Below, piece after piece: positions 1 through 64,000 of a stretch of DNA of 64,000 nucleotides. The first letter of the stretch is position 1, and each line of letters begins with the position of its first letter. The notes below the pieces were generated by a model, which was not told the DNA's origin, made no database searches, and saw nothing but the letters and a program-made list of their open reading frames with translations. The stretch spans positions 62,001-126,000 of the forward strand of contig RPFO01001042.1 in NCBI GenBank assembly GCA_009746045.1. The letters are read 5' to 3'. A program made the position numbers and the translations under genes. The stretch comes from Mesostigma viride (Eukaryota > Streptophyta > Mesostigmatophyceae > Mesostigmatales > Mesostigmataceae).

Positions 1-417
1 TAGCCAACAGGTCGAGCAGCCGTGCCTTCCCCGCCACCTCCGCCTTTGGTAGACTCACCGCGTCCGCGCGCAGTTGTTCATACTTATTCTGCTTCCCATA
101 TATTGCATCAGCACCTTCTTGCTCCTGGCCTGTCGCAACGCCCCCTACGCGGCGACTGTGCCAGGTGCAGTGCCTCTTGACCCTCGCAAGGGCCTCCTCC
201 CTCCCCTTAGAGCACGCCCCTCTAGGGTTAGGAGGAGGGTCTTGCCCCCCTCCCCACAGCCAATTAAGCCAACGCACTACCTTGCATTGCAGTGTGTACT
301 CGCGGTGGCGGCGCGTGGCACGCTGTCGCCGGCGTGCCGATCTCACCCTGCCCCACGCGGTGTACGCTGGCCTAAGTGGGTATGGCAGCGGGAAAAGGGA
401 GCGGTCCCGCTGGGATT
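1..417 (-). CDS. reverse transcriptase ORF of DIRS-like copy 1, N-terminal part only
   Basis: On the minus strand an open frame overlaps the gag C-terminus and runs to the window edge. It encodes WLNWLWGGGQDPP, then EALARVKRHCTWHSRRV, then IYGKQNKYEQL and SLPKAEVAGKARLLDLLA. These match in order the N-terminal part of the RT ORF at 35795-37138 (WLNWLWHGGADPP, ALKRVKKHCEWYSRRV, IYGKCNKYEQL, SLPKREVAGKAKLLDLLA). No ATG start is evident, so it is probably reached by overlap or frameshift from gag. Catalytic motifs would lie outside the window. Confidence 0.65.
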
Positions 418-1472
418 CTATTTCCCTACTTGTTGAGCCTTGCTGAGCTTGTCCAAGAGGATGGCAGTTTGGAGAGCTGCCTTGACAGCCGGGGTGGCTG
501 ACAGTGCAGCCTCCTCCCCCAATGGCAGGAGGTGGCTGGCCACCTTCCACCCCCCCCCTCCTTGCCCTCCACCTGCAGCAAGGCCGCCACCACCCTCATT
601 AGGTACTCCATGCCCACAAGCTCCCCGGCTGCTGAGCCCAGCTCCTTGAGAAGGGTGTCCATGGCCAATGCAATGTTCATGACAATTTTCCTGTTCTCCA
701 TGTTCCGCCAATTTCCAGGCTTTACCGTCATGACCCACGACCGGATTCCCATCCCATTGTCGCTGGCGTCCTCCAACACCCCCGGCAGCACCCGCTCCGA
801 AACCCGATATTTCACGCTCTTGGCTCGGCTTGGCAGCGCCACCCCTTTCGAGGCCTTGAAGTGGCTTCCCGCCCCCTCCATTCCTCCCAGCGCTGCCTTC
901 AAACCTTGCATGAATTTCTCGGCTGCGACCTCCCCCTCCTCGTCCTCCTCGTCGTCCTGATTTTCGGTTTCCGGAGGTGCCCCAACGAATGTCGCCAACC
1001 TCGCCCTCATTTCCTTTCCGACAGCCCCCCCACCTGCCGAAACCTTGGCCGCGCCTTTCGGCTTGGCCATTTTTCGCTGCGCAGGTGTCGTTGGTGGCAG
1101 CGCCTGATCCTCCTCCTCGTCCGCCGCGAGATCTGCCACGGCCAGCAGTTTTGCCACCAACGTTCCGTTTGGGTCACGTGCGTCCAACACGTCGCCAACA
1201 TCAACGTGATCGGCCAGCAACTGCACGACAGACTTCAGCTGGCTCGAGCTCCACGAGCTGGCGTCCGTCACCCAGTCCTCGGCACCGAAGACCTGCTCGA
1301 CTGCCCCCACCGCCTCTGCGGGGCTGATGCACTTGGCGAGCAGAGTGGCGAGCTGCTTCTTTTTGGCGCTGAAGGCGACTGGCGCGTGACTGGCGGCAGC
1401 AGCCCGCGGTGTGGGCGTCCCGTCCTCCCCGCGCGCTGCCTGCCCTCCTGTAGCTTTGCGCCCCTTCGGCAT
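418..1472 (-). pseudogene. gag-like ORF of DIRS-like copy 1, one frameshift
   Basis: The ORF starts MPKGRKATGG and reads to about position 560, where a run of nine C (550-558) shifts the frame; the natural C-terminus continues in another frame to 418 (ends KLSKAQQVGK). The same protein is encoded at 36847-37904: shared blocks include RVLPGVLEDASDNG, VMNIALAMDTLLKELG and EYLMRVVAALL. It has a basic, Ala-rich N-terminus and an acidic middle (DDEEDEEGE), as expected of a nucleocapsid-like protein, but no zinc knuckle is visible. Function is inferred from its place upstream of RT. The frameshift may be a real lesion or a homopolymer sequencing error. Confidence 0.7.
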
Positions 1473-1991
1473 TGCTGCTCAGGGCCAAAAATGGCTCCGA
1501 CAGTACAGGTTCGTCAAACCAGAGGTTCGTTTCCCCTGGCTTGCTGTCGCCGCCCTCGTGAAAAGAAAAGAGGCCGACCTTAGCTAGGTGGGTTTGTTTT
1601 TGTCCTTTTTTGCGTGTCATGCGGCCTTGGCCCGGACGGCATTTTTTCGCCACGCAAATGTTGCGTCTGAACAAATGACGCAATGTGGCGTTCTAATTGC
1701 CGGCAGCTTACGTAAGGCTGCCGGGGCTATTAGGTCACATATTGCGTGAGAGAAAGAATCTAGATCTAGTTAATCACTACGCCATGAGCCAAGAAACCTA
1801 GACAGTGGCAGGTTTATATCTCAACGTAGCTCCTGCCACCTGGCCAAGAAAAACTGGCCAAAGCTTTGGCCACGACTGATCCGGATCAGGCCGCACCGGC
1901 CTCAAAAGGTATGTCACGTGAACCCAATAACCTAGCTATAGCGGCTACCCTTCCATCTCACTATAAAGAAACTATGTTCAGAGAACCACGA
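1473..1991. other. 5' leader and terminus of DIRS-like copy 1
   Basis: No convincing gene. This is the region upstream of the gag start on the minus strand. It ends at the element terminus shared with 31190-31224 and 38315-38357. The short ORFs here are antisense or in GC-rich leader sequence. Confidence 0.5.
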
Positions 1992-3150
1992 TAAAATGAC
2001 AAAAAACTGCACATGTATGCTGTCACATGTCACCATTTGAGCTCAGAATGAGCCCAATTTTTGTGGGTGGTCTATTTTTACGCTCTACATGCTGCCTGCA
2101 AGAATCCAGCCTGAAATGAGTTCATTTGTCCACTATTCATATTTGTTTCATGTAAGAAAAGGGGGAAAATGACGAAAAACTGCACATGTATGCTGTCACA
2201 TGTCACCATTTGAGCTCAGAATGAGCCCAATTTTTGTGGGTGGTCTATTTTCATGCTCTACATGCTGCCTGCAAGAATCCAACTTGATATGAGTTCATTT
2301 GTCCACTATTCATATTTGTTTCATGTAAGAAAAGGGGGAAAATGACGAAAAACTGCACATGTATGCTGTCACATGTCACCATTTGAGCTCAGAATGAGCC
2401 CCATTTTTGTGGGTGGTCTATTTTCATGCTCTACATGCTGCCTGCAAGAATCCAGCCTGAAATGAGTTCATTTGTCTACTATTCATATTTGTTTCATGTA
2501 AGAAAACTGAGAAAATGACGAAAAACTGCACATGTATGCTGTCACATGTCACCATTTGAGCTCAGAATGAGCCCAATTTTTGTGGGTGGTCTATTTTCAT
2601 GGTCTACATGCTGCCTGCAAGAATCCAGCCTGAAATGAGTTCATTTGTCCACTATTCATATTTGTTTCATGTAAGAAAAGGGGGAAAATGACGAAAAACT
2701 GCACATGTATGCTGTCACATGTCACCATTTGAGCTCAGAATGAGCCCCATTTTTGTGGGTGGTCTATTTTCATGCTCTACATGCTGCCTGCAAGAATCCA
2801 GCCTGAAATGAGTTCATTTGTCCACTATTCATATTTGTTTCATGTAAGAAAAGGGGGAAAATGACGAAAAACTGCACATGTATGCTGTCACATGTCACCA
2901 TTTGAGCTCAGAATGAGCCCCATTTTTGTGGGTGGTCTATTTTCATGCTCTACATGCTGCCTGCAAGAATCCAGCCTGAAATGAGTTCATTTGTCTACTA
3001 TTCATATTTGTTTCATGTAAGAAAAGGGGGAAAATGACGAAAAACTGCACATGTATGCTGTCACATGTCACCATTTGAGCTCAGAATGAGCCCCATTTTT
3101 GTGGGTGGTCTATTTTCATGGTCTACATGCTGCCTGCAACAGTCCAGCTT
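1992..3150. repeat. 173-bp tandem satellite, about 6.6 copies
   Basis: The phrase CTGCACATGTATGCTGTCAC recurs at 2006, 2180, 2353, 2526, 2699, 2872 and 3045, giving a period of 173 (first step 174). Units differ by only a few substitutions (GCCCAATTTT/GCCCCATTTT, TTTCATGC/TTTCATGG). The array begins exactly where the DIRS-like terminus ends and fades at about 3150. Motifs GAAAAACTGCA, TGTCACC and GAGTTCATTTG recur in the diverged satellite at 29120-30080. Confidence 0.95.
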
Positions 3151-3941
3151 TAGGTACCCTCAGATCTGAAAGAGTTTTTTTTTACTCATTTGAAGACTTG
3201 TGAAATTGAGCAAACACTTATGAATCCCCTCCGCCTTGGCGAGACCTGCTGGACCAACAACCGCTGCAACAGGTCTTGCCCCGATTGTACCGCTGCCACG
3301 AGCGCCTCAAGGCGTACCACGGGCTCCGCCGGCACCAGAATACCCGTCTCTCTGGGACCTTCCGCGACCCGAAGTGGCGTCTCAGCAATGGTATGACAGT
3401 ATGTAGGCATGGTTCCTCCGCGGAACGGTGCGAGTGTCGAGCCGACGTGGTGGGTCTGCTGGGTCCCTCCGCGGGACGTAACGATGACGACCCAGCTCGG
3501 TCCGGCCGGGGACGGGGATCCAAGGAGACAAGGAAGGTAGGCTCCTGTTGGCCCACATCCGGCCGGGGACGGGACTCCAAGGAGACAAGGAAGGTAGGCT
3601 CCTGTTGGCCCACATACATCCGGCGGTGGACCCACGGGGGCCGCATCAGAGGGCTCACCCCTGGCCGGCTGTTCTGTCCTTGCCGCAGTGGTCTCCGTCG
3701 TCCCCTGCCGCGGTCGCCGTGCCGCCTCCCGCTCCAGCTCGAGCGTGGCCCCCCACGTTCGTTCCCATTGACGATCCTCCGGGCGACGAGGTACTATAGC
3801 GGCGGAGACGCTCGGCGAGCGGTTCGTCCCTCGGTCCCCGAGACTGTCTGAGCGGGAGCGCGAACGCGAGGGCGGCGAGGGCGAGCGGCGAAGTGCAGGT
3901 CGTTCCGGAGCACGCCGAGGAGCTGCCTGACTTCCCCCGCC
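3151..3941. other. Gypsy 3' region: no clear gene; 57-bp direct repeat
   Basis: This lies downstream of the Gypsy third ORF. Positions about 3506-3616 hold two copies of a 57-bp unit (CCGGCCGGGGACGGG, AAGGAGACAAGGAAGGTAGG, CTCCTGTTGGCCCACAT). Overlapping minus-strand ORFs of about 145 codons exist (3186-3658) but are open in several frames, as expected for GC-rich DNA, and I recognise no domain. No LTR matching the other end of the Gypsy element could be found by eye. Confidence 0.4.
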
Positions 3942-4061
3942 CTATCCTGTTGCCCTCGGGATATACCGCGCCTCCCGCCCGGAGGGTCGCCCCCAGCCTG
4001 TCGACGGCGGAGGCGCATCATAACGCGCCACAGGACGGGATCCTGCGCCGCCCTCCAAGGT

Positions 4062-4408
4062 AGTTAAAGCCCCCGACCGGCTGAGCTATGGCGGTCGGTC
4101 ACGATGAGCTTGGGATAAGGTGAACACAGAGAACTGCTGTCGGAGCTGGCCAACCACTGGTTTATGTCTTAGCCAGCAAAGCCTATCCGGTTAGCCGTAA
4201 CCGTGGGACAAGCTAGCTGTCCGTACCGACCCGGATAAGGCCCCGGACTGGGGCCTAGGTGGCGCCGGCCCTAGGCGCCGCCCTTAGACCGGTCGACCGC
4301 ATCGGACCGCCGGATTATAGCCGGCGGCTTAGCGGACGCTAGCGGAAGGCGTGCGGACGGACATGGGGAACTTAGAGCCAGATCCTAGGGCTCTAGAGTT
4401 ACTCAACT
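4062..4408 (-). repeat. 3' LTR of Copia B
   Basis: 347 bp, reverse complement of the Copia A LTR family; starts AGTTAAAGCCC and ends TACTCAACT on the plus strand. It pairs with 16610-16958; the two differ by a few substitutions and a small indel (CCACTGG versus CCACCATGG). Confidence 0.93.
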
Positions 4409-4786
4409 CCGACATACTCTTTTGTTCTTTGATTAATTATCAAAATAATTACATCAAATGCAGACCATACAAAACCCTCTAAGGTAGGGAACTCAAGGGG
4501 GCCTCAAGGCCGTCAAAATCACCACGGTATCGACCCGCGCCCTTGTGATCACACATGAATAGTGATGTAATAAGTATCGAGCAAAAAACCAACTATGCCA
4601 CCAGACAAAAGGTGACCCATTTATTAGGACCAGTGACCCGCCGACGGGCCCAAGGCACCGTCCAACGTGGCTAGGGTATGGTCAGGACAAGCAAAAAAAC
4701 TACCACCATGATATTCGTGAATGCTAGCAACACAGGGTGAGTTATGGCTGTATTCATAAAGCGCCCGAGCCGTAACCCTGTGTGGC
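4409..4786 (-). other. 3' untranslated region of Copia B
   Basis: No gene. The sequence is the reverse complement of 11219-11589 in Copia A, but without the TRIM-1 insertion; the text CCGTAACCCTGTGTGGCTCA at 4769-4788 shows the empty target site. Confidence 0.85.
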
Positions 4787-5222
4787 TCACGGGTGTTGCA
4801 TCGTCATGCGCTTGCGCAACACTGCGTACTGCGGGGCAGCCTCCCGCGCCTCCTTGGTGAGTGCATCCGCGGGATTGAGTTCATCCGCGATGTGCTGGAG
4901 ACGCGTGACGCAGGAGGCCGCCTCAGCGAGTACGAGGTAATCAACGTCCTGTGACCGCGCATAGGGATTGTCAAGGAAGCCCAAACAACTTTGTGAGTCA
5001 GTGTGCACCGTGCTAGTCCAGTGAAGAGTGAACCCACACGAGCCAAATACCCAACCCAGCAAGTACCGCAGCCACATGCCATGTGAGATAGCTGAAACAA
5101 TGCCCCGGCATTCAGCCGTGTTGGGGCTAGTGGCAATGCGGCTGTGCAAGCGCGAGTACCAATCTAACAACATGCCAGGCTGGCCCTCATTGCTGATAAA
5201 GAACAGTGCCCCCATGCGAGCC
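4787..5222 (-). pseudogene. C-terminal RNase H fragment of Copia B
   Basis: The frame begins MGALFFISNEGQPGMLLDWY and ends RKRMTMQHP, identical to the RNase H end of Copia A (10234-10662). Visible RNase H landmarks are SPNTAECRG (catalytic Glu), VHTDSQSCLG (catalytic Asp) and ELNPADALTKEA, the typical Copia C-terminal signature. The upstream half is at 11935 onwards, separated by Copia A; GAGCC at 5218-5222 and 11935-11939 is the duplicated target. Confidence 0.9.
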
Positions 5223-5567
5223 AGTTGAGTAACTCTAGAGCCCTAGGATCTGGCTCTAAGTTCCCCATGTCCGTCCGCACGCCTTCCGCTAGCGTCCGCT
5301 AAGCCGCCGGCTATAATCCGGCGGTCCGATGCGGTCGACCGGTCTAAGGGCGGCGCCTAGGGCCGGCGCCACCTAGGCCCCAGTCCGGGGCCTTATCCGG
5401 GTCAGTACGGACGGCTAGCTTGTCCCACGGTTACGGCTAACCGGATAGGGTTTGCTGGCTAAGACATAAACCAGTGGTGGGCCAGCTCCGACAGTAGTTC
5501 TCTGTGTTCACCTTATCCCAAGCTCAACGTGACCGACCGCCATAGCTGAGCCGGTCGGGCTTTAACT
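5223..5567 (+). repeat. 5' LTR of Copia A
   Basis: 345 bp beginning AGTTGAGTAACTCTAGAG and ending GGTCGGGCTTTAACT. It is rich in short inverted repeats, such as GCCGGCTATAATCCGGC and CCCCAGTCCGGGG. Gag ATG lies only 20 bp after its end. Confidence 0.95.
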
Positions 5568-5586
5568 TGTATTCATAAAAATCCCG
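5568..5586 (+). promoter_or_regulatory. Position of the primer-binding site; non-canonical
   Basis: The sequence after the LTR is TGTATTCATAAAAATCCCG. It does not begin TGG and shows no match to the usual initiator-Met-tRNA site. Its first 12 bases (TGTATTCATAAA) are the perfect complement of TTTATGAATACA at 11239-11250 in the 3' UTR of the same element. Copia B has the same pair, at 16598-16609 and 4748-4759. Confidence 0.45.
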
Positions 5587-6435
5587 ATGGCTTCCGGTAC
5601 ACGGAGCCGCACGGGCGAACACACAGATACGCCAAGTGGCGAGGCCGCAGGGTCCGTCCTGCCACGCTTTAGTGCGGACGAGGCCACGAGGTTGATGCAA
5701 ACCCTCGTGGCGCAACCGGAACTGGCCAAGCAGTTCAAGCATCTCATGCTGGCTGCTGACGATGCACTAAATCGCGGCCCTCTCAAGCAAACGGAGGTGC
5801 CCGCAGATCTACCGGCCGACTATACGGCGGACGACGCAGCAGATTTTCTAGCTGCTCTCAAGCGTCTGCGCGATGGACGCGCAGACAAAGATTCGGAGCT
5901 GATTGGCAAGTTCCGTGCAGTATTCTGCAGTACAACAAAGCACCCAAACATTGCCAATCTAGTTCGCATTGCGGACGACAACAAACAAACCTGGGAAGTT
6001 TTTTACAACGGTCTAGATGCCCACTTGTCGCGGTCTAAGGAAGAGGCCGACGAGCAAGCCTTCAACGACTTCGAGGGCTATGCAGTTAATAAGGCAAATT
6101 TGCCCGGGGCTGCACGTGATTTCCAGGTCTTCGTGCACAAGCACAAGCTGCTAGATACACTCAAGCCCATTTTCCTGTGCAATCGATTTCTCAAGAAATG
6201 CGACCTGTCGTCGGATGTGCATCTGACCATAGCGACGGAACTCAAAAAGAAGAGTGCCGTCAGTTTCGACGAGGGCATGCTGTATTTGATCTCATGCATG
6301 CTTCAAGAGTGCGCAGTCCAAGCCGGCTGCCTCGGCTGCTCTGCCATCCCTGCATGCGCAAGGTGGATGCCGGCGCGTCTTCTTCTTCAGGCGCAGAGGC
6401 TCCAATTACGCGGTCGGAGCTTACGGCCATCCTGA
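5587..6435 (+). CDS. Gag of Copia A
   Basis: 282 codons from an ATG 20 bp after the LTR; the protein starts MASGTRSRTGEHTDT. An alpha-helical-looking Gag body (FRAVFCSTTKHPNIANLVRI, ATELKKKSAVSFDEGMLYLI) resembles retrotransposon Gag cores in composition; I do not recognise a named Pfam family. The zinc knuckle is not in this frame but in the overlapping ORF at 6177. Copy B has the same layout (16590-15730), with a 4-residue duplication (NRGPLNRGPL), so the frame step is a feature of the family. The last part of this frame (Arg/Leu-rich after about 6320) may not be used if a -1 frameshift occurs earlier in the overlap. Confidence 0.75.
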   Translation: MASGTRSRTGEHTDTPSGEAAGSVLPRFSADEATRLMQTLVAQPELAKQFKHLMLAADDALNRGPLKQTEVPADLPADYTADDAADFLAALKRLRDGRADKDSELIGKFRAVFCSTTKHPNIANLVRIADDNKQTWEVFYNGLDAHLSRSKEEADEQAFNDFEGYAVNKANLPGAARDFQVFVHKHKLLDTLKPIFLCNRFLKKCDLSSDVHLTIATELKKKSAVSFDEGMLYLISCMLQECAVQAGCLGCSAIPACARWMPARLLLQAQRLQLRGRSLRPS

Positions 6436-8378
6436 AAAAGGTCGTCGGCCACGGCAACAACGGGGGCCAGCGAGGGCGCAAGCGCGGGCATGGTGGCGAC
6501 GCCAAGCAGGGTGATAATCCCCCGGCCAAGCGGCAGCAGGGGGCGTCTACTGACCGCAAGCAACGCTGTGAGCGCTGCTTCGGACGTCGCCATGTCCGGG
6601 ATGACTGCCGAGTTCGCCCGGACCTGGAGCTCGAGGACAACCTTTGCCGCAAGTGCCACGACGTTCTGCGTGGTCACAGCGTGGAGGCGTGCAAGGCCAA
6701 GCGCATCGTCGTCCACGGCACACGCGAGGAGTGGGCAGAGCGACGGGCAGCACGAAAGTCAGGTGAGAGCACGCTCGATACCCCTTCTTTTGCTCAATGC
6801 GTCACGCTGAACCGGGCCGTCGTAGAGCCTGACGTCGTTCCTAAAAGCAACGTGACTGCATCCTCTGTCTCATTCCGTGATGTGCTCACGCAATCCGTTG
6901 ATGCTGCTCTGGCTCTGTCGCGCCAGGATCACGTGCTTCCTGAGCACGGGTCTACAATGCGTGACCTAAGCAATGTGGTGTCTTCTAGGTCGGGTGTGTA
7001 CAACGCCGAGCGACCAAGCACTACTGCAGCACCCCAGCTAGATACTGGGGCGGTTGGGCCTATGAGGAATGTTGTGACAGTGCAAGAGAATGCTGGGCGG
7101 GCAGATGTTCTCGGTACACACCACCCTAGTGTGGATCTTCACATTGGCAAGGTGCTCACACGGGCGGCCTTTCGTGCAGCCTCTGAAGCTGCCCAGTTAG
7201 CCAATGTCACTACCCCAGTAGTCACCCCACCTGTTGAGAATCCTGACAATGCCACTGCACCTCAGGCTGTCACCCTGAAACTGTTAGCATACCAGATGCA
7301 CCGTGCATACGGGCATGAGGCCCAAGCCGAGGTAGAGGGGGCACACATGTTGGGGGCACCTTTATACAACGAGCTGAAGAATGTGCGTGCTCAGTGTCCT
7401 GCCTGCATCAAGATCAGGAAGAAGTCGCGTAGGCGGCATGCCAAGACTCCACCCTTGGAGCGAGGGTACCTTGTGGGGGATGTCATGCACATGGAAGGGG
7501 GGGACACCTATTTCATAGTCAAGGATAGGTTCAGCAAGGCCACCTACATTGAGCCGCTGCCTCACATGTTTGAGGCTGACCTGCACAGGGCTATCAAGAT
7601 CAGCCTGGCTTTCTTTCATCCCGTAGTGGAGCTCATGCTAGACCAGCAGTTCCGCTGTGTGCAAGGTTTGCCGGGGATGGAGGCCGTGGTCATCGTGGGG
7701 CGTGAGGATCACGGCAATATGGGCATGATAGATCGCACTGTAAGCTATGTCAAGACTGTGGCAGCCAAGCGACAGGATAACCCACATGGCAAATCCTACG
7801 CGGTCAAGACGGCGTGGTGCAAGGAGCTCATGCATGTGTGCAACCATAGGCACGTGCTTGATGTCAAGGGCTTTGGGCTAGTCACGCCTCGGGGGCTGTC
7901 AGCGGGCACCTACTCACCCGAGGTAGTAGAGGCATACCAACAGCATCTACAGGATACCGCCGCCAAGCTGCGGCTCAAGGATGCCACGCTGCCTGATTTG
8001 TCTAGCGCTTTTGAGGTCGGGCAGTTGGTCATGTTCCACAAGGAGAGCTCGCCCAGCGGCAAACGGGGCACCATGCAGGGGCCTGGGGCCATCACAAAGT
8101 TAGACTGGCCGCTGCGGGTCATAGACATAGAGTGGAATGATCGGGTGTATAGGGTACCATGGGCATCGGTGGCAGGCTATAAGCAAGGGGATAGCATGGA
8201 GAGTGAGCTGGCAGCCAACAGGGCACTGGGGTGGGTAGTGAAGGATAATGCGCCTGTCGTAGCATCTGAGGTGGTACCCCACGGGTCGCTCCCAGGGGCA
8301 GACACAGCTACACCCCCCCCTCCCCTGGGCCCCAATATGACCCCGTGGATGGGTGGGATGAGGATGGGGTGGGTTTGA
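6177..8378 (+). CDS. Zinc knuckle and integrase ORF of Copia A
   Basis: Frame -1 relative to gag, overlapping it by 259 bp. Residues about 130-166 hold a CxxC...C zinc-binding stretch (RCERCFGRRHVRDDC and CRKCHDVLRGHSVEAC). Residues about 373-412 hold the integrase HHCC module (MHRAYGHEAQ ... AQCPACIKIRKKS). The core follows: DTYFIVKDRFSKATYIEPL, VELMLDQQFRCVQG, and GNMGMIDRTVSYVKTVAAKR. The position of the third catalytic residue appears to be Asp (MIDRTV) where Copia integrases have Glu (VERxxRT), and the first Asp is uncertain. The C-terminal part (VGQLVMFHKESSPSGKRGTM) looks like the SH3-like integrase tail. The usual Copia protease is not found upstream of this integrase. True translation start is likely by frameshift from gag. 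Confidence 0.8.
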   Translation: MQSISQEMRPVVGCASDHSDGTQKEECRQFRRGHAVFDLMHASRVRSPSRLPRLLCHPCMRKVDAGASSSSGAEAPITRSELTAILKKVVGHGNNGGQRGRKRGHGGDAKQGDNPPAKRQQGASTDRKQRCERCFGRRHVRDDCRVRPDLELEDNLCRKCHDVLRGHSVEACKAKRIVVHGTREEWAERRAARKSGESTLDTPSFAQCVTLNRAVVEPDVVPKSNVTASSVSFRDVLTQSVDAALALSRQDHVLPEHGSTMRDLSNVVSSRSGVYNAERPSTTAAPQLDTGAVGPMRNVVTVQENAGRADVLGTHHPSVDLHIGKVLTRAAFRAASEAAQLANVTTPVVTPPVENPDNATAPQAVTLKLLAYQMHRAYGHEAQAEVEGAHMLGAPLYNELKNVRAQCPACIKIRKKSRRRHAKTPPLERGYLVGDVMHMEGGDTYFIVKDRFSKATYIEPLPHMFEADLHRAIKISLAFFHPVVELMLDQQFRCVQGLPGMEAVVIVGREDHGNMGMIDRTVSYVKTVAAKRQDNPHGKSYAVKTAWCKELMHVCNHRHVLDVKGFGLVTPRGLSAGTYSPEVVEAYQQHLQDTAAKLRLKDATLPDLSSAFEVGQLVMFHKESSPSGKRGTMQGPGAITKLDWPLRVIDIEWNDRVYRVPWASVAGYKQGDSMESELAANRALGWVVKDNAPVVASEVVPHGSLPGADTATPPPPLGPNMTPWMGGMRMGWV

Positions 8379-10662
8379 CGGGACCTAGTGCACGTAGTGA
8401 CTCACCTCCTGTGCTAGCCACGGATAATGTGGGAGGCCCGCCTAGCGTGGCCTCGCCGGAGGGTCAGGGTCCTGCCCATGCGCCTCGCCCACCTAGGGAC
8501 CTGGCTTCAACGGTCACGGCCTTGTGGCGTGCTCAGGCGCTTAAAGCGAAAGCTGCATCAGGGGTGGCTCAGGTCAAAACTCTCTCACAGGGGGTCAGGC
8601 CGGTTAAGTCAGCCTTGTTTCCTACGTGTAGACCGTGGCAGCTGGTGGCTGTGGACACGCAAGCATCCGTGTCTATTATCTCTCGTCGGGCAGCCACCCT
8701 GTATCCAGTGCTAGAGTCGCCGTACAAATCGGTGACCGACTTTGCAGGCACTTCGGCATATCAAGTTACCGGGATGGTGGTGCTGCCGGTGTTGGGCATT
8801 GACACGCCGTTTCACGTCGTGGATGGCTACGAGGATGTGGCCTTGCTGGGCGAACCTTTCGTATCATACCCGGGGTTCTCAGTGTCCGCTGACTTGCTGT
8901 CAGTCGCGGGGGTGGGCAGCATCCCGCTTCGCGAGTACCACGCTCCATTGGGGGTGGTGGTCGGGCAGCCCGGCGTCGTGCGGCGCTTACCGATGGCGGC
9001 GTTTTCCACACCGCCGCTCGTCCAGTCCATCATTCAGCCTCAGGATTGGCACCCGCGCAGCTTCGGCCTCCACTCACACTCACTGGCGGCGGATAGCCCT
9101 GTGACGTGGGAGCAACTTGTCCTGGACTGTCAAGATCCTCTCAAGTTTGCTTTGTGGCGCGACGCGTTCATTCGAGCCAAGGAGCAGTGGCGAGAGCGCG
9201 AGGTCTACCGAGGATTGGAGAGTGTGCCAGCCGGGGCCACGCGGTTGCGGTTGAAGTTCGTGCTCACCTACAAGCCGGACGAGACCAACTCTTCGGTGGT
9301 GTTCCGGGTAAGGCCCGTGGTCACGGAGACGAAGGGGTCCTCCCCGCTGGATGCCAAGGATCTTTATACCCCTGGGCTCAACCATGTTTCGCATCGGCTA
9401 CTGACGGTCATCTACTTGGGCAAGCGGAACGCGGGCAAGGACTACGGGATGTGGTGCGGTGACTTTCAGCGGGCATTCCTCCACAGCGACGCTGGGGTCG
9501 CGCAGCAAACATGGCAAGGCACCCGCTACGTGGTGAAGGTCCCGGTGGTCTGGCAGGATGGCACCATTGGCAGCGAGTATATCGAGCTGTTGACAGGGGT
9601 GGAGGGGCTGCAGAGCTCTCCCATCATCTTCCGCATTTCCGCGGAGGAGGTCTTGCAGAGCTTAGGGGCCACGTACCATCGCGCGGATCCTAACTTCTTT
9701 GTGGTCCCCACCGGCGTCCCTGGCGAGCCAGCCCTCTTCGTGTGGCATGGCGATGACTTCAAGCTGGTGGCACCTCGCACCTTTGCTACCAGTTTCTTGC
9801 TGCAGTGGCGGCTAAGTTTCCCCTGGGCAGGGCGGTGGATCATGAGGAGGGTAAACCCGTGGTGTTTTGCGGCGTGCAGTCTACGTTGCAGCGGGATTCG
9901 CGTTCTGGCGAATGGGTCATGCACATGCAGGATAGCCGCAACTATGTGGTTGACCTGCTGGCCGACCTCCCGTCCCCGCTGTTGGCAACCCATGGGCCCT
10001 CGGTTAAGGGCAAGCTCGGGTGGTTGGCGGACACGGTGGCACCTGATTTGGCGGTGCTCGCTCGCCTGCCCGATGATGTGCTGGAAGGACTAGGGTCCAT
10101 TCATGTTCGGCGGCAGCTGGCCATGACGCCCGGCATTGTGCTTCGTGGGCTCGATTGCTCACAGCCGGTGCACCTCGAGATAGTGACGGATGCTAATCTA
10201 GAGACGCGCACAGTCAGCCAAGTGCGGGCCCGCATGGGGGCACTGTTCTTTATCAGCAATGAGGGACAGCCTGGCATGTTGTTAGATTGGTACTCGCGCT
10301 TGCACAGCCGCATTGCCACTAGCCCCAACACGGCTGAATGCCGGGGCATTGTTTCAGCTATCTCACATGGCATGTGGCTGCGGTACTTGCTGGGTTGGGT
10401 ATTTGGCTCGTGTGGGTTCACTCTTCACTGGACTAGCACGGTGCACACTGACTCACAAAGTTGTTTGGGCTTCCTTGACAATCCCTATGCGCGGTCACAG
10501 GACGTTGATTACCTCGTACTCGCTGAGGCGGCCTCCTGCGTCACGCGTCTCCAGCACATCGCGGATGAACTCAATCCCGCGGATGCACTCACCAAGGAGG
10601 CGCGGGAGGCTGCCCCGCAGTACGCAGTGTTGCGCAAGCGCATGACGATGCAACACCCGTGA
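8345..10662 (+). pseudogene. Protease, RT and RNase H ORF of Copia A, one frameshift
   Basis: Frame -1 relative to the integrase ORF with a 34-bp overlap. Near residue 103 is VAVDTQASVSIISRRAATLY, a retropepsin-like DTxAS motif, followed by ALLGEPFVSYPGF, resembling the second retropepsin strand. RT motifs follow: RLRLKFVLTYKPD, GMWCGDFQRAFLHSD (motif A), GLQSSPIIFRI and FVWHGDDFKLVAP (catalytic DD, residue about 466). A one-base deletion near 9789 ends this frame; RNase H continues in the frame of 9805-10662 with EIVTDANLETRTVSQ, NTAECRG, VHTDSQSCLG and NPADALTKEA. Copy B lacks this particular lesion, showing that RT and RNase H are normally one ORF. Confidence 0.88.
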
Positions 10663-10673
10663 GCCACACAGGG

Positions 10674-11218
10674 AGTTGCGTTAAATAGTGCCGGAACCTT
10701 TTGCCGCCTGAGGCAAATCGGGCCGGAACACTATTTTGCCCGGAATAACCACTTCCGAGCACCCAAGTTAATTCGGCCGAATTAACTTGGGTGCTCGGAA
10801 GTGGTTATTCCGGGCAAAATAGTGTTCCGGCCCGATTTGCCTCAGGCGGCAAAAGGTTCCGGCACTATTTAACGTAACTAAAACCTGGCCTCGTGGAGGG
10901 GGGACGAAGAGCCCGAGACATCCGCCTAGGCCGCTGAGCACGCACCACTAAATGCGCCGGAGCTGCCTCAGTGAGGATTCGAACCCCTGACCTCCAAGGT
11001 GCAACAGGTTTTAGTTACGTTAAATAGTGCCGGAACCTTTTGCCGCCTGAGGCAAATCGGGCCGGAACACTATTTTGCCCGGAATAACCACTTCCGAGCA
11101 CCCAAGTTAATTCGGCCGAATTAACTTGGGTGCTCGGAAGTGGTTATTCCGGGCAAAATAGTGTTCCGGCCCGATTTGCCTCAGGCGGCAAAAGGTTCCG
11201 GCACTATTTAACGTAACT
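10674..11218. mobile_element. TRIM-1: miniature element with palindromic terminal repeats
   Basis: Two 206-bp terminal repeats (10674-10879 and 11013-11218) flank a 133-bp internal region. Each terminal repeat is a near-perfect palindrome centred on AATTCGGCCGAATT. Outer ends are AGTT...AACT. A 5-bp TSD CAGGG is present at 10669-10673 and 11219-11223; the empty site is intact in Copia B at 4769-4788. The internal region begins AAAACCTGG, ends CAGGTTTT and, on the minus strand, contains GGGGTTCGAATCC, a tRNA B-box-like motif. No ORF. Confidence 0.9.
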
Positions 11219-11589
11219 CAGGGTTACGGCTCGGGCGCTTTATGAATACAGCCATAACTCACCCTGTGTTGCTAGCATTCACGAATATCATGGTGGTAGT
11301 TTTTTTGCTTGTCATGACCATACCCTAGCCACGTTGGACGGTGCCTTGGGCCCGTCGGCGGGTCACTGGTCCTAATAAATGGGTCACCTTTTGTCTGGTG
11401 GCATAGTTGTTTTTTTCTCGATACTTATTACATCACTATTCATGTGTGATCACAAGGGCGCGGATCGATACCGTGGTGATTTTGACGGCCTTGAGGCCCC
11501 CTTGAGTTCCCTACCTTAGAGGGTTTTGTATGGTCTGCATTTGATGTAATTATTTTGATAATTAATCAAAGAACAAAAGAGTATGTCGG
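11219..11589 (+). other. 3' untranslated region of Copia A
   Basis: No gene. It includes TTTATGAATACA at 11239-11250, complementary to the first 12 bases after the 5' LTR. The stretch before the LTR (AAAGAACAAAAGAG) is purine-rich but is separated from the LTR by TATGTCGG. Confidence 0.7.
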
Positions 11590-11934
11590 AGTTGAGTAAC
11601 TCTAGAGCCCTAGGATCTGGCTCTAAGTTCCCCATGTCCGTCCGCACGCCTTCCGCTAGCGTCCGCTAAGCCGCCGGCTATAATCCGGCGGTCCGATGCG
11701 GTCGACCGGTCTAAGGGCGGCGCCTAGGGCCGGCGCCACCTAGGCCCCAGTCCGGGGCCTTATCCGGGTCAGTACGGACGGCTAGCTTGTCCCACGGTTA
11801 CGGCTAACCGGATAGGGTTTGCTGGCTAAGACATAAACCGGTGGTGGGCCAGCTCCGACAGTAGTTCTCTGTGTTCACCTTATCTCAAGCTCAACGTGAC
11901 CGACCGCCATAGCTGAGCCGGTCGGGCTTTAACT
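11590..11934 (+). repeat. 3' LTR of Copia A
   Basis: 345 bp, near identical to 5223-5567; ends CTTTAACT followed by the TSD GAGCC. Confidence 0.95.
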
Positions 11935-13821
11935 GAGCCCGCACTTGGCTGACTGTGCGCGTCTCTAGATTAGCATCCGTCACTATCTCGAGGTGCACCG
12001 GCTGTGAGCAATCGAGCCCACGAAGCACAATGCCGGGCGTCATGGCCAGCTGCCGCCGAACATGAATGGACCCTAGTCCTTCCAGCACATCATCGGGCAG
12101 GCGAGCGAGCACTGCCAAATCAGGTGCCACCGTGTCCGCCAACCACCCGAGCTTGCCCTTAACCGAGGGCCCATGGGTCGCCAACAGCGGGGACGGGAGG
12201 TCGGCCAGCAGGTCAACCACATAGTTGCGGCTATCCTGCATGTGCATGACCCATTCGCCAGAACGCGAATCCCGCTGCAACGTAGACTGCACGCCGCAAA
12301 ACACCACGGGTTTACCCTCCTCATGATCCACCGCCCTGCCCAGGGGAAACTTAGCCGCCACTGCAGCAAGAAACTGGGTAGCAAAGGTGCGAGGTGCCAC
12401 CAGCTTGAAGTCATCGCCATGCCACACGAAGAGGGCTGGCTCGCCAGGGACGCCGGTGGGGACCACAAAGAAGTTAGGATCAGCGCGATGGTACGTGGCC
12501 CCTAAGCTCTGCAAGACCTCCTCCGCGGAAATGCGGAAGATGATGGGAGAGCTCTGCAGCCCCTCCACCCCTGTCAACAGCTCGATATACTCGCTGCCAA
12601 TGGTGCCATCCTGCCAGACCACCGGGACCTTCACCACGTAGCGGGTGCCTTGCCATGTTTGCTGCGCGACCCCAGCGTCGCTGTGGAGGAATGCCCGCTG
12701 AAAGTCACCGCACCACATCCCGTAGTCCTTGCCCGCGTTCCGCTTGCCCAAGTAGATGACCGTCAGTAGCCGATGCGAAACATGGTTGAGCCCAGGGGTA
12801 TAAAGATCCTTGGCATCCAGCGGGGAGGACCCCTTCGTCTCCGTGACCACGGGCCTACCCGGAACACCACCGAAGAGTTGGTCTCGTCCGGCTTGTAGGT
12901 GAGCACGAACTTCAACCGCAACCGCGTGGCCCCGGCTGGCACACTCTCCAATCCTCGGTAGACCTCGCGCTCTCGCCACTGCTCCTTGGCTCGAATGAAC
13001 GCGTCGCGCCACAAAGCAAACTTGAGAGGATCTTGACAGTCCAGGACAAGTTGCTCCCACGTCACAGGGCTATCCGCCGCCAGTGAGTGTGAGTGGAGGC
13101 CGAAGCTGCGCGGGTGCCAATCCTGAGGCTGAATGATGGACTGGACGAGCGGCGGTGTGGAAAACGCCGCCATCGGTAAGCGCCGCACGACGCCGGGCTG
13201 CCCGACCACCACCCCCAATGGAGCGTGGTACTCGCGAAGCGGGATGCTGCCCACCCCCGCGACTGACAGCAAGTCAGCGGACACTGAGAACCCCGGGTAT
13301 GATACGAAAGGTTCGCCCAGCAAGGCCACATCCTCGTAGCCATCCACGACGTGAAACGGCGTGTCAATGCCCAACACCGGCAGCACCACCATCCCGGTAA
13401 CTTGATATGCCGAAGTGCCTGCAAAGTCGGTCACCGATTTGTACGGCGACTCTAGCACTGGATACAGGGTGGCTGCCCGACGAGAGATAATAGACACGGA
13501 TGCTTGCGTGTCCACAGCCACCAGCTGCCACGGTCTACACGTAGGAAACAAGGCTGACTTAACCGGCCTGACCCCCTGTGAGAGAGTTTTGACCTGAGCC
13601 ACCCCTGATGCAGCTTTCGCTTTAAGCGCCTGAGCACGCCACAAGGCCGTGACCGTTGAAGCCAGGTCCCTAGGTGGGCGAGGCGCATGGGCAGGACCCT
13701 GACCCTCCGGCGAGGCCACGCTAGGCGGGCCTCCCACATTATCCGTGGCTAGCACAGGAGGTGAGTCACTACGTGCACTAGGTCCCGTCAAACCCACCCC
13801 ATCCTCATCCCACCCATCCAC
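11935..13821 (-). pseudogene. Protease, RT and N-terminal RNase H of Copia B
   Basis: Reads MDGWDEDGVGLTGP from 13821, with protease motif VAVDTQASVSIISRR and RT. One base is missing near 12857 (FRVGPWSRRRR where A has FRVRPVVTETKG), which moves RT into the frame of 13060-11891. RT motif FVWHGDDFKLVAP and PLGRAVDHEEGKPVVFCG are intact in that frame. RNase H is cut after TVSQVRA at 11935 by insertion of Copia A; the rest is at 4787-5222. Confidence 0.88.
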
Positions 13822-15988
13822 GGGGTCATATTGGGGCCCAGGGGAGGGGGGGGTGTAGCTGTGTCTGCCCCTGGGAGCGACCCGTGGGGTACCACCTCAG
13901 ATGCTACGACAGGCGCATTATCCTTCACTACCCACCCCAGTGCCCTGTTGGCTGCCAGCTCACTCTCCATGCTATCCCCTTGCTTATAGCCTGCCACCGA
14001 TGCCCATGGTACCCTATACACCCGATCATTCCACTCTATGTCTATGACCCGCAGCGGCCAGTCTAACTTTGTGATGGCCCCAGGCCCCTGCATGGTGCCC
14101 CGTTTGCCGCTGGGCGAGCTCTCCTTGTGGAACATGACCAACTGCCCGACCTCAAAAGCGCTAGACAAATCAGGCAGCGTGGCATCCTTGAGCCGCAGCT
14201 TGGCGGCGGTATCCTGTAGATGCTGTTGGTATGCCTCTACTACCTCGGGTGAGTAGGTGCCCGCTGACAGCCCCCGAGGCGTGACTAGCCCAAAGCCCTT
14301 GACATCAAGCACGTGCCTATGGTTGCACACATGCATGAGCTCCTTGCACCACGCCGTCTTGACCGCGTAGGATTTGCCATGTGGGTTATCCTGTCGCTTG
14401 GCTGCCACAGTCTTGACATAGCTTACAGTGCGATCTATCATGCCCATATTGCCGTGATCCTCACGCCCCACGATGACCACGGCCTCCATCCCCGGCAAAC
14501 CTTGCACACAGCGGAACTGCTGGTCTAGCATGAGCTCCACTACGGGATGAAAGAAAGCCAGGCTGATCTTGATAGCCCTGTGCAGGTCAGCCTCAACATG
14601 TGGGGCAGCGGCTCAATGTAGGTGACCTTGCTGAACCTATCCTTGACTATGAAATAGGTGTCCCCCCCTTCCATGTGCATGACATCCCCCACAAGGTACC
14701 CTCGCTCCAAGGGTGGAGTCTTGGCATGCCGCCTACGCGACTTCTTCCTGATCTTGATGCAGGCAGGACACTGAGCACGCACATTCTTCAGCTCGTTGTA
14801 TAAAGGTGCCCCCAACATGTGTGCCCCCTCTACCTCGGCTTGGGCCTCATGCCCGTATGCACGGTGCATCTGGTATGCTAACAGTTTCAGGGTGACAGCC
14901 TGAGGTGCAGTGGCATTGTCAGGATTCTCAACAGGTGGGGTGACTACTGGGGTAGTGACATTGGCTAACTGGGCAGCTTCAGAGGCTGCACGAAAGGCCG
15001 CCCGTGTGAGCACCTTGCCAATGTGAAGATCCACACTAGGGTGGTGTGTACCGAGAACATCTGCCCGCCCAGCATTCTCTTGCACTGTCACAACATTCCT
15101 CATAGGCCCAACCGCCCCAGTATCTAGCTGGGGTGCTGCAGTAGTGCTTGGTCGCTCGGCGTTGTACACACCCGACCTAGAAGACACCACATTGCTTAGG
15201 TCACGCATTGTAGACCCGTGCTCAGGAAGCACGTGATCCTGGCGCGACAGAGCCAGAGCAGCATCAACGGATTGCGTGAGCACATCACGGAAGGAGACAG
15301 AGGATGCAGTCACGTTGCTTTTAGGAACGACGTCAGGCTCTACGACGGCCCGGTTCAGCGTGACGCATTGAGCAAAAGAAGGGGTATCGAGCGTGCTCTC
15401 ACCTGACTTTCGTGCTGCCCGTCGCTCTGCCCACTCCTCGCGTGTGCCGTGGACGACGATGCGCTTGGCCTTGCACGCCTCCACGCTGTGACCACGTAGA
15501 ACGTCGTGGCACTTGTGGCAAAGGTTGTCCTCGAGCTCCAGGTCCGGGCGAACTCGGCAGTCATCCCGGACATGGCGACGTCCGAAGCAGCGCTCACAGC
15601 GTTGCTTGCGGTCAGTAGACGCCCCCTGCTGCCGCTTGGCCGGGGGATTATCACCCTGCTTGGCGTCGCCACCATGCCCGCGCTTGCGCCCTCGCTGGCC
15701 CCCGTTGTTGCCGTGGCCGACGACCTTTTTCAGGATGGCCGTAAGCTCCGACCGCGTAATTGGAGCCTCTGCGCCTGAAGAAGAAGACGCGCCGGTATCC
15801 ACCTTGCGCATGCAGGGATGGCAGAGCAGCCGAGGCAGCCGGCTTGGACTGCGCACTCTTGAAGCATGCATGAGATCAAATACAGCATGCCCTCGTCGAA
15901 ACTGACGGCACTCTTCTTTTTGAGTTCCGTCGCTATGGTCAGATGCACATCCGACGACAGGTCGCATTTCTTGAGAAATCGATTGCAC
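13788..15988 (-). pseudogene. Zinc knuckle and integrase ORF of Copia B, frameshifted
   Basis: Equivalent to 6177-8378 in A. A base is missing near 14600 (PHMLRLTCTG where A has PHMFEADLHRA), splitting the frame into 15988-14540 and 14540-13788. Zinc-binding motifs and the HHCC module are intact (one change, CHKCHD for CRKCHD). The second half has MLDQQF, MIDRTVSYVKT and the integrase tail. The same Asp-for-Glu position is seen here, so it is a family trait rather than a random mutation. Confidence 0.85.
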
Positions 15989-16590
15989 AGGAAAATGGGC
16001 TTGAGAGTATCTAGCAGCTTGTGCTTGTGCACGAAGACCTGGAAATCACGTGCAGCCCCGGGCAAATTTGCCTTATTAACTGCATAGCCCTCGAAATCGT
16101 TGAAGGCTTGCTCGTCGGCCTCTTCCTTAGACCGCGACAAGTGGGCATCTAGACCGTTGTAAAAAACTTCCCAGGTTTGTTTGTTGTCGTCCGCAATGCG
16201 AACTAGATTGGCAATGTTTGGGTGCTTGGTTGTACTGCAGAATACTGCACGGAACTTGCCAATCAGCTCCGAATCTTTGTCCGCGCGTCCATCGCGCAGA
16301 CGCTTGAGAGCAGCCAGAAAATCTGCTGCGTCGTCCGCCGTATAGTCGGCAGGTAGATCAGCGGGCACCTCCGTTTGCTTGAGAGGGCCGCGATTCAGTG
16401 GGCCGCGATTCAGTTCGTCAGCAGCAAGCATCAAATGCTTGAACTGCTTGGCCAGTTCAGGTTGCGCCACGAGGGTTTGCATCAACCTCGTGGCCTCGTC
16501 CGCACTAAAGCGTGGCAGGACGGACCCTGCGGCCTCGCCACTTGGCGTATCTGTGTGTTCGCCCGTGCGGCTCCGTGTACCGGAAGCCAT
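15730..16590 (-). CDS. Gag of Copia B
   Basis: 286 codons, near identical to Gag of A; starts MASGTRSRTGEHTDT about 20 bp after the 5' LTR. Carries a short in-frame duplication (LNRGPLNRGPLKQ) relative to A. Overlaps the integrase ORF in the same way as A. Confidence 0.75.
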   Translation of the reverse strand: MASGTRSRTGEHTDTPSGEAAGSVLPRFSADEATRLMQTLVAQPELAKQFKHLMLAADELNRGPLNRGPLKQTEVPADLPADYTADDAADFLAALKRLRDGRADKDSELIGKFRAVFCSTTKHPNIANLVRIADDNKQTWEVFYNGLDAHLSRSKEEADEQAFNDFEGYAVNKANLPGAARDFQVFVHKHKLLDTLKPIFLCNRFLKKCDLSSDVHLTIATELKKKSAVSFDEGMLYLISCMLQECAVQAGCLGCSAIPACARWIPARLLLQAQRLQLRGRSLRPS

Positions 16591-16609
16591 CGGGAATTTT
16601 ATGAATACA

Positions 16610-16958
16610 AGTTAAAGCCCCCGACCGGCTGAGCTATGGCGGTCGGTCACGATGAGCTTGGGATAAGGTGAACACAGAGAACTGCTGTCGGAGCTGGCCA
16701 ACCACCATGGTTTATGTCTTAGCCAGCAAAGCCTATCCGGTTAGCCGTAACCGTGGGACAAGCTAGCTGTCCGTACCGACCCGGATAAGGCCCCGGACTG
16801 GGGCCTAGGTGGCGCCGGCCCTAGGCGCCGCCCTTAGACCGGTCGACCGCATCGGACCGCCGGATTATAGCCGGCGGCTTAGCGGACGCTAGCGGAAGGC
16901 GTGCGGACGGACATGGGGAACTTATAGCCAGATCCTAGGGCTCTAGAGTTACTCAACT
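16610..16958 (-). repeat. 5' LTR of Copia B
   Basis: 349 bp; plus-strand text starts AGTTAAAGCCCCCG and ends TACTCAACT, followed by TSD AAGGT (16959-16963). Confidence 0.93.
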
Positions 16959-16963
16959 AAGGT

Positions 16964-17950
16964 GCCCCGAGACGGTGGATCCCGCGGGGGAGAACGTGGG
17001 GGAGGGCGTGAGTGACGGTCATCTGAATCGGAATCGTAGCCATCACTCCCATCGTCCTGATCTTCGTCGTCCATCGTCGTGATGCGATCCAGGGCCTGTC
17101 GGAGCGAATACTGCCCTGCACGTAGGCACTTTTCGCCCCGCAACGCCCCCTCCGGCGGAAGGTACCGGGGAAAGTGATTCCTTAGCAGGTTCCGCACCGC
17201 CGGTGGAACTAGAAGGAGCAAAAGCCGTGGAAATACCAGGCCTGCATCCAGCGTGTTCACGCACGCGTTACAAAGGCACTCCCTCTCGTGGGTATCCCAA
17301 GCCGTGCCAACCACCACTCCGTCGCGCTCTGCGGTGCGGGTCTCTACCTTGAGCCCCACATTCCTCCGCACGAACCATCGAAAATTCTCCAACTGCCCGT
17401 GGGCGACCCACGCCAGAATGGAATCGGCGCGGAGATCAGAAGGCATCCGGTTATGGCGCCGACGCCGTCGTTCAAACAAGGCTTCACCCTCCCGGCCATA
17501 GTCGCGCAAGAACACTCGGGGATTAAATGTCTCCTCGTTCAGCTCCTTCACCAGCTGCATGGCGCGTGTGTCCGGTGCTCCTGGCTTGGATGACATCTCT
17601 TGCCGGCGTTCGCGACCGGATGAAGGCCCCGTCTGCCACCACCTCCCGACCCTCCGGCCCCTAAGGCATCTTTTCGGACTGCAGGCTCTCCGCGAGCTGT
17701 CTGCGTCCTCGATCGTATCCCTTTCTGGTTGAGGGACCTCAGGTTGATCCGGCATGTCCATGTCAACCAGATCTTCTTCGCTTGACTCCCCCTCTGCTTC
17801 CCGTATTTCTGTATCTGCGGCCTCCGCGGCACTGAAGGAAGTCGGTTCTCTGGGAAGCGCCTCCGCGGCGTCCCCCTGCATAGACCACACACAAGATACC
17901 AGGGCATTAGTCGGCGTGTACCTATTACCCAGCTCACACACCACTTTCAC
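16964..17950 (-). pseudogene. Third ORF of the Gypsy element, split by Copia B
   Basis: Starts MKVVCELGNRYTPTN 29 bp after the pol stop. The protein is hydrophilic, with acidic stretches (EGESSEEDLVDMDMPD, DDEDQDDGSDGYDSDSDD), a basic patch (FERRRRRHNRMPSD) and a Cys motif (ECLCNAC). A short Leu/Val-rich stretch (GLVFPRLLLLLVPPAVRNLL) is the only hydrophobic segment and is not a clear membrane anchor. Removing Copia B and one AAGGT joins the frame to 4056, from where it reads on to a TAG at 3942-3944, adding about 37 residues. Position after integrase is where some Gypsy elements have env or accessory genes; no env-like signal peptide is visible and I do not recognise the family. Confidence 0.6.
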
Positions 17951-17978
17951 CCTACCCCGCTGTACCGTATGTAGCCTG

Positions 17979-20426
17979 CTAACGCAACTGGTGCGTCTTC
18001 TTGTATGCTTCTAGTAACCGGGCGCACCCAGCTAACTCAGTAGCGGTGCGCCAGGAGTCCTCAGACTCATGCTGCGCGAATCGCCATCGCACCCGGTATT
18101 GTCGCTGGACCCCTCGTCCCCGTTTGACATCCCGGTGTCCCACGATCGCTGCCACCTCATCCTCCTGTTCCCCCGTGTCCGGATTGAATTCCAGCGGGGC
18201 TGGGGGATTGACCCGGCCCTGTATGGTGTTCTGGTGATACAACTTGAGCTGGTCACGATGGAAGCGGTTGGACGTGAGGTTCCATGACACTGGGATGTCC
18301 ACCTGGAACATGACATCGTCAAACTTGGCGAGGACCTTGTAGGGGCCCAGGAACATGGGACGAAGCTTAGTCTTCAGCTCCTTCTCCACCTTGTGTGCAA
18401 ATCGCCCGATCTGCGGGCCCTCCACCAGGACCCAATCGCCCACCTCGATGGACGGCGTCCGGTTATCCCGCCTGCCGGCTGTCCTCTCCAGATACCGCTC
18501 TGTCGCTGCGCGGTATCCCTGGACTGCGCTGTTATGCGCCTGGTGCATCCGCTGCAGCAGCCGATCGACCCCCTGAAGGGTGTCCAGCTTGACCTGATCC
18601 TCTCCAAGTCCGGGGCTCAGGAGCAATTCTGGCGGCGTGAGGGGGTGTCGGCCGGAGTTGAGGAAGAAGGGAGTGAATCCATGGGCGGCCTGGGGGGCAT
18701 TGTTCAGGGAGAACTCCACCAAGCCCAGAAGTTCCTCCCAATTGCTACCCACCGCGTCAGTGTAGTGACGCATGGTCTCTTGCACTGTGCGGTTCAGCCG
18801 CTCCACCAGATGCGACGACGAGCTGTGATAGGCCGTGCCCAGCGACACCTTGGTGCCCAGCCGTTCGAAAAACTCCTGCCAGAATTTGGCCGTGAAGAGC
18901 TTGTCGCGGTCAGAGATGAACTGTCGGCTGAGCCCGTGGAACCGGAACACGTGAGTCAGGTATAGCTTGGCACACTCTTCCGCCGTGAGGTCGGCCGGAC
19001 ACGGGGCCAGGTGACACATACGCGTCAGGCGGTCCACGAACACCAAGACCATGCTGTTGCCGCTCTTCGTCTTCTTGAACGGGCCGATGAAGTCCATCAT
19101 GATGGAATCCCATGGACCCATCGGATCAGGCAACGTCTTAGGGACGGCTTGAGAGCCCGTGTTTCTGGACTTCATGATCTGGCACGAGGGGCACTGGCGC
19201 ACATACGCCTCGATATACTCCTTCATCCCTGGCCAGTAGAAATGCTTGCGGGCCCGGGGAAGGAGACGGTGGCTTCCTTGATGTCCGCCTAGGAGGGAGT
19301 CATGGAGCTCGTAGAGCAAGGCGGCTCTACACAGCTCAGGGACGTACAGCCGCCATTCCTCCGGCTGGACACCCACGAACAGGCGCCCTTCCTGGAACTT
19401 GCAAGGGAAGGCGCCAATCTGCTGGGGATGTGCCCTGATGGCCTCGAGCGCCGCTTCTTCCGTGACCGTGAAACGACTGATCATCGTCTCTAGGTCCGAC
19501 GTAACTGTGAACGCGTCCTCGGCCGAGTCCTCCGCATCCGTACTCGCCTGGTTGACGAATTCTGGGAAGACTGTGGGGGGGCCGAGCGGCTGAAGCTGAA
19601 AAATTCCCTGGGGCGGCACCACATGACTGAGGGGCACGCGCGTATGCGACCCCTCCCCCTCCCCGGGGGAGTCCACGTCCTCGTGGGCGTTCTGCCGAGC
19701 CGGCTCATCCAGGAGGGGTGACAAGTCATCCATGGTTGTGTGCCCGAGATGAAAAAGGTGACGGGCCCGGGGGGACCGTGGCTCCGCCCCATAGGCGGTC
19801 CCCGGGGCGGCCACTGGTACGCAGGTGGTATGAAGCACGTCCATGTCCTCGTAGAACCAATAGTCCGCCCGTCGCGAGAGGGCGTCGGGCACCACGTTGT
19901 CCGCACCCTTGACATATTGGATCTTGAACGGCGCAAATTGCGACAAGTACTCCATCCACCGCGCTTGGCGGGGCGTCAGATTGGGCTGCACCAGGAGGTG
20001 GGTGAGCGGCCGGTGGTCGGTGTGGATCACCAGGCGCTGGGGGTCGAGATCTCCCTGCTCACTAATGGCCACCGAAAACTGAGCCCCCAAAAGATGATGA
20101 CGCCACGTGTGGCAGCTGTAAACTACTGCCAGGAGTTCCTGTTGATGCACTGGATAGTTCCGCTCCGCCGGAATCATCGCGCGTGAGATGTACTCAATGG
20201 GCTGAAGGCCCTTGCCTTGATCCTGCAGGAGAACGCCCCCGATGGCCACCTTTCTGGCGTCGGTAGCCACGACGAAAGGAAGGGACGGGTCCGGCATGCA
20301 GGACGAGGACAGGCGCTGTGGTGAGGTGACGCTTAAGTGCCTCGAAGGCCTGCTGGCACTGCTCAGCCCAAAGGAATGGGGTACCCTTCTTGAGAAGAGC
20401 GTTGATCGGGGCGGCGATGGTGGCAA
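17979..20426 (-). pseudogene. Gypsy pol, RNase H, integrase and chromodomain part
   Basis: RNase H: FVVATDARKVAIGGVLLQD, VHQQELLAVVYSC, VIHTDHRPLTHLL and VPDALSRRAD. Integrase: H..H..C..C finger (LHDSLLGGHQGSH ... RQCPSCQIMKS), core residues in SIMMDFIGPF (D), FISDRDKLFTAKFW (D) and HLVERLNRTVQETM (E). The C-terminus has a chromodomain (EVAAIVGHRDVKRG, QYRVRWRFAQHESEDSW), which in this family binds modified histone tails and steers integration. The usable frame begins near 20300; upstream residues belong to another frame. A frame change near 20295-20305 separates it from RT, where LVLHAGPVPSFRRG replaces the expected continuation, so pol is broken here. Confidence 0.93.
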
Positions 20427-22128
20427 ACCTCGGAATGAACCGTCGGTAGTAGGATGCCAACCCCAGGAAACTGCGCACCCCCTTCACGTCCGTGGGGACC
20501 GGCCATTGCTGTACGGCCTCGATCTTCTCCGGGTCGGTCGCGATGCCGTCCGCGGACAGGGTATGGCCCAGAAAGGGCACACAGCGGCCGGCGCGCACCT
20601 TGGCCTTCCGCGCCGACAGGTGCTCGTCTTCCATGATCTGCAGCACTGCGTCAACATCCTCCAGGTGCTCCTCGAACGTCTTGGAGTACACCAGGATGTC
20701 GTCCAGGTACGCCAGCGCGCACGTGCGCTTGTAGGTCCATGGTGGGCGCGCCCCCTTCTGCGGGTCCGTAAGATCCTTGGAGACCTGCGGCAGGTGGGCC
20801 GTGCCCATCACCGGACGGAGGATGTCGTTCATCAGCATCTGGAAAGATGCAGGCGAATTACACAGGCCCATGGCCGCCACCCGAAACTGGTAGTGGCCGA
20901 AGGGCGTGGCGAACGCTGTCTTGTGCCGGCAGTCCTCCGGCGCGATGCGCAGCTGCCAAAACCCGTCCGCACAGTCGATGACGGTGAAGCACGTAGCCCC
21001 TTGGACACGGTTGAAGATGTCGTCGATCCGCGGTAGGGGATATCGGGACTTGACAGTGATGGCGTTCAGCTTCCGGTAGTCAGTCACCAAACGCCACTTG
21101 CCCCCAGGCTTGGGGACGAGCAGCACGCCCGATGAGAAGGGGCTGTTGCTGGGCTCAATGAGCCCGGCGTCGAGCAGCGAAATGAGGATCTTCTTGAGCT
21201 CCACCAGCTCGACTGGACCCATGCGGTACATGGGAGACGCTGTCGGCCTGGAACCCTCCTGGACCTGGATACGGTGTAGCACCGATCGATTGGGAGGGAA
21301 CTGGGGCGTGCGATCCGCGAAGAGAGTAGCGCGCTTCTCCAAGACGGCGTTGAACCGCGCCAGCTCGTCCGGAGTGAAGCCGACGCCGATCTCGTTGAGC
21401 ATGGCCTGAGTGCTATCCAGGTCTATACGGTACATCGCATACTCCTTGCCCTTCCGAAGCTGGCGTGCCAGCGTCTTGCTACTCATCAGGATCTGGGACG
21501 CTGGTCGAGGCCCGTCCGCCGAGCGCTCGTGTGTAATGTTATGTACCTCGGCGGCCTGTGCCCTGTACTCGCTGTCGGGGCACCAAAAGGATCCATCCGG
21601 AAACCAAACTACTCGTCGGCGTACACTGATGTCTACATCCTGCTTGTCCAACCAGTCCACTCCAATGATGATGTCTGCAGCGCCCAGCGGCGCAATAGTC
21701 GCCACCACTGAAGGTTCACCGGCGTGCCTTGCAGCACGCCCTTGATGTCTGCCAGGCCTGGCGATTGGTGTCGCCGGCCATCCGAATAGGTCACATGCAC
21801 TGCCGTGTTGTGCGGTCGTGGGATCAGACCCAGCCGGCGCACCGGCCAGGGCCTCGTTGATGAAGGACGTGGAGGCACCGGCGTCGACCAAAAACTTCAC
21901 GTCCATGACCGTTTTCTCTTTCAAATACGGATCAAGGACGGTGGGAGGAACCAGTAACCCTCCACTGAAAAGAAACAAATGTCGCGAGCCTCCTTGAGAT
22001 ACACGCGCCAGTTGGGTGGCCGCGTCGGAAGCCACGTTATTGACGTCTACCTCTAATCTAATTGACTCCGCGTCAGGACCACTATCTGATTTCTCCGCCC
22101 TATCATCTACCCCGGGGCCCAGTCCCAC
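20194..22128 (-). pseudogene. Gypsy pol, protease and RT part
   Basis: Protease motif DVKFLVDAGASTSFINEAL (DAGAS active site). Between about 21845 and 21715 the expected protease sequence (LGLIPRPHNTAVHVTYSDGR) is in another frame, and the frame returns at VVATIAPLGAADIIIGVDWL, so two compensating indels have damaged the protease. RT is well preserved: VLLVPKPGGKWRLVTDYRKL, FTVIDCADGFWQLRI, GLCNSPASFQMLMND and ALAYLDDILVYSKTFEEHL with the YLDD catalytic box, then the FLGHTLSADGI and VRSFLGLASYYRRFIPRF connection. It starts 11 bp after the gag stop. Confidence 0.93.
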
Positions 22129-22139
22129 GGGTAAGGCTA

Positions 22140-24008
22140 CTACTCCCGAGGAGCGGTGGGACGGGAGGCCGCCTCGCCCGACCGCCCGCCCTCTTCCCCC
22201 CCCTCTAGCTCCTCTTCGTCAGCCTCCTCCTCGTCGTCGTACTCATAGCCCGCCACGGCGTGCGTCTGACCGGAAGAGGAGGACTGTCGCCGCGCCTCAA
22301 TCTCGTTAACCGCACGCAACACGCCCTTGGTGGAGCTGGTCGCGGGCGGTCGCGGCTGCTGGTACTGAGTCGGAACTTGTCGGGCATGCTGCAGGCAAGC
22401 CGCCCGCTCGCCCGCGTTGCGGGGTCTGTCCCGGGGACCGGAGGAGTCGGGGCGGCTGCCGAAGGCTGGACCAGAGAAGCGAACACTGGGCTCCGTCTCC
22501 CCTGCACCGCGACCGGCGTGCTTGCCCCGGAGCTTGGGGCAGTCACGCTTGAGGTGTCCCACCTCGCTGCACATGAAGCACCGCGCCTTGCTAGCGTCAA
22601 TCGCGGTGACACCCTGGTCAGTGTAGCCATCATCAGGGTCGTCGAGGTAATCGTCCTCCTCCTCTCCAGCGAGCTCAGTTGAGTACATTTGATTCACCCG
22701 CCGCGGGGGAGCTGGCCTGAAGAAACGACGCACTGAGGGTGCGCGCCCGCGAGTCACCACATCGGCCACCTGCAGAAGATACCTCTGGATATTCAAGATG
22801 TCCCACTCCTTCCAAGGAACCTCAGCGTAGTGCTTTAGTACCTTGTCCTGCAGCTCGGGGCTGAGTGCCTCAATGAATCTGATCTTGTACTCGTACCAGG
22901 TCATGTCGGTCAGGTAAGCGGCGCTGGACTCAAACTTGGACAGAAACTCGCGATACGGCGTGGTCCCCTGGCGCAGCTTGCCGAAGGCGAGTCGCTCGTG
23001 GATCTCCGCGTCTGGGGGTACCAACTTGCGGCGCACCCGGTCCATCAACTCCTCCACGGTTTGCGGGTGCGACTGGGATGCGATGCTCTCACAGTTCAAG
23101 ATGCTCACCACCGAGGGGTCCATGCAGGTGTTGACCACATGCGGGATCAGATCACAGGTGGCAACTTCCCAGCTGTTGTGATTGCACCAGACGGTATACT
23201 GCTGTTGCCACATGCGTCCCCATTCGTCGACCTCTCGCGGTTTCATATCTGCGTGCAGCTTGGGTACATTCTTGAAGGTAGGCATCGGTGGGGCCTTTAC
23301 CGTGTTGATCTTAGGCCCACCGACCTCTCTGTAGGAGATGGAGCCGAATGCTGGGGGCTGCGACCGGGGGAGAGATCCGGATCTGGACGGCGTACCGTGC
23401 GTCCGCAGCACCTGTACCGATGAGGGGTGTTCATACCCCGGGTCATCCACTGCCACCCTGCTGAAATTCAGGTTGCTGACGGTCGCGGGCGAGGGGACCA
23501 CGCTGCTGTCAAGCGCCCGTGCACGCTGTGGTTGGGGTACAGGACGCTGGACGGGCGTATGAGTCTCCTCGTCTCGGGCAGTGACGCTGCTTCTGTCATC
23601 CCCTAGCCGGGCCCGTACGTGGTCGATGAGTACCAACGGGCGGGCCCTGTGTCCCTGGATCCTCGTCATCCTCACCGGTCCCTTCCAGATCGCCGAACTC
23701 GTCATCTGCCCCTGGAATCTCACCGTCGTCATCCGAATTCCATAGTGCCGTGGGTAGCAGGGAAGTACTGCCGAAGGACACTCTGCGTCTGCCCCGGTGG
23801 GTGGAGACCTGCAGAGGTCCCTGGGGACGCCCCCGCCCCGCCCAAGGATGCAATGGCCGCCCTGTGGCGGGCAGCCGATAACGGTAGTGCAGGGTATCTT
23901 CATTCTCGTCTCCATGCTGCTCAGGGTCTTGTGATAGCCATTGTGGTCTCGTCTGAGGTTGTTGTTGCTGCGGCCGGAGTTGCTGTTGTTGCCGTTGCTG
24001 CTGCGGTG

Positions 24009-24102
<94 letters not shown>

Positions 24103-24523
24103 ACCTGCTGTTGCTGCTGCTGCTGCTGCTGCTGTTGCTGCTGCTGCCGCTGCTGTCGCTGCTGCTGCGAGTCTCCTTGGAGCATCTCTCGGTCACGCCT
24201 GTCACGCCTGTCATCATCTTGTCCTCTTATGGAGTCTAGATTGTCCCCATCCGCTGGGCTCCTAAGGTTCTGGTATCTGGATCGTGGGGAGCCTTCCGCA
24301 GGTCTCTCCATGACCTCACCTGTACCTGTCCCTACTTGGACGTGCGGTGGTACCTCTACCACCTCTATACCTTGCTCGTGGTTCTCTACCTGTTCTACAT
24401 CTCTATTCTCTGAGTCCCTTTCTCTGGTCAGCGTCTTCTGCCTCTCTGGCGTTCCTTGTTTGCAACCGTGTTGGCATGGTGCTCGTACCATGCAGTACCT
24501 TACACTGCAGGCAACACCTCCCC

Positions 24524-24620
<97 letters not shown>

Positions 24621-24626
24621 AACCAC
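22140..24626 (-). CDS. Gypsy Gag polyprotein
   Basis: 828 codons if the first ATG is used, but that start lies inside the (GA)n tract and codes a Leu-Ser repeat, so the real start is probably downstream (for example MVRAPCQHG). The middle carries poly-Gln then poly-Ser, from the CTG tract. The conserved retrotransposon Gag core is around 22790-23280 (EVDEWGRMWQQQYTVWC, LRQGTTPYREFLSKFES, YEYKIRFIEALSPELQDKV). A single zinc knuckle follows: ARCFMCSEVGHLKRDCPK (CX2CX4HX4C). The C-terminus is acidic (YDDEEEADEEELEGGEEG). No frame lesion seen. Confidence 0.85.
24002..24170. repeat. (CTG)n microsatellite inside Gypsy gag
   Basis: Near-continuous CTG with occasional TTG, interrupted at about 24102-24110 (CTGACCTGC), where the register changes. 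On the coding strand this gives poly-Gln followed by poly-Ser/Asn. Confidence 0.95.
24521..24619. repeat. (GA)n microsatellite, about 98 bp
   Basis: Uninterrupted GA dinucleotides between CCCCAGAAA and GCAACCACG. Confidence 0.98.
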
Positions 24627-24683
24627 GTACTAGTTATCTATAGGTATAGTACCTAGTATTAAAAACTCTAATGGTAATCCCCT

Positions 24684-25025
24684 CTATTGTCTGCTAGGAC
24701 CAATGGTCAGCTGAGAGAAGGTAAATGTAACTGCTGTCCCCTCCGCCTGACTGCTGTGCGTGGGTGGCTTAGAGCATTCCCGAGTGGTGTGCATCCCCTC
24801 AGGCAATGGCATGTGCTCCCTACCAAACCTATCTGCATCTATGATGTTATCAAACCCCTTCCACTTAGCACTAGAGTCTTTGGACATTATCTTATCCTTG
24901 ATGTTTTCTTCACATGCCTTCCAACTATAAAATATGGCTGGTCTACCCTCGCCCCCATCATGGGCCACGGCATAGTAAGGAAATCCAGATTGACCACCGT
25001 TATTTATTCTGTTGCGTCTGGGCAT
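24684..25025 (-). CDS. Small ORF with RNase H1 hybrid-binding (viroplasmin-like) domain
   Basis: 113 codons from MPRRNRINNGG. Residues about 16-80 read FPYYAVAHDGGEGRPAIFYS, WKACEENIKDKI, then AKWKGFDNIIDADRFGREH. This matches the family pattern YYAV-G-xxxIY-xWxxC ... KFKGF ... EAxxF of the RNase H1 N-terminal domain, which binds RNA:DNA hybrids and recurs in reverse-transcribing elements. No RNase H catalytic domain follows; the C-terminus is Ser/Thr-rich and stops at 24684. It lies 57 bp upstream of the gag ATG on the same strand, and could be an accessory ORF of the Gypsy element or an unrelated fragment. I chose the internal Met because upstream codons run into TRIM-2. Confidence 0.6.
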   Translation of the reverse strand: MPRRNRINNGGQSGFPYYAVAHDGGEGRPAIFYSWKACEENIKDKIMSKDSSAKWKGFDNIIDADRFGREHMPLPEGMHTTRECSKPPTHSSQAEGTAVTFTFSQLTIGPSRQ

Positions 25026-25078
25026 GTTACATAGTAGTCTAGCAGAAGCTTGCAAGCAGGAGAAAAAGGAGTACCCAG

Positions 25079-25661
25079 AGTTAGGTGAAATAGTGCCGGA
25101 ACCTTTTTGCCGTTGGGGCAAATCGGGCCGGAACACTATTTTGCCCGGATTCACCACTTCCGAGCACCCAAGTTAATTCGGCCCGGATTCACCACTTCCG
25201 AGCACCTAAATTAATTCGGCCGAATTAACTTGGGTGCTCGGAAGTGGTGAATCCGGGCAAAATAGTGTTCTGGCCCGATTTGCCCCAACGGCAAAAAGGT
25301 TCCGGCACTATTTCACCTAACTAAGACCTGTGCACCTTGGAGGTCAGGGGTTCGAAACCTGCCAGAGGCAGTTCCGGCGCAATATCATTTGCGTGCACTA
25401 GCCCAGGCGGTTGTCTCCAGGTCTATTCGACTCCCCCTCCACGGGGCCAGGTTTTGGTTAGGTGAAATAGTGCCGGAACCTTTTTGCCGTTGGGGCAAAT
25501 CGGGCCGGAACACTATTTTGCCCGGATTCACCACTTCCGAGCACCCAAGTTAATTCGGCCGAATTAACTTGGGTGCTCGGAAGTGGTGAATCCGGGCAAA
25601 ATAGTGTTCCGGCCCGATTTGCCCCAACGGCAAAAAGGTTCCGGCACTATTTCACCTAACT
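25079..25661. mobile_element. TRIM-2: miniature element with palindromic terminal repeats
   Basis: Terminal repeats 25079-25322 (244 bp) and 25456-25661 (206 bp) flank a 133-bp internal region. The longer repeat differs by a 38-bp internal duplication (GGATTCACCACTTCCGAGCA...). Both are palindromic around AATTCGGCCGAATT. The outer ends are AGTTAGG and CCTAACT; TSD CCCAG is at 25074-25078 and 25662-25666. The internal region has ACCTTGGAGGTCAGGGGTTC followed by GAAACC, the same B-box-like segment as in TRIM-1 but in the opposite orientation. Confidence 0.9.
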
Positions 25662-25676
25662 CCCAGGGCTACCTCG

Positions 25677-25796
25677 TGTGACCCGTAATTGTTTCTTCCC
25701 ACCCATCCCACCCTTGGGGGGCTCTTGCTCCTGCATGCGAGGGAGACGAGATGACTACTTAAACCTGCCTTTGGCAGGGGCTCTACTCATTGTTTT
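25677..25796. repeat. Dispersed ~115-bp repeat, copy 1
   Basis: TGTGACCCGTAATTGTTTCT ... GGGGCTCTACTCATTGTTTT, repeated at 30729-30838 with a 10-bp gap in the second copy (TTAAACCTGC missing). Nature unknown. Confidence 0.85.
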
Positions 25797-26279
25797 GTCA
25801 TAAACTCCGTTCAAAGAACCCCGATTGTTACGTCCGACCAAAAGGTCTGGGACGTACCAGCCATCAAGCATCCAAGAAAGCCACCAATTGCTTCTGGGTT
25901 TTCCATCAATCTTCGTGGTCAACCATGTCATGCAACATTACTTGCCGTGAGCACAATGCCAATAAATTGCAGCATGTACAACTAGAGCGAAGCAACAGCT
26001 TGGTGATCTGTAGCCCTGCCTGCAAATCATTGCCATCGGCGGCAATAGCGCTGCAAGGCTGCCAGCCAGCCCGCAATATCTTGCCCGCAATCCATCATGC
26101 AACCTTCCTAATATCCGTGTGAAGAATTCCTTGACATCCCTAGCCTCTAAGGTAACCTGTACGTCGCTGATGTGAAGAAAAGGCTCGCCATGAAACCGTA
26201 GCTCGCTATACGATTCATGACGCACTTCCCGTAAGATAAGAAGATGACCAAAATAGAAACTCCGGAGATGGGGAACTGG
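25797..26279. other. No confident gene; possible exon remnants
   Basis: A minus-strand frame (26225-25938, MRHESYSELRFHGEPFLH) may be a downstream exon of the ORF at 26280-26924, but no splice pair was established. Otherwise nothing recognised. Confidence 0.25.
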
Positions 26280-26924
26280 TTACATACTCATCCGTGACAA
26301 GGTCAGGGCCTCAACAAGGAGTGAATTCGCCCCTAGATATGAGTATGGGAACATACCGCTCGGAGGTATCCATGTCTGCCTTGCGCTTGATGTCTGTTTC
26401 GCACACCCCGCCGCAGAAAGTCGTTCCGGCATATACAAAGCACGGCAGAAAGCGGCTTCACACATGCGATGCCGAAATGGGGTTGCCGACTCTGGCTGAT
26501 GCCTGTCAGCTGGGTAAGTAACGTAGCCATCCACTGCGAAAAGGAAGCCCTCGTCTCGACTGCGTTTGTGACGCAAGCTCCCCGGAATTTCATCTTCTTT
26601 CTGACCCGCTTGGTAAAGCTGGTTCGATATCAAATGTTTCCGATCCGCCTGCTTCGGCTTGGACCAAAAGTCTGCCCTCATCTCTCTTATCTCCTCGAAA
26701 TGCACGCTTCGCAAACAACGGCGGCCACACCCACAGTCCCAGTCCCTGCTAAGTGCCGCAGCACAGGACGCATCCGTGGTGCATTTCGCTAAGACGGCGG
26801 CAGCGCTAAGACGGAGCCCTCGTCTCGCCATGACGAGCAACACGACCACCAGGACAAGCAGCGAGAATAGCATTCCAAAAACCTGCGCCCCCGCATCGGG
26901 CTCCATAATGCCCAGGCCCTTCAT
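26280..26924 (-). CDS. Unrecognised protein with N-terminal membrane segment
   Basis: 214 codons. Residues about 14-37 (VFGMLFSLLVLVVVLLVMAR) form one strong hydrophobic segment followed by Arg, consistent with a single-pass membrane anchor. A Cys-rich stretch follows (CTTDASCAAALSRDWDCGCG). Further on, VDGYVTYPADRHQP and RMCEAAFCRALYMPERL loosely recall the N-terminal VCxxAFxxLxGxSxxRL pattern seen in some transposase-related proteins of eukaryotes; the match is weak. An AT-rich TATA-like text (AATATTATACGG) lies upstream on the coding strand. It might be exon 1 of a longer gene. Function unknown. Confidence 0.4.
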   Translation of the reverse strand: MKGLGIMEPDAGAQVFGMLFSLLVLVVVLLVMARRGLRLSAAAVLAKCTTDASCAAALSRDWDCGCGRRCLRSVHFEEIREMRADFWSKPKQADRKHLISNQLYQAGQKEDEIPGSLRHKRSRDEGFLFAVDGYVTYPADRHQPESATPFRHRMCEAAFCRALYMPERLSAAGCAKQTSSARQTWIPPSGMFPYSYLGANSLLVEALTLSRMSM

Positions 26925-26974
26925 GGCTTTAGGAACTGCGTAATATTATACGGTCGCTTGCTTTTTTTTTTTTT

Positions 26975-27755
26975 CATCATCTACACGGCCTGTCACGGAT
27001 ACAGGGCCTGTATCCATGGTCAGGTTCTCTTGCCCCGCGGTGGTGCAGGGCCGGGATCCATTGTGTCCGGTGGGGCTACTGCGTCCCTTTCCATCGCTGG
27101 TGCTTCCATCGCTTCCATCGCTTCCATCGCTGATGCTTCCATCGCTGGTTCATTATCCCCTACATGTAAAGACCATCGGGCATTCTGGAGTACAATTTGG
27201 TGGTGGCACGGTGGCACGGTGGCACGGTGGCACGGTGGCACGGTGGCACGGCCAGTGATTGGCCCGTTGCTGATTTGCTGACATGCAGCCTAGTAAAAAT
27301 TGGCCGCAAATTTGTCCGGTCGCACGTGGGCACAATATTTGCGGCCAATTTTTACTAGGCTGCACAAGGGCTGCATATCAGAAAATCAGCAACGGGCCAA
27401 TCACTGGCCGTGCCACCGTGCCACCGTGCCACCGTGCCACCGTGCCACCGTGCCACCGTGCCACCGTGCCACCACCAAATTGTACTCCTGGCACCGGTGT
27501 GCGGCGTGGGACACAACAACAACAACAACAACAACTCCACCGGTGGCGGCGTGCCACCACCATTAATTTTGTACTCCGTGCCACCACCATTTGGTCTTTA
27601 CATGTAGGGGATATCGGAAAGCACCAGCGATGGAAAAGGACGCAGTAGCCCCACCGGACACAATGGATCCCGGCCCTGAACCACCGGGGCAAGAGAACCA
27701 GACAATGGATACAGGCCCTGTATCCGTGACAGGTGTAGATGATGAAGAAAGGAAG
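26975..27755. repeat. 780-bp foldback: imperfect long inverted repeat
   Basis: Left arm 26975-27300 and right arm 27340-27755 are reverse complements with indels. The core is AGCCTAGTAAAAATTGGCCG / CGGCCAATTTTTACTAGGCT around 27320. Outer parts pair as CATCATCTACACGGCCTGTC with GACAGGTGTAGATGATG. Each arm holds a GGTGGCACGG minisatellite (27205-27250; reversed 27410-27472). The right arm also has an (ACA)n patch at 27512-27532. Confidence 0.9.
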
Positions 27756-27875
27756 AAAATGCAAGCGACCGTGTATGTCAGGGGCGCAGTAAATGAACTT
27801 GAGAGAATACTTGCCTCCGGTGCTTCGGATGATGAAGCCGACCATACAGCTGGGAAATCTGAGGTAAATTTATGA
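27630..27875 (+). CDS. Short hydrophilic ORF overlapping the foldback right arm
   Basis: 81 codons from MEKDAVAPPDTMDPG to KSEVNL. Acidic and Pro-rich at the start, then a helical-looking stretch (DDEERKKMQATVYVRGAVNE). The first half is inside the inverted repeat. No family recognised; it may be a chance ORF or a first exon. Confidence 0.25.
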   Translation: MEKDAVAPPDTMDPGPEPPGQENQTMDTGPVSVTGVDDEERKKMQATVYVRGAVNELERILASGASDDEADHTAGKSEVNL

Positions 27876-28349
27876 CAGGGGAAATCCGGCTGTTATTTTA
27901 CCAAAGGTATATTACAATAAGTGCAGTTCTTGGCGTTTGGAATCTGACATGACATTGCTTGTGCTATTGCTCGATCTTGTATTGCACTTTACCAAAGGAA
28001 TATTACAATATTACCTAGAGTGCGGTCCCGCTCCTACCTAGGTACCTTAGAGCTAGGTCCCGCTCCTACCTATATTAAGTGCAGTTCTTGGCGTTTGGAA
28101 TCATGACATTGCTTGTGCTATTGCTCTTGAATTTAAGTGCCCGCACCCCGCCGGCGCACCCCGGCGAACAAGACAAAGCGCATGCACCGTTACCCCCCTG
28201 GGCCCATCGCTGCCGTCGCCGGGCGGCACGTTGGGGAGGCGGCTCCTTCTCCCTTTTCTGGTGTCTGTTGCATCATTTTGAACCCCTGCTGACCAACGGA
28301 GGCATGTTAATGAACGAGTGGATGCATGCATGAATGAACGGATGCATGA
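27876..28349. other. Non-coding; 55-bp direct repeat
   Basis: AAGTGCAGTTCTTGGCGTTT ... GACATTGCTTGTGCTATTGC occurs at about 27918-27971 and 28077-28129. GGTCCCGCTCCTACCTA occurs twice between (28024 and 28055). No gene recognised. Confidence 0.7.
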
Positions 28350-28808
28350 ATGATGTGGGGGGGGAGGGAGGGAGGGAGGGAGGGAGGGAGGGAGGGAGGG
28401 AGGGAGGGAGGGAGGGAGGGAGGGAGGGAGGGAGGGAGGGGGAGGGAGGGAGGGAGGGAGGGAGGGAGGGAGGGAGGGAGGGAGGGAGGGAGGGAGGGAG
28501 GGAGGGAGGGAGGAGGGAGGGAGGGAGGGAGGGAGGAGGAGGGAGGGAGGAGGGAGGAGGGAGGGAGGGAGGGAGGGAGGGAGGGAGGGAGGGAGGGAGG
28601 GAGGGAGGGAGGGAGGAGGAGGGAGGGAGGGAGGGAGGGAGGGAGGGAGGGAGGGAGGGAGGGAGGGAGGGAGGGAGGGAGGGAGGGAGGGAGGGAGGGA
28701 GGGAGGGAGGGAGGGAGGGAGGGAGGGAGGGAGGGAGGGAGGGAGGGAGGGAGGGAGGGAGGGAGGGAGGGAGGGAGGGAGGGAGGGAGGGAGGGAGGGA
28801 GGGAGGGA
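28350..28808. repeat. (GGGA)n microsatellite, about 460 bp
   Basis: GGGA units with a few shortened GGA steps at 28440, 28511, 28535-28565 and 28614-28625. The very long Ser-Pro or Arg-Glu ORFs across it are artefacts of the repeat. Confidence 0.98.
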
Positions 28809-28821
28809 AGGCATGACTGTG

Positions 28822-28832
28822 TGTGTGCTTGC

Positions 28833-28865
<33 letters not shown>

Positions 28866-28957
28866 TGGTTATATGGGTGGGTGGGTGGGTGGGTGGGTGG
28901 GTGGGTGGGTGGGTGGGTGGGTGGGTGGGTGGGTGGGTGGGTGGGTGGGTGGGTGGG
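28822..28957. repeat. (GTGC)n then (GGGT)n microsatellites
   Basis: Alternating TGCT/TGCG units (28826-28866), then about 20 units of GGGT (28875-28957). Both are G-rich on the plus strand, like the adjoining GGGA tract. Confidence 0.97.
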
Positions 28958-29119
28958 GAAGGTGTGCTTTTTATTATGATGATTAGCTAAGTTACGTGTG
29001 TGTTGTTGATCTACATGTTGACGTTGTATCATGGGCGTGTGCCCCTAAGTCTGCCTTCCTGCAATATCACATAATATATCATCTAGATGTGTTGTTGGGA
29101 ACCTGACTCTATATCCCAA
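28958..29119. other. Spacer, nothing recognised
   Basis: AT-rich DNA between the microsatellites and the satellite. Confidence 0.5.
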
Positions 29120-30080
29120 ACTGGAATGGTCGACATTCAACTATGGGATGAAACCCACGAAAAACAATTACTAGGAACTGCCATTTTTGTGCTATGTTTG
29201 CTAGCATCTGTCACCTATTTGTCATGCAAACAGTCTGAATTTCTTGTGGGCAGTTAACATAGATGTTTTTATGAGCTGTGCAAATTTCTAGGCTTAACTG
29301 AGTTCATTGATATAGGCACCCATGTGTTGGAACCCTTGGAAAACCAAGAAAAACTGCATTTGGGGGGGGGGGGTTCGCTAGCATCAGTCACCATTTTGTC
29401 ATCCAACCAGCCTGCAACTTTGTGGGCATGCTGCATGGAATGTGTTTAGAACATGTGCAAAGTTCCAGCTCCAACTGAGCTCTATTGGTGTCATTATGTA
29501 TGCATATGTGTGATAAAAACCTTGGAAAACCATGAAAAACTGCATTTTTGGGGTATTTATGCTAGCATTTGTCACCTATTTGTCATCCAACCAGCCTGCA
29601 ACTTTGTGGGCATGCTGCATGGGATGTGTTTAGAACATGTGCAAAGTTACAGCTCCAACTGAGCTCTATTAGTGTCATTATGTATGCATATGTGTGATAA
29701 AACCCTTGGAAAACCATGAAAAACTGCATTTTGGGGGTATTTATGCTAGCATTTGTCACCTATTTGTCATCCAACCAGCCTGCAACTTTGTGGGCATGCT
29801 GCATGGGATGTGTGTAGAACATGTGCAAAGTTACAGCTCCAACTGAGCTCTATTGGTGTCATTATGTATGCATATGTGTGATAAAAACCTTGGAAAACCA
29901 TGAAAAACTGCATTTTTGGGGTATTTATGCTAGCATTTGTCACCTATTTGTCATCCAACCAGCCTGAAACTTTGTGGGCATGCTGCATTGAATGTGTTTA
30001 AAACACGTGCAAAGTCCCAGGCCCAACTGAGTTCATTTGATGTCTTTATATATGCATACATGCCAGAAAGTGCTGAAAAT
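29120..30080. repeat. ~181-bp diverged tandem satellite, about 5 units
   Basis: Landmark AACCATGAAAAACTGCATTT recurs at about 29526, 29709 and 29894, with earlier, more diverged units (AACCAAGAAAAACTGCATTT near 29341 and ACCCACGAAAAACAATTACT near 29154). Period is about 181-185 bp. Central units are almost identical; edges are diverged, as expected of an array homogenised from the middle. It shares GAAAAACTGCA, TGTCACC, TTTGTGGGCATGCTGCATG and GAGTTCATTTG-type motifs with the 1992-3150 satellite. Confidence 0.9.
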
Positions 30081-30092
30081 ACGGTATTCTAT

Positions 30093-31224
30093 CCGTGGAA
30101 CTCCAAGGTAACCAGACTCTTTATTAAAACAATAAGTAGAGCACATCGGGAAGTGGCCCTCAACTGGCCATCCTTACCCATGGGAACACTTTATGTCCAA
30201 AAAGGCTAGCCTTACCCCCAAACAGGCAACACACAGGGAGGGCGGGTGGGAAAACAAAAGAGACCGCCATGAGCTAGGTGAGCAATCGGATTTCTCTGAA
30301 AATAGTTTATTAAACAGCATGCGGGAAAGAAAGGGCCGCCACAACCTTGTGGCTGTACATGCAGAAAGGCTTGTTAGACGAATGGGGACGGCTTGTTGTT
30401 TACCGGGGAATCCTACTGGCAACTAGCTTTGCCTTTTGTAAGTCAGGCGCCGTTTGTTTGAACGGCCGGCCATGTGTTGAATGCTGACGGAAGTTGCGTC
30501 AAAAAGCTGTAATAAAATCTGATGTAACCAGCACTCACCAATTGATTGGTGTGCTGCTTGGTTGGGTAGTGTGTTCAGGGTTGCATTCGAAGAGTACACA
30601 TGGCCTGACAGCTCAGACGTGAGACAGATGAGCTGGCTGGCTGAATTATTAAATTGTCAGCCTTAGGATATTTCTGGTTTTGCCGTTTTCCATTTTGACG
30701 GTAGGCTTGATAAGCATGGTCGGCGGGTTGTGACCCGTAATTGTTTCTTCCCACCCATCCCACCCTTGGGGGGCTCTTGCTCCTGCATGCGAGGGAGACG
30801 AGATGACTACCTTTGGCAGGGGCTCTACTCATTGTTTTCAATCAAATGCTGGTTTTCTTGGGAGCTCAAGTGTCATAAGCTTTTATCGTGTTTCAAGGCC
30901 AACGGCTCTCTACCAACGGCCAGATCCGGCAACGGCCTCTAAACAGTTTTAGCCGTCAAGTTTTACTTCAGATATTGCTTGTTGCAAACCCGTCCGCAAT
31001 CATAGATCTAGCTGCTAGGAGAACCTAGACGCAAAAATCCGTCGTCAAGGTACTCAGCACACCGTCAAGGTATGGGCCGCAACAATTAGGCCATATCATC
31101 CGTAATACTCGTACACTAGAAGCCTAATCAACCTTATTACGATCACATCACCCAGCTCTATTTCACCTAGCATCAGCGGCTCCCCTTCCGTATCACTATA
31201 AAGAAACTATGTTCAGAGAACCCC
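30093..31224 (-). mobile_element. Internally deleted DIRS-like derivative
   Basis: The left end (CCGTGGAACTCCAAGGTAAC, 30093-30215) matches 31236-31349 of the full element. It jumps directly to AAAACAAAAGAGACCGCCAT (30253 onward), matching 37978 of the full element, so all ORFs are missing. The right terminal block 30879-31224 matches 37995-38357. Between them, 30287-30878 is an insertion interrupting the join GTGAGCAA|GCTTTT. It lies head-to-tail next to the full element. Confidence 0.8.
30287..30878. other. Insertion in the DIRS-like derivative, no gene
   Basis: 592 bp absent from the full element (37976-38012 reads straight through). It contains copy 2 of the ~115-bp dispersed repeat (30729-30838). 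Possible 2-bp AA duplication at the borders. No ORF of note and no clear terminal inverted repeats. Confidence 0.55.
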
Positions 31225-31360
31225 GATTCTATTAACCGTGGAACTCCAAGGTAACCAGACTCTTTATTAAAACAATAAGTAGAGCACATCGGGAAGTGGC
31301 CCTCAACTGGCCATCCTTACCCATGGGAACACTTTATGCCCCAAAAGGCTAGCCTTACCC

Positions 31361-33067
31361 TTACATCCCTCCCTGGCGACCCAAGCCAGGGGCAAAACAA
31401 AAACCGGTGGACGCATAAGACAAGAATGAAGGGAACTTAAGAGGAAGGCAGAGAAAAGACGCTCCGCCAAATGCGCGGGGGCAGGCGGCGATAGCCCGAA
31501 CCAGGGCGTCAGGAAGGGTGAGGGCCAAGCTCCGGTGCAATCCCACATAGTGGGCGACAATTTTGCTGCTGCGCCAGCGACCCCGATGCTGAATATCAGC
31601 CATGCTGCGCTGCCGCAAAAAATCATAGGTAGCCCCCCCATGCCGCAGCCCGTGAATGGTAAACACCGTGTCGACCCCCAAAGCTTGCGTGGCCTGATGC
31701 CAAACCCGGCTGAACTGGGCATAATCGTAAGGGAACACCCGCTCCCAGGCCGCCTTGCCACGCATACAAGCCCGCAAGAGGGTCTCAGTCATGACATCCT
31801 CGACCACCACAGACTGCACCTCCCCCTTAGCCGTCTTAGCTGACATCAACAACAAGGCGCCCCGCTGCGAACCCCGCAACCGAACATCAGGCTGCAAGCG
31901 CACATGGCCGACCAACAGGTTGAGCGCCTCCGATACCCGCAGGTATTGTTGGAAAATAACGATGACCATCATAGCCGCACGAGGCTGCCGCTGGAGCACC
32001 ATAGTACAAGCAAGCGCAAACGCAGCCTCCCATGGAATGGGGGGGGGGCACGAGGGGTGCCAACGTGCGCCAGCCAGCCAAAACACTTCGTGCCAAGGCC
32101 CAATCCCGCACCTCCCGGGGAAAGTACAAATTCAGGCACATAAGCGCATTGACACACAACTGGCGGCTGTAACACCGTGAGTGCGCCCAAGCGACATACT
32201 CGCAATAGTATTCCTCTATCGTCAAGCCGCGCAACAAGCTGCCAGCCCGACCCCGCCGGCTCGCCCACCATGCGAAAAAGGACCTAAGGCCCCGATGGTA
32301 AACCATCAAAGTAGCCGGCTTCACCTTGCCCTCAAGAAGGGTCAAGTAGCTAGCGCCAAGCCGAGGCCCGGGATTGGGATGAACACCCTCGCGAGTCAAA
32401 TCGCGGACCCACCCGGCCACCGAGGCAGCCATGGAAAGCCCCCGCGAAGGCCCATCCGCAGGCTGAAGCTCACTTGGCGTCCAGACCCATTGTGAGCGGC
32501 TGCCGGTGACCAACGTAAGAGCGCACAACCGGCGGCATTGCTTGTTTAACCGGTAAGAAGAGGAACGCCCTTTAGCCAAGCAGCCCAAAGCGGCAGTGGA
32601 GTCCACTAACCTCACCACCCGCTTACCCCATGTTCCGAGGTTCCGGGCCGAGCGCTCCACCCCCTTCACAGCGGCCCGCACTTCCTTCTCGTTGATGTGC
32701 ATGGTCGAATCGCGCCAGCGACTCTTGATCCCTACGCGCCATCGCCCGTGGATGATGGCTCTTTCCGCGGCCTTGGTCAAGGGTCTAGGCCCGGCATACA
32801 TGGCCTCACCTGGGGTGACGAGGGTTGGGTAACCCCGCACCTCCCGGGCCCGAGCTAATTCGGTCACCTCAGCTGGGGCCATCTCAGCGTAGACAACCCC
32901 CTGCCCAAAACTAGACGCATCCGAGGCCACCACCACCGGAGCCAGGGCAGCCCCCCGGTCCACACGGAGCATGGGGGCCAACGCCATGGCACACTCGAGC
33001 TCATCGCGCACACCTTGCCACAAAGGTCGCGTTCGCTGGCCCCACCCCTTGAGGTTGATGAACTTAA
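31361..33067 (-). pseudogene. RNase H and tyrosine recombinase of DIRS-like copy 2
   Basis: From about 33060 on the minus strand: KFINLKGWGQRTRPLW, then APVVVASDASSFGQGVVYAE, an RNase H-like DAS motif, followed by MHINEKEVRAAVKGVE (Glu) and VVRLVDSTAALGCLAKG (Asp). The recombinase begins near LLEGKVKPATLMVYHRGLRS (core-binding helices). Catalytic landmarks are QYLRVSEALNLLVGHV (first Arg), FTIHGLRHGGATYDFL (HxxR), IQHRGRW (His) and IVAHYVGLHRSL (Tyr). The frame changes at a run of ten G (32039-32048), so the two halves lie in different frames (33080-31887 and 32086-31361). Its N-terminal junction to RT is split by the insertion at 33068-35349. Confidence 0.88.
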
Positions 33068-33479
33068 GGGGAGGGGACACCCCTAAAGGGCACTTTTCTG
33101 GAAACCATACCTATGCATGTGCTAAAAATCCAATGATGATTGGGGACCATAAATATGATTTTAAAAAAATTTTCCAGCCACTTGGGGGTGGTACTAGCCC
33201 CCACCATACACCGGTTACGCGCTAAAAATAGAAAAAGACGCTATTTTAGTCCCATTTTTCCTAGGACAATGGGCAAACATATTGGGACCAAATCACATAT
33301 TCCCGCATAGTTCCCCCACTTTTGAGATAGTCTGCCTAATTGGGACCAATACATAAGCATGGATGCACCAGTTATTAATTTTCCCGCAAAAAGGGTCCTT
33401 TTTTAATGAAAAAAAATAAATCAAATCATAAACACTTCAAATGTTCCCATACCATATATTCCCAAATACTAGAGAGGGG

Positions 33480-34400
33480 GGGACATGCAGCCCCAAAATT
33501 TCAGGTCATTCTGACCACCACAGCTCCAGTTATTAACGTTCTTAGGTTGTCACCAATGACGAAGCTAAGGGAGGTTTTAGCCAGTATTTAACCACACTAA
33601 CACCCCTTTATTCATCCAAGCCACGTGAAAACTGGCCAAACCACACACTACCATCCTCTGCACATATGGTACCTCCTATGTTCAAGGTTTGACGACATTC
33701 TGACAAGAACTGCCCAAGTTACAACCATTCCAAGACGGCCACCCATGTAGACGCTACAAGGAAATTAGAGTAACCATTTAGCCACACTAGCACCTCCTTC
33801 TTCATCAAAGACATCTGCAAACTGACCAAAGCACCCATAATTAACTCTTGCACGCTGACGGCAACGCATGCTCAATGTGGGGGGTCATTGTGACAAGAAC
33901 TACTCAAGTTGATGGGTTTCCTATATGACCACCTGACAAGGCGCTAAGAACCACTCAGTAAGTTAGTAACACCACAATGCCACTTCATATGCCATCCAAC
34001 ATGCACCAAATCCATGCTGAATATGTTATGAAGTACAAAGGGGTGGCCACGCACCTCATACGTCTTCATCGTCCCTCGAGCATGGCCAGCCTTGTAAATA
34101 TGTGCATAGCCTTGACGATGGTAGCCCTAACATGCCTAAGCAGCATTTCCTATGTTTCTCCCAGGTTAGAGTGTAAGGTTAATGCCTACCAAGCTAATCA
34201 ACACAACAACACCTCCTAAACTGTCCTCCCCAGCATGGATGACAAACTGGGACTATGGAGGGCAAGGAACCAAGTAGGAACATGGTATATATAGCTTGCA
34301 TGCAGTCATGCATGTCAACCATGGTTGGCTCAGCACATTGTAGTCTTATCACATCATCATAACAAAGGAAAGCTCAAACAACCAATGGTGCCTGCTATCT
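33480..34400. repeat. Degenerate ~190-bp repeats; inverted copy at 39040-39600
   Basis: CATTCTGACCACCACAGCTC (33504), CATTCTGACAAGAACTGCCC (33690) and CATTGTGACAAGAACTACTC (33886) mark three units spaced about 190 bp. Positions 33820-34380 match the reverse complement of 39040-39560 at roughly 80-85% by eye (for example TGCTGAATATGTTATGAAGT in both). Confidence 0.75.
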
Positions 34401-35333
34401 ACATGCAGTCACACAAATGCAATATCTCCAACATCATCATCACTATAACACTTCCATCCCTGCACGATAAAATGCAAATAAACAATTGGCGGCCCTTCAG
34501 CGCATGAGTGCTGTGATGCCGCTGCGGCCTGCGAAGAGAGGGTGCGTCACTCTCACACAACAAGAAGCGTCCATACGCACAACATCCTTGCCACAACACG
34601 TTTTATGAAATGCCTTATACCTTCCCGACGAGCTATAGGCTGCGACTTAAGCGGCCCTGATCACGACATCAACGAAAACAATCTAAAGCTGCCAGTATTC
34701 GACAACACAACGGCAAGCGACGGCGAGCTAGCTGGCGGAAACTGCCCAAAAAGAACGCAAAAAACTTCGAACGATGAGCTCATAGAAGAAAGCACTGATA
34801 GCAGATAACATTCGCGACACATCTGTACCTTGCCCTCGTAAATCCCTCGCCCAGGCGCGCAACAACAGCCGTTCTTCCATGGACAGGTCAGACACGCACT
34901 GCGCAGGTCTGAACAATTACTTACCGATAATGGCCGAAAATCTGGCAAAAACCACCAGCTGGGTTTAGAATTCGATGCTACCGGTATTAATGCCTGCTTC
35001 ACGGTCAGAACAACCCCCAAAACCGCGATTTTACTGCGGCTATCATGAATTCTATTTCATTCCGCGCGACCAAAAAATTCAGATTACCCCCCATGCCGAT
35101 GGCATAAAAAAACAACAGCGATATTGTAAACCAGCTGATTTCCGCCACATACTAACATCATAAACTCATCCTCTTTTAGATTCGAGTAAAATTTTTGCAT
35201 TTCGCTTGCCCTATTGTGGTAGTTTCGCCTGAACGCAGTCGCCATGGCCACTTCCGCAAGGGGTGCGCGCACCGTGCACGTGAAATTTGTGACCTTCGGT
35301 TCCGGCGCGAATTTTTTGGCGCCAAAAATTTCG
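34401..35333. other. Interior of the TTAA-flanked element, no gene
   Basis: Small ORFs on both strands (34661-35020 minus, 34542-34808 plus), none with a recognisable domain or splice structure. Confidence 0.4.
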
Positions 35334-35349
35334 GGGGTGTCCCGTCCCC

Positions 35350-37138
35350 TTAAAACTCTGCTGCCATATGGACAAGCAAGTGCGGCTGAGCATCTGCAGC
35401 CACACCCACCGGCCCACGACGGCCGCCAGCGCCTCAGCGGTAGCGCGTCCCCTCTCGAGGAGTACACGAGTGTGCGCAACCACAAGGGTGAGCTGCTTAG
35501 CTGTCGGCTCCAACACCCCATCCCGCCGGTGAACAACACCCAGAGCTTCTAGCTCATCCTCCCCCTCCGGGCTAGCCATGATCGTCTTGTCCTTGGAGGG
35601 CACAAGGTTGGTTAGGCTCGTACCCGTCTTCAATAGCACTCGTGATTAAGCGATTCATCGCCTCGCACGTGCGCCCATTGCTGACCACCAGGTCATCAAT
35701 AGTGATGGATACCATAGGGGCAGGGGGGTCCTCAAGGTCGATTTGCATCTCCCTCGTGCTCTCCTCCTTGTACTCGATGGCTAGGGCGGTTGGGTTACCC
35801 CGGCCATGCATTCCGAAGCACGGTCAGCTCCCCTACACTTGTGAGGCGGTTCACCTGCCGTCTAGGATCCAAAGCGCCCGTGGCATAGAGGACCATCTCA
35901 TGGATGGCTTCCCCTAGCGCTACAGCGTGGGAGTGCCCCATGGCCAGCACTTTCAGCACTGGCCACACCCTCCTCCGCCGCCCCGGCAGCCCGACATCGG
36001 TGGACCACACATCAGGTAGCCCTTGATAATCCCACCACCACTCCGGCACTTGGATGGTATAGTAATACGAGACCAGATCGCTCTTGGCCGTGTAGCACCG
36101 ACCCTTGATATAGACCTCCGAGTATATGCCCAGGTGGGGTAACACCGTCTTAGGGGGGTCCACCCACAGTGCGTTCCCCAACTTCTTATTCACAATGAGC
36201 CTTAACTCCCCCACTCCTTTGGCCACCCCAAAACATCCGTCTACCCACTTTGGCCGCGTCTCTCGGAACTCCACCATCCCCACGTCCGCTGCCCTCCCCA
36301 TCAACTTGCCCCACTCCGCCATGGTGCACCCTCGGCTGGGGGCAGGTACATTCCAATACCTCGCACTGGCAGCCACCTCCGGCTTGATGCAGTTGGCCTC
36401 GCTGGCGTACACCTCTCGCCAACTAGGTCGTAGCGCCAGCAAATCCAGCAGCTTCGCCTTTCCTGCCACCTCGCGCTTCGGCAGACTCACCCGCTCCGCC
36501 ACAAGTTGTTCATACTTATTACATTTCCCATAGATTAGATCACTTCCTTTGCGGGGCCTGTCGCAACGCCTTACGCGGCGACTGTACCACTCGCAGTGCT
36601 TCTTGACCCTTTTCAGGGCCTCCGCCGTTCCTCTGGAGCACGCGCCTCCAGATTTAGGCGGAGGGTCTGCCCCCCCGTGCCATAGCCAATTCAACCACGT
36701 AATCACCTTGTGTTGTAGAGTGAAGGTCCGGCGGCGGCGAGTTGCACGCTGGCGTCTGCGTGCTGACCTCACTCTCCCCCACGTAGTGCTTAGAGGCATT
36801 GTAGGAAGAGGCAGTGGGAAGGGGGAGCGGTTTACCCTTTCGGTGTTTACTTGGTTTGCTGGGCCTTGCCCAGCTTCTCCATCATCGTGGCGCTTTGCAG
36901 GGCCATCTTCATGGCCGGGTTGCTCACCAAGGAGGCATCTTCCTTGAGAGCAAGGAGGTGGCCAGCCACCTTCCACCCTCCTGACCCCTGGCTCTCCACT
37001 AGGAGCATTGCTGCCACCACCCTCATGAGATACTCTACCCCAGCCAACTCCCCGGCTGCCGGCCCCAACTCCTTGAAGAGTGTGTCCATGGCCAGGGCGA
37101 TGTTCATGACCACCTTCCTGCTTTCCTGGTTCCTCCAC
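35350..37138 (-). pseudogene. Reverse transcriptase of DIRS-like copy 2
   Basis: The N-terminal part overlaps gag; WLNWLWHGGADPP and IYGKCNKYEQL match copy 1. RT core: GELRLIVNKKLGNALWVDPP, CYTAKSDLVSYYYTIQVPEW (motif A Asp), KVLAMGHSHAVALGEAIHEM (motif B), then, after a frame change near 35815, MVSITIDDLVVSNGRTCEAM (motif C, IDD). A second frame change near 35620 leads to NLVPSKDKTIMASPEG and ELEALGVVHRRDGVLEPT, the thumb region. The SYYY and GHSHA signatures are typical of DIRS/PAT RTs. It is broken at 35350 by the TTAA insertion. Confidence 0.85.
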
Positions 37139-37904
37139 CCCCTTGGCGAGTAGCCATGATCCAACTCTTTATCCCCCCTCCATTGTCGTTGGCATCCTCG
37201 AGCACCTCGGGGAGCACTCTCTCTTGCACCCTCCAATTCACCACTTGTGCTCGAGTGGGCAGCGTCACCCCTTTGGTCTTTTTCGGCTTCCTGGAAGCCC
37301 CATCTGCCCCGGCCAGCGCATCCTTCAATTTCGTCAGGAAATCCTCTTCCTCGGACTCCTCCTCCTCCTCCTCTTCTTTGCCCGCCTGCCCCTGCTTGCC
37401 AATAATAGCCGCCAGCTCCAAGAGCTGCTCCCTCACATCCCCCGCGGCCTTTCCCTTGCTCGGGGCTGGGCTTCCGACTTTTTTCGTCCCCTTTTTCGCC
37501 CCTTTCGTGGGCCGGCGTGGTGGCTGCATCTCCTCTTCGTCCGAGTCCGCCAAGTCCCGGGCGCTTTGGAGGGCTGCCACTAGCGCTTCGTTTGGGTCCG
37601 CTGCTGCCAGAATTTCAGGCCCGTCCACGTGGTCGACCAGCAGTCCAACGACGGACTCCAGCTGGGCCGCAGACCACCGGCTGACAGTAGTTACCCAGTC
37701 GGTCCCGAGGACCGCCTCAAAGGCAGCGCACACTTCAGGCAGGCCCGAGCAAGTGGAGAGCTCCTGATGGAGCCTTTTCTTCTGCGTCGGCCAGCCTAGT
37801 CGGCCCTTTCCCGTCTGTTTAGTAGCTGTCGGCACCTCGGGATTAGCTTTCGGTAATTGCTTCCCAGCACCTGTCGAACCTGGCTTCCGCCCGGGCTTCG
37901 GCAT
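36847..37904 (-). pseudogene. gag-like ORF of DIRS-like copy 2, one frameshift
   Basis: Starts MPKPGRKPGSTGAGKQL. Basic, then ARDLADSDEEEMQPPRR, an acidic block (EEEEEESEEEDF) and RVLPEVLEDANDNGGGIKSW. The frame changes at a short C/G run near 37135-37142 and continues as WRNQESRKVVMNIALAMDTL to LGKAQQTK (36847). Same family as 418-1472. No known domain. Confidence 0.7.
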
Positions 37905-37994
37905 CCCAGCCGCTTTGCAGAAAGGAATTCCGGGCGTCAGCTACGCTGCCCCTGACCCCTGTCGCCGCCTTCGTTAAAACAAAAGAGACCGCCA

Positions 37995-38357
37995 TGAGCT
38001 AGGTGAGCAAGCTTTTATCGTGTTTCAAGGCCAACGGCTCTCTACCAACGGCCAGATCCGGCAACGGCCTCTAAACAGTTTTAGCCGTCAAGTTTTACTT
38101 CAGATATTGCTTGTTGCAAACCCGTCCGCAATCACAGATCTGCTAGGAGAACCTAGACGCAAAAATCCGTCGTCAAGGTACTCAGCACACCGTCAAGGTA
38201 TGGGCCGCAACAATTAGGCCATATCATCCGTAATACTCGTACACTAGAAGCCTAATCAACCTTATTACGATCACATCACCCAGGCTGCTCTATTTCACCT
38301 AGCATCAGCGGCTCCCCTTCCGTATCACTATAAAGAAACTATGTTCAGAGAACCCCA
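37995..38357. repeat. Terminal block of DIRS-like copy 2, repeated at 30879-31224
   Basis: GCTTTTATCGTGTTTCAAGG ... ATGTTCAGAGAACCCC is nearly identical at both places, differing by a few small indels. It contains the sequence TCACTATAAAGAAACTATG at the extreme end. Confidence 0.92.
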
Positions 38358-38557
38358 ATTTTTTGCTAGCAAATGTCACCATGTTACCATGCTGCCGACT
38401 CCCAAATTTTTTTTTTACCACATGGCATCATAAGATATCTGATAAGGAACATTGGTGCCAAATTTGAGGTCAAACTGACCATTATTCCTTCTCCAAATAA
38501 TTTCCAGGGGAAGAAAATGGGTTTTCGGATTGATGTGTGTGTCAAGACATGTCACGG
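38358..38557. other. Spacer with satellite-like text, no gene
   Basis: GCTAGCAAATGTCACCATGT resembles the GCTAGCATTTGTCACC motif of the 29-kb satellite. Nothing else recognised. Confidence 0.4.
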
Positions 38558-38885
38558 TGTCACGGTGGCACGGTGGCACGGTGGCACGGTGGCACGGTGG
38601 CACGGTGGCACAGTGGCACCCCACGTTAGGCAGTACTTGTGGACATTATAACATTAGTATTGGACGTTAGGTTACCTCGTGACACCATACAAAATCATAA
38701 AATGGTAGTTTTATGGTGGCACGGTGGCACGGTGGCACGGTGGCACGGTGGCACCCCACGTTAGGCAGTGCTTGTGGACATTATAACATTAGTATTGGAC
38801 GTTAGGTTACCTCGTGACACCATACAAAATCATAAAATGGTAGTTTTATGGTGGCACGGTGGCACGGTGGCACGGTGGCACGGTG
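38558..38885. repeat. Composite repeat: GGTGGCACGG minisatellite plus 147-bp unit
   Basis: Three blocks of the 10-bp unit GGTGGCACGG (38565-38610, 38714-38752, 38850-38884), separated by two near-identical spacers (CCCACGTTAGGCAGTRCTTG ... GGTAGTTTTATGGTGGC). The composite repeats about every 147 bp. The same 10-mer is in the foldback at 27205-27472. Confidence 0.95.
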
Positions 38886-39634
38886 TCAAAACATGATGAG
38901 ACACTTACCTCCTAGCTTTGGACCTAAGGGAGGTACAAAATAACAAAGTTGAAAAAAAGGCAAATTGTACTAGTGGTGGAGTACAATTCCAGTTGTGCTT
39001 AGGGGATAGCTACCACCATTGCTTTATTTGAGCTTTCCCTTGATATCATCATGTGAAAAGACTGCAATGTGCTGAGCCAACCATGGTTGACATGCTTGAC
39101 TGCATGCAAGCTTTGTATGCCATGATCTCCTTGGTTCCTTGCCCTCCATAGTTCCAGTTTGTTGCCCATCTCAGGTAGGGCAGTTCAGGAGTTGTTGCTG
39201 TTTTGGTTAGCTTGGTTGGCATAAACCTTACACTCTAACCTGGGAGAAACATAGAAAATGCTGGTAAGGCATTTTAGTGCCATCATCATTATTGCTATTC
39301 ACATGCTTATAAGTCTGGCCATGCTCGAGGTACGGTTAAGGGGTATGAGGTGTGTGGCCACCCCTGTGTACTTCATAACATATTCAGCATGTATTTGATG
39401 CATGTTGGATGGCATGTAAAGTGTAATTGTGTTTATACTTGCCGGTTACTGAGTGGTCCTTAGCGCCTGTCCGGTGGTCGTCTAGGAAACTCATCAGTGC
39501 GTGTCACAGTGACCCCCAACCTTGAGCATGTGTCGTCATCAGTGTGTAAGAGTTATTTATATGTGCTTTTGGTCATAGATTTGCCGAGTTCTAATAATCA
39601 AGTTTACAAGGTAACTTTGGGTTGAGTATAGTGT
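38886..39634. other. Non-coding; inverted partner of 33820-34380
   Basis: 39040-39560 is the diverged reverse complement of the repeat inside the TTAA-flanked element. No gene recognised. Confidence 0.65.
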
Positions 39635-40072
39635 ATGCTCTCTTGGCATGTATGCCTAGCGATCGTGTTGCTATGCTTGCGCTTGCAAGGTTGGCCATGC
39701 CGAGGGCAGGTAAGGGCAGATGAGGTGCCTAGCTGTTTGCTTATTATGGGTGTAGACACCTCCCCCGCTGCCCTTGCACAGCTGGATGAGCTGAGGAAAA
39801 AGAGGAAGCGCCAGCAGGTGGCGAAACGGACGCTAGAGTTCAAGGCCGGGGCTGCAAAGGCCAATAGCACAAAGCCTGGGATGATGCCAAGAAGGACAAG
39901 CAGCGTGGCCAGCACCCATACAGCAAGGCGGTGTTCTATGGGGGGGGTGGGGGCTGCCACTGGGGGGCAGGGTGATGAGGATGAGTGTGACACTGCCCAC
40001 ATTCCTTGCTTGCGCTGCTCTAAGACTGACGCACCCGACGATTTTGTGAGCTCACGCTCGTTCTATCTATGA
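39635..40072 (+). CDS. Unrecognised ORF, possibly an exon
   Basis: 145 codons. From the internal Met at 39746 it reads MGVDTSPAALAQLDELRKKR, a basic helix (KKRKRQQVAKRTLEF), and a Cys pair near the end (HIPCLRCSKTDAPDDF). The upstream 37 residues include a hydrophobic stretch (VCLAIVLLCLRL). No family recognised; the 3' end falls inside the duplication described next. Confidence 0.3.
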   Translation: MLSWHVCLAIVLLCLRLQGWPCRGQVRADEVPSCLLIMGVDTSPAALAQLDELRKKRKRQQVAKRTLEFKAGAAKANSTKPGMMPRRTSSVASTHTARRCSMGGVGAATGGQGDEDECDTAHIPCLRCSKTDAPDDFVSSRSFYL

Positions 40073-42150
40073 CCTGCGGAAGTCTCAAAGGGGGAGGGGA
40101 GGCCGCAGTAGACAGGTCTGACTTGGTAGCCAGTACTAGGGGGGGGGGGTACGGTGATGTGGGGGGGGGGGTACCGGGGACGGGACTGTGGACCGGGTCC
40201 AATTTGTTTTGTGGACCGGGGGCAGTCCTGTGGACCGGGGGCGGCGCGGCGCCACTGGCCTGTTGGTCAGTGGGCTGGCGTCCGCCACCCCACCTACGAC
40301 TAGGTAGACGGTGGATACTTAGGGTTGTGGCGGGGCAACCACCACCCCTCTTTGCAGCTGTGTCGACGGCCCACTGACGGCGTGTGTGCACTGCTATGGC
40401 GGTGCCGAATGTAAATCACAGCTACCGGCCTCCGAATTATTATTCGGGGGCCTGGTTTATTTAAGGTTATGACGGCTGCGCGACGGGGGTCGGCAGCACC
40501 CCAAGAACTTGCCGTTCGAAGTGCAGGCGGTAGCTGCCAGTGCCAGATTGTTTTATTTTTGCTCGCCCGTTGTACTCGCCACCCCGAGCTCGCGGGAGGG
40601 GTCTGGATAGACGCGGGAGTGACTCTTGATCGGACAACTAAAGCGGGGCAGTCGTGGTGCTTGGGTGGCAACAGCTACAGGCGGAGGGGGAATACGCCGC
40701 AGGCAAATTTGTTGTGTATCGAATGCGCTGGGCCTGGCTAATGAATATCGTCAAGAATAGTGCATGAGCGCGCTATACGAGCATGGGAAGAAGGGGGAAT
40801 CGAGCCCCCAGGCCAGCACAGGAGCGGGGTGGCTGCAGCCCCAGCGCCAGGGGGGGCAGCATTCTAAACAGCCTAACATTTCCTCGTATCAAGTGAGGCG
40901 ACAGCGGCCGGCGGCCAGGGCGGAATGGCGGGGTCGTTGCCGCGTAATTTAAGCGGGGACGAGCTGTTGGGACTGACGGTGTACAGCGGGGAAGGGGAAG
41001 GATGTTAGGGCGGGGCGATAGCGGATCCCAGACGCAGCTGCGTCATTGGGGTGCCGGGGGTGCTATGCCTGTGAAGAAAGGTGTACAAAGAATTGCCGAA
41101 CCTTCAGGGGTGGCTGCCGAGGGCAGTGCCCACATGGGTGAGAACCCCCCCGTAGTGGGGGGTCCCTACGGGGATACTTTTGGCTTCCCCCTTGTATTGC
41201 CGCCTGGTTTAATGGAAGCACTGGTAGCGGCAGGGGACAAGGGGGGCGACGAGAAGTCTGGGCCATACGACAGCTTGCGGCCAAGTGGCCAGGTAGTGGG
41301 TACGGGATGTTACAAAGCCCAGGTCCTCTTGACTGGCCCAGGTCCTTATGACTGGTTATGATGTTTCGGCCCCTGTTGTGTGGCCTAGTTAGCTTAGAAA
41401 CTGCAGATTCTTAGGTTAGCTAATGGCTTGGACGTGTGCCTAACACGCATTTGTAATAAACATGTTTATTACAAAGATATTACAAAGATATTACAAAGAT
41501 TCTTAGGTTAGCTAATGGCTTGGACGTGTGCCTAACACGCATTTGTAATAAACATGTTTCTCTGGCAGCCCCTCACTCCAATGGAACTAAAGCAGCAATT
41601 GGATTTTGTGAGCTCACGCTCGTTCTATCTATGACCTGCGGAAGTCTCAAAGGGGGAGGGGAGGCCGCAGTAGACAGGTCTGACTTGGTAGCCAGTACTA
41701 GGGGGGGGGTACGGTGATGTGGGGGGGGGTACCGGGGACGGGACTGTGGACCGGGTCCAATTTGTTTTGTGGACCGGGGGCAGTCCTGTGGACCGGGGGC
41801 GGCGCGGCGCCACTGGCCTGTTGGTCAGTGGGCTGGCGTCCGCCACCCCACCTACGACTAGGTAGACGGTGGATACTTAGGGTTGTGGCGGGGCAACAAC
41901 CACCCCTCTTTGCAGCTCCCACCCACCCACCCTTGCTGCCATGAGGATGTTACAAAGCCCAGGTCCTCTTGACTGGCCCAGGTCCTTATGACTGGTTATG
42001 ATGTTTCGGCCCCTGTTGTGTGGCCTAGTTAGCTTAGAAACTGCAGATTCTTAGGTTAGCTAATGGCTTGGACGTGTGCCTAACACGCATTTGTAATAAA
42101 CATGTTTCTCTGGCAGCCCCTCACTCCAATGGAACTAAAGCAGCAATTGG
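40039..42150. repeat. Partial tandem duplication, second copy internally deleted
   Basis: Unit 1 runs from GATTTTGTGAGCTCACGCTC (40039) to AAAGCAGCAATTG (about 41605). Unit 2 starts again with GATTTTGTGAGCTCACGCTC at about 41604, follows unit 1 to about 41915 (equivalent to 40350), then jumps to ATGTTACAAAGCCCAGGTCC (41947, equivalent to 41307) and ends with the same AAAGCAGCAATTG at 42150. About 960 bp are missing from unit 2. Within unit 1, GATTCTTAGGTTAGCTAATG is itself duplicated (41408 and 41499). Confidence 0.92.
41002..41361 (+). CDS. Unrecognised Gly/Pro-rich ORF
   Basis: 119 codons, MLGRGDSGSQTQLRHWGAGG to TGPGPYDWL. No domain recognised. TTTGTAATAAACATG follows about 90 bp after the stop, containing both TGTAA (an algal polyadenylation signal) and AATAAA, so it could be a terminal exon of a transcribed unit. 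Low complexity and lack of homology keep confidence low. Confidence 0.3.
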   Translation: MLGRGDSGSQTQLRHWGAGGAMPVKKGVQRIAEPSGVAAEGSAHMGENPPVVGGPYGDTFGFPLVLPPGLMEALVAAGDKGGDEKSGPYDSLRPSGQVVGTGCYKAQVLLTGPGPYDWL

Positions 42151-43140
42151 ATGCCCCCTTCCTGCTGTGCAGCTCATCCGGGTGCGAAGGAGGCCTCCAT
42201 CTGAGCCGCACGATCCCCCTGCTGCCTAGCATGCCCAAAGGGGCCTGGTTCTACGCATCTCTCTGCATGGCATAGCTGGAACGCGTCTAGAGACGAAGGA
42301 CAACTGCCGAAAGCTGAAATGGAATTATGGTTGTATTAGCAATAATACAATGAGAGTAGTGTAAGCTTGAGGGCTCAGAATGGAACGTCTGGGCAAACTC
42401 GGGGTGTTGCGGCACTCCCCAGTGCTACGCCTATATGCCTGTGGCAGTGCTCACTGCAGCACCTGCCAGTGGACAACTGGACACTGCAATGCCATGCGAC
42501 CACGTCACTAGCAACCAGCTAAGACTCGGCCCGTCAGGCCCGGCTACACCGGACCTGGCGGGTCGATCTAGCACCTAGGAACAGTCTGGCACTAACTGCA
42601 CGTCAGTCCACATGACGCCTCAGTACCGTACGCCCTGCCGTACAGTACTGAGGTGTCCCGCTCAGCCGCGGTAGGCAATACGCGGCGCGCAGGCCGGAAA
42701 TCCGTGTGTCAGCCTAAGCATCTCATCTAACTCCCATTATGTTTTCCTTTCAGGTTGAAGGCTAGCGACTTCAAGCCTGATCCTGCCCAGCTAGGAGACT
42801 GACTCCAAGCTGACTGAGGTGCTGAGCAACTGACACCCATACTGCAACATCTGGACTGAAAAAGATGGGCCCCAGAACTCGTGCAATACTTGTGATGGCA
42901 TCACGTTTAGCTCAACATGCCCGGGGAGTTCCTCCTCCTCGCGAGCCCACAAGGGAGATAGCTATGCCTGTCTGCCTATCCAGGGAGTGCATCACCAGCC
43001 AAGAGAGCCATTGTAAAAAAATGCCAAGGTAACCGTTTAAGAGGTTCCATGTTGTTCCATCATCATCGCCCACTCAGAGAAAAAAATACCCAGCCAGGCT
43101 GGGTCAACTGAGCTCAGGTTACCTGCAACCTGAGAAGTGA
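42151..43140. other. Non-coding; several short hairpins
   Basis: Contains CCTCAGTACCGTACG / CGTACAGTACTGAGG (about 42622-42655) and CCCGTCAGGCCCGG / CCGGACCTGGCGGG hairpins. No gene recognised. Confidence 0.5.
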
Positions 43141-43159
43141 CAGGAGGCAGGTTTATTGC

Positions 43160-43400
43160 ACCCTGCACTGTCCATGTTGCACCTGCACAACATGTGAGGA
43201 CCAGCCACCCCTGCCCTGCACAGAGGGGGCTGAAGTCCTAGTGACAGGTGACAGGACTATGACATCCTGGACCTGTCCACGTTGCACCTGCACAACGTGT
43301 GAGGACCAGCCACCCCTGCCCTGCACAGTGGTGGCTGAATTCCTGGTGACAGGTGACAGGAATATTGCATCCTGCACCTGGGCTGAGCACGTTGTACTAG
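43160..43400. repeat. ~105-bp tandem repeat, about 2.3 copies
   Basis: GTTGCACCTGCACAACRTGT followed by GAGGACCAGCCACCCCTGCC at 43176 and 43281, with a decayed third copy (GTTGTACTAGACAACATGAC) at 43391. Confidence 0.88.
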
Positions 43401-43650
43401 ACAACATGACAGCACCCATGCCTTTACTGCCACTGAACAGTGAGGCCAGGTGGCCCAGGAGATCCACAGTGAACTGGGGTCCTGGGTAACCACCTGTCAA
43501 GGGAGGTTTGACCCTCCACTTGAATGGGAGGCACCTGAGCCACTGAGCTCAAGGCCTATCCACCAAGGCATACAACCCTAATGGATAAAGAGTGTGAGAT
43601 ACATCCCCTGCCCACCTATGAAGGTGAGCAGCACGAAATTCCATGGTGTT

Positions 43651-43721
43651 GAAAAAATCGAAACAGATTTTATTGGCATAGGGCACGCAGATGCATGAAA
43701 ACAGACTCCAACCAACCCCCC
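43651..43721 (-). repeat. Candidate 3' LTR start of Copia C
   Basis: On the minus strand a polypurine tract AAGGGGGG is followed by TTGGTTGGAGTCTG ... CCAATAAAATCTG ... TTTCAACA. AATAAA and the CAACA end resemble an LTR (the element at 52291 also ends TTTCAACA). The matching 5' LTR is outside the window, so this is unproven. Confidence 0.35.
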
Positions 43722-43801
43722 TTGCTGGAAGCACAACCTACCCCTTGGACCTCCCCAAGGGGTACTGGGTTACCTAGGCGGCCCTGGTTAACAGGACCCT
43801 G

Positions 43802-44038
43802 CTAGGCGTCCCCCCGATGGAGCAGGGTTGCCTGCTTGCCATACGGGTTCATCAGGTGGTACAACAGCTGATATTGATCAGCTGCCTGCTGAGGCACTTT
43901 AGTAAGTGCGTCAGCAGCGTTGTGTTTGTCCTCCACGTGACGGGTGGACTCCCAGTAGGTGGACTCCTGTTTAAGGACCACCCAGTCAAGATCAGTGTGC
44001 ACAGCATAGGGGTTAGCAAGGAAGCTGAGGACTGACTG
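43802..44038 (-). pseudogene. C-terminal RNase H fragment of Copia C
   Basis: Reads QSVLSFLANPYAVHTDLDWV, then STRHVEDKHNAADALTKVPQ, the Copia RNase H C-terminal signature, ending LLHRGDA. The first natural codons are at the CACTA insertion border; joined to 63540 with a 2-bp duplication, the frame reads through TDSQSVLSFL. Confidence 0.88.
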
Positions 44039-44052
44039 CACTAGGAAGTCGG

Positions 44053-44420
44053 AAAAAATTCGCACTGAGATTTCTTGAGATTGTCCTGAGTTTTTTTTTT
44101 AGAAATCCTGAGAAATCCTGAGATATCTTGAGAATGTCTTGAGATTGTCTTGAGATTAATCTTAATTTTTCCTGAGATTGTCCTGATTTTTCCTGATTTT
44201 TTTCGTCTTCACAAAATCTGGTAAGTGCACACCTCGGGTCCTGAGATTTCTGGTGAAAAACTCAGGTCTTGAGATTTTGACTTTGTAGTGAAAATCTCAG
44301 GACAAAATCTCAGGACAATCTCAGGACAAAAAAACGAGTAGAATCTCAAGAAAATCTCAGGACAATCTCAGGACAAAAAAACGAGTAGAATCTCAAGAAA
44401 ATCAAGAACATGCACAGGCG
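44053..44420. repeat. Left subterminal repeats of the CACTA element
   Basis: Many variants of TCTTGAGATTGTCCTGAG, GAGAAATCCTGAGA and AATCTCAGGACAATCTCAGG in both orientations, plus a 45-bp direct repeat (AGGACAAAAAAACGAGTAGA at 44330 and 44374). Confidence 0.92.
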
Positions 44421-45829
44421 AATTCTCCAGCCATTCTGGGACAAAAAAATGGTGTTATCAGGGACCATCAGAAATACAACAATGCAAGATGATTACAACA
44501 GGGGCATGACTCACAATCAGTGCATTTATAACATTGATAAATATTATTTAAAAAATCTTTTATTCATAGGCAAAAAATAAATCACAACAAAAAGAGGATT
44601 GTTTCTTCATCGTTTGGCAGATCTTGTAGATCATTTGGTTCTTCATTTACTCTGCCAAACTGTGCTTCGTTGCACATTTACCTGCACGCATAAACCAGGA
44701 AGGGGGAAAAACAGCATTAAACAGGACCATGATTAGAAACGCTGGGCTGCAGCATGTGCACATGTACACCTAACCAGACCAAAGGCATAGCAAACAACAT
44801 CATGCTCGGCATAAAAAAAGATACTTCTGACTGGTACAAAACATTGAAAGGGTGACCCAAGTGAAAGCCTAGCACCGCCATTATTGAGATGTGCAAGACC
44901 AAGAAACCACGACATTGCATATGACCGATGCATTGAAAAAGGGAAAACACGTTTATTAACTGTGAAGCTCCAGGGTAACTAGACTAAATTTCTTCAGGGA
45001 AAGGGACTAATTGAATTCAGCAAGCAAGCGTACATGCGCGCAAGGACGAGAGTGGCTAAATAAGGAAGCAAGGGCCTAACAAAGGAAGCAAGGGACTTAT
45101 AGATTCAGCAAGCAAGCAATTGCAAGCATGCAAGGAAGAGGGGCTAACAAAGGAAGCAAGGGCCTAACAAAGGAATCAGGGGACTGATTCCATTCAGCAA
45201 GTGGTCAAGCATGCAGGGAAGGAACGGCCTAACCAAGTAGGCAAGGTCATATCAAAGGAAGCAAGGCATTAATTAAATTCAGCATGCGCAAGCATGCGAG
45301 GAAGAGTGGCTTACAAAGGAAGCATGGGACTAAGAAAGGAAGCAAGGGACTAATTACATTCAGGAAGCACGCATGCAAGGAAGCAAGGGAATAAAGCAAG
45401 GAACTAATCAAATTCAGCAAGCGGCTAAACAACCAAGCAAGGGCCTAATCAAGGAAGAAAGCAACCACGCAAAGAAGCAAGCAAGCACGCAAAGACGGAA
45501 ACAAGCATGCAAGGAAGCAAGGGGTTTATCGAACTCAGCAAGCAAGCATGCAAGGAAGCAAGGAGCAAGTGAGGGACCAAGGGACTAATCAACTTTATGA
45601 CACTTACCACGCAGAAGGGACAACCTCATGACCGCAGAGAAGATAACATTCCGTCCCTCCTGTTGCGATTGCAAAGGGGAGAAAGAATAGTAGTGATGTA
45701 AGGAATGAATTCCAGTGCAAAATTAGGAAAATACCTTCAATAACAAAGCTAGTAAGTAGGCAAGGTAATCAAAAAGTAGGTAGCAAACTGATGAGAACAT
45801 GCACATACTCACGCATGGACCAACCAAGT
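44421..45829. other. CACTA interior, no gene; AAGGAAGCAAGGG repeats
   Basis: 44990-45600 contains about ten irregular copies of GGAAGCAAGGGACTAATT and CAGCAAGCATGCAAGG. 44954-44985 (TTATTAACTGTGAAGCTCCA, GGGTAACTAGACT) is a diverged match to the left end of the DIRS-like elements. No coding potential recognised. Confidence 0.65.
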
Positions 45830-45842
45830 TACAGGGGCAGCT

Positions 45843-46085
45843 CACGTAGGTGGGACGCGAGTGGAACACTTTTCACCTAGGAGAGACACCAGGTTCAGGT
45901 ACGTGGAACAGCCATGTTTCAGGTATTCAGGTAAGTGGGACAGGGTAGCTTTCAAAATTCAGTGTGGTGGGACAGTTACATGTTCAAAATTCAGGTCGGT
46001 GGGACAGGCAAATTTTCAATTACAGGTAGGTGGGACACATGTTCATACACATACAAAACACAGGTTGGTGGGACATGTCCCACCG
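45843..46085. repeat. Left subterminal array of the pogo-like element
   Basis: Repeats of AGGTnnGTGGGACA at about 45846, 45930, 45965, 45996, 46026 and 46062, spaced about 30-36 bp in the later part. Candidate transposase-binding sites by analogy with other transposons. Confidence 0.8.
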
Positions 46086-46497
46086 AGTTGTGTGGCATGG
46101 ATGTGTAACACCTATAATGCGCTAGTTTCAGCTATATTGTCTGCACTCGTTTCAGTGCTATATAAACTGTGCCGGAAAGGTCACGGCAAGCCCTACCTAG
46201 CCTATTCAAGGTGTGCCAGAAATACGGCAGGCGGGTGCGATTATTAATGACGCAACCCTAATACCTCCGTTTACAACATGATGGCCAGATATTAAAAACA
46301 TGAAGGGCAGTTGGGCCCACAGGGAAAAGTCTACATCGCAACAAGGCACCATGCGACTCCGTAGTCAGCGATCACAAACGTTTGCTTCACCCTTTCCGTG
46401 CGCTTCTGCTCATGCTGTTTAGGGTACCTGCACATAAGAAACGTGCCAAGACACACAACCACACACCATAATAATGCATTACAAATGCGAAGTACAA

Positions 46498-46735
46498 TGT
46501 TGGTGGTGGTGGTGGTGGTGGTTGTTGTGGTGGTGGTGGTGGTGGCGGCGGCGGCGGTACATGGTGGTGGTGGGGGTGGGGGTTGCGGTGGGGGTGGGGG
46601 TGTGGGGGTGTGGGGGTGTGGGGGGTGCGTCCCTGTGTTGTGGTGCGTGTGCGTGTGACAGTGCATATGTACGTGTGATGTACACGTGATGTGTGATGTG
46701 TGATGTGTGATGTGTGATGTGTGATGTGTGATGTG
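46498..46735. repeat. (TGG)n, (GGGGTG)n and (TGATGTG)n low-complexity tract in intron 6
   Basis: TGG triplets 46500-46575, G-rich GGGGGTG to 46625, then seven-base TGATGTG units 46676-46733. It lies between exons 6 and 7 of the transposase gene. Confidence 0.95.
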
Positions 46736-49046
46736 TGTGTGCTCATACGCCTACTAATATGTTGGCCCATTTGATCATGCCGACGTGACCTGTCGCATGT
46801 GTGCGGTAGACATGCATATGTACTGCATGCTACCTAGTCACACATGGCATGGGTTTGCAGAGTTACATACAGAGTGTACATTCTTGTCACATAAATGGTC
46901 CAGTATATCTTGGAGCCAACCCATGCAACGATACTTACTTGACCACCATGCGCCAGTGGTTGTCATACTTCTTTGCATACGGGTCCTGTGGGTCAGGGTT
47001 TCCGTAGTACGTCAGGCCGTCACCATACAAGGTGAAAACCTGGTATTTGGCCCAGTCCGCCGTTGTCAGCACCTCGGCATGCTTGGCCACTGTGCGCTGT
47101 GGCGGAAGCTCGAGAGGAGGGAGAGAAGGCTTGGACTTTTTCTTGGCTGGGCGGGTGGCCTGATCCGTTGGTGGTGGTGCTCCCGCGGCTGGGTTGCCGA
47201 CCCCTGCTGCCCCCACCTGGTCGGCTGCCCCCCCCTTCCCACCACGTCAGCTGCCTCACATCCGGCCTTGTCCCAGGTTGCCTTCACTGCTCCAGCCTTC
47301 TTGCTTGCCCCCGCCTTGTTGGGTGCCTTCACTGACCCCGCCTCGCCAATCCCCCCCTTCCGCGACGCTTTCTTTTCGCGTGCCTCATCTTCATCCCTCT
47401 TGCGCCTCTCGTCCGCCAGCCTCATCTCAATCACTGCCTCCATAACTTCATCGCGCTTCGTCTTCTTCTTCTTCTTGCCTTGGGGGGAATTGCCTGGCAC
47501 CCAGTCCTCTTCCTCCTCCGAGGAGATCTCCGGCAGCGGATCGCCGCGCTTCTGGGCAGCATGCACCTGTTTGGCCTTGGCAACCACGCTCTTCTTGCGC
47601 CGGCTCTGCAGCTCCTGCGCATACTCCAACGCCTCGGACTCAGACCCCTTCTCTTCTTCCTCCTCAGAGGCTGGGCCGCTGGCCTTGGGAGCTTTGGATG
47701 CCCTCCCCTTGCCGCCACGTCGCGATCCTGCCGTGCCACCCGTGGCTGGCCGCTTACTCCCCTTGGGGTGTTTGCGGGGGGCACCCGTGGCAGTCGCGCG
47801 TTCCTTACGCTTGGCCGGAGCCTGTAAGTGTGGGCAAGTTGAAGGCAACCAACCAACAATTAATAAATGAGGGTCGACGGTTCGGCCAGAATTGCAACGG
47901 TGCTGCGGATACCTATGTGCATGTAGTTTATATGGTTGCTTGAGAGGTACATAGATGAGCCTGATGGTCAGTTTCTTTATAGCCAGCCAAGCATGCAAGA
48001 ACAATAACTATTATTAACTTAGATGATTACTAATGAAGTTTATTATTATTTGATAAGGAAGTACCATGCTATGTAATTCTTTTTATTGTTTTTAAAAATT
48101 ATTATAGTTATTACCTGGGCCGGCACTTGGGTAATAATATGACCCCCCCAACACAGGTGGACCTAACCTTGGACTTGGTACACAGCACTGCGTGCCACTC
48201 ATTGTCCCAATGATGCGTGCAAAAATTATGGCGACAGCGCCCACTGTGTGACTACACATGACCCTAAGAACTCGTCAAAACTCAGGCTTCGACAGATATT
48301 ACTTACATTGCGTTTGAAAGACTTGCGCATCTTGGAGCGGCCCGCAGCACCCGGCTCAGGCTCGGGCTCAGGCTCAGGGGGCGGCGCTTCGGAGCTCAAA
48401 AACCACTCATCGCTATCCATGTTGTGCCCCAGCTTGTGCGTGAAATCGTCGTGGGCATCTTGGCCGTCCCCGGCCACTGGCACAGCCTGTGCGTCGTCCA
48501 GGTTCACGAAGCAGGCCTTGTTGATCTGCATTCATATTTTACATTATTATGACAACAACAAAATACAAGTAGAGAGACTCATGTTACGGAATGGGGTCAG
48601 CTTGCTTGGGCGTAGTAATATAAAAGCATCTGTTGTTGGTGATCACAAAAGACCAACACCTGCACATAGCATTGTCACCAAATCGCCCTTCCGTGCTTTA
48701 TACTGTCAATGAACCGCTATCGTGTCCCATAATAATGTGACTTGAAAGTGCTTACCAGCCTCTTGTCATACACGATCTTGCTCGCATCCATGCGTTTGAA
48801 GGTGAATCCCGGCATGCCCTGAGGCTTGATGTCGCTGTCCCCGTGGCCATTGGCTGTCACGAGGCAGCCTGTCTTCAAAAAAGAACTCCACAACACTTGC
48901 TGGTGCTCGACTTGATATTCTTTCCAGGCCTCCCCCAGCCATTGTGTCGTCAACACCCGCCGTGTCCTCGCACTCATCTTGAACCCGTCCGCACCAGTCC
49001 ATCTATGTCCCCCAATTGCATGCATGGATGGCAGCACCATACGTGG

Positions 49047-50292
49047 AGTTATATACAACGATTCCTTGCGGAATCGGTACTAAGCGCTTAGTACCGATTC
49101 CGCAAGGAATCGTTGTATATAACTAAAACTTTTGCTTGCGCCGGCAAGGCTAAGGCCGATACTAGTCGGGTCATCGAATTGGCTATTCGATTATCGAAGT
49201 TGCCTATTCGACCATCGAACTTTCCTATTCGATTATCGAATTTTCCTTATTCGATTGTCGAAATTTCCTATTCGACGGGGGGTCAGAGGCCAGCGGCCTA
49301 TCATACTCGGTGCCCAGCGAGCCACCGAACTAGGCCTAGTCGATTATAGCGAGACATCGCGTGGAAATTAGCCGATTTCGGGGACTTAGCCGATTTTCGG
49401 AGCGACGTCGAACAACACAGATGATTAGCCGGTTGAGCACATCATATCAGTCGAATAGCTAGCGCTGGTACTCCGCCTAGTAAGCGGAGAGCACTTGCCT
49501 ATTTCGATTAACATATTAGGCCGAACGATTAGCGTCCGCAACGTTATTCGCATTACTAGGCGAAAAATCCACCCCCGGAACGATCCTAGCGGGATTCGAA
49601 CCCGGGATGCCGGCGTGTCGCAACAGTCTTAGTTATATACAACGATTCCTTGCGGAATCGGTACTAAGCGCTTAGTACCGATTCCGCAAGGAATCGTTGT
49701 ATATAACTAAGACTGTTGCGACACGCCGGCATCCCGGGTTCGAATCCCGCTAGGATCGTTCCGGGGGTGGATTTTTCGCCTAGTAATGCGAATAACGTTG
49801 CGGACGCTAATCGTTCGGCCTAATATGTTAATCGAAATAGGCAAGTGCTCTCCGCTTACTAGGCGGAGTACCAGCGCTAGCTATTCGACTGATATGATGT
49901 GCTCAACCGGCTAATCATCTGTGTTGTTCGACGTCGCTCCGAAAATCGGCTAAGTCCCCGAAATCGGCTAATTTCCACGCGATGTCTCGCTATAATCGAC
50001 TAGGCCTAGTTCGGTGGCTCGCTGGGCACCGAGTATGATAGGCCGCTGGCCTCTGACCCCCCGTCGAATAGGAAATTTCGACAATCAAATAAGGAAAATT
50101 CGATAATCGAATAGGAAAGTTCGATGGTCGAATAGGCAACTTCGATAATCGAATAGCCAATTCGATGACCCGACTAGTATCGGCCTTAGCCTTGCCGGCG
50201 CAAGCAAAAGTTTTAGTTATATACAACGATTCCTTGCGGAATCGGTACTAAGCGCTTAGTACCGATTCCGCAAGGAATCGTTGTATATAACT
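49047..50292. mobile_element. TRIM-3: mirror-image element with three palindromic terminal repeats
   Basis: Three 78-bp repeats, each a perfect palindrome (AGTTATATACAACGATTCCT ... AACT; centre AAGCGCTT), at 49047-49124, 49631-49708 and 50215-50292. The two 506-bp regions between (49125-49630, 49709-50214) are reverse complements with only about one difference seen (CTTATTCG versus CTTATTTG). TSD CGTGG at 49042-49046 and 50293-50297. Each internal region starts, next to the middle repeat, AAGACTGTTGCGACACGCCG and contains CCCGGGTTCGAATCCCG, a tRNA B-box-like motif, plus repeats of TATTCGATTATCGAA. It sits in intron 3 of the pogo-like transposase gene. Confidence 0.93.
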
Positions 50293-51173
50293 CGTGGGGC
50301 AAAGGCAAACGAAAGAATGATGTAAGTACTGTGACAAGTACACAATAAAGGCGTGGTCATTCTACCTCATCAGTCGTAGCAAAATTAATGCACACACATG
50401 TGGAATTGAAAGGCAGGCCAGCCGGCGGGCATGCTGCAAAATCAAAGACATCCACATGGGGAAGGAAAAAACGTATGACCTCGGTCTAACTTAAGTAAAC
50501 TCACGCTGCCATGTTGTCTCCCTCCTGCAGCCAGGCATCCTGCTTGCGGTAGGTGGCCTTCTTGACCTCATTCTGAACATGCAGGTCACCGGGCTGCCAG
50601 GCGTCCGTGAGCCCAGGTGGGCCCAGGACGACCCGGATGTTCAACTTCCAGAAAGCCGCGAGCACTTCCTTGTCGACGTGGGATGCAAGGTTATCGAGGA
50701 AGAGAAGAAACTGCGTGCCCTTGTTGCCCACCGCTTCCACGTAGGGCTTGATGGTGCACTCGATGATGTCCAACATGGTCGGTGTATCATTCCAAGCGTG
50801 AGCCTGCAAATGAGGCACAAGCATTACATGAAAGAAGTCATAAATCCAACACTACCATGTTCCATTAGTTTACTACTACTTACAATTAATCACAATTGCA
50901 TGTAATTGAGCTTAGAAAAGCACCAATAATCCCTACTAAGAGGTTGGGCACATGACATTGCATTAATAGAGATAAATCAAATATATGCGGCTAGCTGGCA
51001 AGCTAACCTGCGGCAAGCCAGTCAGGCAAGATGTCTAAGAAACGCCAGCACAATGAATAGGAATTGTGAAGTGACAAGTGCAGTTAAGTGTGGCGTGCAG
51101 TGGACAAAGTGGTGACTACGCACTGTCAACCAAACAAACAATTAATTGAGCAATTAAACAAACAAACAAACAA

Positions 51174-51288
51174 ACATACATACATACATACATACATACA
51201 TACATACATACATACATACATACATACATACATACATACATACATACATACATACATACATACATACATACATACATACATACATACA

Positions 51289-51318
<30 letters not shown>
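51174..51318. repeat. (ACAT)n microsatellite, about 36 units
   Basis: Uninterrupted CATA tetranucleotides, in intron 2 of the transposase gene. Confidence 0.98.
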
Positions 51319-51321
<3 letters not shown>

Positions 51322-51342
51322 TGTTGAGGACTATGCTAAAGA

Positions 51343-51628
51343 CGGAAGGAAGGAAGGAAGGAAGGAAGGAAGGAAGCAAGGAAGGAAGGAAGGAAGGAAG
51401 GAAGGAAGGAAGGAAGGAAGGAAGGAAGGAAGGAAGGAAGGAAGGAAGGAAGGAAGGAAGGAAGGAAGGAAGGAAGGAAGGAAGGAAGGAAGGAAGGAAG
51501 GAAGGAAGGAAGGAAGGAAGGAAGGAAGGAAGGAAGGAAGGAAGGAAGGAAGGAAGGAAGGAAGGAAGGAAGGAAGGAAGGAAGGAAGGAAGGAAGGAAG
51601 GAAGGAAGGAAGGAAGGAAGGAAGGAAG
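51343..51628. repeat. (GGAA)n microsatellite, about 71 units
   Basis: GGAA units with one GCAA interruption at 51375-51378. The long Lys-Glu-Gly-Arg or Leu-Pro-Ser-Phe ORFs across it are artefacts. Confidence 0.98.
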
Positions 51629-52290
51629 ACACTATAATCAAACGTAACCAATATATTTATTTGAATCAGTTTATTTATGTACAGTATTAGAGTAAACTAA
51701 TAAATATTACTTTATTAGCTAAAATATAAGAGTAGTAGTAATAGTGAAAATATAAAATTACCCTACATACTGCTAGACGAAAAAAATGCTGGAGGTGAGG
51801 TTGGCATACGTACAATATTTTCAGATGAGTGGTACACAGTCTGAATGTACGTAATAATGAATAAAATAATAATGCACATATAATTATAACATGAAGGCGG
51901 ACATGCCTGGAAATAGACGTCCACGTCGGGATGGTAGCTGTCCTTCTCTGAAGCCATGACGTTCCCTGCGCCGCCGAAGATCACTGCGGGGCGTGGCTGC
52001 ATGACGGGTGAGTGTGGGCCCTTCCCTGCGCTGTAGGGGATGATGAATGTGCACCAGCGTTTGTCCGATGCTGAACCCGCCTGGCCTGCCACCCACACCT
52101 CCTTTTTCCCCTTCTCGTCCCACGTCTCTCTCGCAGGGTTGTTGAAAGTTGCGGGAGTTTCATCGAAGCACCATCTGAGCCACGATGGGAAGTTGCCCCA
52201 CAACTCGTCGAATTCGTTGACCGGATGGTCCGCGCTGCCCTTGTGAGGCATGGACACGAGGTAGCCTTGCACCCTCTCGACGAACCCTTG

Positions 52291-53035
52291 TGTCAAGGAC
52301 ATGGTCCTTGTATTTGTACCCACCTGACCTGGCTAGATAGATAGAGGCTCTTGTACAGGAGCCACTGTTCTTTATCCCGTTGGATTTGGCCCACAAATGA
52401 GAAAGTTGTGGCCAGTTTTAGTAATCAGGGATTAGTACCTATGCCAAGTGGATCCTTATAGGCAGCTGACAAATCTGTCTATGTCAGCTGACCTATGACA
52501 TGTCAGATGAGAATCTATGACAGGACAGTTGACTGATTGACATGTACACTGTGCATGTCAGATGTGGCGCTGATATGTTCACGCCAGATTTACTTCATCA
52601 TCATCAGATCACACACAGAGAGATCTTTTATTAAATAGTTAGATTACTGTGCAGCAGTTACAAGTTAAGACTGTACATCAGTTACAAGATAAGGCTGTAC
52701 AGCAGTTACAAGATAAGATTTATTCTTGTCTAGATCTGATTGGTAGCCTGTACACTGACCTAACCTGATTGGTGGCCTGAGTATTACATGAGAATATTCC
52801 TAGGCACATTCCTAGCCAGCCAATCAGGTCATTCCAGTTTTCTGCCTGTGTTTTTTCCTCGAGTTAATAAAACAACTGAGGAGCCTTGCCAAAGGTACTC
52901 CTCACTATCATTCTGCCTCAAACTGAGTCTCTGTCTCTTTGCTTCCATCCTCCATAGCCTGTACCTGCAAGGACAGGCACATTTGGGTTCCAATCACAAG
53001 CATTGTAGAAGGCAAACCCATTAGTTCTTTCAACA
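52291..53035 (+). repeat. 5' LTR of the defective Copia-type element
   Basis: 745 bp, TG...CA. Contains CTATGACATGTCAGATGAG and repeated CAGTTACAAGATAAG units (three copies), and AATAAAAC near 52866. Confidence 0.95.
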
Positions 53036-54438
53036 TGGTATCGGAGGCCATGTTGAACACCAAGAAATGCAGTCACTGTGGCCTGTCAAATCACAAGGAC
53101 AAAGACTGCTGGAAGGAGCATCCTGAGAAGGCCCCACGGTGGTACCCCAACCAGCACAGGGGGGGCAAGGGCGGCAACCGAGGGAACCAGAGCAAGGGAC
53201 GCAACGCACCTGCTGGATCCGCTGCCAACGCAACTCAGGAGGCGGCTGAACTGCCGCCTGGCTTCTGCATGGTCACCATCGCCGAGGAGTCGCCGTCGAC
53301 GCCGCTGGAGGCTGCTGCTCTCACGCAGTATACGGGCGACAAACTCAACTGGGTGCTGGACTCGGCTGCGAGCAGCCACATGTCCCCGTGCCGTTCTGAC
53401 TTCGTGTCACTTATCCCCCACAACAGGCAGATCGTCGGATCAGGCGGCGACCTGCAAGCTGCTGGAGTTGGCACAGTTTCTGTGCATTTGCCGGGGAGCG
53501 AGCTCCGACTGGATGGAGCCCTTCTGGTCCCCGAGCTGCCCGTTCGGGTGCTCTCTGTTGGAGCGCTCGTGAAGGCTGGCCACAAGCTGGATTTCAACCA
53601 GGAAATCGCTGTGGTGGACAACAAGGCGCACAAGATGGAGCAGAGGGACAACGTCTACGTGTTACCTGCTCTCAACAAGAAGGCGGCGCTGGCGGCCACG
53701 ACCGTGCGGCCGTTGGGGTCGCTGTGGAGCGCTGGCCTGCCAGTGGCGGCCATGTCCAAGACGCTGGGCTTTCTGCCTGGCTTTTCGCGGCCTTTGGGAC
53801 TGCAGGCTTCTTCCCGAGGCGCTTTGCTGCGCCCGGTGTCGTCGCCACTGTCGTGTGGCGGCAAGGGCGGTTTTTCCGCTGACAAACCTGCAATTGTGCA
53901 GGATTTTGGCGTGGTGGGGACGGCAAGGAATGGGATCGGCTTAGTACCGGTCGTTGGGGCACACGGGGAGGACGGTTCCTGGAGTTCTGCGTCGGGCAGT
54001 ACTACTTATAGCCCTCTCGTGCCAGATCAGGTGGACTCTGCTCCACCAGTTTCCCTGACCCCTCCAGCGGCGAGCTCACCTGGCTTGCCGTTGTCCATGG
54101 ATGTCAACCTACGTGGCGTGCTGGGAGAGCTTCCCCAGCCTGGCATCGTTTGGCCTACTAGTGCCAACACGCAGACGTCACCAAGCCTGCTGCGTGACGG
54201 TTTCGCTCCCTGGCCAGAATCAAGTGGGGGTTTGGCGTGGCGCGTCTCGGGCGCCAGCATTTTGGATTTTGCTGCGGGGGGAATTCCTGGTGAGGGGAGG
54301 CCACCAGATGCACCAAGTCCAAGCCCAGTCCTGGAGCCAAGTCCTGGAGCTGGAGTCGTCGGCTGCCACGTGTCCCTGTCAATTTGGGACTGTGCTGAGC
54401 CAACAAGTTGCCGGCACAAGTGCTGCCTTGAGCACTAA
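53035..54438 (+). CDS. Truncated Gag zinc knuckle and protease ORF
   Basis: 467 codons. The ATG is made from the last base of the LTR and the first two of the primer site. Residues about 11-26 are a zinc knuckle (KCSHCGLSNHKDKDCWKEHP, CX2CX4HX4C). Residues about 100-115 carry the Copia protease signature NWVLDSAASSHMSP (DSxAS). The following LPELPVRVLSVGALVKAGHK and DNVYVLPALNKK match the pre-integrase region. After about residue 230 the sequence is Pro/Ser/Gly-rich with no integrase motif, suggesting replacement of the rest of pol by unrelated sequence. The Gag core before the knuckle is also missing. Confidence 0.8.
   Translation: MVSEAMLNTKKCSHCGLSNHKDKDCWKEHPEKAPRWYPNQHRGGKGGNRGNQSKGRNAPAGSAANATQEAAELPPGFCMVTIAEESPSTPLEAAALTQYTGDKLNWVLDSAASSHMSPCRSDFVSLIPHNRQIVGSGGDLQAAGVGTVSVHLPGSELRLDGALLVPELPVRVLSVGALVKAGHKLDFNQEIAVVDNKAHKMEQRDNVYVLPALNKKAALAATTVRPLGSLWSAGLPVAAMSKTLGFLPGFSRPLGLQASSRGALLRPVSSPLSCGGKGGFSADKPAIVQDFGVVGTARNGIGLVPVVGAHGEDGSWSSASGSTTYSPLVPDQVDSAPPVSLTPPAASSPGLPLSMDVNLRGVLGELPQPGIVWPTSANTQTSPSLLRDGFAPWPESSGGLAWRVSGASILDFAAGGIPGEGRPPDAPSPSPVLEPSPGAGVVGCHVSLSIWDCAEPTSCRHKCCLEH
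53036..53049 (+). promoter_or_regulatory. Primer-binding site
   Basis: TGGTATCGGAGGCC directly after the 5' LTR; close to the initiator-Met-tRNA-type site TGGTATCAGAGC of many Copia elements. Confidence 0.8.
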
Positions 54439-55773
54439 GGCGGTCGGTGCGGGAGCCCTGCTTCCGCTATTTTCATGGCGATTTTTGGGGATGCGCTATG
54501 GTCACGTTCGTTGGGAATTTGATAGCTAGCTTAACTAACCCCTATGATCTCAAGTCGCCACTGTTTTTCGTTCGTGAAAAATTGCTTTAGACACGAATAT
54601 TTTGTGGTCTATTGTGCTGTTAGGTGCGGGGTCCTTCCGGCCTTATGCATCTCGCATAGTCTTGTTTTGTTTCTGCTAGACTTTTTCATAGCGCTTCGTC
54701 GGGATGCGTTATTTGAGTTCTAGACCACCTGTGTTCATCGTCCCCATGACGTTCTTCTACCAGCAATGGTATGTTTTCCAAGTTCTTTGTAATCTTGGTA
54801 CGTTTGGCTAGCGCCGGTTTGCTGGCCATGTCTCCGTTCTTGCTGACCCTTTTTGTGGTCAATCTGCACGTTCATTTCATGTCGTGTGTGTTGCCCATTC
54901 TTAGGGCATACTTTCTCGTTGCATGCTAGGTTTGTTCATGCAGTTTGCGGTTGTGTCTTTTGTACATAGCCTGCGTTTGTGCTCCTGACTTTGTCGTCGC
55001 TTCATGTCCCGTTTTTAGTCGCTTTCAACTATCGTTGGTTAATCAGAGCTGTCTTTTCAGTTCGTTCATGTTGGCTAATGCTAAGATCCATGACTATGTC
55101 GGTTTATGTTAGTTACCTGTGTGATTAAGGTGTTTCAGGACTACGTGTTCTGCTCCTTGTTCACCGTTGGTGCTCTGCCGTAGGTCGGATGCTTTATGTC
55201 GTTAATCACATGTTTTATGCGTTAATCATACATCATGTCCCCTGCATTGTCTAAGAGTTTGCCTGTGTTAGAGCATTTTGTGTGCTTCTTCATGTTTTCA
55301 GGCGACGCTAGAGTGAGGGGGGTGTGATCCAAAGCGCATCTTCCCAACGAAGTTTTTGACTTGGCAACACATGCTAGTTGCTGGGCGATGCGGCAATCTT
55401 TCCTGCTGCTTTCGTTGGACACTCGGCGCGTCACCGGTCCGGAGTTCCAGTTTCCAGTTTCCGTGGAGATCGTCTTTTGACTACTTTGACCACGGTGTTT
55501 GCTAGCGAGGGGGGTGGATGTTTTTCGCCCACTTACCCGTGATCAGTTAGTGTTTGATCCTTACCACTGGCCTGGGTTGCATCCCATTTTTGGTTTGGTG
55601 CCATGTGGGTAAGGGGGGTGTCAAGGTTGTACCCAAATGTCACCTTGATAGTGAGTACTGAATTTAATTCTAGAGTCCTATGTTTGGTCAAGGCTTGACT
55701 TAGCTATGGCTGAGAGCTTTTCCTCTAAGTGTTATACTTGACAGGATAGCACTAGAGCAAGGTCATGTGTTGT
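54439..55773 (+). other. Non-coding interior of the defective Copia-type element
   Basis: No pol domain. GAGGGGGGTGTGATCC (55314), GAGGGGGGTGGATG (55507) and AAGGGGGGTGTCAAGGTTG (55612) resemble the polypurine tract plus LTR start (AAGGGGGGTGTCAAGGAC at 55774), as if several element 3' ends had been strung together. Confidence 0.7.
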
Positions 55774-55781
55774 AAGGGGGG
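55774..55781 (+). promoter_or_regulatory. Polypurine tract
   Basis: AAGGGGGG immediately before the 3' LTR; expected plus-strand primer of the element. Confidence 0.8.
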
Positions 55782-56526
55782 TGTCAAGGACATGGTCCTT
55801 GTATTTGTACCCACCTGACCTGGCTAGATAGATAGAGGCTCTTGTACAGGAGCCACTGTTCTTTATCCCGTTGGATTTGGCCCACAAATGAGAAAGTTGT
55901 GGCCAGTTTTAGTAATCAGGGATTAGTACCTATGCCAAGTGGATCCTTATAGGCAGCTGACAAATCTGTCTATGTCAGCTGACCTATGACATGTCAGATG
56001 AGAATCTATGACAGGACAGTTGACTGATTGACATGTACACTGTGCATGTCAGATGTGGCGCTGATATGTTCACGCCAGATTTACTTCATCATCATCAGAT
56101 CACACACAGAGAGATCTTTTATTAAATAGTTAGATTACTGTGCAGCAGTTACAAGTTAAGACTGTACATCAGTTACAAGATAAGGCTGTACAGCAGTTAC
56201 AAGATAAGATTTATTCTTGTCTAGATCTGATTGGTAGCCTGTACACTGACCTAACCTGATTGGTGGCCTGAGTATTACATGAGAATATTCCTAGGCACAT
56301 TCCTAGCCAGCCAATCAGGTCATTCCAGTTTTCTGCCTGTGTTTTTTCCTCGAGTTAATAAAACAACTGAGGAGCCTTGCCAAAGGTACTCCTCACTATC
56401 ATTCTGCCTCAAACTGAGTCTCTGTCTCTTTGCTTCCATCCTCCATAGCCTGTACCTGCAAGGACAGGCACATTTGGGTTCCAATCACAAGCATTGTAGA
56501 AGGCAAACCCATTAGTTCTTTCAACA
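55782..56526 (+). repeat. 3' LTR of the defective Copia-type element
   Basis: 745 bp, same length and text as the 5' LTR; followed by TSD CCTTG. Confidence 0.95.
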
Positions 56527-57889
56527 CCTTGCATGGTCGCCATCTTCTCCTCAGCTGAGCGTGCCTGGGACTTCACATTGGTGCGAAGGCGGGTTGTGAA
56601 GCCGTGCCTGAGCCGAAACTTGGTCAAGAAGCCGTCGCTGCACACGAAAATTTTCGCGTTCTCAGGGTGAAGCTTGCGCATGGACTTGAACATCATGTTC
56701 TGCACAACATGCATTGCACAAACAAATATTAAAACAGGACAAGAAGAACATTTTAGGCAGCAAAAAAGGTTTCTTTGGTGCAGGTAGCTGCTTAAGCCCA
56801 ACTGATTATCTCGTGACACTGCCCTGCATCATGAGCAATATCTTTCAAATAAAGGGGGGCAGCTGGGATATCGCCAAGAAATGAGCAAGACTGCTAGTTT
56901 CCAACCCTTACATAATTCATGATCACCCGTTGCTGGGTGGTTACGCTGCATCATTTGGCTGCATGCAACGAAGAAGACCATTACATACTTTCGGCTCTTC
57001 CACGTCAAATACTCACGGGGCCGGGCTGCATGCATACTCATGAAACAATCGAAACTCAGCAAACTAGTGCGACATGTACAAAATGCAGCAGGAAAAATAC
57101 CGACAATTATGATGGAAATAAACTTACGCGCACAAGCGCGCGGTTGACCATGTACCCCTTGCTCCGATACTCGCGAATCTCAGTGGCCACCTCTTTCTCC
57201 ACCAAGGGAAACTTGGCCGTAGTCGGGTTTCTGACACGACTTGGGCACTTCTTCCCCGCTAGCTTGGGGTTGTCTGCTGCAGCCTTGATGGCCGCCTCCT
57301 CTGTGAGCATGCGGCTGAAGGTTGAAATCGGGATGGGGGGGTCGCTAGTTTTGCAGAATTGGCGCTGCGACAATCCGCTCTCGTGAAAGGCGTCCAGAAT
57401 CTTCCGCTTGGTGCGCATATCCCTGAACGTAATTTCATCTCGCGGCGCACGGCTTACTTTTTCGCCCTTGTCAGCTGGTTTGTCGGAGTTTACCAGCCCC
57501 GCTTCTGATGCCGTGGTTAGCCCTGCCTGTCGTAGTTGCTTTTCCCTCGTCCTCGGTGACATGCGGCACAAGAAAGCTTGCAGGTCCAGACCTGCGGGGG
57601 CCGCATCACCCGAGCCGCCGACAGCTGGCCCTGCGGATGATGGACTGCACTCCGGCTCGCCTGAGCCGCTCGCCATAGCGGCTCACCGTATATAGTTAGA
57701 GTCCTCAGACCACGGATGCAGTCACGTGTTCAATAATTAGTTAATTGATCATTAACTGATGCACTCTCTAACAAAAGTCACGTGCCACGTACTGTACGTA
57801 GCCAGCGTGTGCCTCTCTCACCTCCTCTCACCTCCTTACAGTATACCATGTTAATTACGCCGGCAGAAGGGGAATTCATAAGGTGGGGC

Positions 57890-58395
57890 GCCTACAGTGC
57901 CACGTGTACTGATGTACGGTTATTGTGGATGCGACAGCCCACCGACCAACACAGCAAGGTGGGCCACCTGTTCCACGTACTCAGATTTTGGAAGAGCCAG
58001 TCCCACCAACGCAGCAACTCAACGCAGCAAGGTGGGGCACCTGTTCCACGTACTCAGATTTTGGATGGGGACTGTTCCACCTACGCAGCAAGGTGGGGCA
58101 CCTGTTCCTCGTACTCAGATTTTGGATGGGACTGTTCCACCTACGCAGCAAGGTGGGCCACATGTTCCACGTACTCGGATTTTGGATGGGACTGTCCCAC
58201 CTACGCGGCAAGGTGGGGCACCTGTTCCACGTACTCAGATTGTGGTTGAGACCGTCCCACAGGCGCATACAGCCCACTTCCACGGCTACGTGGTACGCGA
58301 ACCGTCCCACTTTCACGGCTAAGTGGTACGCGAACCGTCCCACTTTCACGGCTACGTAGTACGCAAACGTCCCACTTCCACGTGGTGTGGGAACA
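57890..58395. repeat. Internal array of 60-bp and ~37-bp repeats upstream of the transposase
   Basis: GCAGCAAGGTGGGGCACCTG recurs at about 58024, 58085, 58145 and 58205 (period 60-61), with partial copies at 57952. Then TCCCACTTTCACGGCTACGT recurs about every 37 bp (58273, 58308, 58339). All contain the (G)TGGGAC/GTCCCAC core seen at the element ends. It lies between the divergent transposase and 58606 ORFs. Confidence 0.9.
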
Positions 58396-58605
58396 GCCCA
58401 CGTACCCGTGAGGCGGTGTACTGTACTGTGTACATGTACACACAAGTGGTCACATATCACTACCAAGACCTATATTTCACTACACCGCACATACGTATTG
58501 TATATAATTCGACGTGGCTTTATTATCAAGTATCGTTAACTGCATAAATACTTACACTACGTGAGCAGCTAGCGGTACATATAGCTTGTTTTTCTTCTTG
58601 AAACG

Positions 58606-59127
58606 ATGGATAAAGCGCTTCATCATGGTTCAGAGGCAGATTCGGAGGCTGCTTATGAGGCAGCTTCCGGGGCCTCTACACCGGTGAAGGTCCAGCCCAG
58701 CGTTGATGTTGATGATGAGTTGAACTCCACCCCAGACCTAGCGTCCTCTACAAATGATGAGGACATAAGTACCAAGGCATCGCCTTCAGGTCTTACAGTG
58801 ATCCAGGAAGAACAACCAGCTTCTGCATCCTTGGCTTCTGAGACTCACAACCGGCAAGGGAATGAAGCGGAGGCCGTTTTGGCAAGAACAGATTCCGGGG
58901 GGTCTTCAGATTCCGGGGATTCGGAGAAGTTTTGGAAGCTGGTGCGCACCCAGAAAGGCATTCTCTTACCGACCAAGAAGCCGGGGCAGTTTCTACACGT
59001 CGCAGCTGGTTCAAGCTCTGAGCCCAGCGATTCAAGTTCTGAGGATAATGAAGGGAATTCCAGTGACGAAGAGTGGTCCGTGGACGTCAGCTCTGGTCAA
59101 CCCGATGTCGGTTCTTTGCAAATATGA
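58606..59127 (+). CDS. Acidic Ser-rich protein carried by the pogo-like element
   Basis: 173 codons, MDKALHHGSEADSEAAYEAA to PDVGSLQI. Strongly acidic and Ser-rich (ASTPVKVQPSVDVDDELN, SSEPSDSSSEDNEGNSSDEE), with one structured-looking patch in the middle (SEKFWKLVRTQKGILLPTKK). No family recognised. A TATA-like GCATAAATAC lies about 65 bp upstream, and the repeat array at 57890-58395 separates it from the divergent transposase gene. It could be a transposon accessory protein or a first exon of a longer gene. Confidence 0.5.
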   Translation: MDKALHHGSEADSEAAYEAASGASTPVKVQPSVDVDDELNSTPDLASSTNDEDISTKASPSGLTVIQEEQPASASLASETHNRQGNEAEAVLARTDSGGSSDSGDSEKFWKLVRTQKGILLPTKKPGQFLHVAAGSSSEPSDSSSEDNEGNSSDEEWSVDVSSGQPDVGSLQI

Positions 59128-59966
59128 CTGAACATAGGTGCGTGATTCAGAATCCTTCCAATCACGAATCCCGTTGCTGGGTTCCCCATGATGGCCATTG
59201 TGCTGATGCTTAAAGGGTTTTCGCATGAGTAAATGTGAGGCCATGTGCATTATAACCGCGTTGTTCAGTTTGGGGTAATTCCAAGTGTGGGCACAAAGTT
59301 TGTGCATTCATTCATTGTGTTCATGTAGTTCTGTTTTGTGCAACCATGCACTACATGCAGGCTGCAGGCTAGGCGTATTGTGTTGATGGACAGTTTTTTG
59401 CAAGCACGATCGAATGCGAGGCCTTGTGAATTTTAATGCCTGCGTGGACGTCATAGGCAATCATGCATACATGGGCGTGTGCATAGTAAAAATGCTGTCA
59501 ATTTTCACAACCATACACGTGCAGGCACACACATGGCCGTGTGGATGATGTGAAATTTTTTGCCACCATGTATATGCATGGCCATGAGGTGCGGCATGGT
59601 TATTCATGATTCCTTACTTGAAAATCTGGCACCCTTTTTACACCATTACAACAACCATGGGTGCATTCTCTTGCCCACATCTTGCTAGCACGGTAATTGT
59701 TTGAGTCAATCTTTTATGATCCTAATCCAAAGCTTCCGAGTTATGACGTGGTTGTACATGTGCATCACTTGGATTATGGCGATTGCAGACCCAGTCATCA
59801 AGTTTCGCATGTACGAGCGCTTGGCTGACCTGGAGCCTGTTGTCTTGTACATGATTGCCCGAATTCTCCCGATTTCTGGCCTGCGCAGGTTGTCTCCTTG
59901 ATGACGGCGGTGGCGACTGCACCACGATGTCATTTCTTATCGTGGTGTTGTTATGTTGTTGTTATA
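59128..59966. other. No confident gene
   Basis: 59866-59905 is a near-perfect reverse complement of 63017-63055 (CAAGGAGACAACC, GCGCAGGCCAGAAATCGGGA). Read on the minus strand it gives GDNLRRPEIGRIRAIM. No exon structure was established. Confidence 0.4.
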
Positions 59967-60265
59967 TGGTGGGGGTGGGGTGGGGTGGGGGTGGGGGTGG
60001 GGTGGGGGTGGGGGTGGGGGTGGGGTGGGGTGGGGGTGGGGGTGGGGGTGGGGGTGGGGGTGGGGTGGGGGTGGGGTGGGGGTGGGGGTGGGGGTGGGGG
60101 TGGGGGGTGGGAAGTGGGGTGAAGTGGGGTGAAGTGGGGTGAAGTGGGGTGAAGTGGGGTGAAGTGGGGTGAAGTGGGGTAAAGTGGGGTGAAGTGGGGT
60201 GAAGTGGGGTGAAGTGGGGTGAAGTGGGGTGAAGTGCGGTGAAGTGGGGTGGGGGTGGGGGTTTC
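59967..60265. repeat. (GGGGT)n then 10-bp GTGGGGTGAA repeats
   Basis: GGGGT and GGGGGT units to 60105, then about 13 copies of the 10-bp unit GTGGGGTGAA (one GTAA and one TGCGG variant) to 60248. Strongly G-rich on the plus strand. Confidence 0.97.
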
Positions 60266-60469
60266 TAACCCCACCCCCATGCACCATATAACAATAACAA
60301 TGTTGTCATACAAATCTGCAAGAACTACCATATTTGCACTTGATTGATTTAATTTCCAGCGTATTATCGGTTGCACACAGATCAAGTGTCCCTACGCCAT
60401 GAGCAAACGTGCAGAATAGGTAGCATGCCCCATAGGAGTAATAGGGACATGTATGTATAACATATGTAG

Positions 60470-60722
60470 GAGTATGACACATAGAGCCCATATGTGCGTA
60501 GCCACTACATTCAGGAAGGTGGGACACATAGAAATATACAGTTAGGTGGGACACAGCTTCAAGTTCGGGTAGGTGAGACAGACCTGTATCACAAATGCCG
60601 GTAGGTGGGACACCATGTTTTTCCAAATTCAACAAGGTGGGACATAATTTCAGTTAGGTGGGACACCTGAACATGTCCCGCTTTGCTGAATTTGTCCCAC
60701 CTACCGGAGTTGGAACACTGTT
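60470..60722. repeat. Right subterminal array of the pogo-like element
   Basis: AGGTGGGACA-type units at about 60518, 60544, 60570, 60602, 60634 and 60655, then inverted forms (TGTCCCACCTACCGG at about 60691). It mirrors the left array. Confidence 0.85.
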
Positions 60723-60746
60723 CCACCTACGTGAGCTGCCCCTGTA

Positions 60747-62360
60747 GTATCTAATCTACTATGAGGCTTATGAGGAAGCACCATGAAACATTTGACCTTA
60801 CTGGCTTCATCAGAACACGTCTAGATGCTTTTCCTTTGCAAACATAGTCGCAATTGACGCTTGGGGCTTGCATGGGATTCAGGTCTGCATGGACGTGCTT
60901 TGACAACAAACGGGCATGTACGCACAAAAATGCCCAAGGACGGTACTTCATGATGGTCATCTTCATGAAATTGACCACGCATGTAAGAGGACAAGAAATC
61001 AAGTATTCAGAGTTCATGCTATACTAAGAAACCAGCTTTTGCTCAGAATGCCGCTTTTGCGGTCTATGGGCCTTCCAATGCAACCTGCCAAACAATTCTC
61101 ATAAGTATCCTTGCTCAGCTACGCAGTTGCTCATTTTCCCGGCTCCATTCCTCTTCGATCACAGCCTGTCCATGACGGCCTTGTAGGTTTTGGATAGCTC
61201 CAGAATCTCGCTCTGTTTGTTCTCCGTTACTTATGTCACTCACATGTCGTCGCTACTAGAACCGCTTCTAGTGCGGTTGAATCTCGCTGCCACCCCTGCT
61301 GCCACACCTGCAGCGCTTGTTATTCGATGGTTGCATTCATTGCTTACGCATGGAAATCGGTTGCCCCATCGCTCGAGCTAGCGTGTATGTGCCCTCACTG
61401 CCCGCTAGCCCCAGCACTGACTTGACTGCGAACAACGGCTAGGGCTACGTCAAACGCGTTTTTTTGAATTTGCGCAAAAAAAAAGATTGCGACTAGGTCA
61501 CATCCGTAGCCAGCGGCAGGCGGAATGTCTCGAGTGATTCCAGCCAAGCGATCTTCCGTATTGTCATGACATCTTACCTTTCCACTGGTTACTACTCGTC
61601 TCAAAGCCTTTTAGAACGGTCGGAGCCGCAAACTGCCGATAAATTTACAGGTACAGTAACTAGTATTCACCAATGAAAGCCACAGGCATTTAAAAAACCG
61701 CCGTCCTGCCAGACCCTAGAAAACGCTTGGTCCTGACTTTGCCGGACAACCATTGGAGCAGGTTATAAAGTGCGACAACGATTTCTGATTGTTGGCTGAC
61801 AGACTGACAGCCGACAATTATTAACGCAAAGTCACTAAAGCAAATACGCAGTGAGAACATTCTACAAAAGAGCTCTTAGTTCGGGCTTTATAGAAGTAGT
61901 ACCTGCCTGTCAAAAGTTGGAACAAGGATACGGTGCCGTCATCCGTTTATTCCGAAGCCGGTACGGGCAAGGCTAGGGAACCGGCGTGGGAATAAACTGA
62001 ACTGAACATAACTGAAATAAAGGCCGTTATGGTGCCGTGAAATAGCCGCATGACGACAGTGCCGTTCCAAACTTTCAACTTCGCGCCCTACCTCTCTTAA
62101 CCGTTACCTGGTAGACCGTTGGTCCAACGAGCGAAAAATTTAGAAAGGTTGCGATTAGGCAACGCGACCTTGCACCTAGCCGCACCCATGAACGCCTTCA
62201 GCAGCCATGTTAGGCAACACAACCCTGCACCTAGCCGCACCATTCCATAAACGGCTTCATCAGCCATGTTAGGCCGGAATAGACACGGCATTTCCACTTT
62301 GGGATTCGCACTAGTCAAGTCACTTGCTCAGATAGTATATCACTAGCTCTGACCCGCCTT
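60747..62360. other. CACTA interior, right side, no gene recognised
   Basis: Small ORFs only. A short direct repeat (TTAGGCAACRCRACC, CACCTAGCCGCACC) at 62156 and 62211. Nothing identifiable as a transposase. Confidence 0.5.
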
Positions 62361-62745
62361 CAAGCGGTTTGGTAGTGCAGCGGCTGTGTGTGGTTCTACC
62401 AAACGACTTTCAGAAGTATGTGCCTACTCCATGGCCCCATCGGGGCAAGTAGCGGGGGCGCTTGCAGAATGTAAGTGATGCTGCGCCTATACCGAACCCC
62501 GTCTTTGCCGCCATGAACGATGACTCCGGACGGAGCTGCGATGACGTAAAGATGGTTGAAGGTCGCGGGTTGCTGTTCTGTAGTTGCCCCAATGCTGTTC
62601 TGTAGTGCTCCGATTGATGTGAGCTGATAGCGGCCTCTTCAATACCTTGAGTTTTGCACGTGCTCACGTGGGGCCATGGAGTAGGCACATATTTCTCAAA
62701 GTCGTTTGGTAGAACCACACACAGCCGCTGCACTACCAAACCGCT
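62361..62745. repeat. 385-bp inverted repeat
   Basis: Arms 62361-62445 and 62669-62745: CGGTTTGGTAGTGCAGCGGC, GTGTGTGGTTCTACCAAACG and GTGCCTACTCCATGGCCCCA pair with their complements, with a few mismatches and small indels. The 223-bp loop carries no ORF of note. Confidence 0.9.
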
Positions 62746-62954
62746 CGGGTGGCAAGAGCCGCACTGCTGGCAAGTCCATGGCAGCGGCTAGTGTCAGCGC
62801 ATCGAGCCCTGATGACATAGCTAGTGTTTCGTCGTTCAGCAGCAACGGTGAGGCATGCATTCCCTCACAAAGGAGAAGTGAGAGGCAGCGTGCTGTAGTA
62901 AATTATGCGGACAACTCTGGCAGTGCTGCATACACTGATGAGGAGTGGCATTGA
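62706..62954 (+). CDS. Short Ser-rich ORF, possible exon
   Basis: 82 codons starting MVEPHTAAALPNRSGG and ending AAYTDEEWH. The first residues lie in the inverted repeat arm. SQRRSERQRAVVNYADNSGS and the acidic DEEW end loosely recall the end of the 58606 ORF (SSDEEWSVD). No family recognised. Confidence 0.3.
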   Translation: MVEPHTAAALPNRSGGKSRTAGKSMAAASVSASSPDDIASVSSFSSNGEACIPSQRRSERQRAVVNYADNSGSAAYTDEEWH

Positions 62955-63169
62955 TTATATTTCTGGCAATGATGCCTGTAATGTAACTTCTTGTGTGCTT
63001 GTCGCACTGCATTATCAAGGAGACAACCAGCGCAGGCCAGAAATCGGGAGAATCCGGACCATGCATTATATTTATTTATTTCCAATGAACATGTGTGTCA
63101 ACTGCATCATTTCTGCATCCACATATATTGCATAAGTGTCCTGTCTTCATGCACTTGAGAGTTCTCAAG

Positions 63170-63525
63170 TGTCATGCTCAGTGTCCTGATTTTCCTGATT
63201 TTTTGTGCCATGCTAAGTGTCCTGATTTTCCTGATTTTTTCTGATTCAGCGGGTTTTCTCAGGATCTCAGGATTTCTCAGGATTTTTTTAGGATTCTCAG
63301 TGTTTCTCAGTGTGTGGCGAGAAAAATCTCAGGCACTTCTCAAGATTCTCAGGAGAAAGTCCTGATATAATATCAGGAATCCTGAGAAAAATCTCAGGGT
63401 TTCTCAGGATTTCTCCTGATATCCTGAGAAAAAAATCAGGAAATCTCAGGAAGTCCTGAGAAAATCTCAGGAATCCTGAGAAAAAAATCAGGAAATCTCA
63501 GGATTCCTGAGAAAAATCTCAGAAC
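63170..63525. repeat. Right subterminal repeats of the CACTA element
   Basis: Dense variants of TCAGGATTTCTCAGGATT, CCTGAGAAAAATCTCAGG and AAAAATCAGGAAATCTCAGG, mirroring 44053-44420. The small Phe/Leu-rich ORF here is a repeat artefact. Confidence 0.92.
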
Positions 63526-63539
63526 CCGACTTCCTAGTG

Positions 63540-64000
63540 TGACTGTCAGTGAGCAAGTGTGCCACCACCCCAGCATTGCTGCCTGCTTGCATCTGCAACC
63601 AAACCAGCACATGATTCAAGTACCTGGCATGAAGCACTGCTGACACCACTGCCCTGCACTCAGCAGCATTGCTGCTGACAGCCTTGCGTCTATGCAACCG
63701 GCTGTACCATGAAATGAGAGACAAGGGTGCATCATCATTCTGCACAAAATACAAGCCTGACTCCCTTGCCTGCAACTTGGTAATCTGCCTGGACTCCATG
63801 GAACTATCCATCATAGCTTGGATGTGAATGGTTTTGTGGAGATCCAAGGAGTGCAAGATAAGGGGAGGGCCTTCCTGGAGAGTTTTGGTGATGGCTTTGT
63901 GACCGACTTGCATCAAGACCTCATCATCCACTCTGCTAACCACAGCCAGGTGAGGTGCACAAGTTGAGCACAACCACCCCAGCTTGCCTCTAATGGTGGG
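63540..64000 (-). pseudogene. N-terminal RNase H fragment of Copia C
   Basis: Minus-strand frame from the window edge: RGKLGWLCSTCAPHLAVVSR, then IQAMMDSSMESRQITKLQAR (first catalytic Asp), SLISWYSRLHRRKAVSSNAA followed by ECRAVVSAVLHARYL (Glu), and VVAHLLTDS (Asp) at the insertion border. It matches Copia A RNase H in order. The rest of pol lies outside the window. Confidence 0.85.

Follow-up and report, generated by a model that had tools for sequence, protein, structure and literature searches.

The window, by which we mean the whole 64,000-nucleotide stretch of Mesostigma viride DNA analysed here, contains three miniature elements, TRIM-1, TRIM-2 and TRIM-3, whose terminal repeats are themselves palindromes. 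The question raised by this locus is what kind of mobile element has such ends, and how it is copied. Mirror-image, head-to-head copies with palindromic ends suggest an unusual way of self-copying. The palindromic repeat is designated P and the interior I. TRIM-1 and TRIM-2 are monomers, and their parts are as follows.

10669..10673, no strand: target duplication CAGGG to the left of TRIM-1, from the sequence
10674..10879, no strand: left P of TRIM-1, 206 bp, 204 of 206 bases self-complementary
10880..11012, minus strand: interior of TRIM-1, from the sequence and the RNA fold
11013..11218, no strand: right P of TRIM-1, 206 bp, 206 of 206 bases self-complementary
11219..11223, no strand: target duplication CAGGG to the right of TRIM-1, from the sequence
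4776..4780, minus strand: empty site of TRIM-1, a single CAGGG (CCCTG on the plus strand), in the outer Copia-like copy
25079..25322, no strand: left P of TRIM-2, 244 bp, the 206-bp unit with an internal insertion, 216 of 244 bases self-complementary
25323..25455, plus strand: interior of TRIM-2, carrying the tRNA-like GGTTCGAAACC
25456..25661, no strand: right P of TRIM-2, 206 bp, 204 of 206 bases self-complementary

The left and right P of TRIM-1 differ at one base. The palindromes of TRIM-1 and TRIM-2 are about 92% identical, and each is self-complementary nonetheless. TRIM-2 is flanked by the target duplication CCCAG (25074-25078 and 25662-25666), and its interior, which shows 79% identity to that of TRIM-1, lies in the opposite orientation within the window. 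TRIM-1 is placed in the inner of two Copia-like elements (5223-11934), and its empty site is found in the outer one (4062-16958, minus strand). An empty site in this copy ('Copia B') had been predicted, and the sequence around the single CCCTG at 4776-4780 matches both flanks of TRIM-1. The inner extension of the repeats (AARAC...GTYTT) is inverted in all three elements. Because the repeat is palindromic and the small inner extension is inverted, direct and inverted terminal repeats are indistinguishable here. At any one site, a perfect arm would occur by chance with a probability of about 10^-23 for 39 bp and about 10^-62 for 103 bp. These probabilities, together with exact centres and marks that recur 156 to 1,284 times genome-wide, exclude a chance origin.

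TRIM-3 had been described as 78-bp repeats around one interior. It actually contains three P and two interiors.

49047..49124, no strand: outer left P of TRIM-3, 78 bp, perfect palindrome
49125..49630, minus strand: interior copy 1 of TRIM-3, tRNA-like end towards the central P
49631..49708, no strand: central P of TRIM-3, 78 bp, perfect palindrome
49709..50214, plus strand: interior copy 2 of TRIM-3, inverted with respect to copy 1
50215..50292, no strand: outer right P of TRIM-3, 78 bp, perfect palindrome

The two interiors show a single difference in 506 bp, and the target duplication CGTGG is located at 49042-49046 and 50293-50297. The whole of TRIM-3 is a near-perfect palindrome of 1,246 bp with two differences from its own reverse complement. 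Thus, TRIM-3 is a head-to-head inverted dimer, P-I(-)-P-I(+)-P. The family plan with palindromic terminal repeats given in the original prediction is borne out, the non-coding nature of the interiors is supported, and the 5-bp target duplications CAGGG, CCCAG and CGTGG are all as it had them. The AGTT...AACT ends are likewise present. One detail is corrected: the right repeat of TRIM-2 begins with G.

All three interiors begin with AARACCTG or AAGACTG next to P and finish with GTTTT. On the minus strand, the TRIM-1 interior has AAAACCTGTTGCACC at its start and CAGGTTTT at its end. About 30 bases into each of the three interiors, the B-box-like sequence GGTTCGAA(A/T)CC is present. The tRNA-like GGTTCGAATCC is located at 10975-10985 in the minus-strand reading of TRIM-1 and at 49737-49747 in interior copy 2 of TRIM-3. 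The tRNA-like box suggests transcription by RNA polymerase III. No tRNA was detected in the window by ARAGORN or in the tested TRIM-1 and TRIM-3 stretches by Rfam, and a search of the whole window at Rfam gathering scores gave no hammerhead ribozyme or other family. Weak Rfam matches on the TRIM-3 palindrome, below gathering scores, were rejected as hairpin look-alikes. The interior ends are mutually complementary, and the predicted RNA is closed, that of TRIM-1 forming one long rod. Each interior folds better than any of its shuffles, with z values of -4.1 for TRIM-1 (200 shuffles), -4.7 for TRIM-2 (200 shuffles) and -5.0 for TRIM-3 (100 shuffles). A fold restricted to bases 1-97 of the TRIM-3 stretch is unremarkable (z -0.13). 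By eye, neither a primer-binding site nor a polypurine tract was recognised next to P in TRIM-1, TRIM-2 or TRIM-3; in TRIM-1/2 a pyrimidine-rich tract is located where the purine tract is expected.

Copies were searched for in the organism's own assembly (440 Mb, 2,243 contigs). The exact 36-bp centre of the TRIM-1/2 palindrome gave 1,284 matches, the exact 25-bp TRIM-1/2 interior mark 991 (483 + 508) and the exact TRIM-3 interior mark 156 (78 + 78), and the backward control patterns gave zero. In viral contigs, no exact match to an 18-base stretch of P was found. The pattern GTCTTAGTT...AACTAAGAC with 80-110 bases between occurs at four places in the genome; judged from the letters matched, two of them are TRIM-3-like, and the other two resemble a further palindrome type (G000:C1624:575845-575964 and C2145:595399-595502). 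The further type has a palindrome-like centre between AARAC junctions, and it shares an AACCTTTTTGCC stretch with TRIM-2.

Seventy-six distinct elements, none cut by a locus end, were obtained from the fetched loci. Elements truncated at a locus end, bodies that duplicate another exactly, and L001 and L026, which are copies of window elements, were left out. A few likely segmental duplicates are included: L012 and L059, which share their duplication with L011 and L056, were otherwise dropped but remain within the following 76, 58 and 55. Both AGTT and AACT ends are present in 58 of the 76 elements, and an exact 5-bp target duplication is found in 55 of these 58, whether the element is a monomer, a dimer or a longer array. 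It is lacking in L036, L039 (CCGTC against CTGTC, one mismatch) and L083. As the duplications lie outside the whole array, these results indicate that dimers and multimers were inserted as one piece. The fetched elements comprise 40 of the form P-P+P, 15 monomers, one solo P (L080), one convergent element (L010), one -+-+ array (L092), and several larger or incomplete arrays. Most of the fetched loci were picked by similarity, so that frequencies are better read from the contig-order lists. The solo P is flanked by a 5-bp duplication at a C-rich site, where chance identity is higher. The original prediction had named genome-wide copies and solo palindromes as places to check it; the 5-bp duplications are consistent in 55 of the 58 intact-ended copies, and one such solo palindrome was found. 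This solo P, and the presence in the window of an LTR-type element with matching ends and duplication length, lend the retroelement reading further support. Several copies contain a half palindrome, with P broken at its centre or close to it (L002, L014, L023, L031 and L072), and L072 has a 7-bp direct repeat, CCGTCAG, at the end of its half P. Missed sequencing adapters can produce inverted repeats. In that case the flank would be inverted too, and the matching duplications on both sides argue against such an artefact as the source of the inverted dimers.

The orientation of the units was read from the interior marks, plus being the orientation in which GGTTCGAA reads from left to right. Among the first 100 of the 991 TRIM-1/2 marks, 53 clusters with 47 junctions were obtained, of which 30 are divergent, two convergent and 15 head-to-tail. 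The spacing expected across one P (249-250 bp) is observed at 27 of the 30 divergent junctions. The first 100 of the 156 TRIM-3 marks form 77 clusters with 22 divergent, no convergent and one head-to-tail junction; 16 of the 22 are at the expected 127-128 bp, and one is at an odd 1207 bp. For both families together, the listed inverted junctions are 52 divergent against two convergent (p = 1.6e-13 against equal odds). The tRNA-like ends thus face the central palindrome in 52 of 54 cases. The original prediction held that the interior can read either way, whereas in multi-unit copies the orientation is strongly ordered. The arrays --+, -++, --+++ and ---++ each contain a single orientation switch. 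The exceptions to divergence are the two convergent TRIM-1/2 junctions, one of which is L092, and the convergent element L010. One cluster (G000:C206:17433-19795) has nine interior marks, -++--++++, with one convergent junction, and probably represents several adjacent or rearranged elements. TRIM-1/2 marks more than 470 bp apart were treated as separate clusters; as a result, two or more pairs separated by an unmarked unit were divided (C1 and C180). Single marks number 24 and simple dimers 18 among the 53 TRIM-1/2 clusters, and 54 and 22 among the 77 TRIM-3 clusters; exact matching overlooks diverged neighbours, and the single-mark counts do not give the monomer frequency. The head-to-head inverted dimer, inserted as one unit, is the commonest multi-unit form, a statement that claims no majority over all copies. 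Divergence at P places the joint at the presumptive 3' end of the cDNA.

The halves of the dimers were then compared. Of the 16 contig-order loci (L076-L091), 11 were used; L079 and L081 extend beyond their locus, L080 is the solo P, and L084 and L086 have an incomplete P. In these 11 dimers of the first type, the halves of about 441 bp show 5, 1, 7, 1, 7, 17, 8, 3, 2, 0 and 1 differences, compared with a between-element median of 12. The partner is the joint nearest relative for 18 of the 22 halves, a closeness that none of 20,000 random pairings reached. In a set of 28 dimers of both types, mostly picked by similarity, in which the two families are mixed and many copies are near-identical, the median difference is 6 within a dimer and 36.5 between dimers; none of 5,000 random pairings was as close, and 21 of the 56 halves are strictly nearest to their partner. 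These comparisons suggest that the two halves of a dimer usually share one source or have very similar ones. L044 is a hybrid dimer, with a family-1 half and a family-2 half inside one duplication, CTGCC; its outer palindromes show 26 differences and its interiors 30 or 19, depending on the alignment. The hybrid fits the joining of two molecules. Clearly unlike interiors are also observed in L085 (10 differences), L086 (13), L074 (14) and the first dimer of L011 (11). Whether dimers with unlike outer palindromes also have unlike interiors was examined by rank correlation, which gave no support (rho 0.28, p = 0.12). Compared with their own reverse complements, six of 15 whole dimers show 0-2 differences, and the remaining nine between 4 and 96.

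As a rule, genomes do not maintain long perfect palindromes stably. Here, many are carried as the ends of mobile elements, and a substitution in one arm of P is often matched by a compensating one in the other. Among 46 unique 206-bp copies of the TRIM-1 type, there are 74 compensated symmetric pairs against 0.95 expected under independence, with 63 unpaired substitutions; in 23 copies of the TRIM-2 type, there are 30 against 0.37, with 36 unpaired. The counts of compensated pairs are inflated by shared descent and are uncorrected for kinship, and they exclude copies that depart from the majority by more than 25 differences. Gene conversion after insertion could be an alternative source of both the compensated changes and the similar halves. 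We also considered whether central palindromes are richer in arm mismatches than outer ones, as predicted if their arms stem from two molecules. A first look seemed positive, but the full test was not: the values, central against outer, are 1.34 and 0.67 in 32 dimers (p = 0.059), and 0.71 and 0.96 in 14 later-fetched dimers, 11 from the contig-order lists and three of the TRIM-3 type from a similarity list. Dimers with an incomplete P were left out of the comparisons of P.

The two Copia-like elements of the window belong to the same family, and the outer one is interrupted by the inner one, the host of TRIM-1.

5223..11934, plus strand: inner Copia-like element, 345-bp LTRs at 5223-5567 and 11590-11934, AGTT...AACT ends, target duplication GAGCC
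4062..16958, minus strand: outer Copia-like element, LTRs at 4062-4408 and 16610-16958, AGTT...AACT ends, target duplication AAGGT

The 345-bp LTR gave 624 candidates in the genome, of which the best 40, the ones scored, are 99-100% identical. Among these 40, all eight same-contig LTR pairs less than 9 kb apart are direct, and six of them are 5,807-5,810 bp apart. This LTR is non-palindromic (90 of 345 bases self-complementary), and beyond the shared ends only chance-length matches were found between P and the Copia-like elements. According to the common AGTT...AACT ends and 5-bp duplications, the Copia-like elements probably supply the enzymes, the inner one being the proposed source of reverse transcriptase and integrase. 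Their pol gave no Pfam match even at E = 10 and no PDB match, the predicted structure is unusable (mean pLDDT 34.6), and comparison with the Gypsy pol profile gave a marginal RNase H-like match (probability 6%). A pol fragment shows 97% identity over 58% to a protein labelled Mesvir1; single and profile searches gave only two protein relatives, both Mesvir1, among 8,000 scored candidates each. By eye, we take NPADALTK and a DTxA protease-like site in P0002, P0123 and P0124 to be Copia-type motifs. An HHCC stretch, which we presume to be integrase-like, seemingly lies upstream of the protease-/RT-like part, and this order seems unusual. The Copia-type identity of pol is putative, being based on motifs recognised by eye.

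Other repeats are present in the window. A Gypsy pol with a chromodomain lies on the minus strand at 16949-24629, and a fragment of the window Gypsy pol shows 92% identity over 51% of its length to a EukProt Mesvir1 protein; the upstream part of this element contains a long CTG-rich repeat at about 23940-24190. A separate LTR element at 52291-56526 has TG...CA ends, identical 745-bp LTRs and the duplication CCTTG, and the one ORF of it that was scanned gave only a Pol_BBD match. Tandem arrays are located at 1990-3154 and 29377-30044, with periods of 173 bp and 184 bp. Direct repeats of about 350 bp (30877-31228 and 38009-38360), 97% identical and 7.1 kb apart, surround mostly minus-strand ORFs and are a possible further LTR pair.

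We give about an even chance to the following explanation: the elements are non-autonomous LTR-type parasites, and, by virtue of the palindromic repeat, their cDNA ends serve as second-strand primers on themselves or on each other. A P-I-P RNA would be copied into first-strand cDNA with P as its 3' end, by enzymes borrowed from a Copia-like retrotransposon with AGTT...AACT ends. The self-complementary 3' P would prime the second strand after folding back, or after pairing with the 3' P of another cDNA inside the same particle, so that a polypurine primer is unnecessary. Fold-back of a cDNA on itself would give dimers with like halves, and pairing with another cDNA would give the hybrid. The product would be a linear head-to-head dimer, P-I(-)-P-I(+)-P, to be inserted by integrase with a 5-bp duplication. 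If synthesis of the first strand jumped from one P to another, head-to-tail units would be appended, and the (-)m(+)n arrays would result. As one arm of P would be copied from the other, P would stay perfect. Monomers and the solo P may arise by recombination between P units or from incomplete cycles. A palindrome at the 3' end of the cDNA, that is, the 5' end of the RNA, would explain the dimers, the divergence, the single-switch arrays and the missing polypurine tract. The model leaves the start of the first strand unexplained. If transcription starts at the tRNA-like promoter, the RNA would contain only the last bases of the upstream P, and this is also left unexplained. Further points against the model are the surplus of single marks over simple dimers in the exact-match lists, the convergent junctions, the 21 of 56 strictly nearest halves, the unrecognised primer-binding site, the lack of a family match for the Copia-like pol, and the central palindromes that did not show the predicted extra mismatches.

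Other explanations were weighed against self-priming by P. The elements may be cut-and-paste or foldback DNA elements, with P as part of a terminal inverted repeat and the 5-bp duplication generated by a DDE transposase; fold-back of replicating or excised DNA would then give the inverted dimers. The inverted inner extension (AARAC...GTYTT), the six of 15 whole dimers that are foldback palindromes with 0-2 differences, and the failure to see a primer-binding site or polypurine tract by eye suit this explanation. The ends and the duplication length, however, match an LTR element of the same window, head-to-tail arrays with one common P are LTR-like, and the sole empty site (4776-4780) is an untouched target with no footprint. 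Fold-back alone also fails to account for the position of nearly all joints at the tRNA-like end, and we regard a DNA element as unlikely. Slightly less probable is that the dimer itself is the inherited unit, with the outer P as ordinary LTRs and I(-)-P-I(+) as the internal region, copied by classical LTR replication, and with monomers as deletions between P units. That dimers are the commonest multi-unit form speaks for it. In addition, the outer P are identical in 10 of 32 complete dimers, with a differing central P in four of these 10, and only 21 of 56 halves in the 28 mostly similarity-picked dimers are strictly nearest to their partner. Classical replication, however, gives identical outer LTRs at birth, yet in nine of the 32 dimers both outer P are perfect and show 2 to 8 differences, and L044 shows 26. 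Moreover, the halves of an inherited dimer should drift apart, yet 18 of 22 halves in the contig-order dimers are joint nearest.

Two further explanations concern processes and elements already known. Unequal recombination or gene conversion may have inverted ordinary TRIMs, or put them in tandem, once they were inserted, with quasi-palindrome correction keeping P perfect. Such correction would account for the compensated arms, and recombination has been given as the explanation for tandem TRIMs (PMC6934838, PMC4558846). The matching duplications are nevertheless located outside whole arrays (55 of 58), and recombination at an orientation-free palindrome should favour neither orientation, against the 52 to two observed. 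The orientation count largely refutes rearrangement after insertion, which we regard as very improbable. Finally, non-autonomous Penelope-like elements, for which head-to-head inverted structures, palindromes and proposed self-priming are known, have a layout and a palindromic joint of the present kind in a bdelloid rotifer (PMC3846280). In the rotifer cases reported there, the duplications are 8 or 10 bp or none (PMC3846280), whereas the present elements have constant 5-bp duplications (55 of 58) and AGTT...AACT ends on both sides, and the window gave no hammerhead ribozyme or other Rfam family at gathering scores. A Penelope-like origin is disfavoured by the constant duplications, and we consider it the least probable of all.

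Returning to self-priming by P, we suggest, only tentatively and with more doubt than for the explanation itself, that it is a new mode of retroelement replication, in which the terminal repeat is the second-strand primer and the normal product is a self-complementary head-to-head dimer. If this is true, LTR-type integration is coupled to a hairpin step like that of parvoviruses, and the elements can do without a polypurine tract and without a second strand transfer. Each dimer RNA would also be a natural source of long double-stranded RNA. Parvovirus rolling-hairpin replication resembles the present case in its terminal palindromes and in inverted dimers joined at the palindrome; parvoviruses differ in being DNA viruses with their own replication protein and without target duplications. 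Retrozymes carry hammerhead ribozymes in their LTRs, whereas no Rfam match at gathering scores was obtained here in the window. A tRNA-derived SINE has A and B boxes and a tRNA-related head; here the B-box-like GGTTCGAA(A/T)CC is present, and no tRNA was detected by ARAGORN in the window or by Rfam in the tested TRIM-1 and TRIM-3 stretches. Cassandra shares the RNA polymerase III promoter, putative in the present case, in a miniature LTR element and the LTR-sharing arrays, but it has the 5S rRNA sequence in its LTRs (PMC7215508), whereas here the tRNA-like piece is in the interior. In the case of self-primed Tf1 and the fungal Copia element GalEa, priming without tRNA has been proposed, and a palindromic or hairpin sequence is located at the boundary between LTR and interior (PMC5445492). 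That priming is of the first strand from a short site (PMC5445492), whereas here the whole repeat is involved, with an inferred role in the second strand.

No elements with palindromic LTRs were found in searches of the open-access literature, nor, if the priming is inferred correctly, was this route to double-stranded retroelement DNA; 'palindrom' is absent from the main texts of both Mesostigma genome papers and of PMC4717578. The elements resemble the TRIMs of the latter paper in their small size, non-coding interior and 5-bp duplications, the last as in the four cases given in the legend to its Fig. 2. TRIM repeats are described there as direct LTRs (PMC4717578), whereas the present repeat is a perfect palindrome. 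TRIM repeats are 100-250 bp long (PMC6934838), and those found here are 206, 244 and a shorter 78 bp. Tandem TA-TRIM arrays with shared repeats are known, and the form with three repeats and two interiors is the most frequent in maize (PMC4717578). Unlike those TRIMs, the commonest multi-unit form here is the head-to-head dimer, and no primer-binding site was recognised; a TRIM without a clear PBS has been published (PMC6934838). Penelope-like elements share the head-to-head inverted structures, the joint palindromes and the self-priming hypothesis, but their palindromes of 18 and 38 bp are at the pLTR ends (PMC3846280), whereas here the whole repeat is palindromic; their pLTRs vary in orientation and their duplications in length, against a constant 5 bp here (55 of 58). 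The closest published cases are these head-to-head Penelope structures (PMC3846280) and one inverted tandem TRIM in maize, given in a figure legend (PMC4717578). If self-priming by P is true, it is a possible explanation for that inverted maize TRIM as well.
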